This document shows, piece by piece, positions 1 to 36,490 of a stretch of 36,490 nucleotides of DNA. The notes under the pieces were generated by a model. That model saw only the letters and a program-made list of their open reading frames with translations, had not been told where the DNA came from and did not search any database. The DNA is from an uncultured Pseudomonadota bacterium. Its GTDB lineage: Bacteria > Myxococcota_A > Polyangia > HGW-17. Position numbers and translations under genes: made by a program. Each line of letters begins with the position of its first letter. The first letter of the stretch is position 1. The stretch is taken from positions 1 through 36,490 of the forward strand of contig CALKWH010000116.1 of NCBI GenBank assembly GCA_938004375.1. The letters are read 5' to 3'.

Positions 1-346
1 GGCCCCGCAAAATCTTCTTCTCCCATATGGACTGCGGAAGCTCTGCTTCCGCGTCATCTTCCCCGCCCGGCGCAGCCGCGCGGGGCTCTTCTCCCCTATG
101 GACTGCGGGGACCCGGCCCCGCGTCATCTTCCCCGCCCGGCGCAGCCGCGCGGGGCTCTTCTCCCATATGGACTGCGGGGACATGGCCCCGCAAAATCTT
201 CTTCTCCCATATGGACTGCGGAAGCTCTGCTTCCGCGTCTTCTTCCCCGCCCGGCGCAGCCGCGCGGGGCTCTTCTCCCGTATGGACTGCGGGGACCCGG
301 CCCCGCGGCTTCTTCCCCGCCCGGCGCAGCCGCGCGGGGCTTCCCC
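1..346. repeat. Intergenic hairpin repeat array (GGACTGCGG family)
   Basis: Five copies of GGACTGCGG (at 29, 100, 170, 213 and 284), nearly all preceded by a T-A-T trinucleotide, each open a short hairpin: GCGGAAGC/GCTTCCGC in two copies and GCGGGG/CCCCGC in three. They alternate with a second near-identical unit whose arms are CCCCGC and GCGGGG around a CCGGCGCAGCC core, joined by TCTTC-rich linkers. The hairpins leave no room for a gene; reading frames starting ATGGACTGCGG are repeat artefacts. Two further copies lie at 3295-3362, so this is a dispersed family. It is unlike the REP elements at 26.2-26.9 kb, and no partner transposase is visible here. The array begins at the window edge and may extend further. 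Confidence 0.8.
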
Positions 347-1102
347 TCACTCCACCGCCGGATACCGGCCCTTGTCACACCCCGAGAAGTGCCACCACTC
401 GCCCTCGTACACCCCGAACCCGGCCTCGGTCATCACCGCCCGCAGCAGGCGCCGGTTCGCGCACGCGGCCGCCGGCAACGTCCCCTCGCGGCACAGCCTC
501 GCCTCGTGGGTGACCGTCAGTTTTTCCCCGGCCGCGAACTCGTCGATCCCGGTGCCCAGCTCCAGCGTCTCCCCGCCGGCGTCCGTCGCGAGCGTCACGT
601 CCACCGCGCACCCGTGGTTGTGAGCCGAGGTCCCCCGCGTCGGATCCGCCACGTGGGCCGGATTCGGATGCACACGCCACAACTCCCGCTGCACCGACAC
701 CGGCCGCGTGCAGTCCGCGACCCAGAGCGCCAGCTCCGGACGCCGCGCCCGCAGCCGGGCCGCCGCGTCCGCGAGCCGACGCGCCGCCTCGGGCCGCAGC
801 CAGCACCGCGGCAGGTCGTCGTACAGCGCGCGCCCGGTGAAGTTCCGCGCCGTCGCGTACACCAGCGCCACCCGCAGCCCCGGCCCCGGCGTCACCGCCA
901 CCAGCCCGGCCGCCGCGAGCCGACGCTCCAGCGCGGTGTTCGCACCCCCAGGGTCCCCCGGCTTCACCTCCGGTTTCCCGTCCACCCGCGTCTCCGGCGC
1001 CATCGCCTCCGGCACTTTCCCCCGAGGCACGTCCGGCCGGGTGCCCCCCTCGGGTCCGCACGCCGCGATCCACACCAGTCCCAAAGAAACGATCCACCGC
1101 AT
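347..1102 (-). CDS. VanX-like D-Ala-D-Ala dipeptidase (peptidase M15), lipoprotein
   Basis: A zinc dipeptidase of the M15D (VanX/DdpX) family, predicted to cleave D-Ala-D-Ala or related cell-wall dipeptides outside the cytoplasm. The mature part contains the SxHxxGxAxD metal motif (SAHNHGCAVD, His about residue 161 and Asp about 168) and the catalytic/metal EWWH motif near residues 235-238, so the active site looks complete. The chosen ATG at 1102 follows a GGGAGG stretch and opens a lipoprotein signal ending I-A-A-C at Cys15; the in-frame ATG further upstream would bury this signal. A low-complexity Pro/Glu/Gly linker follows the signal. The gene runs away from the RCC1 lipoprotein gene and ends against the hairpin array. 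No vanA/vanH-type partner is present, so a role in peptidoglycan recycling or nutrient use is more likely than glycopeptide resistance. The role is inferred; the family assignment is firm. Confidence 0.85.
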   Translation of the reverse strand: MRWIVSLGLVWIAACGPEGGTRPDVPRGKVPEAMAPETRVDGKPEVKPGDPGGANTALERRLAAAGLVAVTPGPGLRVALVYATARNFTGRALYDDLPRCWLRPEAARRLADAAARLRARRPELALWVADCTRPVSVQRELWRVHPNPAHVADPTRGTSAHNHGCAVDVTLATDAGGETLELGTGIDEFAAGEKLTVTHEARLCREGTLPAAACANRRLLRAVMTEAGFGVYEGEWWHFSGCDKGRYPAVE

Positions 1103-1216
1103 GTCCCTCCCATGACACAGCCCCGCCTCCATGTCAACCGCCCCCGTTGTCATCCCCCGCCTCCTCTGCTATGTTGCGCCATTCCATCGCGGAACCGTCA
1201 CCCCACGGAGTCGACC

Positions 1217-3271
1217 ATGCGAACCCTCCATTCCATCCTGTTTCTCGTGCTCCCCCTCACGCTGCTCGCCTGCAACGCCCAGGTCAAGACCGTCGAGTCC
1301 TGCGGCGACGGCGTGCTGGACCCCGACGAGCAGTGCGACGGCGACGCCACCTCGGCGGGCAACTGCGAGGCCCTGGGCTACTACCAGCAGACCGGCGATC
1401 TGGTCTGCCGCACCGACTGCACCCTGGACACCTCGGTGTGCCTGTCCCGCTGCGGCGACGACGTGATCCAGACGACCTTCGGCGAGCAGTGCGAGGGCGA
1501 CGACCTGGCCGCCGAGACCTGCGAGACCCTGGGTCTGGGTGCCGGCAACCTGGGCTGCAACGCCTCGTGCCGCTACGACACCTCGGCCTGCGAGAACGAC
1601 ATCGAGTGCGGAGACGGCGTCATCATCGGGCGCTTCGAGGATTGCGAGGGCGAGGATCTCGACGGCCAGACCTGCGCCTCACTGGGGTACTACGGCGGCG
1701 AGCTCGCCTGCGATCCCTACACCTGCACCTTCGTCCTCGGCGGCTGCGAGAACTTCGGCCGCTGCGGCGACAACACCATCCAGGCCACCTACGCCGAGGA
1801 CTGCGACGGCTCCGAGCTCGGCGGCGCCACCTGCGGGTCCCTCGGGTACTACGGCGGCCAGTTGACCTGCGACACCGGCTGCCATTTCCTCCCCGACGAC
1901 TGCGCCACGTTCGGCCGCTGCGGCGACGACCTGATCCAGGACGCCCACGGGGAGCTCTGCGAGACCGGCCAGCTCGGCGGCGAGACCTGCGAGTCCCGGG
2001 GCTGGTACGGCGGCGAGCTCGCCTGCGGCGCCGACTGCACCGCCTTCGACGAGTCCGCGTGCGCGGCCGAGGGCCGCTGCGGCGACGGCGCCATCCAGGA
2101 GGCCCACGGCGAGACCTGCGACGGCACCGACTTCGGCGGCGTCACCTGCCGCGACGCAGGCGCCTTCACCGGCACGCCCACCTGCACCGACGAATGCGCG
2201 CTCACCACCGCCGCCTGCGTCAACGCCACCGCCGTGTCGGCGCGGCGGTACTTCGCCTGCGCCCGGCTAGGCAACGGCACCGCGCGCTGCTGGGGCTTCA
2301 ACTACGTCGGCCAACTGGGCGACGGCACCACCGTCACCCCGCGCCTCACCCCCGTGGCCGTCACCGGCCTCACCGACGCCATGGACGTGGTCGTCGGGGA
2401 TTCCCACGCCTGCGCCCGGCTCGCCGACGGCACCGTGCGTTGCTGGGGTCTCAACGAGAACGGCCAGTTGGGAGATGGTTCCTTCAGCAACTCCTCCACG
2501 CCCGTGACCGTCTCCGGACTCTCGACCGTCGTCGAGCTCGCCCTCGGCTGGGACCACACCTGCGCCCGGCTCGCCGACGGCACGGCGCGCTGCTGGGGTC
2601 GCAACACCGGCGGCCAGGCGGGTGACGGCTACACCAGCAACCTGAACATCCCCACGTTGGTCAGCGGGATAGCCGGCGCGGTCTCGGTCGCCGCCGGCGA
2701 CCAGCACACCTGCGCGGTCCTCTCCGACGGCACCGCCCGCTGCTGGGGTGTGAACAACCAGGGCCAGCTCGGCGACGGCACCAACACCCGCCGGCTCACC
2801 CCCGCGCAGGTCTCCGGCCTTTCCACCGCCGTCGAGGTCGCCGCGGGCTTCAACCACACCTGCGCGCGCCTCTCCGACGGCACCGCCAAATGCTGGGGCT
2901 ACAACAGCAGCGGCCAACTGGGAAACGGCACCACCACCAATTCCAACGTCCCCGTGGCCGTCACCGGCCTCGCGGGAGCCGATGACCTCGTCCTGGGCTA
3001 CTCCCACTCGTGCGCCCGGCTCACCGACGGCACCCTGCGCTGCTGGGGCCACAACAGTTCCCACGAGCTCGGCGACGGCTCCACCGCCCAGCGTACCACC
3101 CCCGTCGCCGTCCTCAACCTGAATGGGATCTCCTCGTTGGCCCTGGGCGAGATGTTCACCTGCGCCCTCCCGCCCTCGGGCGTCCCCGTGTGCTGGGGCT
3201 TCAACGAGGACGGCGAGCTCGGCAACGGCACCATCGTCGAAGCCGCGTCCCCGACCCCCGTCAGCCCCTGA
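1217..3271 (+). CDS. Cys-rich (DUF4215-type) and RCC1-repeat surface lipoprotein
   Basis: A 684-residue secreted protein. The start at 1217 has an ACGGAG ribosome site and opens a lipoprotein signal ending L-L-A-C at about residue 19. Six Cys-rich modules follow (about residues 29-335), each starting CGDG or CGDD and carrying a D/E-x-C element, like the myxobacterial disulfide repeat (DUF4215 type). The second half (about 339-684) holds seven RCC1-type blades, each with an RCWG-like core followed by N-x-x-G-Q-L-G-D/N-G-T, predicted to close a seven-bladed beta-propeller with one Cys per blade in the CWG motif. The layout is common among proteins of unknown function on myxobacterial surfaces; a binding or adhesion role is inference. 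Base composition is strongly GC3-biased, in keeping with native chromosome. The reading frame stays open far upstream only because the region lacks stops. Confidence 0.85.
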   Translation: MRTLHSILFLVLPLTLLACNAQVKTVESCGDGVLDPDEQCDGDATSAGNCEALGYYQQTGDLVCRTDCTLDTSVCLSRCGDDVIQTTFGEQCEGDDLAAETCETLGLGAGNLGCNASCRYDTSACENDIECGDGVIIGRFEDCEGEDLDGQTCASLGYYGGELACDPYTCTFVLGGCENFGRCGDNTIQATYAEDCDGSELGGATCGSLGYYGGQLTCDTGCHFLPDDCATFGRCGDDLIQDAHGELCETGQLGGETCESRGWYGGELACGADCTAFDESACAAEGRCGDGAIQEAHGETCDGTDFGGVTCRDAGAFTGTPTCTDECALTTAACVNATAVSARRYFACARLGNGTARCWGFNYVGQLGDGTTVTPRLTPVAVTGLTDAMDVVVGDSHACARLADGTVRCWGLNENGQLGDGSFSNSSTPVTVSGLSTVVELALGWDHTCARLADGTARCWGRNTGGQAGDGYTSNLNIPTLVSGIAGAVSVAAGDQHTCAVLSDGTARCWGVNNQGQLGDGTNTRRLTPAQVSGLSTAVEVAAGFNHTCARLSDGTAKCWGYNSSGQLGNGTTTNSNVPVAVTGLAGADDLVLGYSHSCARLTDGTLRCWGHNSSHELGDGSTAQRTTPVAVLNLNGISSLALGEMFTCALPPSGVPVCWGFNEDGELGNGTIVEAASPTPVSP

Positions 3272-3289
3272 GCTTCGCTCCCCCACTCC

Positions 3290-3362
3290 CACAAGGACTG
3301 CGGCCCCCGGTCCCCGCATCTTCCCCTCCCCATATGGACTGCGGCCACTTGGGGCCGCAAGT
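3290..3362. repeat. Two further GGACTGCGG-family hairpins
   Basis: Two more copies of the element seen at 1-346: GGACTGCGG at 3295 with arms GCGG/CCGC, and GGACTGCGG at 3336 with arms GCGGCC/GGCCGC around ACTTGG. They sit immediately after the RCC1 gene stop and may act as its transcription end, but no U-tract follows. Confidence 0.7.
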
Positions 3363-3462
3363 TCCACGAGCGCCGCATCTTGCCCGGTCTTCGTTCCTTG
3401 ACGCGCCGCCCCGACCCACGATACAACCGCCTGCAGCACCGAACCCCCAGGCGGCGTCCACC

Positions 3463-5061
3463 ATGGCCAAAAACGACCGGAAGAAAAAGAGCAGCGCGAA
3501 GAAGAACCCCGCCCACGCCGGGCAGGAGCGTCGGCGCCGCATCAACGAATGGATGGACCTTGTGGGCCGCGTGTGCGAAGCCTGCGGAGCCGGCGACCTG
3601 TTCGACAGCCTCACCGAGTGGGAGCGCAACTACTTCGAGGCCGCGCGGCTCCCTCCGGTCCAGTTGCGCAAGGCCCCCGGGCACGAGATTCCCGCCGAGG
3701 TATTCTCGCGCCTCGAGATCCTGTTCCGGAACACGATCCAGAAGGATCTCGTGAAGGTGCCTCCCAGTAATAAACTGATCGGTCTGGGTGAGTTTCTCCG
3801 CGCCGAGGCCGCCCTGCGCGGAATCTACAGTCACAGTCTGACCTCGACCCAGGAGCGCGCGGCCCGCTGGGTCAAGGCGCTTGAGCCGTTCAAGAGTTTC
3901 GTCGACGACAAGGACGCCGTCGAGATATCTCCCATGATGAAACTGTGGACCCTGATGTGCTATTACGCGGCCGTGTGCGGGGACATCAGACGCCTGGTGT
4001 TTCCGGTGCGGCTCCAATGGGAGGCCCGGAGCAAGGAACTTTCGGGGATGCTCCAGTACTTCGAGATCTCCTCGATGCCTGCGGAGCATCGCGTGTTCCA
4101 GGTGGGATCGCAGAAGCGGCGCTCCTACCGGCTTCTCGTCCAGTCCGTGTTGACCCTGAAGGTCTATCCCGCCGTACTTTCCACCAAGGTGATCCCGGGC
4201 CTGGAAGATCAGCCCGAACGGCAGTTGCCCGTGTACGTGCAGGAGCACGTCCGCCTGCGCATGAACGAGCGCCTGGATCCCCTGGCCGAGGATGAGATGG
4301 ACCACCTGCTCGGGGACACGATGTCGAGACCGAAGACCGTGCCGCTGCGCGACGGCGCCTTTCTACTCGAGCTTCAGATGTATCATTGCCTCCTCGGGTA
4401 TGTGGTGGCCGAGGTCATCGACGACGCCGGCGGGCCGGCCGGTGAGGCGGTGCTCATGCGCACGTTCCTGTTCGTGACCCAGTCGGGCACCCCCGAGGGA
4501 GACCGCTTCAACGAACGTCTGAAGGTGGGAAACTATGAGAAGAGCTACTTCAGGCTCGACCGGCTGGCGCCCTTCATGACCACGGACCTGTGCCAGGATC
4601 CCGTGTTCCAGGAGATCCTCCGGGAGTGCGGCATCGGCGACCTCATCGAGGTCGTGAAAATCAACCGCGAGGTCCGCCGCTCCCTGGAGACCCGCGAGGG
4701 CAACGCCGAGGACATCCGAAACCAGCTCAACATCACGGCACCCGCCCTGGGGGACACGCCGCCTGGCGCCGCTTTGGGCTCCGGTTCGAGCGCTGGTTCG
4801 GGCGCCGGGTCAGGCTCCGGTCGCGACGTCCTGTCCGGTCCCGCTCCGCGTCCGTCGGTGCCCCGCCTGCGGATGCTTCGCCGGGGCCACCGCCGCCCCA
4901 TCACCGCCTCCGTGCGCCGCCCCCGGATTCCGGCGCCGCCGTCGGCGGGTGCCCCACCCGCTTTGCCGCCGCCGTCTCCGGCGCCTTCGTTCCCCGGACC
5001 CCGCCGCCTCGCCTTCGTTCCTCTGAAAATCCGTCGCCGCCTGCGCCCCCCACGATTTTGA
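3463..5061 (+). CDS. Hypothetical protein with basic Pro/Arg-rich C-terminal tail
   Basis: Not recognised. The start at 3463 (ACCATGG context) gives 532 residues beginning with a Lys-rich leader. Residues about 20-425 look like a globular, mainly helical protein with no signal peptide and no clear transmembrane segment, so it is probably cytoplasmic. No catalytic motif was identified. After about residue 430 the character changes to a Gly/Ser linker and then a Pro/Arg/Ala-rich low-complexity tail. The stop is only 12 bp from the 3' end of the convergent AT-rich sigma54 regulator gene, exactly where the GC content falls. The odd tail may therefore be out-of-frame readthrough created when foreign DNA was inserted, or by a frameshift near 4760-4850, rather than a native C-terminus. 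Confidence is good for a gene and low for its last 100 residues. Confidence 0.7.
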   Translation: MAKNDRKKKSSAKKNPAHAGQERRRRINEWMDLVGRVCEACGAGDLFDSLTEWERNYFEAARLPPVQLRKAPGHEIPAEVFSRLEILFRNTIQKDLVKVPPSNKLIGLGEFLRAEAALRGIYSHSLTSTQERAARWVKALEPFKSFVDDKDAVEISPMMKLWTLMCYYAAVCGDIRRLVFPVRLQWEARSKELSGMLQYFEISSMPAEHRVFQVGSQKRRSYRLLVQSVLTLKVYPAVLSTKVIPGLEDQPERQLPVYVQEHVRLRMNERLDPLAEDEMDHLLGDTMSRPKTVPLRDGAFLLELQMYHCLLGYVVAEVIDDAGGPAGEAVLMRTFLFVTQSGTPEGDRFNERLKVGNYEKSYFRLDRLAPFMTTDLCQDPVFQEILRECGIGDLIEVVKINREVRRSLETREGNAEDIRNQLNITAPALGDTPPGAALGSGSSAGSGAGSGSGRDVLSGPAPRPSVPRLRMLRRGHRRPITASVRRPRIPAPPSAGAPPALPPPSPAPSFPGPRRLAFVPLKIRRRLRPPRF

Positions 5062-5073
5062 TCCTGCGTATCC

Positions 5074-6996
5074 TTACCAACCAGACTTTTTCCATCGTCT
5101 CAGAGTTGATTCGCTGATACGCCCTTTTTTTGCTGCCAATTGTAATGTGCCAAATTTTTTTATAACTTGAGATGCGATAGTATATTTAAAACGTTTTTCT
5201 GCCAACCGTAGATCACTGTAATCCGATTCACTGATAGAACAGTTTTCTTCATCCAAATGCTGTTTTGCCGGATTTATTGTCTGGCCTTGCCACTCGCTTT
5301 TCAATTGTTCAAAAGTGTCTAAGTCCAAGGAATCCTGACCGTTTTCCCGCATCAGATCTGCACACATGATTACCAGGCGCTGCAAATCCCTGAAGTTTCC
5401 AGGAAAGGCCTGCTCATTTAACCAATCCTGAAACGCACAACTCTGGTTGCTCCCTTTTTCATTGAGCGGATCCACCAAAGCTGGTTTGAATTCCATTTCA
5501 TGCCAGACTTTCTTCCAAGCCGGCGCTATTTCATCCGGTTTCAATTCTGGGAGGGAGATTTTTCTCTGAAGAACTCGCTCCAAAAAATCCGGGTAGATTT
5601 GAGATTCCTGGCCGTTTCTTCCTGATTTCAACTCCTCTTCGGTCCAGTTGGTACCCAAGATCACCTGGAACTTGGCTTTCATGGTTTCTGCACTACCCAC
5701 TTTTCGGAAAGAGAAGTTACCATTTTTGTCCGTTTGAATTGCAGTCAGTAGTTTCTGTTGAATGGCCCTCGGGAGGTGGTGGAATTCGTCTAAAAATAGT
5801 ACCCCGTATTTATTATTTGTTTTTTCCGAATACTGTTTCAGTTTTCCAAAGACCCCCTCATCCCCTTTGTTATTTCCCCCCGTAAAGGCACCCTGCACAT
5901 AACCAAAAAGTTCGGCTTCAGCCAGCGATTCCGGAATACTCGAACAATTCACTGGAAAAAACCCTTCTGCTTCTTTCGTGTCATTTTCCGGGAAAAAGAT
6001 CTCTCGAATCAAGCTCGATTTTCCGCTCCCACGAGGCCCAAAAATGACGATGGAAAACAAGTCGTTCCATTTCTTATAGTTGTTAAGTCTTCTTTTTGCT
6101 TTTTTTCGTTCGGGGCACCACCACTCATCGGATTCAATGATTGTTTCGGTTTGAATGAAAATATTCTGTATGGTATCGCGAAATTGAAAAGGACGAAATC
6201 TCCTCGGATCGTCGCTTGAACTCCATGTTGCGACCTCAAAAAATACCGAGTTTTTTAATTTGATACGACGTGGCTTCAGATATCTCCAGCCGAGATGGTC
6301 AAGTGGGGTGGTTGATCGCAGGTTGATACCTACAAGGGTTTCTGGGGTGAATGTATCCGTCAATCTCTCTTGAATTTTGAGCCACTCCTGCACCTCTTCA
6401 TAATCTCCGGATAACCCGCTCAGTTTCACCACCTTGATTCGACCATCAGTTTTTCCTATCGTAGGCACACTTTCAATGACATCAATCAATTTCTTATAAT
6501 GTGAATATTTTTGGAACCATTCTACTTGCTGTTCAATAGGCAGTTGATGAATGATTTGCCAGAGGTCGTGCATCTGATCGTCATCCCAATTCATCGCCTT
6601 AGCTTTTTCAACTATATTGCATCCCTCAGGACTATTGCTTAACAGTAGACGAAATCTTTCGATGACTTCTGCAGAATTTTCCGCTCCGTGCTCATCCTTC
6701 AGACTATTTTCTAATTTATCACTTAATCGTATCCCAGAGACTTTTGGTGTTTCTCTCTTTGATTCTGCCATTGGAACAAGAAGAATCACACCATTCAGAC
6801 AATTTGGAAAAGTAGGCCCTTCTCTATTCATCTCATATTGATCTAGCCAATTTGAATATTTAATACTAGATAGGCCTCCGTGATATATTTGATTTTTCGC
6901 AAGACCTTTTAACATGATTTCCATGAAAGCCAGTCCATGATACTGCAGGTGACTGGTTACCAAGGTCCATGTTTGAGGTTCGTTTTTTTGGCTCAT
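5074..6996 (-). CDS. Sigma54-dependent AAA+ transcription activator, RtcR-like
   Basis: A 640-residue bacterial enhancer-binding protein. The AAA+ domain has Walker A GPRGSGKSS (residues 320-328), the sigma54-contacting GAFTG loop (369-373) and Walker B LFLDEF (Asp403-Glu404). A GNFRDLQRL segment resembles the conserved GNxREL motif, and a Fis-type helix-turn-helix occupies about the last 40 residues. The N-terminal 300 residues are not a response-regulator receiver or a GAF/PAS domain I recognise. A stretch near residues 220-240 (VGINLRSTTPLDHLGWRYL) resembles the TTGT loop region of the CARF-like sensor of RtcR, which responds to RNA-derived ligands; this is inference. The start at 6996 has GGAGG nine bases upstream. 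The gene is AT-rich and divergent from an operon with a sigma54 promoter at 7168-7183, its obvious target. Confidence 0.88.
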   Translation of the reverse strand: MSQKNEPQTWTLVTSHLQYHGLAFMEIMLKGLAKNQIYHGGLSSIKYSNWLDQYEMNREGPTFPNCLNGVILLVPMAESKRETPKVSGIRLSDKLENSLKDEHGAENSAEVIERFRLLLSNSPEGCNIVEKAKAMNWDDDQMHDLWQIIHQLPIEQQVEWFQKYSHYKKLIDVIESVPTIGKTDGRIKVVKLSGLSGDYEEVQEWLKIQERLTDTFTPETLVGINLRSTTPLDHLGWRYLKPRRIKLKNSVFFEVATWSSSDDPRRFRPFQFRDTIQNIFIQTETIIESDEWWCPERKKAKRRLNNYKKWNDLFSIVIFGPRGSGKSSLIREIFFPENDTKEAEGFFPVNCSSIPESLAEAELFGYVQGAFTGGNNKGDEGVFGKLKQYSEKTNNKYGVLFLDEFHHLPRAIQQKLLTAIQTDKNGNFSFRKVGSAETMKAKFQVILGTNWTEEELKSGRNGQESQIYPDFLERVLQRKISLPELKPDEIAPAWKKVWHEMEFKPALVDPLNEKGSNQSCAFQDWLNEQAFPGNFRDLQRLVIMCADLMRENGQDSLDLDTFEQLKSEWQGQTINPAKQHLDEENCSISESDYSDLRLAEKRFKYTIASQVIKKFGTLQLAAKKGRISESTLRRWKKSGW

Positions 6997-7030
6997 TGCG
7001 TCTTGCCTCCAGAAACCGAAGTATCACAAA

Positions 7031-7044
7031 TGACAGATCTGTCA
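7031..7044. promoter_or_regulatory. Perfect 14-bp palindrome, possible activator or autoregulatory site
   Basis: TGACAGATCTGTCA is a perfect palindrome 34 bp upstream of the sigma54 activator start and about 125 bp upstream of the -24 element of the divergent operon. That distance suits an enhancer (UAS) for this class of activator and could also allow autorepression. Function is inferred. Confidence 0.5.
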
Positions 7045-7070
7045 AGAATGAACATTCATAAATGAAAATT

Positions 7071-7087
7071 TGGCAAATTTATTGCCA
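7071..7087. promoter_or_regulatory. Inverted repeat TGGCAA-N5-TTGCCA, possible activator site
   Basis: A 6-bp perfect inverted repeat with a 5-nt AT-rich spacer, about 80 bp upstream of the -24/-12 promoter. Two smaller palindromes (GAATG-AA-CATTC and TTCAT-AA-ATGAA) lie between it and the 7031 palindrome. The cluster looks like a multi-site upstream activating region. Confidence 0.45.
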
Positions 7088-7167
7088 CCTTGTGTTCGAT
7101 TAGAATCTAAGAATTCCCTTGATTTATAAGGTATTTTGTGTGTTTTATGCTGCATGCTCACACCTGT

Positions 7168-7183
7168 TGGCACGATCTGTGCA
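7168..7183 (+). promoter_or_regulatory. Sigma54 (-24/-12) promoter of the six-gene operon
   Basis: TGGCACGATCTGTGCA matches the sigma54 consensus TGGCACG-N4-TTGCW at all defined positions but one. The invariant GG (7169-7170) and GC (7181-7182) are separated by exactly 10 nt. Transcription should start near 7194, about 28 nt before the first gene. A gene for a sigma54 activator lies directly upstream on the other strand. Confidence 0.82.
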
Positions 7184-7221
7184 AAACTTCTCCGTAGTAA
7201 GGCGAAGGAAGGATGGTACAG

Positions 7222-7500
7222 ATGAAATACAGCAAGCACGCACAATCGAGAATTAAAAATCGTGCAATCACCGACGAGGCGCTTGATTTGGCCATGAAAG
7301 AAGGAGTGACTCTTTCTGAAAATCCCAACAGGATTCTGCTCACCAAGGAGGTCGTGCAAAAACTGGGGGGCAATGGTGATTATCCTGATGACCTCCTTCG
7401 TAGAGTTGAGAAAGTCGTTCCCTTCGTGGTGGTCGTCAACGGTGACCAGTTGATCACTGCTTTTCGGGTCGATCGCCGTATCAACAAGCAACGTGCCTGA
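7222..7500 (+). CDS. DUF4258-family small protein
   Basis: A protein of about 92 residues resembling DUF4258: an N-terminal KYSKHAQSRIKNRAIT segment (the ysxHAxxRxxxRgI signature), a helix, and a C-terminal beta hairpin containing VVVVNGDQLITAF. The family has a compact fold related in outline to RelE-like proteins and is often found near toxin-antitoxin or mobile genes; its biochemical role is not established. ATG 7222 is preferred because GGAAGG ends nine bases upstream; an ATG three codons earlier (7213) abuts that site with no spacing. It is the first gene behind the sigma54 promoter, 33 bp before the next gene. Whether it is a toxin, a ligand-binding protein or an RNA-binding accessory cannot be told from sequence. 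Confidence 0.75.
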   Translation: MKYSKHAQSRIKNRAITDEALDLAMKEGVTLSENPNRILLTKEVVQKLGGNGDYPDDLLRRVEKVVPFVVVVNGDQLITAFRVDRRINKQRA

Positions 7501-7533
7501 AGCACTGCCGTCGAGGCAGAAAGGTTAAGATAA

Positions 7534-8877
7534 ATGAAAAAAGCACTGTACCCCATACTCAATCCTGAAGGGACCGGGTATCTCCGTGATAACAAACCCT
7601 GCTTCTCAAAGATTTGGCTCGTTGCTCAGAGTTTCCATGCGCCGGAGGACCTGGCGGCGGTGCGCGATCAATCTGGAGCCTATCATATTTGCTTGACAGG
7701 ACAAGAGGCGTATTCTCACAGGTATCAGTCCACCTTTGGATTCTATGGCGGAATCGCCACCGTGAAAGATCAAGAGGGGTATTTCCATATCGATAAGGAA
7801 GGTAATCCAATACATTCTCGCCGCTTTTTCTGGAGCGGTAATTATCAGGAAGCATGCTGTGCCGTCCAGGATGACACTGGCTTCTACCACATCGATGAAC
7901 AGGGAAACGCTCTCTACCAAGAACGCTTTTCATATGTCGGCGATTTTCGTCATGGCATCAGCGTGGTGCGGAAAGCCAATATTGCTTGGCATATTCAAAA
8001 AAATGGCAATAAACTACACCCTCACCAATTCCTGCATGCCGATGTGTACCATAAAGGATTCGCCGTCGCACAAGATCGGCATGGATATTTTCATATCGAT
8101 GCAAAAGGCAGTGAACTCTATACCCACCGATTTGCAACGCTGGAACCTTTCTATAATGGTGCGGCCCTTGCTAGTACTTTTTCCGGACACTGGGCTCGCA
8201 TCAACCAGAGCGGACATTATTGCCTTCTGGCCCCAACCCCAGCATTCCTGACTGGGGATGAACTGAAAGAGCGGCTGAAGAACGGGGAAAGGGTTGTGAT
8301 GATTTTACGACATTCTGAGCGGGAAAAAATTCCGAAGAACTCTTGGGGAACTGAGTCCCCTCTGACTGAAGCCGGTAAGGAGTACGCAAGACAACTTGGA
8401 GAAAAATTAAAAACAAATATATCTTGGCAGTTTATATCCAGTCCGGTCGGGCGATGTATCGACACCTGCTCAGCCTTCGCACAAGGTCTCGGGCAAATAC
8501 TCTGCCGGGAATCCATTCCCACCTCACCCCTGCTAGGCGAACCCGGTGCCTTCCATGACCCTGTGTCGCCTCCCAGTCTGACTCCGGAAAATTTTATGGA
8601 AAGCGCGACTAGGTATGTTCTGGAAGGCTTTTCACCTGGATTTCGACCCCTCACCGATGGCTGCCAAGACATTCTGGATTTTGCAGGACGTGCGGCAAAA
8701 ATTGCTCCAACTCTGTTTTGCACCCATGACTTTTTTATCGCTGGCTTATTTGCATTCCTCTCACTCCACCGGCCAACTCGAGAGGAGTGGGTGGAGTTTC
8801 TCGAGGGCATCTGCCTCTTCTATCATGAAAACACCCTCACCGAATGGCGGCGTTTCCAAGGTTTGAAGGAGGTATGA
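7534..8877 (+). CDS. WG-repeat protein fused to histidine phosphatase domain
   Basis: A 447-residue two-part protein. Residues about 30-240 contain repeated units of the form G-x-Y/W-H-I-D-x-x-G-N, spaced about 25-30 residues apart, typical of WG beta repeats that form propeller-like binding surfaces. Residues about 255-447 are a histidine phosphatase (phosphoglycerate mutase-like) domain: the catalytic motif appears as RHS (Arg259-His260) in place of RHG, followed by SPLTEAG, SSPVGRC and a second catalytic His in THD (about residue 398). The core residues are present, so a phosphatase or phosphotransferase is likely. There is no signal peptide. AAAGG nine bases upstream supports the start. 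The stop overlaps the ribosome-binding region of the next gene, consistent with translational coupling. The substrate is unknown; the neighbours suggest a phosphorylated sugar or nucleotide-linked intermediate. Confidence 0.82.
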   Translation: MKKALYPILNPEGTGYLRDNKPCFSKIWLVAQSFHAPEDLAAVRDQSGAYHICLTGQEAYSHRYQSTFGFYGGIATVKDQEGYFHIDKEGNPIHSRRFFWSGNYQEACCAVQDDTGFYHIDEQGNALYQERFSYVGDFRHGISVVRKANIAWHIQKNGNKLHPHQFLHADVYHKGFAVAQDRHGYFHIDAKGSELYTHRFATLEPFYNGAALASTFSGHWARINQSGHYCLLAPTPAFLTGDELKERLKNGERVVMILRHSEREKIPKNSWGTESPLTEAGKEYARQLGEKLKTNISWQFISSPVGRCIDTCSAFAQGLGQILCRESIPTSPLLGEPGAFHDPVSPPSLTPENFMESATRYVLEGFSPGFRPLTDGCQDILDFAGRAAKIAPTLFCTHDFFIAGLFAFLSLHRPTREEWVEFLEGICLFYHENTLTEWRRFQGLKEV

Positions 8878-8879
8878 TC

Positions 8880-10547
8880 ATGCTGACCATAGGTATTCAT
8901 GGAATTCCGGACAGTTCCAGTCAAGGGCATGCGCACGATCATGCGCTCGCCTTCATGAGGGATGGCATGGTCCTGGCCTGCATGGAGTTGGAGAGGTTTT
9001 CCCGCACCAAGCAGGATGGCACACTCCCCGATCATTTCGACGCTCTGCTGAAACCATGGCTGCTGCCCGACGAGGATCTGCAGTTTGTGTTGGTGAGTGG
9101 CTTTTATGGCCGGACCTTTCATTCCAACACGAACAGTCTGGAGTTGCAGATTCCTGATGATCTGACGCCGGAGAAGCTTCTTGTGCCTATTCCGGTCAAG
9201 CTCAATGGAATTCTTGATAATCACTCTGCTTCGGCCTGGGCCATCAGCCACGAAGCCGCCCATATTTGCACCTGCCTGCCATTCTTTGGCCCGTTTCAGG
9301 AAGATTCTTTGCTCGTCCATATTGATGGAGGGGCCTCCGTCTCATCGAGCTCCTGCTGGTTGTTTAGGAATGGCTCCTTGCAGTGCCTGGGTTATGACTG
9401 GAATCGTCTCAAACGGGTCGTCAATTATTTCAACGACAATGAAATCTCCCGGAAGATCCTGGGGTTGCCAGTTTCAGACCATCTGGCCATGCCAGGAAAA
9501 CTGATGGGGTTTTCAAGCCATGGCCATGCCATTGGTTCCTTGACCCAGGAAATCAGATCCTTTTCCGACCTGCCGGCCGAGAAACAATTCTTGGATCATT
9601 ACCCCAACCTGAAAGCTTTCATGCAAAACCTAAAGGCTGGATCTGACCCAACGAAAATTCCCGGTAGTGCAAATATTGCATCGTCCATGCAGCTGGATTT
9701 CGAAAAAACCGTCCTGGATTTTCTGGCCGAATGGAAGGAACGGACCGGTGCAAAGCGCCTGTACTATTCCGGGGGCGCTGCCTTGAATATCCATGCCAAC
9801 GCGCGTATCGAAAGAGAGCTTGGATTTGAGCAGGTGTTTGTTCCGCCCAATCCTGGCGATTGCGGCTTGGCGCTAGGCGCCGCCGCACTTTTAGAGAGCC
9901 AAGGAAAGTTGTGTCTCCAACAATCAACGCCGTTTCTGGTATCCAGTTCTCAACGGGAAAAATCGCATGCGATGCCGATGGTGCGCTTCCATGTCGAGCA
10001 GGTTGCCAAACTCATCGCGAATGGAAAAGTGGTAGGAACATGCCTGGGTGCCGGTGAAACCGGACCTCGGGCACTGGGTCACCGCAGCATTCTTGCTCGA
10101 CCCGATGACCCCGGGCTTCGTATGAGAATTAGCGAAGTCATGAAACAGCGGGAGTGGTATCGCCCGGTGGCCCCCATGATGCTTCTGGAAATCGCCCGGC
10201 AGGTACTGGAAAATTACCCCATCAATTCAAACTTGTCCCAGTTCATGTTGGGGGCCTGGCAATTGAAGAGCGAATATCACCCAAATTTTTCCGGTGTGGT
10301 TCATGCTGACGGAACAGTACGGGCGCAAACCGTGTCATCGCATTGGGTGGAGTTGGAACCCATTCGTGCCCTGCTTCACGCGCTGCGCCAGGAATATGGC
10401 CTCATGGGAATAATCAATACTTCCTTTAACAAACGAGGAGAACCTATCGTGCAAACCAAGGAAAACGCAATTACTACCGCCCGAGCCCTCGGACTGGACG
10501 CAGTATGGTTGGAAATGGATGGTGAATCATGTGTGCTGGAACTCTGA
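8880..10547 (+). CDS. NodU/CmcH-type O-carbamoyltransferase
   Basis: A 555-residue enzyme of the carbamoyltransferase family (NodU, CmcH, TobZ). These enzymes make a carbamoyl-adenylate from carbamoyl phosphate and ATP in the C-terminal YrdC-like domain and transfer the carbamoyl group to a hydroxyl in the N-terminal Kae1-like domain. Visible family motifs, in order, are HDHALAF, ELERFSRTK, HIDGGAS, YSGGAALN, PPNPGDCGLALGAA, TGPRALGHRSIL, REWYRPVAP and INTSFNKRGEPIV. Length and motif order are normal and no key block is missing. ATG 8880 is chosen because GGAGG lies seven bases upstream; an ATG at 8874 overlapping the previous stop is too close to it. The acceptor is probably a sugar made or attached by the next genes. 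Confidence 0.92.
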   Translation: MLTIGIHGIPDSSSQGHAHDHALAFMRDGMVLACMELERFSRTKQDGTLPDHFDALLKPWLLPDEDLQFVLVSGFYGRTFHSNTNSLELQIPDDLTPEKLLVPIPVKLNGILDNHSASAWAISHEAAHICTCLPFFGPFQEDSLLVHIDGGASVSSSSCWLFRNGSLQCLGYDWNRLKRVVNYFNDNEISRKILGLPVSDHLAMPGKLMGFSSHGHAIGSLTQEIRSFSDLPAEKQFLDHYPNLKAFMQNLKAGSDPTKIPGSANIASSMQLDFEKTVLDFLAEWKERTGAKRLYYSGGAALNIHANARIERELGFEQVFVPPNPGDCGLALGAAALLESQGKLCLQQSTPFLVSSSQREKSHAMPMVRFHVEQVAKLIANGKVVGTCLGAGETGPRALGHRSILARPDDPGLRMRISEVMKQREWYRPVAPMMLLEIARQVLENYPINSNLSQFMLGAWQLKSEYHPNFSGVVHADGTVRAQTVSSHWVELEPIRALLHALRQEYGLMGIINTSFNKRGEPIVQTKENAITTARALGLDAVWLEMDGESCVLEL

Positions 10548-10558
10548 ATCACCTCAAA

Positions 10559-11479
10559 ATGCCGATTTTGATCACCGGCCATGAGGGGCTCGTAGGCCGT
10601 CATCTTTGGAAAGCCCTGCAGGCAGGTGGAAGAAATTTGGTGGGTCTGGATCTCGTTGCCACCGAGGAGCTTTTCCGGGGTGACATCCAGGATTCGCGTC
10701 GCCTCAGCGAAGCCCTTTCTGGTGTATCCGGGGTGGTGCATCTCGCTGCCGTTTCCAGGGTCATCTGGGCAGAACAGGAACCTGAAAAATGCTGGGCTAC
10801 CAATGTCCTGGCCAGCAGAAACCTGCTCGAGCTCGCGATCGATAGCCCGAATCGGCCCTGGGTATTGGCGGTCAGCAGCCGTGAGGTCTATGGCGAGGCC
10901 CAGGTTTTTCCGGTAGCCGAAACCACCCAACTCAGGCCTGTAAATATTTACGGTGAAGCCAAACTCCAGATGGAAATTGCGGCACATCAAGCCAGGAATA
11001 GGGGGCTGAACACGGCCATAGTTCGTCTGGCCAACGTCTACGGATGTCCACTGGACCATCATGACCGGGTCTTGCCGGCCTTCTGTCGTGCTGCTGCAAA
11101 TGGTGGCACCTTACGTGTGGACGGAATGAATCATTTGTTCGATTTCACCCATATTTCCGATGTGGTCTCGGGCCTTCTCCGGCTGGTTGCGCTTCTGGAC
11201 CACGGCGTCACCAACCTACCCTCCGTCCATCTGCTGCCAGGTGTCGCAACCACGCTCGGTGCGGCTGCACGCATGGCCGTTGCCGCGGCGGGGACCGGAG
11301 CTCGCATCGTGCAAGGTGATTCCAGAAAGTACGATGTCAGCCGTTTCGTGGGTTGTCCTCGACGGGCACAAGAACTGCTAAACTGGAAAGCATCCATTTT
11401 GCCGGAAGCCGGCATCCACATGTTCGTGAAAATGTTGCAAAATGCACTCATACAGGAGGGTGTCAATGAAAATCATTAA
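10559..11479 (+). CDS. NAD-dependent epimerase/dehydratase (extended SDR)
   Basis: A 306-residue extended short-chain dehydrogenase/reductase. The Rossmann start ILITGHEGLVGRHL has the GxxGxxG pattern; the catalytic set is S-S-R-E-V-Y-G with YGEAK (YxxxK), and FDFTHISDV is the usual substrate-side block. Members interconvert or dehydrate NDP-sugars, so it probably shapes the sugar that is carbamoylated or transferred. ATG 10559 puts the nucleotide-binding strand at the very N-terminus as usual; an ATG at 10529 overlapping the carbamoyltransferase gene would add ten residues, and neither has a strong ribosome site. The 3' end overlaps the glycosyltransferase gene by 14 bp. Exact sugar specificity cannot be read from the sequence. 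Confidence 0.87.
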   Translation: MPILITGHEGLVGRHLWKALQAGGRNLVGLDLVATEELFRGDIQDSRRLSEALSGVSGVVHLAAVSRVIWAEQEPEKCWATNVLASRNLLELAIDSPNRPWVLAVSSREVYGEAQVFPVAETTQLRPVNIYGEAKLQMEIAAHQARNRGLNTAIVRLANVYGCPLDHHDRVLPAFCRAAANGGTLRVDGMNHLFDFTHISDVVSGLLRLVALLDHGVTNLPSVHLLPGVATTLGAAARMAVAAAGTGARIVQGDSRKYDVSRFVGCPRRAQELLNWKASILPEAGIHMFVKMLQNALIQEGVNENH

Positions 11480-12767
11480 AGTTATCCATGGTTATCCGAT
11501 GCGCTACAATGCGGGCTCGGAAGTGTATTCCCAGACGCTCTGTCATGGGCTTGCCGCCAGGGGTCATGAAATTCACGTTTTTACCAGGGAAGAAGACCCT
11601 TTCAAACCCGACGGGGCTCTATCTCTGGAACAGGACCCGGACGAATCGAGAATTCAACTCCATGTCGTCAACAACCCCAGGCATCGGGATCGATACAGGC
11701 TCAGCGTGATTGACGAACGCTTTTCACAATTACTCGATTCTGTCAAACCCGACATCATTCACATCGGGCACCTCAACCATTTATCTACGAATTTGGTTTT
11801 CGAGGCGGCCAGGAGGAGCATCCCCATCCTCTTCACCCTGCATGATTATTGGCTGATGTGCCCCAGGGGACAGTTCATGCAGATGCATTCACCTGAGCCG
11901 GACCTTTGGGCGGCCTGTGAAGGCCAGGAAAACCACAAGTGCGCCGTGTCATGCTACGCACGCTATTTTTCCGGCGCACCGTCCGAGGAAGCACTGGACC
12001 TCGAGTATTGGACACGCTGGGTGGAACGAAGAATGAACCACATTCGAGAAGTGGCTGCCTTGGTTGATTTGTTCATCGCGCCGGCCAAATACCTCAAGTC
12101 CCGGTTTGAAAATGATTTCGGTCTGAATCCGGAAAAGATGGTCTATCTGGACTATGGCTTCGACCGAAAACGCATGGCAAACAGGCATAGGGTTCGCGAG
12201 GAACCGTTCACGTTCGGGTACATCGGAACCCATATCCCAGCGAAGGGTATCCACCTACTGATTGAAGCCTTTGGGCTATTGAGAGGAGGTTGTCAACTTC
12301 GCATCTGGGGCCGGCCAAGGGGTGAAGAAACAGAAGCCTTGAAGAAAAGGACCCTCAGCCTGTCACAGGATCAACAGCAGCGGATACGCTGGATGGGGGA
12401 ATACAGAAACCAGCGCCTCACCGAAGAGGTATTCAATCTGGTTGATGCAATCGTTGTTCCTTCCATCTGGGTGGAGAACAGTCCGCTGGTGATCCATGAA
12501 GCCCAACAGGCCAGGGTTCCCGTCATCACAGCCGATGCGGGTGGAATGTCGGAATACGTCCATCATGAAATCAATGGTCTTCTCTTCGCTCATCGGTCGA
12601 TTCCATCCCTGGCCACACAGATGCAACGTCTTCTGGATGATGCAGACTTGGCCACTGAACTGGGGACCCGAGGCTACCTCTATTCGTCCGATGGGCAGAT
12701 TCCCGACTTGGAAGGCCACATTGTGGAAATGGAAAACCTGTACCGGAGAGTCTTGAGGCGATCATGA
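11466..12767 (+). CDS. GT4-family glycosyltransferase
   Basis: A 433-residue GT-B fold glycosyltransferase. The N-terminal domain begins KIIKVIHGYPMRYNAGSEVY, with the Gly-rich acceptor loop, and includes HDYWLMCPRGQ. The C-terminal donor domain has FGYIGTHIPAKGIHLLIEAF and the E-x7-E type signature around PLVIHEAQQARVPVITADAGG-MSE, typical of family 4 retaining enzymes using NDP-sugars. No membrane segment is evident. The start at 11466 has AGGAGGG upstream and lies inside the 3' end of the epimerase gene; the stop shares an ATGA with the radical SAM gene, so production of the three proteins looks coupled. Donor and acceptor are unknown. Confidence 0.9.
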   Translation: MKIIKVIHGYPMRYNAGSEVYSQTLCHGLAARGHEIHVFTREEDPFKPDGALSLEQDPDESRIQLHVVNNPRHRDRYRLSVIDERFSQLLDSVKPDIIHIGHLNHLSTNLVFEAARRSIPILFTLHDYWLMCPRGQFMQMHSPEPDLWAACEGQENHKCAVSCYARYFSGAPSEEALDLEYWTRWVERRMNHIREVAALVDLFIAPAKYLKSRFENDFGLNPEKMVYLDYGFDRKRMANRHRVREEPFTFGYIGTHIPAKGIHLLIEAFGLLRGGCQLRIWGRPRGEETEALKKRTLSLSQDQQQRIRWMGEYRNQRLTEEVFNLVDAIVVPSIWVENSPLVIHEAQQARVPVITADAGGMSEYVHHEINGLLFAHRSIPSLATQMQRLLDDADLATELGTRGYLYSSDGQIPDLEGHIVEMENLYRRVLRRS

Positions 12768-13786
12768 TGCCTGAACCTTGCTGGCGAATCACGCTGGATA
12801 CCAATCCAGACCATTGCAATATGCACTGTATGATGTGCGAGGATCATTCCGATCTTGCAAAGCGCAGGAAGCGAAACTTGCCCGGAAGACCCCTGATGCC
12901 GAGGGAATTATTGGAATCCGTTTTGGAACAGGCCGTGCGTTTCGGCGTGAAGGAGATCATCCCCTCGACCATGGGTGAACCGTTGATATACCCCCATTTC
13001 AATCGGATCGTCGAGTTCTGCACGGAAAGTTCGCTTTCTCTCAATCTCACCACCAACGGGACATTTCCACCAGGTCCCGGGAAACGCTCCGTCGAAGATT
13101 GGGCAAACCTGATTGTCCCTGTGGCGAGCGATATCAAAATCTCCTGGAACGGAGCCACCGAAAAGACGCAGCAAAGGATCATGCCCGGAACCACCCTGGC
13201 CGGACATGTCGACAACGCAAATCGATTTTTGGCGGTGCGGGATGAACGCTTTCGAGCCAGTGGCAGACGTTGCCGCATGACCATGCAAATCACATTCATG
13301 GAATTGAATCTGGCAGAACTACCAGCGATGTTGCGACTGGCCCATGAAATGGGCTTCGACAGGATCAAGGGGCACCATCTTTGGACACACTTTCCTGAGT
13401 TGGAATGTCTGTCACTGCGCCGAAGCCCTGATTCCATCAGCCGTTGGAACGACATGGCGCGACATTGCCGGACACTCGCATCGCACATGATCTCCCGTTC
13501 GGGTCAGGAGATGGAACTGGCAAACTTCTTTGATCTGGATCCTGCTCTCCGGGACGATATATCACCCCATGGGAAATGCCCGTTTTTAGGAAAAGAAGCC
13601 TGGGTGAATTCGGAAGGAGAATTCAATGTTTGTTGTGCCCCCGACCTCCTGCGTCGGTCCTTGGGCACGTTTGGAAACCTTCGGGAAAAGACTCTGGACG
13701 AGATCTGGAACAGCCCCGCCTATAGGACCCTTTGTGAAACCTACATGAAAAATGCCCTCTGTCAGACCTGCAACATGCGCAGATGA
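12764..13786 (+). CDS. Radical SAM protein with SPASM domain
   Basis: A 340-residue radical SAM enzyme. The [4Fe-4S] motif is C18-x3-C22-x2-C25 (CNMHCMMC) close to the N-terminus, followed by a TMGEPL segment equivalent to the GGEP SAM-binding motif and by LTTNGT. The C-terminal SPASM-type region has CPFLGKEAWVNSEGEFNVCC and ends CQTCNMRR (Cys333, Cys336), binding one or more auxiliary clusters. Such enzymes modify peptides (RiPP maturases, anaerobic sulfatase maturases) or small molecules including sugars and aminocyclitols. No RiPP recognition element or precursor peptide was found next to it, so a sugar or other metabolite substrate is an equal possibility. It overlaps the glycosyltransferase gene by 4 bp and closes the operon. 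Confidence 0.88.
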   Translation: MMPEPCWRITLDTNPDHCNMHCMMCEDHSDLAKRRKRNLPGRPLMPRELLESVLEQAVRFGVKEIIPSTMGEPLIYPHFNRIVEFCTESSLSLNLTTNGTFPPGPGKRSVEDWANLIVPVASDIKISWNGATEKTQQRIMPGTTLAGHVDNANRFLAVRDERFRASGRRCRMTMQITFMELNLAELPAMLRLAHEMGFDRIKGHHLWTHFPELECLSLRRSPDSISRWNDMARHCRTLASHMISRSGQEMELANFFDLDPALRDDISPHGKCPFLGKEAWVNSEGEFNVCCAPDLLRRSLGTFGNLREKTLDEIWNSPAYRTLCETYMKNALCQTCNMRR

Positions 13787-13802
13787 TCGCTACACCTGTC
13801 AG

Positions 13803-13884
13803 GCGGAGATCTCGCGCGATTTCACAATACTGGAATTTTGCAATAATGCTGAAATGGCAGGTGTTTTTCTTGTGAAATCTCCGC
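13803..13884 (+). terminator. Possible operon-end stem-loop
   Basis: GCGGAGAT with TTCACAA (13803-13827) is mirrored by TTGTGAAATCTCCGC at 13870-13884, giving a long imperfect stem just after the radical SAM stop. The left arm is interrupted by ten bases. A second inverted repeat, GTGAAAT-N7-ATTTCAC (13872-13892), overlaps the right arm and would compete with it. This could be a terminator or a regulatory RNA structure; there is no clean U-tract. Confidence 0.35.
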
Positions 13885-13894
13885 AATTTCACCG

Positions 13895-13964
13895 TTGACA
13901 CGCCCGCGCCAATTGATATTTCTGTGACGGCTTTTACCTGTATGGAAATCACGGTGATTTCCAT
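13895..13964 (+). promoter_or_regulatory. Sigma70-like promoter with 23-bp palindromic operator
   Basis: TTGACA (13895-13900) is followed after 16 nt by TATTTC (13917-13922). Directly downstream is ATGGAAATCAC, one base, then GTGATTTCCAT (13942-13964), a perfect 11-bp inverted repeat covering the expected first transcribed bases. This fits a repressor site for the gene starting at 14004. Confidence 0.5.
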
Positions 13965-14003
13965 CATATCCCCGACAAGCTCGGAGAAAGTCCACCAAGT
14001 CGC

Positions 14004-14630
14004 ATGTCCAGCTTCGTTCGCAATTGGTCCCTTGAAACCATGGAAGAGCACCTCGACCACCTGCACGAATCCGTGCAGACCGAGACCGAGACGGCCCACC
14101 TGGCCGCCCCCATCCTCGACACCAAGGCCATGCTCACGGCCTTCAACCAGGAGGCCCGCGCCCTGCGCAAGCAGCAGAACTCGCTCGCCTGCAAGCTCGC
14201 GGCCGCGGACCGCCGGCTCGACGTCCGCACCTCGGCGCTCAACTCCCAGGCCCGCCAGATCGAGCGCATCAACCCCACGCAACTGATCCTGCGCGCCCTG
14301 TTCCCCGAGGGCGTGAACACGGTGACCAAGTACAGCGGACGCGGCATCGGGACCCAGATCCGCGTCACCCATGGCATCATCGAGGTGATCAAGCAGATGC
14401 CCGAGGCCGCCCCGCTGATGGCCGCCGCCACTGAAGTCGAGACCGCGATGAATGACGCCGAGGCGCTCCTGACCCAACTCACGGCCATCGACGACCAGCT
14501 CGAGAACCGCGCCGCCCGCGCCGAGGAACTGGCCACCCGCGCCTACCAGACCTACTACGCCACCAAGAACGAGCTGTTGAAGATCTACCACAACAACAAG
14601 CGCCTGGTGAACACGTTCTTCCTCGAGTAG
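14004..14630 (+). CDS. Hypothetical helical (coiled-coil) protein
   Basis: Not recognised. A 208-residue soluble protein, GC-rich with strongly biased third positions, so it matches the host chromosome better than the AT-rich operon before it. It is almost entirely predicted helix, with heptad-like Leu/Ala spacing at about residues 45-90 and 140-195 and Gln/Arg/Glu-rich faces, suggesting coiled coils. It has no Cys-rich motif, signal peptide or membrane segment. Another in-frame ATG at 14040 (ACCATGG context) would shorten it by 12 residues. A perfect 23-bp palindrome sits 40 bp upstream, so it is probably regulated by a dimeric DNA-binding protein. A structural or DNA-associated role would be a guess. 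Confidence 0.65.
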   Translation: MSSFVRNWSLETMEEHLDHLHESVQTETETAHLAAPILDTKAMLTAFNQEARALRKQQNSLACKLAAADRRLDVRTSALNSQARQIERINPTQLILRALFPEGVNTVTKYSGRGIGTQIRVTHGIIEVIKQMPEAAPLMAAATEVETAMNDAEALLTQLTAIDDQLENRAARAEELATRAYQTYYATKNELLKIYHNNKRLVNTFFLE

Positions 14631-14639
14631 GCCCCTGCG

Positions 14640-14999
14640 CCCCGCCATCCCCGCTTTCTTTGCGCGACTGCCCCGAAAATCCCGCCGACCGCCCAGGTAG
14701 AAATCCGCACCACCGGAAAACTACGATCCGTCACCCGGTGCGAATCCGTGCTTGACTGAAAATCCCGATCAGCAGTCCGGTACGGTTTTCAACCGCCCTG
14801 AAAACCGAAGTTTTCAAGTTCCTCGCATTTGCGACAACCACGCCAATCGAAGTTTTCGATCTGGTTGCAAACGGAACCTGTCCGAAAACCTGCGTCAGCA
14901 GGGTGGTGGCATTCCGCACCCGCCCAAAAATTCCGATTTTCGAGTTGGTGGCGATTGCGACCTGACAGGATCAGTCTCGTTTGACCTGTAAAGTATCCA
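14640..14999. repeat. Gene-free region with nested GTTTTC/GAAAAC inverted repeats
   Basis: No convincing gene. The stretch is dense in short inverted repeats sharing a GTTTTC/GAAAAC core: CGGTTTTCA (14783-14791) pairs with TGAAAACCG (14799-14807); the latter's TGAAAAC also pairs with GTTTTCA (14810-14816); ATCGAA pairs with TTCGAT (14846-14860). Related words (CCGAAAAC, CCGATTTTCG, GAAAATCC) recur through the rest. The alternative pairings look like a structured RNA or a decayed repeat family. Confidence 0.45.
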
Positions 15000-15001
15000 T
15001 A

Positions 15002-15030
15002 TTGACAACTATTGTCATTTGCGCTACTTC
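15002..15030 (+). promoter_or_regulatory. Promoter with overlapping palindromic operator
   Basis: TTGACA (15002-15007), 17 nt, then TACTTC (15025-15030) forms a plausible sigma70-type promoter. TGACAA-CTA-TTGTCA (15003-15017) is a perfect 6-bp inverted repeat lying over the -35 box, well placed for autorepression by the XRE-domain protein encoded 40 bp downstream. Confidence 0.6.
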
Positions 15031-15056
15031 GTTTGAAGAAGCCAAGGAGGTTCGTC

Positions 15057-16208
15057 GTGGAGAACCACCACATCGGAAACAACCTGCGGCGCCTGCGCCA
15101 CGCGAAGGCGCTCACCCAGGAGTACGTCGCCGACAAGGCCGGAATCACCCGCGCCGCGTACCGCAACATCGAGGCGGGCCGGTCCGAGCCGCGCGTCGGT
15201 ACGCTCCAGTCCATCGCCTGCGCCATGGACGTCAACATCCAGTATCTCGTTGAACCGGCGCGCAGCCTCCAGGCCGTCCGGTTTCGCTCTCTCAAACGGC
15301 TGCGCAGCCGTGAGCAGATTCTGGTCGATGTGGCGCGCTGGCTCGGCGACTTCAACGAGCTGGAGAACGCCCTCGATGACCATGTGGTCAATCAACTCGT
15401 CTCGTTTACTGTCAACGAGCAGCCGGGCGCGGACCGGGCCGTCCTCGCAGCAGCGCTCCTGCGCGAGCACTTTGGAATCGGAGCGGATGAACCGATCCGC
15501 GACCTTTGCGGGCTGCTCGAGGCGCAGGGTATCAAGGTCGGCTCGGTCCCCATCGCCTCTCACGATTTCTTCGGGCTCTCGGTGGCCGGCGCCGATGGGG
15601 GACCGGCCGTGGTCGTCAACACGTGGGAGCGCATCTCGGTGGAGCGCTGGATCTTCACGGCCGCCCACGAGCTTGGCCACCTCGTCCTGCACCTAGCCGA
15701 TTATGACGTGGGCAGCACCGCCGAGCCAGAAGAGCACGAGAAAGAGGCCAACGCCTTCGCGGCAGCCTTTCTGATGCCCGAGCCCGCGTTTTGCAGGGCG
15801 TGGGACGAGACCTATGGGCTTTCGCTCCTGGACCGCGTGCTCAAGGTCAAGCGCATCTTTCGGGTGAGCTACCGCACCGTGCTGAATCGCCTCTCGGGCG
15901 GCGGCGTGGTTCAAGGAAACATCTGGGTGCGGTTCCAGCAGGACTATCAGCGGCGCCACGGCCGCACCCTGTTGCGCGTGGATGAGCCCGAGGCGCTCGC
16001 CATCGACGCCTTCCGCGCCGGCTTCCCCGAATACCTGGCGGCCACCGAGCCCGAGCACCTCTCGCGGGTGGATTTCCCCGGCGACCGGCTCTCGCGGCTG
16101 GTCCGCAAAGCCGTCGAACACGAGAAGATCAGCCTCGGCCGTGCCGCCGAGATCCTGCGAATCTCCCTTCAGGAGATGCGGGACCTCGCCGCCACGTGGG
16201 TCGGGTAG
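15057..16208 (+). CDS. XRE-family regulator with ImmA/IrrE metallopeptidase domain
   Basis: A 383-residue fusion. Residues 1-65 are an XRE/Cro helix-turn-helix (NNLRRLRHAKALTQEYVADKAGITRAAYR). The second half is an ImmA/IrrE-type zinc peptidase with AAHELGHLVLH (HExxH at about residue 203) and the downstream E-x-x-A-N-x-F-A-A-A-F-L-M-P block that supplies the third ligand. In this class the peptidase domain commonly cleaves a repressor or antitoxin after a stress signal. The start is a GTG at 15057 placed six bases after AAGGAGG; an upstream ATG would ignore this site. Three bases separate the stop from the PIN-domain gene, so the two form a bicistron resembling a toxin-antitoxin pair, probably autorepressed through the palindrome at 15003. 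Confidence 0.88.
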   Translation: MENHHIGNNLRRLRHAKALTQEYVADKAGITRAAYRNIEAGRSEPRVGTLQSIACAMDVNIQYLVEPARSLQAVRFRSLKRLRSREQILVDVARWLGDFNELENALDDHVVNQLVSFTVNEQPGADRAVLAAALLREHFGIGADEPIRDLCGLLEAQGIKVGSVPIASHDFFGLSVAGADGGPAVVVNTWERISVERWIFTAAHELGHLVLHLADYDVGSTAEPEEHEKEANAFAAAFLMPEPAFCRAWDETYGLSLLDRVLKVKRIFRVSYRTVLNRLSGGGVVQGNIWVRFQQDYQRRHGRTLLRVDEPEALAIDAFRAGFPEYLAATEPEHLSRVDFPGDRLSRLVRKAVEHEKISLGRAAEILRISLQEMRDLAATWVG

Positions 16209-16211
16209 CTC

Positions 16212-16733
16212 ATGGATTCCAGCGTCACCTGGTTGCTCCTCGTCGATGCGAACGTCCTGATCGACTTTGTGAAGACCGAACGGTCGATCCTTCAACTGGC
16301 GGCCCGGCACCTGGGAGTGGTCTATGTATTGTCCACCGTGCTCGCCGAAGTGGATGGTCTGGATGCAGACGGCTGCGCCTGCCTCGGTATCCGTGTCTTT
16401 GAGCCTGAGCTCGCAGACATCCTAGCCGCTGCCCGGAAACGAGGCGCACTCTCGACCCAAGATCACCTGTGCCTGATTCTGGCTCGTAAGCAGGGATGGA
16501 CTTGCGTGACCAACGACGGTGCACTGCGCAAGGCGTGCCAACTCGAACAAGTGCCCGTGCTGTGGGGACTCCAGATGATGCTGGAGCTCGTACGAATGGG
16601 TCAACTTCCCGGCGCTGATGCGATCGCGGTGGCGAACGCCATCCATCGCATCAATCCTTTCCACATCACTGTCAGGATTGTTGCCAGATTCATCGAGGAA
16701 GTGGACGCGCTTTCCAACTCTGGAGAGCGGTGA
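16212..16733 (+). CDS. PIN-domain putative ribonuclease (toxin-like)
   Basis: A 173-residue PIN-like protein. The acidic residues expected of the Mg-dependent RNase fold are present in order: Asp12 in VDANVLID, Glu in VLAEVDGLD, Asp in STQDHLCLILARKQGW and Asp in VTNDGALRKA. PIN toxins cleave RNA and are usually neutralised by a partner encoded next to them, which here would be the XRE-ImmA/IrrE protein three bases upstream. The C-terminal 45 residues extend past the usual PIN core and may bind that partner. It starts at 16212 without a strong ribosome site of its own, implying translational coupling. The stop codon lies inside a perfect hairpin. Toxicity is inferred from family and arrangement. 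Confidence 0.78.
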   Translation: MDSSVTWLLLVDANVLIDFVKTERSILQLAARHLGVVYVLSTVLAEVDGLDADGCACLGIRVFEPELADILAAARKRGALSTQDHLCLILARKQGWTCVTNDGALRKACQLEQVPVLWGLQMMLELVRMGQLPGADAIAVANAIHRINPFHITVRIVARFIEEVDALSNSGER

Positions 16734-16884
16734 CGAAATTTGTTTCGTCAGCAGAATGTGTCTGCAGAGATAACTTGAACGTTTTCAAGCGTGTACCATG
16801 CTGGACCTCGTAACCGTTTCGGGTCAACTCTGCACGCAAGGAATGCAGTTTATCTCTGGTTCCGCATAGCTCTAGTGTGTTCAT
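16690..16884 (-). CDS. Possible small protein downstream of the HhH-GPD gene
   Basis: A 64-residue frame beginning MNTLELCGTRDKL on the same strand as the HhH-GPD gene and 62 bp after its stop. It overlaps the 3' end of the convergent PIN gene and the hairpin there. The ribosome site is weak. It has some alpha/beta character, but there is no recognised family and the overlap argues against it. Kept as a low-confidence candidate. Confidence 0.2.
   Translation of the reverse strand: MNTLELCGTRDKLHSLRAELTRNGYEVQHGTRLKTFKLSLQTHSADETNFVTALQSWKARPLPR
16731..16750 (+). terminator. Perfect hairpin at the end of the PIN gene
   Basis: TGACGAAA, loop TTTG, TTTCGTCA: an 8-bp perfect stem starting at the PIN-gene stop codon. 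It has no long U-tract, so it may be a weak or bidirectional terminator, or a 3' stability element. Confidence 0.5.
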
Positions 16885-16946
16885 GCGTTCTTTCCGACCA
16901 GGGGGATGGCAATCAGTTTTTTGAGGTGAAGAGAAAACCCAGGATC

Positions 16947-17672
16947 TCATTTGCTGGTTTGCAGGCTCGCGAATGCGCACGCATCAAACACGCAGGGATA
17001 CACCCCCACCTCCTGCAGGACCAGCTGGATTCCATCCTCTATGAAGCAATAGTATGCCTCATCGGCCAGGGCCGTCGGGCTCAACGGTACGGGGAAGTCC
17101 AGACTCCGCAGGACTTTCACGACTCGGCTGTCCAGGGGAATCTCGTACCGGGAGAAGCCCAGCCACTGGATGAAATTCCGTGACTGCTTGGGCCCAAAGC
17201 CTTGGAACGCGTCCCGGATGAAATTCGCGACCGCGCGTTCCTTCTTCACTGTGGTGTGGCTGGCCAGGGTGTCCAGTTGATGCAGCAGCGGGTCCCAGCC
17301 GTGGGCGCTCAACCAATCCACGGCATGCACCACCTCTTTGGCGATTTTTCCGTTCCAGCGCAGGCCATGCGCCGAGAGCGTCGTTCTCACGAATCTTGCC
17401 AAATCTCTCGATCTGCGGCAATGGGCGTGATCAAGCAGAGGGTGCCCGGACTCCAGGAATTTCTCCACCTGCGAGCTCGGCCCGGAGCGCTGCTGCGTCG
17501 TGAGCAGACAACCGACCAGCACCCGCCAGATCTCCGCCTGAGTGTGCATCACCCCGCGATGCTTGACGTTTCGTAAAATGCGCTCTTTCACCAGCTCGTG
17601 GCTTCGATGCTGCTCGATGAAATCCCGATAGCTCCGGCAGTCTTCCTTGGTGATGACCCAGCGAAAATCCAT
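16947..17672 (-). CDS. HhH-GPD-like DNA glycosylase/lyase family protein
   Basis: A 241-residue protein resembling the HhH-GPD superfamily (EndoIII/OGG-like base-excision enzymes). The segment FQGFGPKQSRNFIQWLGFSRYEIPLDSRVVKVL carries the hairpin G-F-G-P-K, with Lys at the position of the lyase lysine, and a P-L-D-S element matching the catalytic Asp. An earlier LVGCLLTTQQR matches the helical N-terminal core. The EndoIII iron-sulfur cysteine loop is absent, although the tail contains two Cys residues. The start at 17672 has AGGAGG about six bases upstream; earlier in-frame starts lack one. It stands alone, between a toxin-antitoxin-like pair and an HNH nuclease gene. It may repair damaged or modified bases, or act on modified phage DNA; the latter is inference. 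Confidence 0.7.
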   Translation of the reverse strand: MDFRWVITKEDCRSYRDFIEQHRSHELVKERILRNVKHRGVMHTQAEIWRVLVGCLLTTQQRSGPSSQVEKFLESGHPLLDHAHCRRSRDLARFVRTTLSAHGLRWNGKIAKEVVHAVDWLSAHGWDPLLHQLDTLASHTTVKKERAVANFIRDAFQGFGPKQSRNFIQWLGFSRYEIPLDSRVVKVLRSLDFPVPLSPTALADEAYYCFIEDGIQLVLQEVGVYPCVFDACAFASLQTSK

Positions 17673-18178
17673 GGCTTCGCCTCCTGGCTCCAGACTGCCG
17701 GCCATGATATCCGCCCGCGTCGAAAAGCACAACCATCCCCCGGACTAAATTTTCTAATTACTTTTTTCTATTCGTTACACTCGGAAATAATCCAATGATT
17801 TCAATGAACCCGGCTGCGCCAGATTCCAATTACATTGATAGCGCATTATTTGCCCTATTGACACCTTCCATCTTCTCCCCAATGCTGATGACGTTCCGTT
17901 TTCCCTCGTTCGGTGAGGTGCTCGTCCATGGTGACGTTGGTGACCTTCGAAAGCAGCAGAAACCGGCAACCGGTTGGAGTGGGTTGGTGGCGAGGGGTCT
18001 TCTTCGAAACCGACCAACCAAGGGAACGCGGTAATTCTCAATCAAGCTTTTCCAAGACGTGGTACGTTTTTCGAATTCCATATAAATCATTTACAAATAA
18101 TTTTATAGGGACTACTGTGACGAAGTATTCTTTTTCACAGATCCACAGTAACAAGGGTTGTAAATTAGGAGAAATGCA
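17673..18178. other. AT-rich intergenic region without a supported gene
   Basis: About 500 bp between the divergent HhH-GPD and HNH genes. Short frames exist on both strands, but none has a ribosome site or family resemblance. The one clear structure is GGTTGGT (17982-17988) pairing with ACCAACC (18013-18019). GC drops sharply from about 17740 on, suggesting recently acquired DNA. Confidence 0.5.
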
Positions 18179-18475
18179 ATGGCATATAAATACCCATTTA
18201 GTGTCATAGATGAAGAAAAAAAGAAAGTTGTGTGGAATAAGGGAAAGCGGATCACTCAAAACGGTAAGGAATATGATCCTGCTGTTTGGCGATGGGATAT
18301 TTGCGGAAACGTCATGAAATATTCAGAACATGGGAATACAAATTCTGAGCATGGCTGGGAAATAGATCATATTAAGCCCTCTGCTCTAGGTGGTAAAGAT
18401 ACGCTGGATAATCTTCAACCTCTTCAATGGGAAAATAATCGACGAAAAGAGGATACTTATCCGTGGTCATGCTAG
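18179..18475 (+). CDS. HNH endonuclease
   Basis: A 98-residue, very AT-rich gene with AGGAGA upstream of the start. The C-terminal half is a clear HNH/McrA-type nuclease: WEIDHIKPSALGG (catalytic D-H), then DNLQPLQWENNRRK (the N and final N/K positions). The usual pairs of zinc-binding Cys are not complete: one Cys (about residue 41) lies in WRWDICGNVM and one at the end. The protein is little more than the nuclease core, so target recognition may come from the N-terminal 50 residues or a partner. Its composition differs from both neighbours, and the sequence after the stop has attC-like features, consistent with a single-gene mobile cassette. Restriction of foreign DNA is a reasonable but unproven role. 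Confidence 0.82.
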   Translation: MAYKYPFSVIDEEKKKVVWNKGKRITQNGKEYDPAVWRWDICGNVMKYSEHGNTNSEHGWEIDHIKPSALGGKDTLDNLQPLQWENNRRKEDTYPWSC

Positions 18476-18486
18476 TTGTTTAATTC

Positions 18487-18574
18487 AAATAACTCGCTAT
18501 TAAACTTAGCCGGAAAAAAGATATGCGCCAATCGTTGCTATGCTTTCGGCGTTAAGTTACGCTTATTGTTAGGT
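18487..18574 (+). other. attC-like imperfect inverted repeat (possible integron cassette site)
   Basis: AACTTAGCCG (18503-18512) pairs with CGGC-GT-TAAGTT (18547-18558) with a two-base bulge, and the flanking AATAACTCGC/GCTTATTGTT can extend the stem. The right end, GTTAGGT (18568-18574), fits the GTTRRRY R' box, and the next gene starts 20 bp later. The left RYYYAAC box is not well preserved. No integrase gene is visible, so this is a tentative call. Confidence 0.35.
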
Positions 18575-18593
18575 GCACACAGAAAGATCTCCC

Positions 18594-20186
18594 ATGATAA
18601 AAGACACAATCCTTGAATCACCCGAAGTTATAAAACTCGAACTCCTGCTGGAAGAAGCGACCCGCTCGTCTAATGAAGGCGTACGTCGCTTCGTCGAGCC
18701 TGCTAGCGGAACTCTCGCTCGTGCAACATCGCGCAACCATCACCTTGTTTTCGGACGACGTGGCTCGGGAAAGTCGAGCCTGCTTCGGAAAGCAGCCCAA
18801 GATGTGACGGTCGACCGTCGTCCGATGGCGTTTGTTGACCTGGAATCATTCAAGGGGCACGAGTACCCGGATGTCCTGCTAAGCGTACTGATTGAGACTT
18901 TCAGCAGGTTTGCGGAATGGCTCGAAACCGCTGCGATTGCACCCGCTAACAAGACCTCGTTCTGGATGCGACTGTTCGGACGCAAACCTAGTCGTCCGCC
19001 CTTCGACAAGCCAACCGCGCAGAAGCTTTCGGAAGACCTTCGTACGGCGATCACCTCGTTGCGAGAAATCCTGTTCTCCGAAGACGAATCTCAGGTTGAA
19101 GTCGCTGTGGCAAGGAAAGTGGCGCAAAGCGATACTGCCTCAGCAGGGGTCGGATTGGCGATGGGAAGCTTGGACGTCAGCGTTAGCCAACAGGATTCGG
19201 CTGTGGAAGAGGTGTCTCGCCATGAGACGACTCGATTCACAAAGAACAAGCTCAACCATCTCCATCGTCACTTGATAGACTATCAGAACCTGTTCCGTCG
19301 AATGGTTGAACTTTCTGGAGGTGACGCTTTCCTTTTTCTCGACGACCTATACCACATTCCTCGACGCTACCAAGCCCAGGTTTTGGACTATTTTCATCGC
19401 GTGGCCAAGGGAAACAACCTGTGGATCAAAGTCGGCACGATCCGCCATCGTACACAGTGGTACGTGAATGGCGACCCGCCCATTGGTGTTAAGATCGGTG
19501 ACGACATCGCCGAAATCGACCTTGATCTCACGCTTGAGAAATTCAAGATCACCAGCGCCTTCCTAGAGAAGATACTCGACACGTTCCTGAAGGAGGCAGG
19601 CGTGGCTCGTAACGCATTTTTGGTGCGCGGCGCATTCGATAGGCTGGTGTTGGCAAGCGGTGGTGTCGCCCGAGATTTCCTTGGCCTGCTTCGTCGATCC
19701 ATTCTCATCGCGAGGGAACGTGGCAAGACTTCACGAGGAGAGAGGATAGGTGTTGAAGATGTGAATGGAGCTGCAGGTGAGTATGATGCTTCAAAGCGTG
19801 AGGAGTTGACACGCGACACACTGGACGACCGGCAGGCGCTTGAGGACGAATTCGCGCGAATTGGGCGATTCGTGAATCAGTATTCCAAAGCCAACGTCTT
19901 CCTGATGGATAAAAGCTTGCCCGATAAGGAATTGGAACCGATCGAGGAGTTGGTCGACTTGCGTCTCGTCCACCGCGTCCGCGGTAGTGTGACCGTCGCC
20001 GACAGGCCTGGCAAGAAATTCGAGGCCTTCATGCTCGATGTTAGTCAGTACACGGCCTCGAGGAAGCGGCGAGAACTGGAAATCATTGAGTTCTGGCGCG
20101 ACGACGCGGTTGATTCAATTCGTCGCGCCGGGCTCATATATAAACAATTTGATGGCACTAATATAATTACGAAGGGTGCAGACTAG
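18594..20186 (+). CDS. P-loop ATPase (AAA/STAND-like), defence-island type
   Basis: A 530-residue cytoplasmic ATPase. Walker A is GRRGSGKS (residues 54-61, Lys60) and Walker B is FLFLDDLYH (Asp250-Asp251). The roughly 190 residues between them are longer than in compact AAA domains and include a charged insertion. The C-terminal third looks helical, possibly winged-helix, and could be a sensor or partner-binding region. No nuclease or protease domain was recognised. ATG 18594 is preferred; an upstream GTG at 18573 lies inside the attC-like R' region. It is 230 bp upstream of hsdR on the same strand, with no strong feature between. It could be an independent ATPase-based defence gene or an accessory to the restriction locus; the sequence does not decide. 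Confidence 0.72.
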   Translation: MIKDTILESPEVIKLELLLEEATRSSNEGVRRFVEPASGTLARATSRNHHLVFGRRGSGKSSLLRKAAQDVTVDRRPMAFVDLESFKGHEYPDVLLSVLIETFSRFAEWLETAAIAPANKTSFWMRLFGRKPSRPPFDKPTAQKLSEDLRTAITSLREILFSEDESQVEVAVARKVAQSDTASAGVGLAMGSLDVSVSQQDSAVEEVSRHETTRFTKNKLNHLHRHLIDYQNLFRRMVELSGGDAFLFLDDLYHIPRRYQAQVLDYFHRVAKGNNLWIKVGTIRHRTQWYVNGDPPIGVKIGDDIAEIDLDLTLEKFKITSAFLEKILDTFLKEAGVARNAFLVRGAFDRLVLASGGVARDFLGLLRRSILIARERGKTSRGERIGVEDVNGAAGEYDASKREELTRDTLDDRQALEDEFARIGRFVNQYSKANVFLMDKSLPDKELEPIEELVDLRLVHRVRGSVTVADRPGKKFEAFMLDVSQYTASRKRRELEIIEFWRDDAVDSIRRAGLIYKQFDGTNIITKGAD

Positions 20187-20416
20187 TGGCTTTCGAGGGG
20201 AGGGGCCTAAAAGATGTTACACGCAACTATCGGCCGCCGTCAGTGGCCCGCGGATGAATGCCGGCGTTCCACATTCCAACTTCCCACTTCCCCGTCGAAT
20301 TACCCACGATAACCCTTCCCCACCAGACTCCAACATCAAACCCCTGAAACAAAGCCATCCACGCCCAACGGATTCCTTGGCGCAACCCATGCGATTCATG
20401 GTAAAAACCAACCACT

Positions 20417-23400
20417 ATGAAACGACCCTTTGAACCCCAGAACCCGCCTGCTGGAAAGACCTCGGTCGTTCGCGAAGACACCATCGAATACGGCTTCATC
20501 GGGAAACTGCAGGGCCTCAAATACGACTATCGGTCGGACATCACCGACCGGGCCTCGCTGGAGCGCAACTTCCGCGAGAAGTTCGAGGATCTGAACCGCG
20601 TTCGCCTGACTGACAGCGAGTTTGGCCGCCTGCTCGACGACATCGTGACCGACGATGTCTTCACCGCGGCCAAAAGACTGCGGGAAATCAATGCTTTTAC
20701 CCGCGATGACGGCACGCCGCTGAATTACACCCTCGTCAATATCAAAGACTGGTGCAAGAACCACTACGAGGTCGTCAATCAACTGCGAATCAACACCGAC
20801 AACAGCCACCATCGCTACGATGTGCTGCTGCTCATCAACGGCGTGCCCTGCGTCCAGATCGAGTTGAAGACCCTCGGCGTGAATCCGAAAAAAGCGATGG
20901 AGCAGATCGTCGAATACAAGCACGATCCCGGCAACGGCTACACCCGAACGCTGCTTTGCTTCCTCCAGCTCTTCATCGTCAGCAACCGCGACCGCACTTA
21001 CTATTTCGCCAACAACAATGCGCGCCACTTTGCCTTCCACGCGGACGAGCGTTTTCTGCCCGTCTATGAATTCGCCGACGAGGCGAACAAGAAAATCACC
21101 CACCTCGACGACTTCGCCGCCGTTTTCCTCCAGAAGTGCGCGTTGGGCAAAACCATCAGCCGCTACATGGTGCTCATCCAGAGCGAGCAGAAGCTCATGA
21201 TCATGCGGCCCTACCAGGTCTATGCCGTGCAGCAGATCGTGAAGTGCATCGAGGACGACGCGGGCAACGGTTTTATCTGGCACACCACCGGCAGCGGCAA
21301 GACGCTCACGTCGTTCAAGGCCGCCACGCTGCTGAAGCTCAACGAGCATATCCACAAGTGCCTCTTCGTCGTGGATCGCAAGGACCTGGATCGCCAGACC
21401 CGCGATGAGTTCAACCGCTTCCAGAAAGGCTGCGTCGAGGAAAACACCAACACCGCCGCGCTCGTGGATCGCCTGCGCTCCGAGGATTACGCCGACAAGG
21501 TCATCGTCACCACCATCCAGAAACTCGGCCTCGCGCTCGATGAAGACAGCGGGCGCAACCAGCAGCGCAAGCGCAACGACCAGCCCACGTTCAAACAACT
21601 GCTGGAGCCGCTGCGGGATCAGCGCATCGTATTCATCTTCGACGAATGCCATCGCTCCCAGTTTGGCGAGAATCACAAGGCCATCAAGGCGTTCTTCCCC
21701 AGAGCCCAACTCTTCGGTTTCACCGGCACGCCCATCTTCGAGACCAACGCCACGCTGCAGAAGATCGAGGACACCACGGCCTCCATGCGCACCACGGAGG
21801 ACCTCTTTCAGAAGCAGTTGCATGCCTATACCATCACCCACGCCATCGAGGATGGCAACGTCCTGCGCTTTCACGTCGATTACTTCAAGCCCAAGGAAGA
21901 TGCGGGCCAAAAGCCGCCCAAGCCCGGCGAAGGCATCGCCAAGAAGGCGGTCATCGAGGCCATCCTCGAGAAGCACGACGCCGCCACCGCCGGCCGCCGC
22001 TTCAACGCACTTTTCGCCACCGCATCGATCCAGGACGCCATCGAATACCATGGCTTGTTCAAATCCTTGCAGGCCGAAAAGCAGGCCGCCGAACCCGAGT
22101 TTCGGCCGTTGAACATCGCCTGCGTATTCTCTCCCCCCGCCGAGGGTAACCGGGACGTGCTCCAGATTCAGGAAGACCTGCCGCAGGAAAAGGCCGACAA
22201 CGCGCAGGACCCCGAGGGCAAGAAAGCCGCGCTGCAAGGCATCCTCGCCGACTATAACGCCCGCTACGGCACCCACCACACCCTGGGCGAGTTCGACCTG
22301 TACTACCAGGACGTGCAAAAACGCATCAAGGACCAAAAGTGGCCCCAGGCCGACTACCCCCACGCGCAGAAGATCGACATCACCATCGTGGTGGACATGC
22401 TGCTCACGGGCTTTGATTCTCCGTACCTCAACACGCTCTACGTGGACAAGAATCTCAAGCACCACGGCCTGATTCAGGCCTTCTCCCGCACCAATCGCAT
22501 ACTCAACGGCACCAAGCCGTATGGCAACATTCTCGACTTTCGCCAGCAGCAGGCCGAGGTCGATGCCGCCATCGCGCTTTTCTCGGGCGAGAAGACCGGC
22601 GACGAGGTGCGGGAGATCTGGTTGGTGGACAAAGCCCCGGTGGTCATCCGAAAGCTGGCGGCCGCCATGCACCAACTCGACGCCTTCATGAAGTTGCAGG
22701 ACCTGTCCACCTGTCCCGAAGACGTGCCCAACCTCAAGGGTGATGACGCCCGCGCCTGCTTCATCAACCACTTCAAGGAAGTTCAGCGCCTGAAGACCCA
22801 GCTCGACCAATACACCGACCTCACCGAGGAAGACAAAGCCGCCATCGAGCAGGTGCTGCCCAATGCGCAGCACCGCGGCTTCAAAGGCGCCTACCTGGAG
22901 ACCGCCCAACGCCTGCGGCAAAAGCGGAGCAAGGACCAAGGGGCCGATGCGCCCGGGGCCGGTGTCGTGGACCAGCTCGATTTCGAGTTCGTGCTGTTTG
23001 CCTCCGCCGTGATTGACTACGACTACATCATGGGGCTCATCGCCAAGTTCTCGGCCAAGGGGCCGGGCAAGTCGAAGATGACCCGGGAGCAACTCATTGG
23101 TTTGATCGGTTCGGACGCCAAGTTCATGGACGAGCGAGACGACATCGCCGCCTACATCGGCACGCTCCAGGCCGGCGAAGGCCTCAGTGAAAAAGCCATT
23201 CGCGACGGCTACATCCGCTTCAAGGCCGAGAAAAACGCCGCCGAAATCGCCGCCCTCGCCACCAAGCACGGCCTGGCCGCCGAGGCCCTGCAAGCCTTCG
23301 TGGACGGCATTTTCGAGCGCATGATCTTCGATGCGGAAACACTGGGCGACCTCTTTGCCCCGCTCGATCTTGGTTGGAAGGCCCGCAAAGATGCCGAGCT

Positions 23401-23485
23401 TGCCCTGATGGCGGATTTGTTTCCCCTCCTTACCAAACGCGCCCACGGCCGCGACATCTCAGGACTCAGCGCGTATGAATTATAA
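20417..23485 (+). CDS. Type I restriction enzyme R subunit (HsdR)
   Basis: A 1022-residue restriction/translocase subunit of full length. The N-terminal PD-(D/E)xK nuclease has RYDVLLLINGVPCVQIELKT (Asp about 135, E-x-K about 150). The SF2 motor follows with Walker A TTGSGKT (about residue 292), the DECH box in FIFDECHRSQFG and the TGTPIF motif. Later helicase motifs are visible in VVDMLLTGFDSPYLNTLYVDK and QAFSRTNRI. The C-terminal helical region for binding the methylase core is present. With HsdM and HsdS it cleaves unmodified DNA after ATP-driven translocation. The 230 bp upstream hold no gene, and the ribosome site is weak. No inactivating change was seen. Confidence 0.95.
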   Translation: MKRPFEPQNPPAGKTSVVREDTIEYGFIGKLQGLKYDYRSDITDRASLERNFREKFEDLNRVRLTDSEFGRLLDDIVTDDVFTAAKRLREINAFTRDDGTPLNYTLVNIKDWCKNHYEVVNQLRINTDNSHHRYDVLLLINGVPCVQIELKTLGVNPKKAMEQIVEYKHDPGNGYTRTLLCFLQLFIVSNRDRTYYFANNNARHFAFHADERFLPVYEFADEANKKITHLDDFAAVFLQKCALGKTISRYMVLIQSEQKLMIMRPYQVYAVQQIVKCIEDDAGNGFIWHTTGSGKTLTSFKAATLLKLNEHIHKCLFVVDRKDLDRQTRDEFNRFQKGCVEENTNTAALVDRLRSEDYADKVIVTTIQKLGLALDEDSGRNQQRKRNDQPTFKQLLEPLRDQRIVFIFDECHRSQFGENHKAIKAFFPRAQLFGFTGTPIFETNATLQKIEDTTASMRTTEDLFQKQLHAYTITHAIEDGNVLRFHVDYFKPKEDAGQKPPKPGEGIAKKAVIEAILEKHDAATAGRRFNALFATASIQDAIEYHGLFKSLQAEKQAAEPEFRPLNIACVFSPPAEGNRDVLQIQEDLPQEKADNAQDPEGKKAALQGILADYNARYGTHHTLGEFDLYYQDVQKRIKDQKWPQADYPHAQKIDITIVVDMLLTGFDSPYLNTLYVDKNLKHHGLIQAFSRTNRILNGTKPYGNILDFRQQQAEVDAAIALFSGEKTGDEVREIWLVDKAPVVIRKLAAAMHQLDAFMKLQDLSTCPEDVPNLKGDDARACFINHFKEVQRLKTQLDQYTDLTEEDKAAIEQVLPNAQHRGFKGAYLETAQRLRQKRSKDQGADAPGAGVVDQLDFEFVLFASAVIDYDYIMGLIAKFSAKGPGKSKMTREQLIGLIGSDAKFMDERDDIAAYIGTLQAGEGLSEKAIRDGYIRFKAEKNAAEIAALATKHGLAAEALQAFVDGIFERMIFDAETLGDLFAPLDLGWKARKDAELALMADLFPLLTKRAHGRDISGLSAYEL

Positions 23486-23503
23486 ACCATGAAAGGCTAA
23501 TCC

Positions 23504-23746
23504 ATGGAAACCAACCTGGTTCAACAACTCACCGCCACCTTTGAAGGCCACGCTCAGCAGACTGAAAACGGCATTGAATATTGGCTGGCCCGCGATCTTC
23601 AGCAGTTGCAAGGTTATGTGGAGTGGCGGAACTTCCACCAGGCCATTTCGAAAGCGAAAACCGCCTGCGAAGTCTCTGGCCATGCGGTTTCCGATCATTT
23701 TGTTGACGTCAACAAGAAGACCCCGGACACTCTGGAAGGCGTATGA
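23504..23746 (+). pseudogene. Truncated DinD-like (BRO-N type) protein
   Basis: An 80-residue frame matching the start of DinD-type proteins: ENGIEYWLARDLQQLQGYVEWRNF, then SGHAVSDHFVDV, followed by a stop where the family continues for about 200 more residues. Its own paralogue at 25265-26134 is full length and shows the same W-F/L-A-R-E/D-L-Q and Y-x-x-W-x-N-F signature, so this is best read as a broken copy. The last bases share an ATGA with the following small frame. Confidence 0.7.
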
Positions 23747-23937
23747 GCAGCAGTCTCTCGACTATCAATGTAGCGACGAATTTGAATCCCATCGAATTCG
23801 ATGGGATTAGAAAAACGGTCGGGTTGAAGATCCGTCAGGGACTATCAGCCCCGGAACGCCTGCTCAAGCTCAACGTAATAGCCATCACCCAGATACACAC
23901 CCTGTTGATGGACACCAACGTGAAACGGTTGAAATGA
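23743..23937 (+). CDS. Small ORF between dinD fragment and hsdS
   Basis: A 64-residue frame linked by ATGA overlaps to the truncated dinD before it and to hsdS after it, so it is probably translated. The segment APERLLKLNVIAITQIHTLLMD looks like the C-terminal helix of a phage antirepressor or DinD-like protein, suggesting a remnant left when the middle of a dinD-like gene was deleted. A genuine small coupling peptide cannot be excluded. No function is assigned. Confidence 0.4.
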   Translation: MSSSLSTINVATNLNPIEFDGIRKTVGLKIRQGLSAPERLLKLNVIAITQIHTLLMDTNVKRLK

Positions 23938-25268
23938 TGAGCAGTAAGACGAAAACCACAGACCCGAAGGACGTCGGCAAGCCCTCGCTGGTGCCGAAGC
24001 TGCGGTTCCCTGAGTTTCGGGAGGCTGGGGGGTGGGAGGAAACGCTACTTGACGCAATAGCTGGTCCAGTGACAGAACGAGCCATTCAGGTTGAAGAAGA
24101 TGATGTCCTGAGCCTGTCCGCTGAACACGGCATCGTGCTTCAGAGCGAGTTTTTCGGAAAGAAGGTGGCTGGCGAAAACTCTGAGCGATACCTAAAAATC
24201 GCTCGGAATGATTTTGTGTATAACGACAGAACTACGAAAGCTTCGATCTTCGGAACCATTAAACGGCTTTCAAAGCACTCGGGTGGTATTGTGTCGCCAA
24301 TTTACAAGTGCTTTCGCTTCCAAGACGAAGAAAACTCGGAGTATTGGGAGTGGTATTTTGAGTCAGGCATTCACAACAAAGCGATTGCTGGTTTAGTGAA
24401 TGAAGGAGCCAGAGCGGGGCGCTTCAATATTTCGATCACGCAGTTTCTATCGATTAGTGTGTTGAGGCCATCCCCTGCCGAGCAGAAGAAAATCTCCGAG
24501 TGCTTGAGTTCGGTGGATGAGATGATTGCGGCGCAAGCGCGGAAAGTGAACGCGCTCAAGACCCAAAAAAAAGGGCTGATGCACCAGCTTTTCCCTCGCG
24601 AAGGCGAAACCCAACCCCGCCTCCGCTTCCCCGAGTTCCGGAATGCCGGTGATTGGGAGAAATCGGCACTATCAAGTTTCATCCTCTCACTGGATGCAGG
24701 TGTCAGCGTGAACTCCGGAGATAGGCCAGCTAACAAGACTGAGTCTGGTGTCTTGAAAACGAGCGCCGTCACCAAAGGGCAATTTGACCCCGAGGAAAAC
24801 AAAGTGGTTTTTACTAAGAATGAGATATCCCGGCTAAAAGAACCAGTCACCGGCGGTACCATTATCATGTGCCGCAAGAATACGCCAGCCCTGGTAGGTG
24901 CCAACGCCTATATTGAGTTGAGTCACGAGAATCTCTTTCTTCCAGACCTGCTCTGGGCAGCCAAACCAAGAGAAGGAGTATCGATGCGATTCTTGGCTTT
25001 CATATTGGGTTCCGACAAAGCTCGAACTGCCCTTTCCAAGTTGGCCAAAGGAAGTTCAGCATCGATGAGCAACATTACAAAATCAGAAGTTCTGGAATTC
25101 TCGGTGATGGCTCCCACTCTCCCAGAACAACAACACATTGTCGACTGCCTCACCAGCCTCGATGCCCTGATTGCCGCAGAAACCCACAAGCTCGAAGCCC
25201 TCAAGACCCACAAGAAAGTGCTGATGCAGCAACTTTTCCCATCTCCTGAGGAGGTCACAGAATTATGA
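23934..25268 (+). CDS. Type I restriction specificity subunit (HsdS)
   Basis: A 444-residue specificity subunit with two target-recognition domains. Each half begins with a near-identical LRFPEFR-x-AG-x-WE segment (about residues 22 and 228) and ends in a conserved helix of the form AEQKKISECLSSVDEMIAA...LMHQLFP (about 180-220) or PEQQHIVDCLTSLDALIAA...LMQQLFP (about 395-435). The two TRDs differ, as expected for a bipartite asymmetric target. ATG 23934 shares an ATGA with the upstream frame; ATG 23937 is an equally good start. It overlaps dinD by 4 bp. The target sequence cannot be deduced here. Confidence 0.93.
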   Translation: MMSSKTKTTDPKDVGKPSLVPKLRFPEFREAGGWEETLLDAIAGPVTERAIQVEEDDVLSLSAEHGIVLQSEFFGKKVAGENSERYLKIARNDFVYNDRTTKASIFGTIKRLSKHSGGIVSPIYKCFRFQDEENSEYWEWYFESGIHNKAIAGLVNEGARAGRFNISITQFLSISVLRPSPAEQKKISECLSSVDEMIAAQARKVNALKTQKKGLMHQLFPREGETQPRLRFPEFRNAGDWEKSALSSFILSLDAGVSVNSGDRPANKTESGVLKTSAVTKGQFDPEENKVVFTKNEISRLKEPVTGGTIIMCRKNTPALVGANAYIELSHENLFLPDLLWAAKPREGVSMRFLAFILGSDKARTALSKLAKGSSASMSNITKSEVLEFSVMAPTLPEQQHIVDCLTSLDALIAAETHKLEALKTHKKVLMQQLFPSPEEVTEL

Positions 25269-26134
25269 ACAAGGATTTTATTGTCCAGATGCAAAGCCAG
25301 TTCGATGAACTAGCCAAACCCCATCCGGACGAACCCTCGGTGGAATTCTGGTTCGCCCGGGAATTACAGGAACCCCTTGGCTACGCCCGCTGGGAGAACT
25401 TTCTGACCGCCATCGAACGTGCCATAGAGTCCTGTCGGACAACGGGTTACGAGCCAGACCACCATTTTCGTGGTGTCACGAAAATGGTCCCCCTCGGCAG
25501 CGGGGCAACACGTGCGGTCGAAGACTTCATGCTCACCCGCTATGCCTGCTACCTGATCGCCCAGAACGGCGACCCGCGCAAAGAGCCGATAGCCTTCGCT
25601 CAGAGCTACTTCGCGATGCAGACCCGCAAGCAGGAGTTGATAGAAGAGCGAATGAAGCTCATGGGCCGTCTGGAAGCCCGTGAGAAACTGCGCGCCTCCG
25701 AAAAAGCGCTGTCTGATATCATCTTCGAGCGCGGTGTGGATGACGCAGGCTTCGGCCGTATCCGTTCGAAAGGGGATGCCGCCCTTTTTGGCGGATATGC
25801 CACGCAGGCTATGAAGGAGAAGTATGGCATCACCCATACCCGGCCGCTGGCAGACTTTTTGCCCACACTGACAATTGCCGCCAAGAATCTGGCGACTGAA
25901 ATGACCAATCACAATGTGCAACAGGCCGATCTGCGCGGAGAAACCGCCATAACAACAGAGCATGTGCAAAACAACACCAGCGTGCGTCAGATGCTTGACC
26001 AGCGCGGCATCAAACCTGAGGCTCTGCCGCCCGAAGAAGATATCAAGAAGTTGGAGCGCCGTGTAAAAACCGACGAAAAGAAGCTGGAGAAACAGGCCGG
26101 TCGTCTGCCGAAACCTCCATCAGAAGGTGAATAA
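25265..26134 (+). CDS. DinD-family protein
   Basis: A 289-residue protein of the DinD (DNA-damage-inducible protein D) type, close to the usual length. It has the N-terminal FWFARELQEPLGYARWENF block, DHHFRGVTKMVPLGSGA, VEDFMLTRYACYLIAQNGDPRKEPIAFAQSYFA, and a C-terminal region ending in a charged coiled coil (DIKKLERRVKTDEKKLEKQ). In E. coli DinD inhibits RecA activity. Relatives often sit inside type I restriction operons, as here, where the gene overlaps hsdS by an ATGA. A role in limiting self-damage by the restriction system is inference. It is the intact copy of the gene whose fragment lies at 23504. Confidence 0.88.
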   Translation: MNKDFIVQMQSQFDELAKPHPDEPSVEFWFARELQEPLGYARWENFLTAIERAIESCRTTGYEPDHHFRGVTKMVPLGSGATRAVEDFMLTRYACYLIAQNGDPRKEPIAFAQSYFAMQTRKQELIEERMKLMGRLEAREKLRASEKALSDIIFERGVDDAGFGRIRSKGDAALFGGYATQAMKEKYGITHTRPLADFLPTLTIAAKNLATEMTNHNVQQADLRGETAITTEHVQNNTSVRQMLDQRGIKPEALPPEEDIKKLERRVKTDEKKLEKQAGRLPKPPSEGE

Positions 26135-26135
26135 T

Positions 26136-26233
26136 ATGACCGCCTCCAAGACGAAAAGCTCGAAGCCCTCAAACTGCACAAGCGCGGGCTGATGCAGCAA
26201 CTTTTCCCATCCCCGGAGGAGGTGGAGGCATGA
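26136..26233 (+). pseudogene. Remnant of a second hsdS gene
   Basis: About 98 bp between dinD and the RAYT gene. In the frame ending at the TGA of 26231 it reads as an HsdS C-terminus (EKLEALKLHKRGLMQQLFPSP), homologous but not identical to the end of the intact hsdS. The bases from ATG 26136 instead resemble the hsdS start (MTASKTKSS) in another frame. The two ends seem to have been joined by an internal deletion. Confidence 0.65.
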
Positions 26234-26250
26234 GAGCAACATCTGGGAAC

Positions 26251-26331
26251 GCCGACGTCCCCGTCGGCAGCGGAAGGAATGGGAACAGGTGCGTCCCCAG
26301 GGGAAGGGAAAATGCCAACGTGGACGTTGGC
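26251..26331. repeat. Upstream REP hairpins
   Basis: GCCGACG-TCCC-CGTCGGC (26251-26268) and GCCAACG-TGGA-CGTTGGC (26314-26331) are hairpins with 7-bp arms of the same family as the six tandem copies downstream of the RAYT core. A decayed third copy follows near 26345. Confidence 0.75.
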
Positions 26332-26765
26332 GTCCCCAGGGTCGTTGGCGCTCCAAGCGTTATTGGCGCACCCGGGGAGTGGTATTCACGCGGCTACCTG
26401 CCGCATCGGGACCGCCCGCACTTGATTCAGTCGGTGACCTACCGTGTGCACATCCTTGTGGAGCCGTTCACGGACCTCGCAACCATTATCCAGGGGTGGA
26501 AGTCCTTCACCGCACGATGGATACTTTTGCAAAACCAACGGTTGGAACTTCGTATCCCCGAGGGAAACCACTTGTGGATGAGGGAATACTGGGACCGTTT
26601 CATCCGGGACGCAGAGCACTATTATAAGACAGTGGATTACATCCATGAGAATCCGGTCAAAGCCGGGCTTTGCCAGCGCGCGGAAGATTGGCTGTGGTCA
26701 AGTTGCAGGTTGGCGACTACGCCCGAGAATGCTGACGTCGTGGTCTCGTCGTCAATGAAGAAAGC

Positions 26766-26948
26766 CATGCCAACGGGGACGTTGGCGCTCCCAGAAAGCC
26801 ATGCCAACGGGGACGTTGGCGCTCCCAGCCATGCCAACGGGGACGTTGGTGCTCCCAATCATGCCAACGGGGACGTTGGCGCTCCCAGACATGCCAACGG
26901 GGACGTTGGTGCTCCCAGCCATGCCAACGGGGACGTTGGCGCTCCCAG
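26766..26948. repeat. Six tandem REP hairpins
   Basis: Six copies of GCCAACG-GGGA-CGTTGG followed by C/T-GCTCCCA, starting at 26769, 26803, 26833, 26863, 26893 and 26923. The spacing is 34 bp and then exactly 30 bp four times. Because 30 is a multiple of three, the array stays open and is translated as repeated H-A-N-G-D-V-G-A-P. Hairpin plus RAYT core marks it as a REP/REPtron cluster. Confidence 0.85.
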
Positions 26949-26963
26949 GAATTACCCAACGAC

Positions 26964-27974
26964 ATGAGCGACCTCATTCTCTACACCACCGACGACGGGC
27001 GCAGCCAAATCAAGTTGCGAGCGAAAAATCACACCGTCTGGCTGACCCAGAAGGAGATGTCCCAACTCTTGGATGTGAGCACCGACAACGTGGGGTTGCA
27101 TCTGAAGAATATCTTCGAGGACGGGGAATTGAGCCGAGAGGCGACTACCGAGGAATCCTCGGTAGTTCAAATCGAAGGCGGGCGCGAGGTTCGGCGCCCG
27201 GTCACGCTCTACAACCTCGACGCCATCCTAGCTGTGGGCTATCGGGTGCGATCGCCGCGCGGGGTGCAGTTCCGCCGCTGGGCTTCCACCGTCCTCAAGG
27301 AATACCTCGTGAAGGGCTTCTCCATGGACGACGAGCGGCTGAAGAATCCGGATGGTCGCCCGGATTTCTTCGACGAAATGCTGGCGCGGATCCGCGACAT
27401 CCGCGCTTCGGAAAAACGCTTTTATCAGAAGGTGCGCGATCTCTTTGCCCTTTGCGTCGACTATGACAAGACCGACGCAGCCACCCAGACGTTCTTTGCC
27501 ACCGTGCAGAACCAGCTACTTTATGCCGTAACCCAGAAGACGGCTGCCGAGCTCATCATGGCGCGGGCCAATCCCGCAGATGCGCATTTTGGGCTGTCCA
27601 CCTGGAAAGGCGACAAGGTGCGCAAGACGGATATCGTCGTGGCCAAGAACTATCTGACCGAGGACGAGCTGGACACCCTGAACCGGCTGGTGGTCATCTT
27701 CCTCGAAACCGCCGAACTGCGCGCCAAAAACAAGCAGGAAACGCGGATGCATTTTTGGAAGCAGAATGTGGATCAGATCATCACCTCCAATGGTTTTTCG
27801 CTGCTCACCCACGCCGGTTCCATCAGTCATGAACAGATGGAAGCTCGCACGAGTGAACTGTACCTCCAGTTCGACCAACAGCGCAAAACGCAGGAGGCGC
27901 TGGAAGCCGACAGGCAGGACGAGGTAGACCTCAAAGAACTCGAAACGAAAATCAAAGGACGCCCCCTCCCATGA
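26964..27974 (+). CDS. RhuM-family protein
   Basis: A 336-residue member of the RhuM (virulence RhuM/Fic-neighbour) family: VWLTQKEMSQLLDVSTDNVGLHLKNIFEDGEL is the N-terminal DNA-binding-like block, followed by YNLDAILAVGYRVRSPRGVQFRRWAS and LKEYLVKGF, then a long helical C-terminal region with KGDKVRKTDIVVAKNYLTEDELDTLNRLVVIFLETAE. Family members recur inside type I restriction operons and on genomic islands; their activity is poorly defined. The gene overlaps hsdM by 4 bp (ATGA) and starts at the end of the REP array, so the repeats may affect its translation. Full length, no visible damage. Confidence 0.88.
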   Translation: MSDLILYTTDDGRSQIKLRAKNHTVWLTQKEMSQLLDVSTDNVGLHLKNIFEDGELSREATTEESSVVQIEGGREVRRPVTLYNLDAILAVGYRVRSPRGVQFRRWASTVLKEYLVKGFSMDDERLKNPDGRPDFFDEMLARIRDIRASEKRFYQKVRDLFALCVDYDKTDAATQTFFATVQNQLLYAVTQKTAAELIMARANPADAHFGLSTWKGDKVRKTDIVVAKNYLTEDELDTLNRLVVIFLETAELRAKNKQETRMHFWKQNVDQIITSNGFSLLTHAGSISHEQMEARTSELYLQFDQQRKTQEALEADRQDEVDLKELETKIKGRPLP

Positions 27975-29584
27975 CCGATACCCACCAGAAGCAACTGGGC
28001 AACACCCTTTGGAAGATCGCCGACGATCTGCGCGGGGCGATGAACGCGGACGATTTCCGCGACTACATGCTGTCGTTCCTTTTCCTGCGCTACCTCTCCG
28101 ACAACTACGAGAAAGCGGCCAAGAAGGAACTGGGCAAGGACTACCCCGCTGCGGGCGCGGACAGCCGCAAGGTGCCGCTGGCGCTCTGGTATGCTCAGAA
28201 CCCGGACGATACTGCCGAGTTCGAAAAGCAGATGCGGCGCAAGGTACATTACGTCATCAAGCCCGAACACCTGTGGAGCAGCATCGCCAACCTGGCCCGC
28301 ACGCAGCACGGGGAGCTGCTGCAGACGTTGCAAGCCGGATTCAAATACATCGAAGAAGAATCCTTCGAGAGCACCTTCCAAGGATTGTTCTCCGAGATCA
28401 ACCTCGGCTCCGACAAACTGGGCCGGACCTACACCGACCGCAACGCCAAGCTCTGTACCGTCATCCAGAAGATTGCCGACGGGCTGAACGAGTTCTCGAC
28501 CGACATCGACGCGCTGGGCGATGCCTATGAATACTTAATTGGCCAGTTCGCTGCCGGGTCCGGCAAGAAAGCCGGTGAGTTCTACACCCCGCAGCAGATT
28601 TCCGACATTCTCTCGGCCATCGTCACGCTGGACAGCCAGGAACCGAAGACCGGGACGAAGAAGCGACTCGAAAGAGTGCTGGACTTCGCTTGCGGCTCCG
28701 GCTCCCTGCTGCTCAACGTGCGCAAGCGGATGAATCAGGCTGGGGGCACCATTGGTAAAATCTTCGGCCAGGAGAAGAACATCACGACCTACAACCTGGC
28801 GCGCATGAACATGCTGCTGCACGGGGTAAAAGATTCCGAGTTCGAAATCTACCACGGCGACACCCTGACCAACGATTGGGACATTCTGCGCGAGCTAAAC
28901 CCCGCCAAGAAACCCAGCTTCGATGCCATCGTCGCTAATCCGCCCTTCAGTTACCGGTGGGATCCGACCGACGCCATGGGCGACGACGTGCGCTTCAAGA
29001 ATCATGGCTTGGCCCCCAAATCCGCCGCAGACTTCGCCTTTCTCCTGCATGGCTTCCACTTCTTGAAAGACGAAGGCGTGATGGCCATCATCCTGCCCCA
29101 CGGCGTGCTCTTCCGGGGCGGCGCCGAGGAGCGTATTCGCACCAAGTTGCTCCAAGACGGACACATCGACACGGTGATCGGCTTGCCGGCGAATCTTTTC
29201 TACTCCACCGGCATCCCCGTCTGCATCCTCGTCCTCAAGAAGTGCAAGAAGCCCGACGACGTGCTCTTCATCAACGCCGCCGAGCACTTCGAAAAGGGCA
29301 AACGGCAGAACCAGCTCAAGCCCGAGCACATTGCCAAAATCATCGAAACCTACCAGAACCGCACGGTTGAACCCCGCTACTCCCGCCGGGTGGAGATGAG
29401 CGAAATCCAGAAGAACGCCTTCAATCTGAACATCTCCCGCTACATCAGCACGGCCGTGGGCGAGGAGGAGATCGACCTGCAAGCCGTTCACGGGGAGCTC
29501 GTCACCCTGGAAAAAGAAATCGCGACGGCACGGGACAAACACAATGCGTTTCTCCAAGAACTTGGCTTGCCGCCCTTGCCGTGA
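27971..29584 (+). CDS. Type I restriction-modification methyltransferase (HsdM)
   Basis: A 537-residue N6-adenine methyltransferase. The helical N-terminal domain begins QKQLGNTLWKIADDLRGAMNADDFRDYMLSFLFLRYLS, as is standard for HsdM. SAM-binding motif I is DFACGSGSLLL (about residue 237-247), and the catalytic motif IV is NPPFS (about residue 323). FYTPQQISDIL precedes motif I as usual. It methylates the site chosen by HsdS and forms the core of the restriction complex with HsdR. Its place at the far end of the locus, separated from hsdS by dinD, the RAYT remnant and rhuM, is unusual compared with hsdM-hsdS adjacency. No frameshift was seen. Confidence 0.95.
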   Translation: MTDTHQKQLGNTLWKIADDLRGAMNADDFRDYMLSFLFLRYLSDNYEKAAKKELGKDYPAAGADSRKVPLALWYAQNPDDTAEFEKQMRRKVHYVIKPEHLWSSIANLARTQHGELLQTLQAGFKYIEEESFESTFQGLFSEINLGSDKLGRTYTDRNAKLCTVIQKIADGLNEFSTDIDALGDAYEYLIGQFAAGSGKKAGEFYTPQQISDILSAIVTLDSQEPKTGTKKRLERVLDFACGSGSLLLNVRKRMNQAGGTIGKIFGQEKNITTYNLARMNMLLHGVKDSEFEIYHGDTLTNDWDILRELNPAKKPSFDAIVANPPFSYRWDPTDAMGDDVRFKNHGLAPKSAADFAFLLHGFHFLKDEGVMAIILPHGVLFRGGAEERIRTKLLQDGHIDTVIGLPANLFYSTGIPVCILVLKKCKKPDDVLFINAAEHFEKGKRQNQLKPEHIAKIIETYQNRTVEPRYSRRVEMSEIQKNAFNLNISRYISTAVGEEEIDLQAVHGELVTLEKEIATARDKHNAFLQELGLPPLP

Positions 29585-29693
29585 GCTTGAAGAAGACCAT
29601 ACCAGCGGCAGATTCATGACGCCTGGGTCATCAATCCAACGGCTTCGTCAGGTGTTTTTTGGAATCCAGGTGGAAGAGGCTTGACGCGAGGGA

Positions 29694-32081
29694 CTAGAAA
29701 ATCTGGTCATAAAACGCATTACTGAGAAAAATGTAATTCATCGGGGCATCACAATAATCATCTGCATTTGTACTCAACAATGGGTTTATCGGAACATGTT
29801 TGTCCCCGTCCCTATCATTCCGGTCGATGTGATAACTACAGTTCCCCTGTGGCTGATTGTACGGGTCGGAATCGTCGCAATCTTTTCCGCGATCACAATT
29901 CTGGCCGAAACCATCTTGGTCGTTGTCAACGCACTGGAGTCCCAGTGAAGTCCAGACGTTCGCATTGGAGTCATTCACGTCAACTCCCATGGGACAAGAG
30001 GTCGTGTTGCCGAATCTGCCATCGCCATCCTGGTCGTAACAACTGTTCAATACGCCGTTGACATACACTTGACAGTAAGAATGGCTCCCAGGGTTGGAAA
30101 GAGAGTCATTATCATTGCAGTCTTGCCCATAATCACAGTTTACGCCGTACCCATCTCCATCGAGATCGGTGCAATACTGGCAGCCAGTAGGGGTCCAATT
30201 GAATTTATGCCTTCCGTCCTCCGCCATGAAAGCCGCGACAAATGACTTGTCCGAACTCTCCGAACCGATTGCTTGCAATACGTTCGTTGAAGACCGAAAG
30301 AAATTGCTTCCAGTGAGGCTGAGGCTGGTCAGGTATTTTCCGAAGTTGTTCGAGTAGGAAATAAACGACAGAATCACCTGATCATAATTTGTATTGCTGT
30401 AGACGGTTTTCTTTTCCATGACGATGTAATTCGGATAGACGTTCTCGCCTTGGTAGGCGTGTGTCACCGGATTCACTCGGAGATTACTTTTGTCCACCAC
30501 GGCCAATTGAGCTGAATATACGAATCGATTATTTGGCAAGCCCAAATCGTAGGGGGGGATATTGCCGGCAGTATGCAACGGTAGGAGTTCATTGGTGTTG
30601 GTTACCAATTCACCTTGTCGACCGAGAGTGGATTCCCCCAAGTATCCCATTGCATAAAACCAACCCAGGGATTCTTTGAACGGGTTCACCGCTTCCAAAT
30701 CTTTGTAGGTTGCATACTGAATACGACACCCAAAACCAGGGTCGAGTTTGGAACCTTGCACGGGAGTACAATCCCACTCCTGCGGATTTTTCGAAATGGT
30801 CACACTCTTTTGGTCTGTATTTAAAGTAACCGAATAACTGACGCGCTTGTCGAACTCGGCGTTCACAGCGCCGTCAACAAACCGATGAATGCTCGCCGAA
30901 ACGACCCAACGGTTTTCACTATTGATCCAGACCATCTCGGGTTTGGCGAAGAACGAACCATCGAGCAATTCCAGATCCGTTTGATCGATGGTGCCTTTGG
31001 ATATGATCATTCCACTTGGTCTGACCAAAGCCCAATTCAATTCTTTTCCTTTTTCCGTGAAGCACTCCCGGCCGTGTTCAAAATCATATGAGTATTCCTG
31101 ATGAAGATCTCCAACATAGACGAGAAGACTCATATAATTATCGTCGCATTTGATGGGAGTATTGGGGGCTGATTTGTGATAATAACAATTGTTCACCCAG
31201 GTGTATCCGTTGCGAGCTTCGGCGGAACTGATATAGGGCGCTTTCTTCGGCCACACGGGTTCCATCGCTGGATATTTTCCAACCAATCCACGACAGGTAT
31301 TGGAGTTGATGTGACAGGTCTGCCCATACTGGCAATCTTGTGAACTTGTGCAGGGAGTCAAATCCGTAGGATCGATGAAATCCAAAACGGAAATATTGCT
31401 GGCGGAGGGAGTCGGCGCGGGAGTCGTGGGCAAATTCGCTCGCAAAAACTTGATGATGGGAAATTTCTTCGGGTACAAGTCGTGCAAGGTGCCATCGCAT
31501 AAATATGGAGAAATATCATCATAAATAATGCCATTCTGCGTATTTCTTTGCAATAGATTGGCGGCATTTGAAACCACGATGTTGCCATGCTGTGGAATGC
31601 TCGCTATCAAACCCAGGGATCCATCGGTGGAATCGCGGCCCGCAGGGAATCGTCCGCCTTTATTGATCCAAAATACGTCGTAATCGGGAGGCAAATTGGG
31701 ATGGACATACATATAGACATTGTATGGCGCTGCAATTGTATCGGTGCGGTTTGCGTCAATGAACGCGTAACCTAATCGCGGATAGGGAGTATTATAATAT
31801 TTTAATTTCGTCACCATTAGATACCAATCATCCGGAATTTGTTCGGAACTGTTTCGGATTCCCAGGTACTGTATCGCTCCGGAACGAGTGAAATTTGAAA
31901 AATGAAAAGTATCTTTTGAGACGGTGTAACCGGTCGGAAGAATCACTCTTTTGTTAAATAATTGAAAGTTCACAAAAGAGGTAACGTCGTTTTCCATCAT
32001 GGTCTCATCCCCGCAACTGGCAGGGATGAGAAGGAAAAAGACTCCGATCCAAAAATACGACGGTTTCAGCAGTTTTCTCAT
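29694..32081 (-). CDS. Large lipoprotein with MopE-like Asp-rich repeats
   Basis: A 795-residue secreted protein, AT-rich compared with everything around it. The start at 32081 has AAAGGAG upstream and opens a lipoprotein signal ending P-A-S-C. The central part (about residues 30-580) has beta-rich segments such as GSFFAKPEMVWINSENRWVVSASIHRF, suggestive of a propeller or lectin-like fold but not assigned, and includes a short Cys-rich element CTSSQDCQYGQTC. The C-terminal 130 residues contain three D-x-DGDG-x-G-x-x-C-D-x-G-x-D-C-x-D-x-D repeats, like the MopE metal-binding motif, likely to bind calcium. Upstream in-frame starts reach into unrelated GC-rich DNA and are not credible. It is probably a surface protein; its function is unknown. 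Confidence 0.75.
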   Translation of the reverse strand: MRKLLKPSYFWIGVFFLLIPASCGDETMMENDVTSFVNFQLFNKRVILPTGYTVSKDTFHFSNFTRSGAIQYLGIRNSSEQIPDDWYLMVTKLKYYNTPYPRLGYAFIDANRTDTIAAPYNVYMYVHPNLPPDYDVFWINKGGRFPAGRDSTDGSLGLIASIPQHGNIVVSNAANLLQRNTQNGIIYDDISPYLCDGTLHDLYPKKFPIIKFLRANLPTTPAPTPSASNISVLDFIDPTDLTPCTSSQDCQYGQTCHINSNTCRGLVGKYPAMEPVWPKKAPYISSAEARNGYTWVNNCYYHKSAPNTPIKCDDNYMSLLVYVGDLHQEYSYDFEHGRECFTEKGKELNWALVRPSGMIISKGTIDQTDLELLDGSFFAKPEMVWINSENRWVVSASIHRFVDGAVNAEFDKRVSYSVTLNTDQKSVTISKNPQEWDCTPVQGSKLDPGFGCRIQYATYKDLEAVNPFKESLGWFYAMGYLGESTLGRQGELVTNTNELLPLHTAGNIPPYDLGLPNNRFVYSAQLAVVDKSNLRVNPVTHAYQGENVYPNYIVMEKKTVYSNTNYDQVILSFISYSNNFGKYLTSLSLTGSNFFRSSTNVLQAIGSESSDKSFVAAFMAEDGRHKFNWTPTGCQYCTDLDGDGYGVNCDYGQDCNDNDSLSNPGSHSYCQVYVNGVLNSCYDQDGDGRFGNTTSCPMGVDVNDSNANVWTSLGLQCVDNDQDGFGQNCDRGKDCDDSDPYNQPQGNCSYHIDRNDRDGDKHVPINPLLSTNADDYCDAPMNYIFLSNAFYDQIF

Positions 32082-32450
32082 GTAGACTCCTTTCTTGTCG
32101 GTTTTCATTTTTTCGACATGAAAAAATGACGCCCTCGATCCGATAGGCGAGAAGCATGGCATCTTCAGAAATTGGAGATTCAAAATATTTTTTGCCTCCG
32201 GTGGACATTTCTGCCTAAATGCATAATTGAAGTCAAGTAAAATACATAAGTTTTTGAAGAGTGAAAATCGCGCATCAATAGACGTACATCGAATTATTGG
32301 GTTGGAAGCTTGGTAATCTTCTTGGATCAGAGGGAAGAAAAAAGTTGGCCGGATTGCGGTACAACGGTGTCTGCAGTCCGGGCCGGGAGCGGAACATCGA
32401 TGCGCGAGAATCGAGATTGACCGTTCGCGGGCGGTGGGTACACTGGCGGC
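32082..32450. other. Divergent intergenic region with a GC boundary
   Basis: No gene seen. The lipoprotein-side part (to about 32340) is AT-rich and would hold that gene's promoter; the remainder is as GC-rich as the WYL gene. The switch near 32345 probably marks an edge of transferred DNA. No direct repeat or tRNA end was recognised at the junction. Confidence 0.5.
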
Positions 32451-33461
32451 ATGATGAGACCCATGACCCACAAGAAGACGGTGCGGCTCGAGTGGCTGCG
32501 GGAGCGGCTGCTGGCCGGGGTGCGCGTGTATCCGCCGGACGCGGCCGAGGCGATGGGCGTGACCCTGCGGTCGATCCAGCGGGACCTGGTGGATCTGCAG
32601 GCGGCGGGGCTGCCGGTGCGCGAGGCGCAGGTGGCCGGGCGCACGGTGTACTTCGTCGAGCGGGACGACGTGCGGATCGCGGTGGACTTCCGCCTCGAGG
32701 ACCTGATCGTCACCCACCTGGCCCTGGGCATGCTGCGGCGCTACGCGGGCACCCGGCTCGACGACTACATGGCCCAGTTGATCGGGCGCGTCGAGGACCG
32801 GCTCTCGGACAAGGCCGACCCGCGCCGGCCGGCGCTCTCGCGCAAGTTGATGGTCCGTCAGCCGTTCTCGCGGGCGTTCGACTCCCGGGGGGACGACCCG
32901 GCAGAGGCGGGGGAGGACTTCGGTGACCTGCTCGAGGGGCTCCTGCGGCAGTGGAAGCTCAGCCTCGAGTACCTGAACATGCGTGGCGAGCGCAAGCGGC
33001 ACGTGGTGTGCCCGTACACGCTGCTCTCGTACAAGGGCGGGCTGTATCTCATCGCCCGCGACGACGCCCAGCCCGAAACGGAGCCGCTCCGCGTGTACGC
33101 GGTGGAGCGGATCCAGGCCTGCGACCTGCGCCGGGACGACGCGTTCGAGCTGCCGGCGAGCTGGGATCCCGAGGCGTTCGTGCCCTTCTGGGGCGGCCTG
33201 CTGCCGGGCGCGCCCGAGACGGTGCGCCTGCGCTTCTCGCCGCAGTTGGCCGATTACGTCGAGCGTCTGCAGGTTCCCCCGGGGACCCGCCGGACGCACC
33301 GGCGGGACGGCTCGTTGGACCTGGTCACGTCGGCGGTCTGCAACGAGGAGTTCTTCACTTGGGTGCTGGGCTTCGGCGCCGCGGTGCGCGTGCTCGAGCC
33401 CGCCCACCTGCGCGAGGCGCTCGTCACCCGGGCGCGGGAACTGGTCGGCTTGTACGAGTGA
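32451..33461 (+). CDS. WYL-domain transcription regulator
   Basis: A 336-residue regulator of the YafY/WYL class. Residues about 10-65 form a winged helix (LRERLLAGVRVYPPDAAEAMGVTLRSIQRDLVDLQAAG). Residues about 165-230 are the WYL domain, with HVVCPYTLLSYKGGLYLIARD and VYAVERI. A C-terminal WCX-type segment ends LREALVTRARELVGLYE. WYL proteins sense ligands, often nucleic-acid-like, and several control phage-defence loci. ATG 32451 is the first of three nearby Met codons; 32463 is also possible. The 3' end overlaps the convergent FtsZ-like gene by 38 bp. It is a candidate to bind the shared palindromes at 33932 and 35875, but none lies upstream of its own gene. Confidence 0.86.
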   Translation: MMRPMTHKKTVRLEWLRERLLAGVRVYPPDAAEAMGVTLRSIQRDLVDLQAAGLPVREAQVAGRTVYFVERDDVRIAVDFRLEDLIVTHLALGMLRRYAGTRLDDYMAQLIGRVEDRLSDKADPRRPALSRKLMVRQPFSRAFDSRGDDPAEAGEDFGDLLEGLLRQWKLSLEYLNMRGERKRHVVCPYTLLSYKGGLYLIARDDAQPETEPLRVYAVERIQACDLRRDDAFELPASWDPEAFVPFWGGLLPGAPETVRLRFSPQLADYVERLQVPPGTRRTHRRDGSLDLVTSAVCNEEFFTWVLGFGAAVRVLEPAHLREALVTRARELVGLYE

Positions 33462-33897
33462 GGGCGAGAAGGTCTTCATCGCAGGACCGGTAGGCGGCGG
33501 CCAGGTCACGATCTTCGTCGCCGCCGAGCAGGTCGTCGTTGTCGAACACCCGGAGCTCGTCGGCCGCCTCCCGGAGCGCGGCGAGGGCGTTGGTCGCGCG
33601 CTTTTTGCGTGCCAGTCCCTCGAAGGTGAACGGTCGTATCGCGAGGACCGTCGTGAACGCGCCCCGGGCCTTGGCGCGGGCGATCTCGAGAAGCGCCCGG
33701 GGTCCGCCCGAGCGTCCGCCGAGGCCGACGACCACGACGACCCGGGCCGCGCGCTCCAGGGCCTTCGCACGAGGTGCGCCGACGCAAAACCGGACTCCTG
33801 CGTCCGCGTGGTGCTTCGCCAAACGCCCGACGATCGCTTCACCCGCGCCCCCCACCCCGACCACCAGTGTCTCACTCTTGTCCTCCGGCATATCCAT
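33424..33897 (-). CDS. Short FtsZ-like (tubulin superfamily) protein
   Basis: A 157-residue protein that aligns by eye with the FtsZ GTPase domain. It has VVGVGGAGEAIV (GGAG at 16-19, the first phosphate loop), FCVGAPRAKAL (matching FAVNTDAQAL), VVVVVGLGGRSGGPRALLEIARAK (58-76, in the place of GMGGGTGTGAAPVVAEIAK), IRPFTFEG (87-94, KPFxFEG) and VFDNDDLL (matching IPNDKLL). It lacks about 45 residues between the first loop and the signature loop, has a degenerate signature (GLGGRSGG), and stops before the domain carrying the catalytic T7 loop. It may bind nucleotide or FtsZ but should not polymerise and hydrolyse GTP normally. The start at 33897 follows AGGAGG. A palindrome shared with the ATPase gene lies 35 bp upstream. 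Confidence 0.7.
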   Translation of the reverse strand: MDMPEDKSETLVVGVGGAGEAIVGRLAKHHADAGVRFCVGAPRAKALERAARVVVVVGLGGRSGGPRALLEIARAKARGAFTTVLAIRPFTFEGLARKKRATNALAALREAADELRVFDNDDLLGGDEDRDLAAAYRSCDEDLLALTRTSRPVPAPG

Positions 33898-33931
33898 TCT
33901 TCCCTCCTCCGGGAGCATCCTGCCCGGGGAT

Positions 33932-33949
33932 GCGACAGAACCTGTCGCG
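33932..33949. promoter_or_regulatory. Palindrome GCGACAG-AAC-CTGTCGC, shared regulator site
   Basis: A perfect 7-bp inverted repeat, 35 bp upstream of the FtsZ-like gene (minus strand) and 67 bp upstream of the gene at 34016 (plus strand). The same element, CGACAGAA-x-x-TGTCGCG with 15 of 17 bases identical, occurs at 35875. Confidence 0.65.
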
Positions 33950-34015
33950 TAGGAAGAGATTGAACTGGAAAACCTTTTTGGTGGGGGCTAGGATGACCGG
34001 CATGGAGGTACAAAG

Positions 34016-34636
34016 ATGAATCATTATGTGCTCAAACAGCCTTTCGTGGACGAACTGGTGGACGACATCCGGGTCAGCCTGCTGCAGGAGTTCGACCTCC
34101 TCGAGGACAAGGAATCGAAGACCGCACCATGGACCAAGGCCGTCAAGAAGATCCTGGCCCGGTGCTGCGCGGACCAGTTCATGGACGGGAAGCTCCAGGC
34201 GTTCAGTTCCCTGAGCGACGGCGAGTACCTGCTGGACTTCTCGTATGGGAGTTATCCGGTCGCGTTCACCCTGAAAAACCCGGTGAAGAAGGGCGTCGAT
34301 TACCGTCTGTTCGTCGCCTGCGAGAGCGAGTGGGGTGTGGAAGACAGCCCGGCACGCAATTACACCATGGTCCTCGACGACTTCTGCAAACTGCTCGACG
34401 TGCGCGCCCAGGTGAAGGTGATGGTCTTCGGTTACAATGAAGAAGGCCTGGAGGGACTGCACAGCGCGTTCGAGGCGCTCTTGGATTCCCGCAAGGTTGA
34501 GTTGTCCGGCGAGACCTGGCTCTTTTTAGGCGTGCCCTGGGATTCGATGCGGCGCGTGTCCGCCAAGCTGGTGTTTCCGGCGCCGGCGCCCGAGGCGGTG
34601 CGCCTGGACTTCGCAGTGGAAAAGGAACCCGGATAA
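34016..34636 (+). CDS. Hypothetical protein
   Basis: Not recognised. A 206-residue, GC-rich, soluble alpha/beta protein with no signal peptide. GGAGG precedes the start by seven bases. The central part alternates strands and helices (DYRLFVACESEWG, YTMVLDDFCKLLDVRAQVKVMVFGY), a little like restriction-enzyme or nucleotide-binding folds, but no conserved catalytic motif was identified. It is divergent from the FtsZ-like gene and shares its palindromic promoter region, so the two are probably regulated together. It ends 7 bp from the convergent ATPase gene. Confidence 0.65.
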   Translation: MNHYVLKQPFVDELVDDIRVSLLQEFDLLEDKESKTAPWTKAVKKILARCCADQFMDGKLQAFSSLSDGEYLLDFSYGSYPVAFTLKNPVKKGVDYRLFVACESEWGVEDSPARNYTMVLDDFCKLLDVRAQVKVMVFGYNEEGLEGLHSAFEALLDSRKVELSGETWLFLGVPWDSMRRVSAKLVFPAPAPEAVRLDFAVEKEPG

Positions 34637-34643
34637 TTCGAAA

Positions 34644-35837
34644 TCAAATGATCCCGAGGGTGGTGCGGTCGTCGGGGGTGAGCAGGTCCTCCCAGACGGG
34701 GCGGGTCCAGGGCTCCGGCGGCGCCGGGAGGGCGATCACCAGATCGAAGCGGTGTAGCAGATCGGGGGGCAGCGCGTCCGGGGAGGGCGCCGTCCAGAGG
34801 ACTTGGACCCCCGGGTGACCGAGGAGCCGCAGGAGCTCCAGTTGACCGCCGACCGGGCGGTGCTCCGGCGTGAGGAATCCGGGATCCATCAGCAGGGCGC
34901 TGTGGCCGTGTTGGCGCAGGATCGCGAGGGACAGGGAGATTGCATCGGTGCAGTGGGCTCGTCCTCTGTCGGCGTCAGCGGGGGTGAAGAGCGCGAGTCG
35001 TGCGCCGGTAGCCAGGCTGCGGGCCAGCGCGGTCTTGCCGGCGCCGCCGGGGCCGTGCAGCAGCACGTTGAGCCCCAGCCCCCGGGCGTCGGCCGCCTTC
35101 AGGCAGCGCCGGGCCACCTCGGGCCAGGGCTTCAGGTGGGCGAACGCCTCCAGGGGCAGCGCCGGCCGCCGATCGCCGAGGACCGCCCAGGAAAGCACGT
35201 CGCCGGGCTCCGGGTGGGGTGAGTTCAGCGCGTCGAGCAGCGCCGACGGGATAGGGGAGTCCGTGAAGGCGCGCCGGAAGGACCAACTGTCGAAGCTCGG
35301 TTCGACGAGCCCGGCTGCGATCAGCGGGGAACCCTCGGACAACAAAGCCAGCGTCACTTCAGGGTCGAGCCCCGTGGCCGCCGCGATCAGCAGGGTCCGC
35401 TCCGACGGCGTCAGGTCGCGGTCCTCGACGAGCGCCTTCACGGGTTCGTACCAACGTACGGCCAGCAGGAAGGTGAGCACCTCGAGCGAGGCGTCCGGGA
35501 GCCTCAGTTCCGTGGCCAGCGCCTGCAGGTTCTTCCGGAGGGTCCCCTCCGGGCAGGGCGTGCGGTCGAGCTCCCCGGCCAGGAGTTGAAACAACTGGCG
35601 CAAGTGGGGGACGTCCTCACGCTCGACGCCGTTGTGCCAGAGCTCCCGGCACCGGCGGGTGAGCGCTTTGGGCAGATCCAGGAGCGGGCTGCCGAACACC
35701 TCTCCCGGCACCAGTGTCCACCGGTAGTCGTCCCGGTAGCGGAAGAAGCGGGTGAGGATGCGGGAGACGTACCTGCGCGTGAGGTATTGGTCGGTCTGGT
35801 AGTCGATGTTTGAACTGTCGATAGTCGTGTCCGTCAT
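34644..35837 (-). CDS. AAA-type ATPase with degenerate Walker B
   Basis: A 397-residue protein. The N-terminal 250 residues are helical and unassigned, starting with a Tyr/Arg-rich segment. The C-terminal domain is AAA-like: LLHGPGGAGKTALARSLA (Walker A 262-269, Lys268), then LLMDPGF where Walker B usually reads LLLDEAD, and LLHRFDLVIALPAPP, as in the sensor/arginine-finger region of remodelling AAA proteins. Loss of the Walker B glutamate suggests slow or absent ATP hydrolysis, or a regulatory subunit. The start at 35837 has AGGAGGT upstream; an earlier in-frame Met lacks one. The palindrome shared with the FtsZ-like gene lies 38 bp upstream, so the two products may work together. Confidence 0.75.
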   Translation of the reverse strand: MTDTTIDSSNIDYQTDQYLTRRYVSRILTRFFRYRDDYRWTLVPGEVFGSPLLDLPKALTRRCRELWHNGVEREDVPHLRQLFQLLAGELDRTPCPEGTLRKNLQALATELRLPDASLEVLTFLLAVRWYEPVKALVEDRDLTPSERTLLIAAATGLDPEVTLALLSEGSPLIAAGLVEPSFDSWSFRRAFTDSPIPSALLDALNSPHPEPGDVLSWAVLGDRRPALPLEAFAHLKPWPEVARRCLKAADARGLGLNVLLHGPGGAGKTALARSLATGARLALFTPADADRGRAHCTDAISLSLAILRQHGHSALLMDPGFLTPEHRPVGGQLELLRLLGHPGVQVLWTAPSPDALPPDLLHRFDLVIALPAPPEPWTRPVWEDLLTPDDRTTLGII

Positions 35838-35874
35838 GGGGCACCTCCTGGAAACCAGGTATGCCACCGGGAGA

Positions 35875-35891
35875 CGACAGAAGTTGTCGCG
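35875..35891. promoter_or_regulatory. Second copy of the shared palindrome
   Basis: CGACA-GAAGT-TGTCG followed by CG, 15 of 17 bases identical to the site at 33932 and placed at almost the same distance (38 versus 35 bp) upstream of a minus-strand start codon. It lies between the ATPase gene and the end of the next lipoprotein gene. Confidence 0.65.
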
Positions 35892-35903
35892 TGAAGAGGG
35901 GTC

Positions 35904-36341
35904 CTACTTCTGGAACCGGCACTCGCCCTGGACGCAGTCCACGTCCGGGACGTCGCTGCACTTCACCTTGGGGCAGCAGGCGGCGCCGGTGCGGGCGTTG
36001 TACTGGTCGCAGAGGCGGACGACCGCTTCGGCCCAGGTGCGGGCGGCCGGGAAGCTCGGACAGCCCAGGCAGCAGACGCCGTTTTCGAGTTGGGGGGTGG
36101 ACGCGACCGTGCAGTCGGCCTTGGAGGTGCAGGAGCGGTCGATGGGGGGCAGGACCAGGGGCGCTGGCTCGGGTGGCGGATCCATGGCGGCCGGCGGCGG
36201 CGTTGTGGGGGCCGCGGGCGGCGGGTCCATGTCGGTCGCCGTGGGGGCCGCGGGCGTGGACTTGGGCGCGACGTCGGAGTTTTTACAGGAGAGGACGAGG
36301 ACCAGCAGGGAGAAAAGTAGGAGGATGGGGAGTTGGCGCAT
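35904..36341 (-). CDS. Small Cys-rich lipoprotein
   Basis: A 145-residue secreted protein. The start at 36341 opens a hydrophobic lipoprotein signal ending L-V-L-S-C, followed by a Pro/Ala/Thr-rich spacer of about 50 residues and a Cys-rich domain (CTSKADC, CCLGC, CDQYNARTGAACC, C, C) with about ten Cys, all probably disulfide-bonded outside the cell. This arrangement recurs in myxobacterial lipoproteins of unknown function. The ribosome site is weak. Translations that start farther upstream (MCSSDL and MTGVQTCALPIS) come from the sequencing adapter at the window end and are not real. Between 36342 and 36444 there is only GC-rich leader DNA. Confidence 0.75.
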   Translation of the reverse strand: MRQLPILLLFSLLVLVLSCKNSDVAPKSTPAAPTATDMDPPPAAPTTPPPAAMDPPPEPAPLVLPPIDRSCTSKADCTVASTPQLENGVCCLGCPSFPAARTWAEAVVRLCDQYNARTGAACCPKVKCSDVPDVDCVQGECRFQK

Positions 36342-36444
36342 GATCCGGGAGTAGCGGAAAATGGAGGAAGGCGCAAGATGGAGGAACCCGCCCGGGGGAA
36401 GGGAGCCCGCCCGGGGCGACCGGGGGACCGGTCGCTTGGGGCGG

Positions 36445-36490
36445 AGATCGGAAGAGCACACGTCTGAACTCCAGTCACCGAATACGATCT
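36445..36490. other. Untrimmed Illumina TruSeq adapter and index
   Basis: The bases from 36445 begin AGATCGGAAGAGC and continue as the standard read-1 TruSeq adapter through 36478, followed by an 8-base index CGAATACG (36479-36486) and ATCT, the first bases of the adapter's next segment. This is library sequence joined to the contig end, not genome. Confidence 0.98.

Follow-up and report, generated by a model that had tools for sequence, protein, structure and literature searches.

A putative sigma54-gated operon belonging to a widespread family of GT4, radical SAM and WG-domain cassettes

The window (the whole 36,490-nt stretch of DNA analyzed) encodes six closely packed, co-directional genes opposite a divergent gene for an AAA+ sigma54 activator (Table 1). 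An ORF check identified all seven reading frames of this originally predicted layout at or near the expected positions, with small adjustments of start codons made from the DNA (Table 1). Pfam backs the predicted domain identities: AAA+/sigma54, histidine phosphatase with WG repeats, NodU-type carbamoyltransferase, epimerase, GT4 and radical SAM/SPASM. Overlaps are certain at two of the five junctions (SDR/GT4 and GT4/radical SAM), and a carbamoyltransferase start at 8874 would create a third. The remaining two junctions are gaps of ~11 and ~33 nt. Gene G+C content is 39-56% within the block, 67-72% in the two frames to its left and 59-66% on its right side (13.8-16.2 kb). The operon was probably acquired horizontally. 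The block is not the sole low-G+C region of the window, as further patches occur at 18-19 kb and 30-32 kb. Rfam (gathering threshold) and tRNA scans of the whole window found nothing, and scans for sigma70 promoters and terminators gave no more than chance levels.

Table 1. Features of the activator gene, the intergenic region and the operon.
Feature	Coordinates	Strand	Basis
Sigma54 activator, 640 aa: RtcR-like N-terminal domain, AAA+, C-terminal HTH	5074..6996	-	PF00158 93 bits
Perfect 14-nt palindrome TGACAGATCTGTCA	7031..7044	.	sequence symmetry
Inverted repeat TGGCAA-5 nt-TTGCCA	7071..7087	.	sequence symmetry
Predicted -24/-12 sigma54 promoter TTGGCACGATCTGTGCAA (= TTGGCACGATCTGTGCA)	7167..7184	+	near-consensus; 23.5 of 25
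Small DUF4258-like protein, first operon gene	7213..7500 (start perhaps 7222)	+	PF14076 weak
WG-repeat beta-propeller (predicted; residues ~1-235) and histidine phosphatase (~240-447) fusion	7534..8877	+	PF14903, PF00300
NodU/TobZ-type O-carbamoyltransferase	8880..10547 (ORF from 8844; likely start 8874 or 8880)	+	PF16861 157.7 bits, PF02543 68.7 bits
SDR-type NAD-dependent sugar epimerase/dehydratase	10559..11479 (ORF from 10529)	+	PF01370 136.8 bits; start from DNA
GT4 glycosyltransferase	11466..12767 (ORF from 11442)	+	PF00534 89.8 bits
Radical SAM/SPASM enzyme	12764..13786	+	Pfam, alignment

Between the activator and the operon we identified the sigma54 promoter-like site and the palindromic elements that had been predicted there. 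The -24/-12 site, scored against the sigma54 consensus, reached p 0.005 relative to 200 dinucleotide shuffles of the spacer with 60 nt on each side. A looser -24/-12 pattern has a single match on both strands of the 36.5 kb, which is this site. Transcription would be expected to start near 7195. The perfect palindrome is a candidate activator-binding site and the inverted repeat a candidate regulatory site.

The activator has the features of a bEBP, namely an AAA+ sigma54 interaction domain, a Walker A motif (GPRGSGKS) and a GAFTGA-type loop, here GAFTGG, with a variant last residue. The called ORFs of some family members have no Walker A or no GAFTGA-like motif. The match to the PADLOC model RtcR_PspF1 CARF_AAA_HTH (157.6 bits) is confined to residues 290-637. 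In the predicted model (pLDDT 85), fold-search matches are all taken up by AAA+ structures, so the lack of CARF chains among them carries no weight. The original prediction of an RtcR-like activator stands for the layout: an N-terminal ligand domain, an AAA+ sigma54 domain and an HTH are common to this protein and to RtcR (E. coli rtcR; as described in PMC7790460), and each is divergent from its target operon. However, we reject assignment as an RtcR ortholog, as the RtcR family model gives 109.1 bits (cut-off 650) and PF06956 has no match at E<=0.01; likeness to the RtcR N-domain profile is confined to 64 columns (P 1.1e-4, probability 56%; P 0.16-0.75 for three control profiles). The protein resembles RtcR in its layout without being RtcR itself. 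Whereas RtcR drives the rtcBA RNA repair operon (PMC7790460), the activator in the window faces a biosynthetic operon.

The first operon gene was confirmed, but its predicted DUF4258 identity is weak: the window copy scores 15.4 bits (cut-off 25), and 3 of 15 aligned members match PF14076 at E<=10 (best E 1.5e-7). The WG-phosphatase fusion was modeled with a pLDDT of 93.6. Foldseek matches of the WG half are BamB (3q7m, E 1.5e-9) and the designed Ika8 and Cake10, at 11% identity and a whole-model TM of ~0.31; the matches of a second aligner are to the phosphatase half. The model suggests that the WG domain is a beta-propeller. Phosphatase residues R259, H260, R307 and H398 are invariant in 21 aligned sequences and fit the histidine phosphatase branch 1 pattern. 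We take these to be the catalytic residues (the RH motif, second Arg and second His).

Both carbamoyltransferase domains are above cut-off, the longest ORF has a HEAAH motif at residue 136, and the nearest solved chain is TobZ (E 1.1e-39). For the GT4 it is Tll1590 (6kih, E 5.2e-12). The radical SAM enzyme has the CxxxCxxC motif; C18, C22 and C25, as well as SPASM residues C272, C290, C291, C333 and C336, are invariant in 23 aligned sequences. Its nearest solved chains are anaerobic sulfatase-maturating enzyme, and the SPASM half of BtrN is matched weakly (E 7e-5). Identification as viperin was rejected (24 of 180 bits for the viperin family; only 27 bits for PADLOC pVip). Searched against PADLOC, the seven proteins matched no known system; the only hits were the AAA+ half of the activator (RtcR-type and a weak mad8) and the weak pVip match.

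Loci of the wider family were chosen by their WG domain. Of 129 that were confirmed, we analyzed the best 80; the duplicates L016 and L026 are left out of the gene-content counts. Genes for GT4 and radical SAM/SPASM were identified in 57 of the 59 WG loci with at least 5 kb upstream. The same genes occur together in other phyla, indicating clustering beyond chance; GT4, radical SAM and WG genes did not prove to lie in different, unrelated contexts. Family loci are found in Bacteroidota, Myxococcota, Planctomycetota, Asgard archaea and others, and in phage WO of insect-associated Wolbachia. The Asgard-binned loci are L008, L023, L035, L048, L052 and L054. That of L054 is on a 184-kb contig, and the others are on contigs of 3.7-44 kb, short enough for misbinning to be possible. 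Judged by sequence, the window operon is one version of a widespread GT4-radical SAM-WG cassette family that extends from archaea to Wolbachia.

The genes around this core vary. In the 62 complete loci of the 80 analyzed, the cap gene is an O-methyltransferase only in 27, a carbamoyltransferase only in 13, both in none and neither in 22. The phosphatase is of the histidine type only in 26, tyrosine phosphatase plus nucleotidyltransferase only in 20, both in two and neither in 14. At least one cap or phosphatase gene was detected in 57 of the 62, and all four were undetected in five. Fisher tests on these swaps ignore shared ancestry. On the radical SAM tree the cap and phosphatase swaps require at least six and eight switches, respectively; independent pairs on supported branches show the expected direction for both, but not significantly (median p 0.25 for each). 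The same tree rejects a single clade of the window, Desulforapulum and two myxococcal loci (p-AU 0.008, with long branches), so their common layout may come partly from mixing. L032 was left out of a second tree due to its very long branch and a radical SAM protein that looked like another family. Of the 27 complete loci that bear an activator, 19 have a detected small gene. GT4 and radical SAM are fused into one frame in many loci. The WG domain is joined to the phosphatase in the window; in phage WO and in some Asgard loci its partner is a methyltransferase, and a single protein has it fused to a class II aldolase. The exact six-gene set that had been predicted as the unit gives way to a GT4-radical SAM-WG core with exchangeable tailoring genes, in which carbamoyl transfer is one option.

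The varying gene order and the SDR, which was undetected in 46 of the 62 complete loci, would fit a group of functionally unrelated genes brought together by chance under one promoter. We regard such a grouping as highly improbable given the co-occurrence of the core genes. Furthermore, the radical SAM gene was found in 2 of 296 Bacteroidota genomes, and in both its contig also carries a WG match of more than 300 bits (one of these genomes, G006, was in the query set).

An activator gene lies upstream in 22 of the 45 loci (among the best 80) with at least 2.5 kb upstream. It is absent in 23, so gating is optional. In the 26 loci with a head-to-head activator, sigma54 sites are enriched (Fisher-combined p 7.5e-9; 10 loci at p<=0.05), in contrast to the 37 loci without one (combined p 0.94; two at p<=0.05), and the two groups differ (Mann-Whitney p 2.6e-6). 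A good -24/-12 site is lacking (p >0.2) in 8 of the 26. The test excluded L016, L026, L034 and loci without GT4 or without 270 nt of upstream DNA; the activator-like gene of L059 is not head-to-head and was counted among the 37. The promoter-scoring set of 24 loci includes the duplicate pair L024/L026. We identified rpoN, the sigma54 gene, in all 18 tested genomes with the activator-bearing form and in 4 of 14 controls, including the sole Bacteroidota control. Together, co-occurrence, the head-to-head activators and the site enrichment bear out the idea that the genes work as a unit under a sigma54 activator of their own. We found no CARF- or RtcR-controlled GT4-radical SAM pathway in the literature searched, which was judged by title and limited by wording (the domain is written 'KWG' in PMC4701759). 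Within the reach of our searches, this would be the first case of a biosynthetic pathway linked to a sigma54 activator of the RtcR-like kind, and that link makes the ligand of the activator an approachable question.

We infer the product, signal and benefit of the operon. The reading that we favor, with a probability of roughly 55%, is a signal-gated biosynthetic operon for a radical-SAM-modified glycoside that is dephosphorylated and capped, with carbamoyl here and methyl elsewhere. A ligand would free the N-terminal domain of the activator, allowing a ring to assemble and to remodel sigma54 RNA polymerase at the -24/-12 site, which would switch the operon on. The SDR would then make ready a sugar nucleotide, and the GT4 would move the sugar onto a phosphorylated acceptor. 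The radical SAM/SPASM enzyme might oxidize or epimerize the intermediate, after which the phosphatase would strip the phosphate and the TobZ-like enzyme put on an O-carbamoyl cap. The fusion of GT4 and radical SAM in many other loci implies that these two steps are probably consecutive. The WG domain probably holds the common substrate for the tailoring steps. We know of no enzyme of the family with a proven substrate.

Alternatively, the operon could modify a macromolecule (a surface lipid, glycan or protein), with SDR and GT4 adding a sugar and the radical SAM enzyme and carbamoyltransferase decorating it. SPASM enzymes often act on peptides, and the likeness to anaerobic sulfatase-maturating enzyme fits this, as do the two swap slots, which suit decoration of a fixed scaffold. 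It is also the published guess for the Undecim Cluster of Wolbachia phage WO (WD0611-WD0621; PMC9203015), whose homologous genes were assigned by annotation to LPS or exopolysaccharide (PMC9203015, PMC4701759). However, the operon has a single glycosyltransferase, and neither the seven genes nor the annotated recurrent partners include a polymerase, a flippase or a lipid-carrier transferase. A single glycosyltransferase without polymerase or flippase makes a small tailored glycoside more likely than a polymer. Also, the same core occurs in Asgard-binned contigs (with possible binning errors for short ones), and Asgard archaea are not known to have LPS. The histidine phosphatase and the TobZ-type enzyme belong to small-molecule families. 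Macromolecule modification is possible, if on the unlikely side.

Undecim is a described relative, so the claim that this exact gene set is undescribed needs qualification: the two share an SDR-GT4/radical SAM-WG core. Its SDR (37%), GT4 (50%), radical SAM/SPASM (47%) and WG (43%) domains are homologous to those of the window and are adjacent (L081). WG (as 'KWG') and radical SAM domains have been reported in WD0613 and WD0614, and possible distant syntenic homologues of Undecim core genes were already noted (PMC4701759). Whereas GT4 and radical SAM are fused in Undecim (UC3, by the published description), as are WG and an O-methyltransferase (UC4), the window has separate GT4 and radical SAM genes and a WG-phosphatase. 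Undecim adds PhyH, an ABC exporter, threonine aldolases and others, none of which was detected by Pfam among the seven proteins of the window. Unlike Undecim, in which we found no activator or sigma54 site, the window has both, together with the carbamoyltransferase, the phosphatase and the DUF4258-like gene. In the Wolbachia lineage wPau, Undecim is duplicated, and PMC12801941 still lists the functions of its genes as unknown. Since its core is now joined to free-living relatives, among them the named strains of Saprospira grandis, Bizionia echini and Flavobacterium lacus, the product can be sought outside an obligate insect symbiont.

A further reading is chemical or abortive defense, in which infection or RNA damage would yield a nucleotide-like ligand, the activator would fire and the product would harm the phage, the infected cell or a competitor. 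Type I restriction genes are present ~6.6-15.8 kb downstream of the operon, and the predicted defense-rich island holds for the window; among relatives it is clear in some only. The cassette is also found on phage WO, Arsenophonus plasmids and two IMG/VR contigs (these two by the radical SAM profile; the WG profile found no relative among viral contigs). At E<=1e-15, a scan of 89 of the 108 ORFs that flank 14 activator-bearing loci gave matches to 131 PADLOC models, compared to 11 for control regions around rpoN in the same genomes (83 of 177 ORFs scanned). Among the flank matches listed (25 of the 131) are pAgo, type IIG restriction, a type IV restriction enzyme and reverse transcriptases. 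However, these model counts are redundant, as one protein may match a dozen, and the control regions also gave two strong matches (PDC-S01 and a reverse transcriptase). Of 20 picked flank proteins, 7 match PADLOC models, several via generic helicase domains, and 13 match none; no picked flank protein of L002, L003, L020 or L057 has a match. Beyond the AAA+ half of the activator and weak generic matches, no operon gene fits a known defense system, and for Undecim high constitutive expression has been described throughout the life cycle of the fly (PMC12801941). In genomes for 18 of the 28 activator-bearing loci (window counted; genome completeness not stated), we identified RtcB in nine, RtcA in one and the Cas10 palm in seven. 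Thus, no single known source accounts for the switch, and with rtcA not found in 17 and the Cas10 palm not found in 11, neither known CARF signal source is general. We consider a defense role decidedly unlikely.

It is similarly speculative, and unlikely, that the family is a cross-domain mobile cassette for one class of radical-SAM-derived glycoside, held by the WG domain and given a methyl or carbamoyl cap. In free-living bacteria a CARF-like sigma54 switch would read a nucleotide danger signal, making the product an inducible chemical defense or signal. Phage WO would then carry a constitutive version, and this would be the hidden function of Undecim.

Other known systems share some of these genes. 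The GPMC system (NF038229/NF038230) also combines GT4 with a sigma54-type regulator; it was rejected at 30.0 and 21.3 bits, far under the cut-offs of 400 and 1200. Unlike aminoglycoside sets, the window locus has no complete aminoglycoside scaffold pathway, and we know of no WG domain in aminoglycoside or nucleoside tailoring sets. Likeness to these sets includes the carbamoyltransferase, which is nearest TobZ, and the radical SAM profile, which touches BtrN. Some relatives of the operon also encode APH-type kinase and nucleotidyltransferase domains, a further likeness to such sets.

Window ORFs and Pfam matches bear out the predicted gene set: a sigma54 activator on the minus strand, separated by a 216-nt spacer from six plus-strand genes that encode a DUF4258-like small protein, a WG-domain phosphatase, a carbamoyltransferase, an SDR, a GT4 glycosyltransferase and a radical SAM/SPASM enzyme (rSAM). 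The genes are tightly joined: the phosphatase stop overlaps the ATG at 8874, the GT4 begins (ATG 11466) ahead of the SDR stop at 11479, and its own stop overlaps the rSAM ATG at 12764; the two remaining junctions are gaps of ~33 and ~11 nt. G+C by gene is 39-56% in the operon block, 67-72% in its two left neighbours and 59-66% to its right (13.8-16.2 kb). Because G+C is lower than in both flanks, the activator and operon look, by composition, like one acquired unit. Further low-G+C patches are present farther right. The two left neighbours are an RCC1-repeat protein at 72% G+C and a frame whose end, 13 bases short of the activator gene, coincides with the change in base composition.

Features located in the window and in related loci
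Feature	Sequence	Coordinates	Strand	Remarks
RCC1-repeat protein and overlapping 683-aa frame	window	98-5061		683-aa frame without Pfam domains
Seven-gene block	window	5074-13786		
Activator	window	within 5074-13786	-	640 aa
Palindrome	window	7031-7044		14 nt, in spacer
Inverted repeat	window	7071-7087		in spacer
-24/-12 element	window	7167-7184		in spacer
HTH + M78/IrrE-like peptidase gene, then weak PIN-like gene	window	15012-16733		PIN-like match below cut-off
Type I restriction locus	window	20417-29584		hsdR, hsdS, hsdM
Large frame	window	29694-34013		1439 aa
Second activator-like gene in cluster	L025 (Saprospira grandis)	7930-8832		AAA-only, no N-terminal domain
Core on IMG/VR-listed contig	L103	5296-11342		
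Core on IMG/VR-listed contig	L102	6666-9703		

A search of 5.8 billion proteins with the WG-phosphatase gave 38 matches, including 21 relatives (itself among them) at ≥92% query coverage. For five of the other 20 full-length relatives, the contig has exactly the length of one that carries a full-length activator relative, which suggests that both lie on the same contig. Another 14 matches carry the WG half fused to an O-methyltransferase (13) or to a class II aldolase (1). P0022 is the aldolase fusion, with a WG domain of the operon type, the other forms being phosphatase, methyltransferase and stand-alone.

A scan of GTDB species genomes identified 129 loci, of which the best 80 were kept; after adding the window and the loci of phage WO and Arsenophonus, and removing two duplicates, 81 loci were compared. 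GT4 and rSAM are both present in 57 of the 59 loci whose WG domain is preceded by ≥5 kb of sequence (L022 and L058 lack the full pair). The unit foreseen in the original prediction is real, conserved and more general than was assumed. The full gene set, in the order of the window and with activator and small gene, occurs in the Desulforapulum locus L001; only the SDR is missing from the myxococcal loci L002 and L003, whose gene order is different. Family records extend to Planctomycetota, Fibrobacterota, Campylobacterota and contigs binned as Asgard archaea (L008, L023, L035, L048, L052 and the 184-kb L054). The rSAM family is found in 2 of 296 Bacteroidota genomes, and WG matches >300 bits are confined to the same two, on the same contig as the rSAM; one of them (G006) belonged to the query set, so only one co-occurrence is independent. 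Weaker WG matches (≤97 bits) in 95 other Bacteroidota genomes are regarded as generic WG repeats. Of the two IMG/VR-listed contigs with the core, one also carries activator, phosphatase and methyltransferase. The clusters of L051 and L066 are extended by an APH-type kinase and more radical SAM enzymes.

The core is shared with Undecim (WD0611-WD0621 of Wolbachia phage WO), where SDR, a GT4-rSAM fusion and a WG-methyltransferase are consecutive, although the window itself is not an Undecim cluster. Passages of PMC4701759 describe the KWG-methyltransferase fusion as unusual, record protein-level expression, and list possible syntenic homologues in Desulfovibrio hydrothermalis, Haliangium, Capnocytophaga and Saprospira; a passage of PMC12801941 calls Undecim functions currently unknown. 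As far as our searches show, the family beyond Undecim, its exchangeable caps and phosphatases, and its tie to an RtcR-like sigma54 switch are new relative to the literature searched.

Cap and phosphatase genes, as detected, were counted over the 62 loci with a complete core. The only cap gene is a methyltransferase in 27 of them and a carbamoyltransferase in 13; none has both, and 22 have neither (Fisher p 2.5e-4). The only phosphatase is of the histidine type in 26 and a nucleotidyltransferase-tyrosine phosphatase in 20, while 2 have both and 14 have neither (p 1.7e-5). The rSAM tree, built from 73 sequences, requires a minimum of 6 cap switches over 48 labelled loci (mean of 100 shuffled labellings, 12.3) and a minimum of 8 phosphatase switches over 52 labelled loci. 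An independent-pairs test, with 0 same-direction pairs for the cap, was not significant for cap or phosphatase (median p 0.25). We read this pattern as two functional slots, capping and dephosphorylation, each filled by varying enzymes.

At least one of these four genes is detected in 57 of the 62 clusters, sometimes fused to the WG half, and all four are undetected in 5. For this reason, and because the WG half is a predicted beta-propeller (34-residue repeat spacing), it is taken in our model as a substrate-holding scaffold. The nearest solved chain to the GT4 is Tll1590, and the SPASM enzyme also weakly matches BtrN. Together with the phosphatase and the TobZ-like carbamoyltransferase, these enzymes are consistent with formation of a small glycoside, which would proceed via a phosphorylated intermediate in a step order that we infer. 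Alternatively, the operon may modify a surface molecule, as has been guessed in print for Undecim.

Control by the operon's own sigma54 activator, also predicted, is supported by the candidate -24/-12 element and by site enrichment in related loci. Among the 45 loci for which ≥2.5 kb of sequence precedes the cluster, 22 carry the activator. Sigma54 sites in the ~200 nt ahead of the first cluster gene are over-represented where a head-to-head activator is present (26 loci; combined p 7.5e-9; p≤0.05 in 10, of which nine have the site 13-52 nt ahead of the matched start); the 37 other loci show no such enrichment (p 0.94; p≤0.05 in 2). A separate scan of the spacers of 24 loci gave p 2e-6 on the forward strand and 0.34 on the reverse. 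rpoN was identified in 18/18 genomes with activator-bearing loci versus 4/14 controls. A small gene often accompanies the activator (19/27 complete loci with it, 1/35 without; Fisher p 8.5e-9). The small genes are divergent and may not all have one origin: H9, R17, I19 and T82 are the only residues common to 15 of them, and the L049, L063 and L071 copies group apart in BLAST. Walker A was not found in the called ORFs of divergent pre-cluster activator relatives (301-346 aa) in L020, L049, L061, L063, L065 and L073, which are possibly degenerate or started elsewhere.

The activator N-terminal domain resembles that of RtcR, the activator of the rtcBA RNA repair operon, over 64 columns (P 1.1e-4, against 0.16-0.75 for three unrelated profiles). 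The ligands reported for RtcR are tRNA fragments ending in a cyclic phosphate (PMC7790460), and RtcR-like proteins outside Rtc have been recorded near restriction systems (PMC4012209). Among the 18 activator-locus genomes, RtcA was found in 1, RtcB in 9 and Cas10 palm in 7.

A defence setting of the activator-bearing loci is suggested by PADLOC. Flanks of 14 such loci (89 of 108 ORFs scanned) matched 131 models at E≤1e-15 (25 listed; models are redundant), versus 11 for regions around rpoN in the same genomes (83 of 177 ORFs), which gave two strong hits of their own. The signal comes from some loci, and is clear in L075 (pAgo, PDC-M16A) and L076 (type IIG); 13 of 20 flank proteins picked for closer inspection had no match. 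In the window, the type I restriction locus and the HTH-M78 and PIN-like genes, which from sequence look like a toxin-antitoxin or regulator pair, are all downstream of the operon. For the 1439-aa frame, neither Pfam nor PHROG (E≤0.01) nor PADLOC gave a match. Between hsdS and hsdM are Bro-N, weak Y1-transposase-like and RhuM genes.
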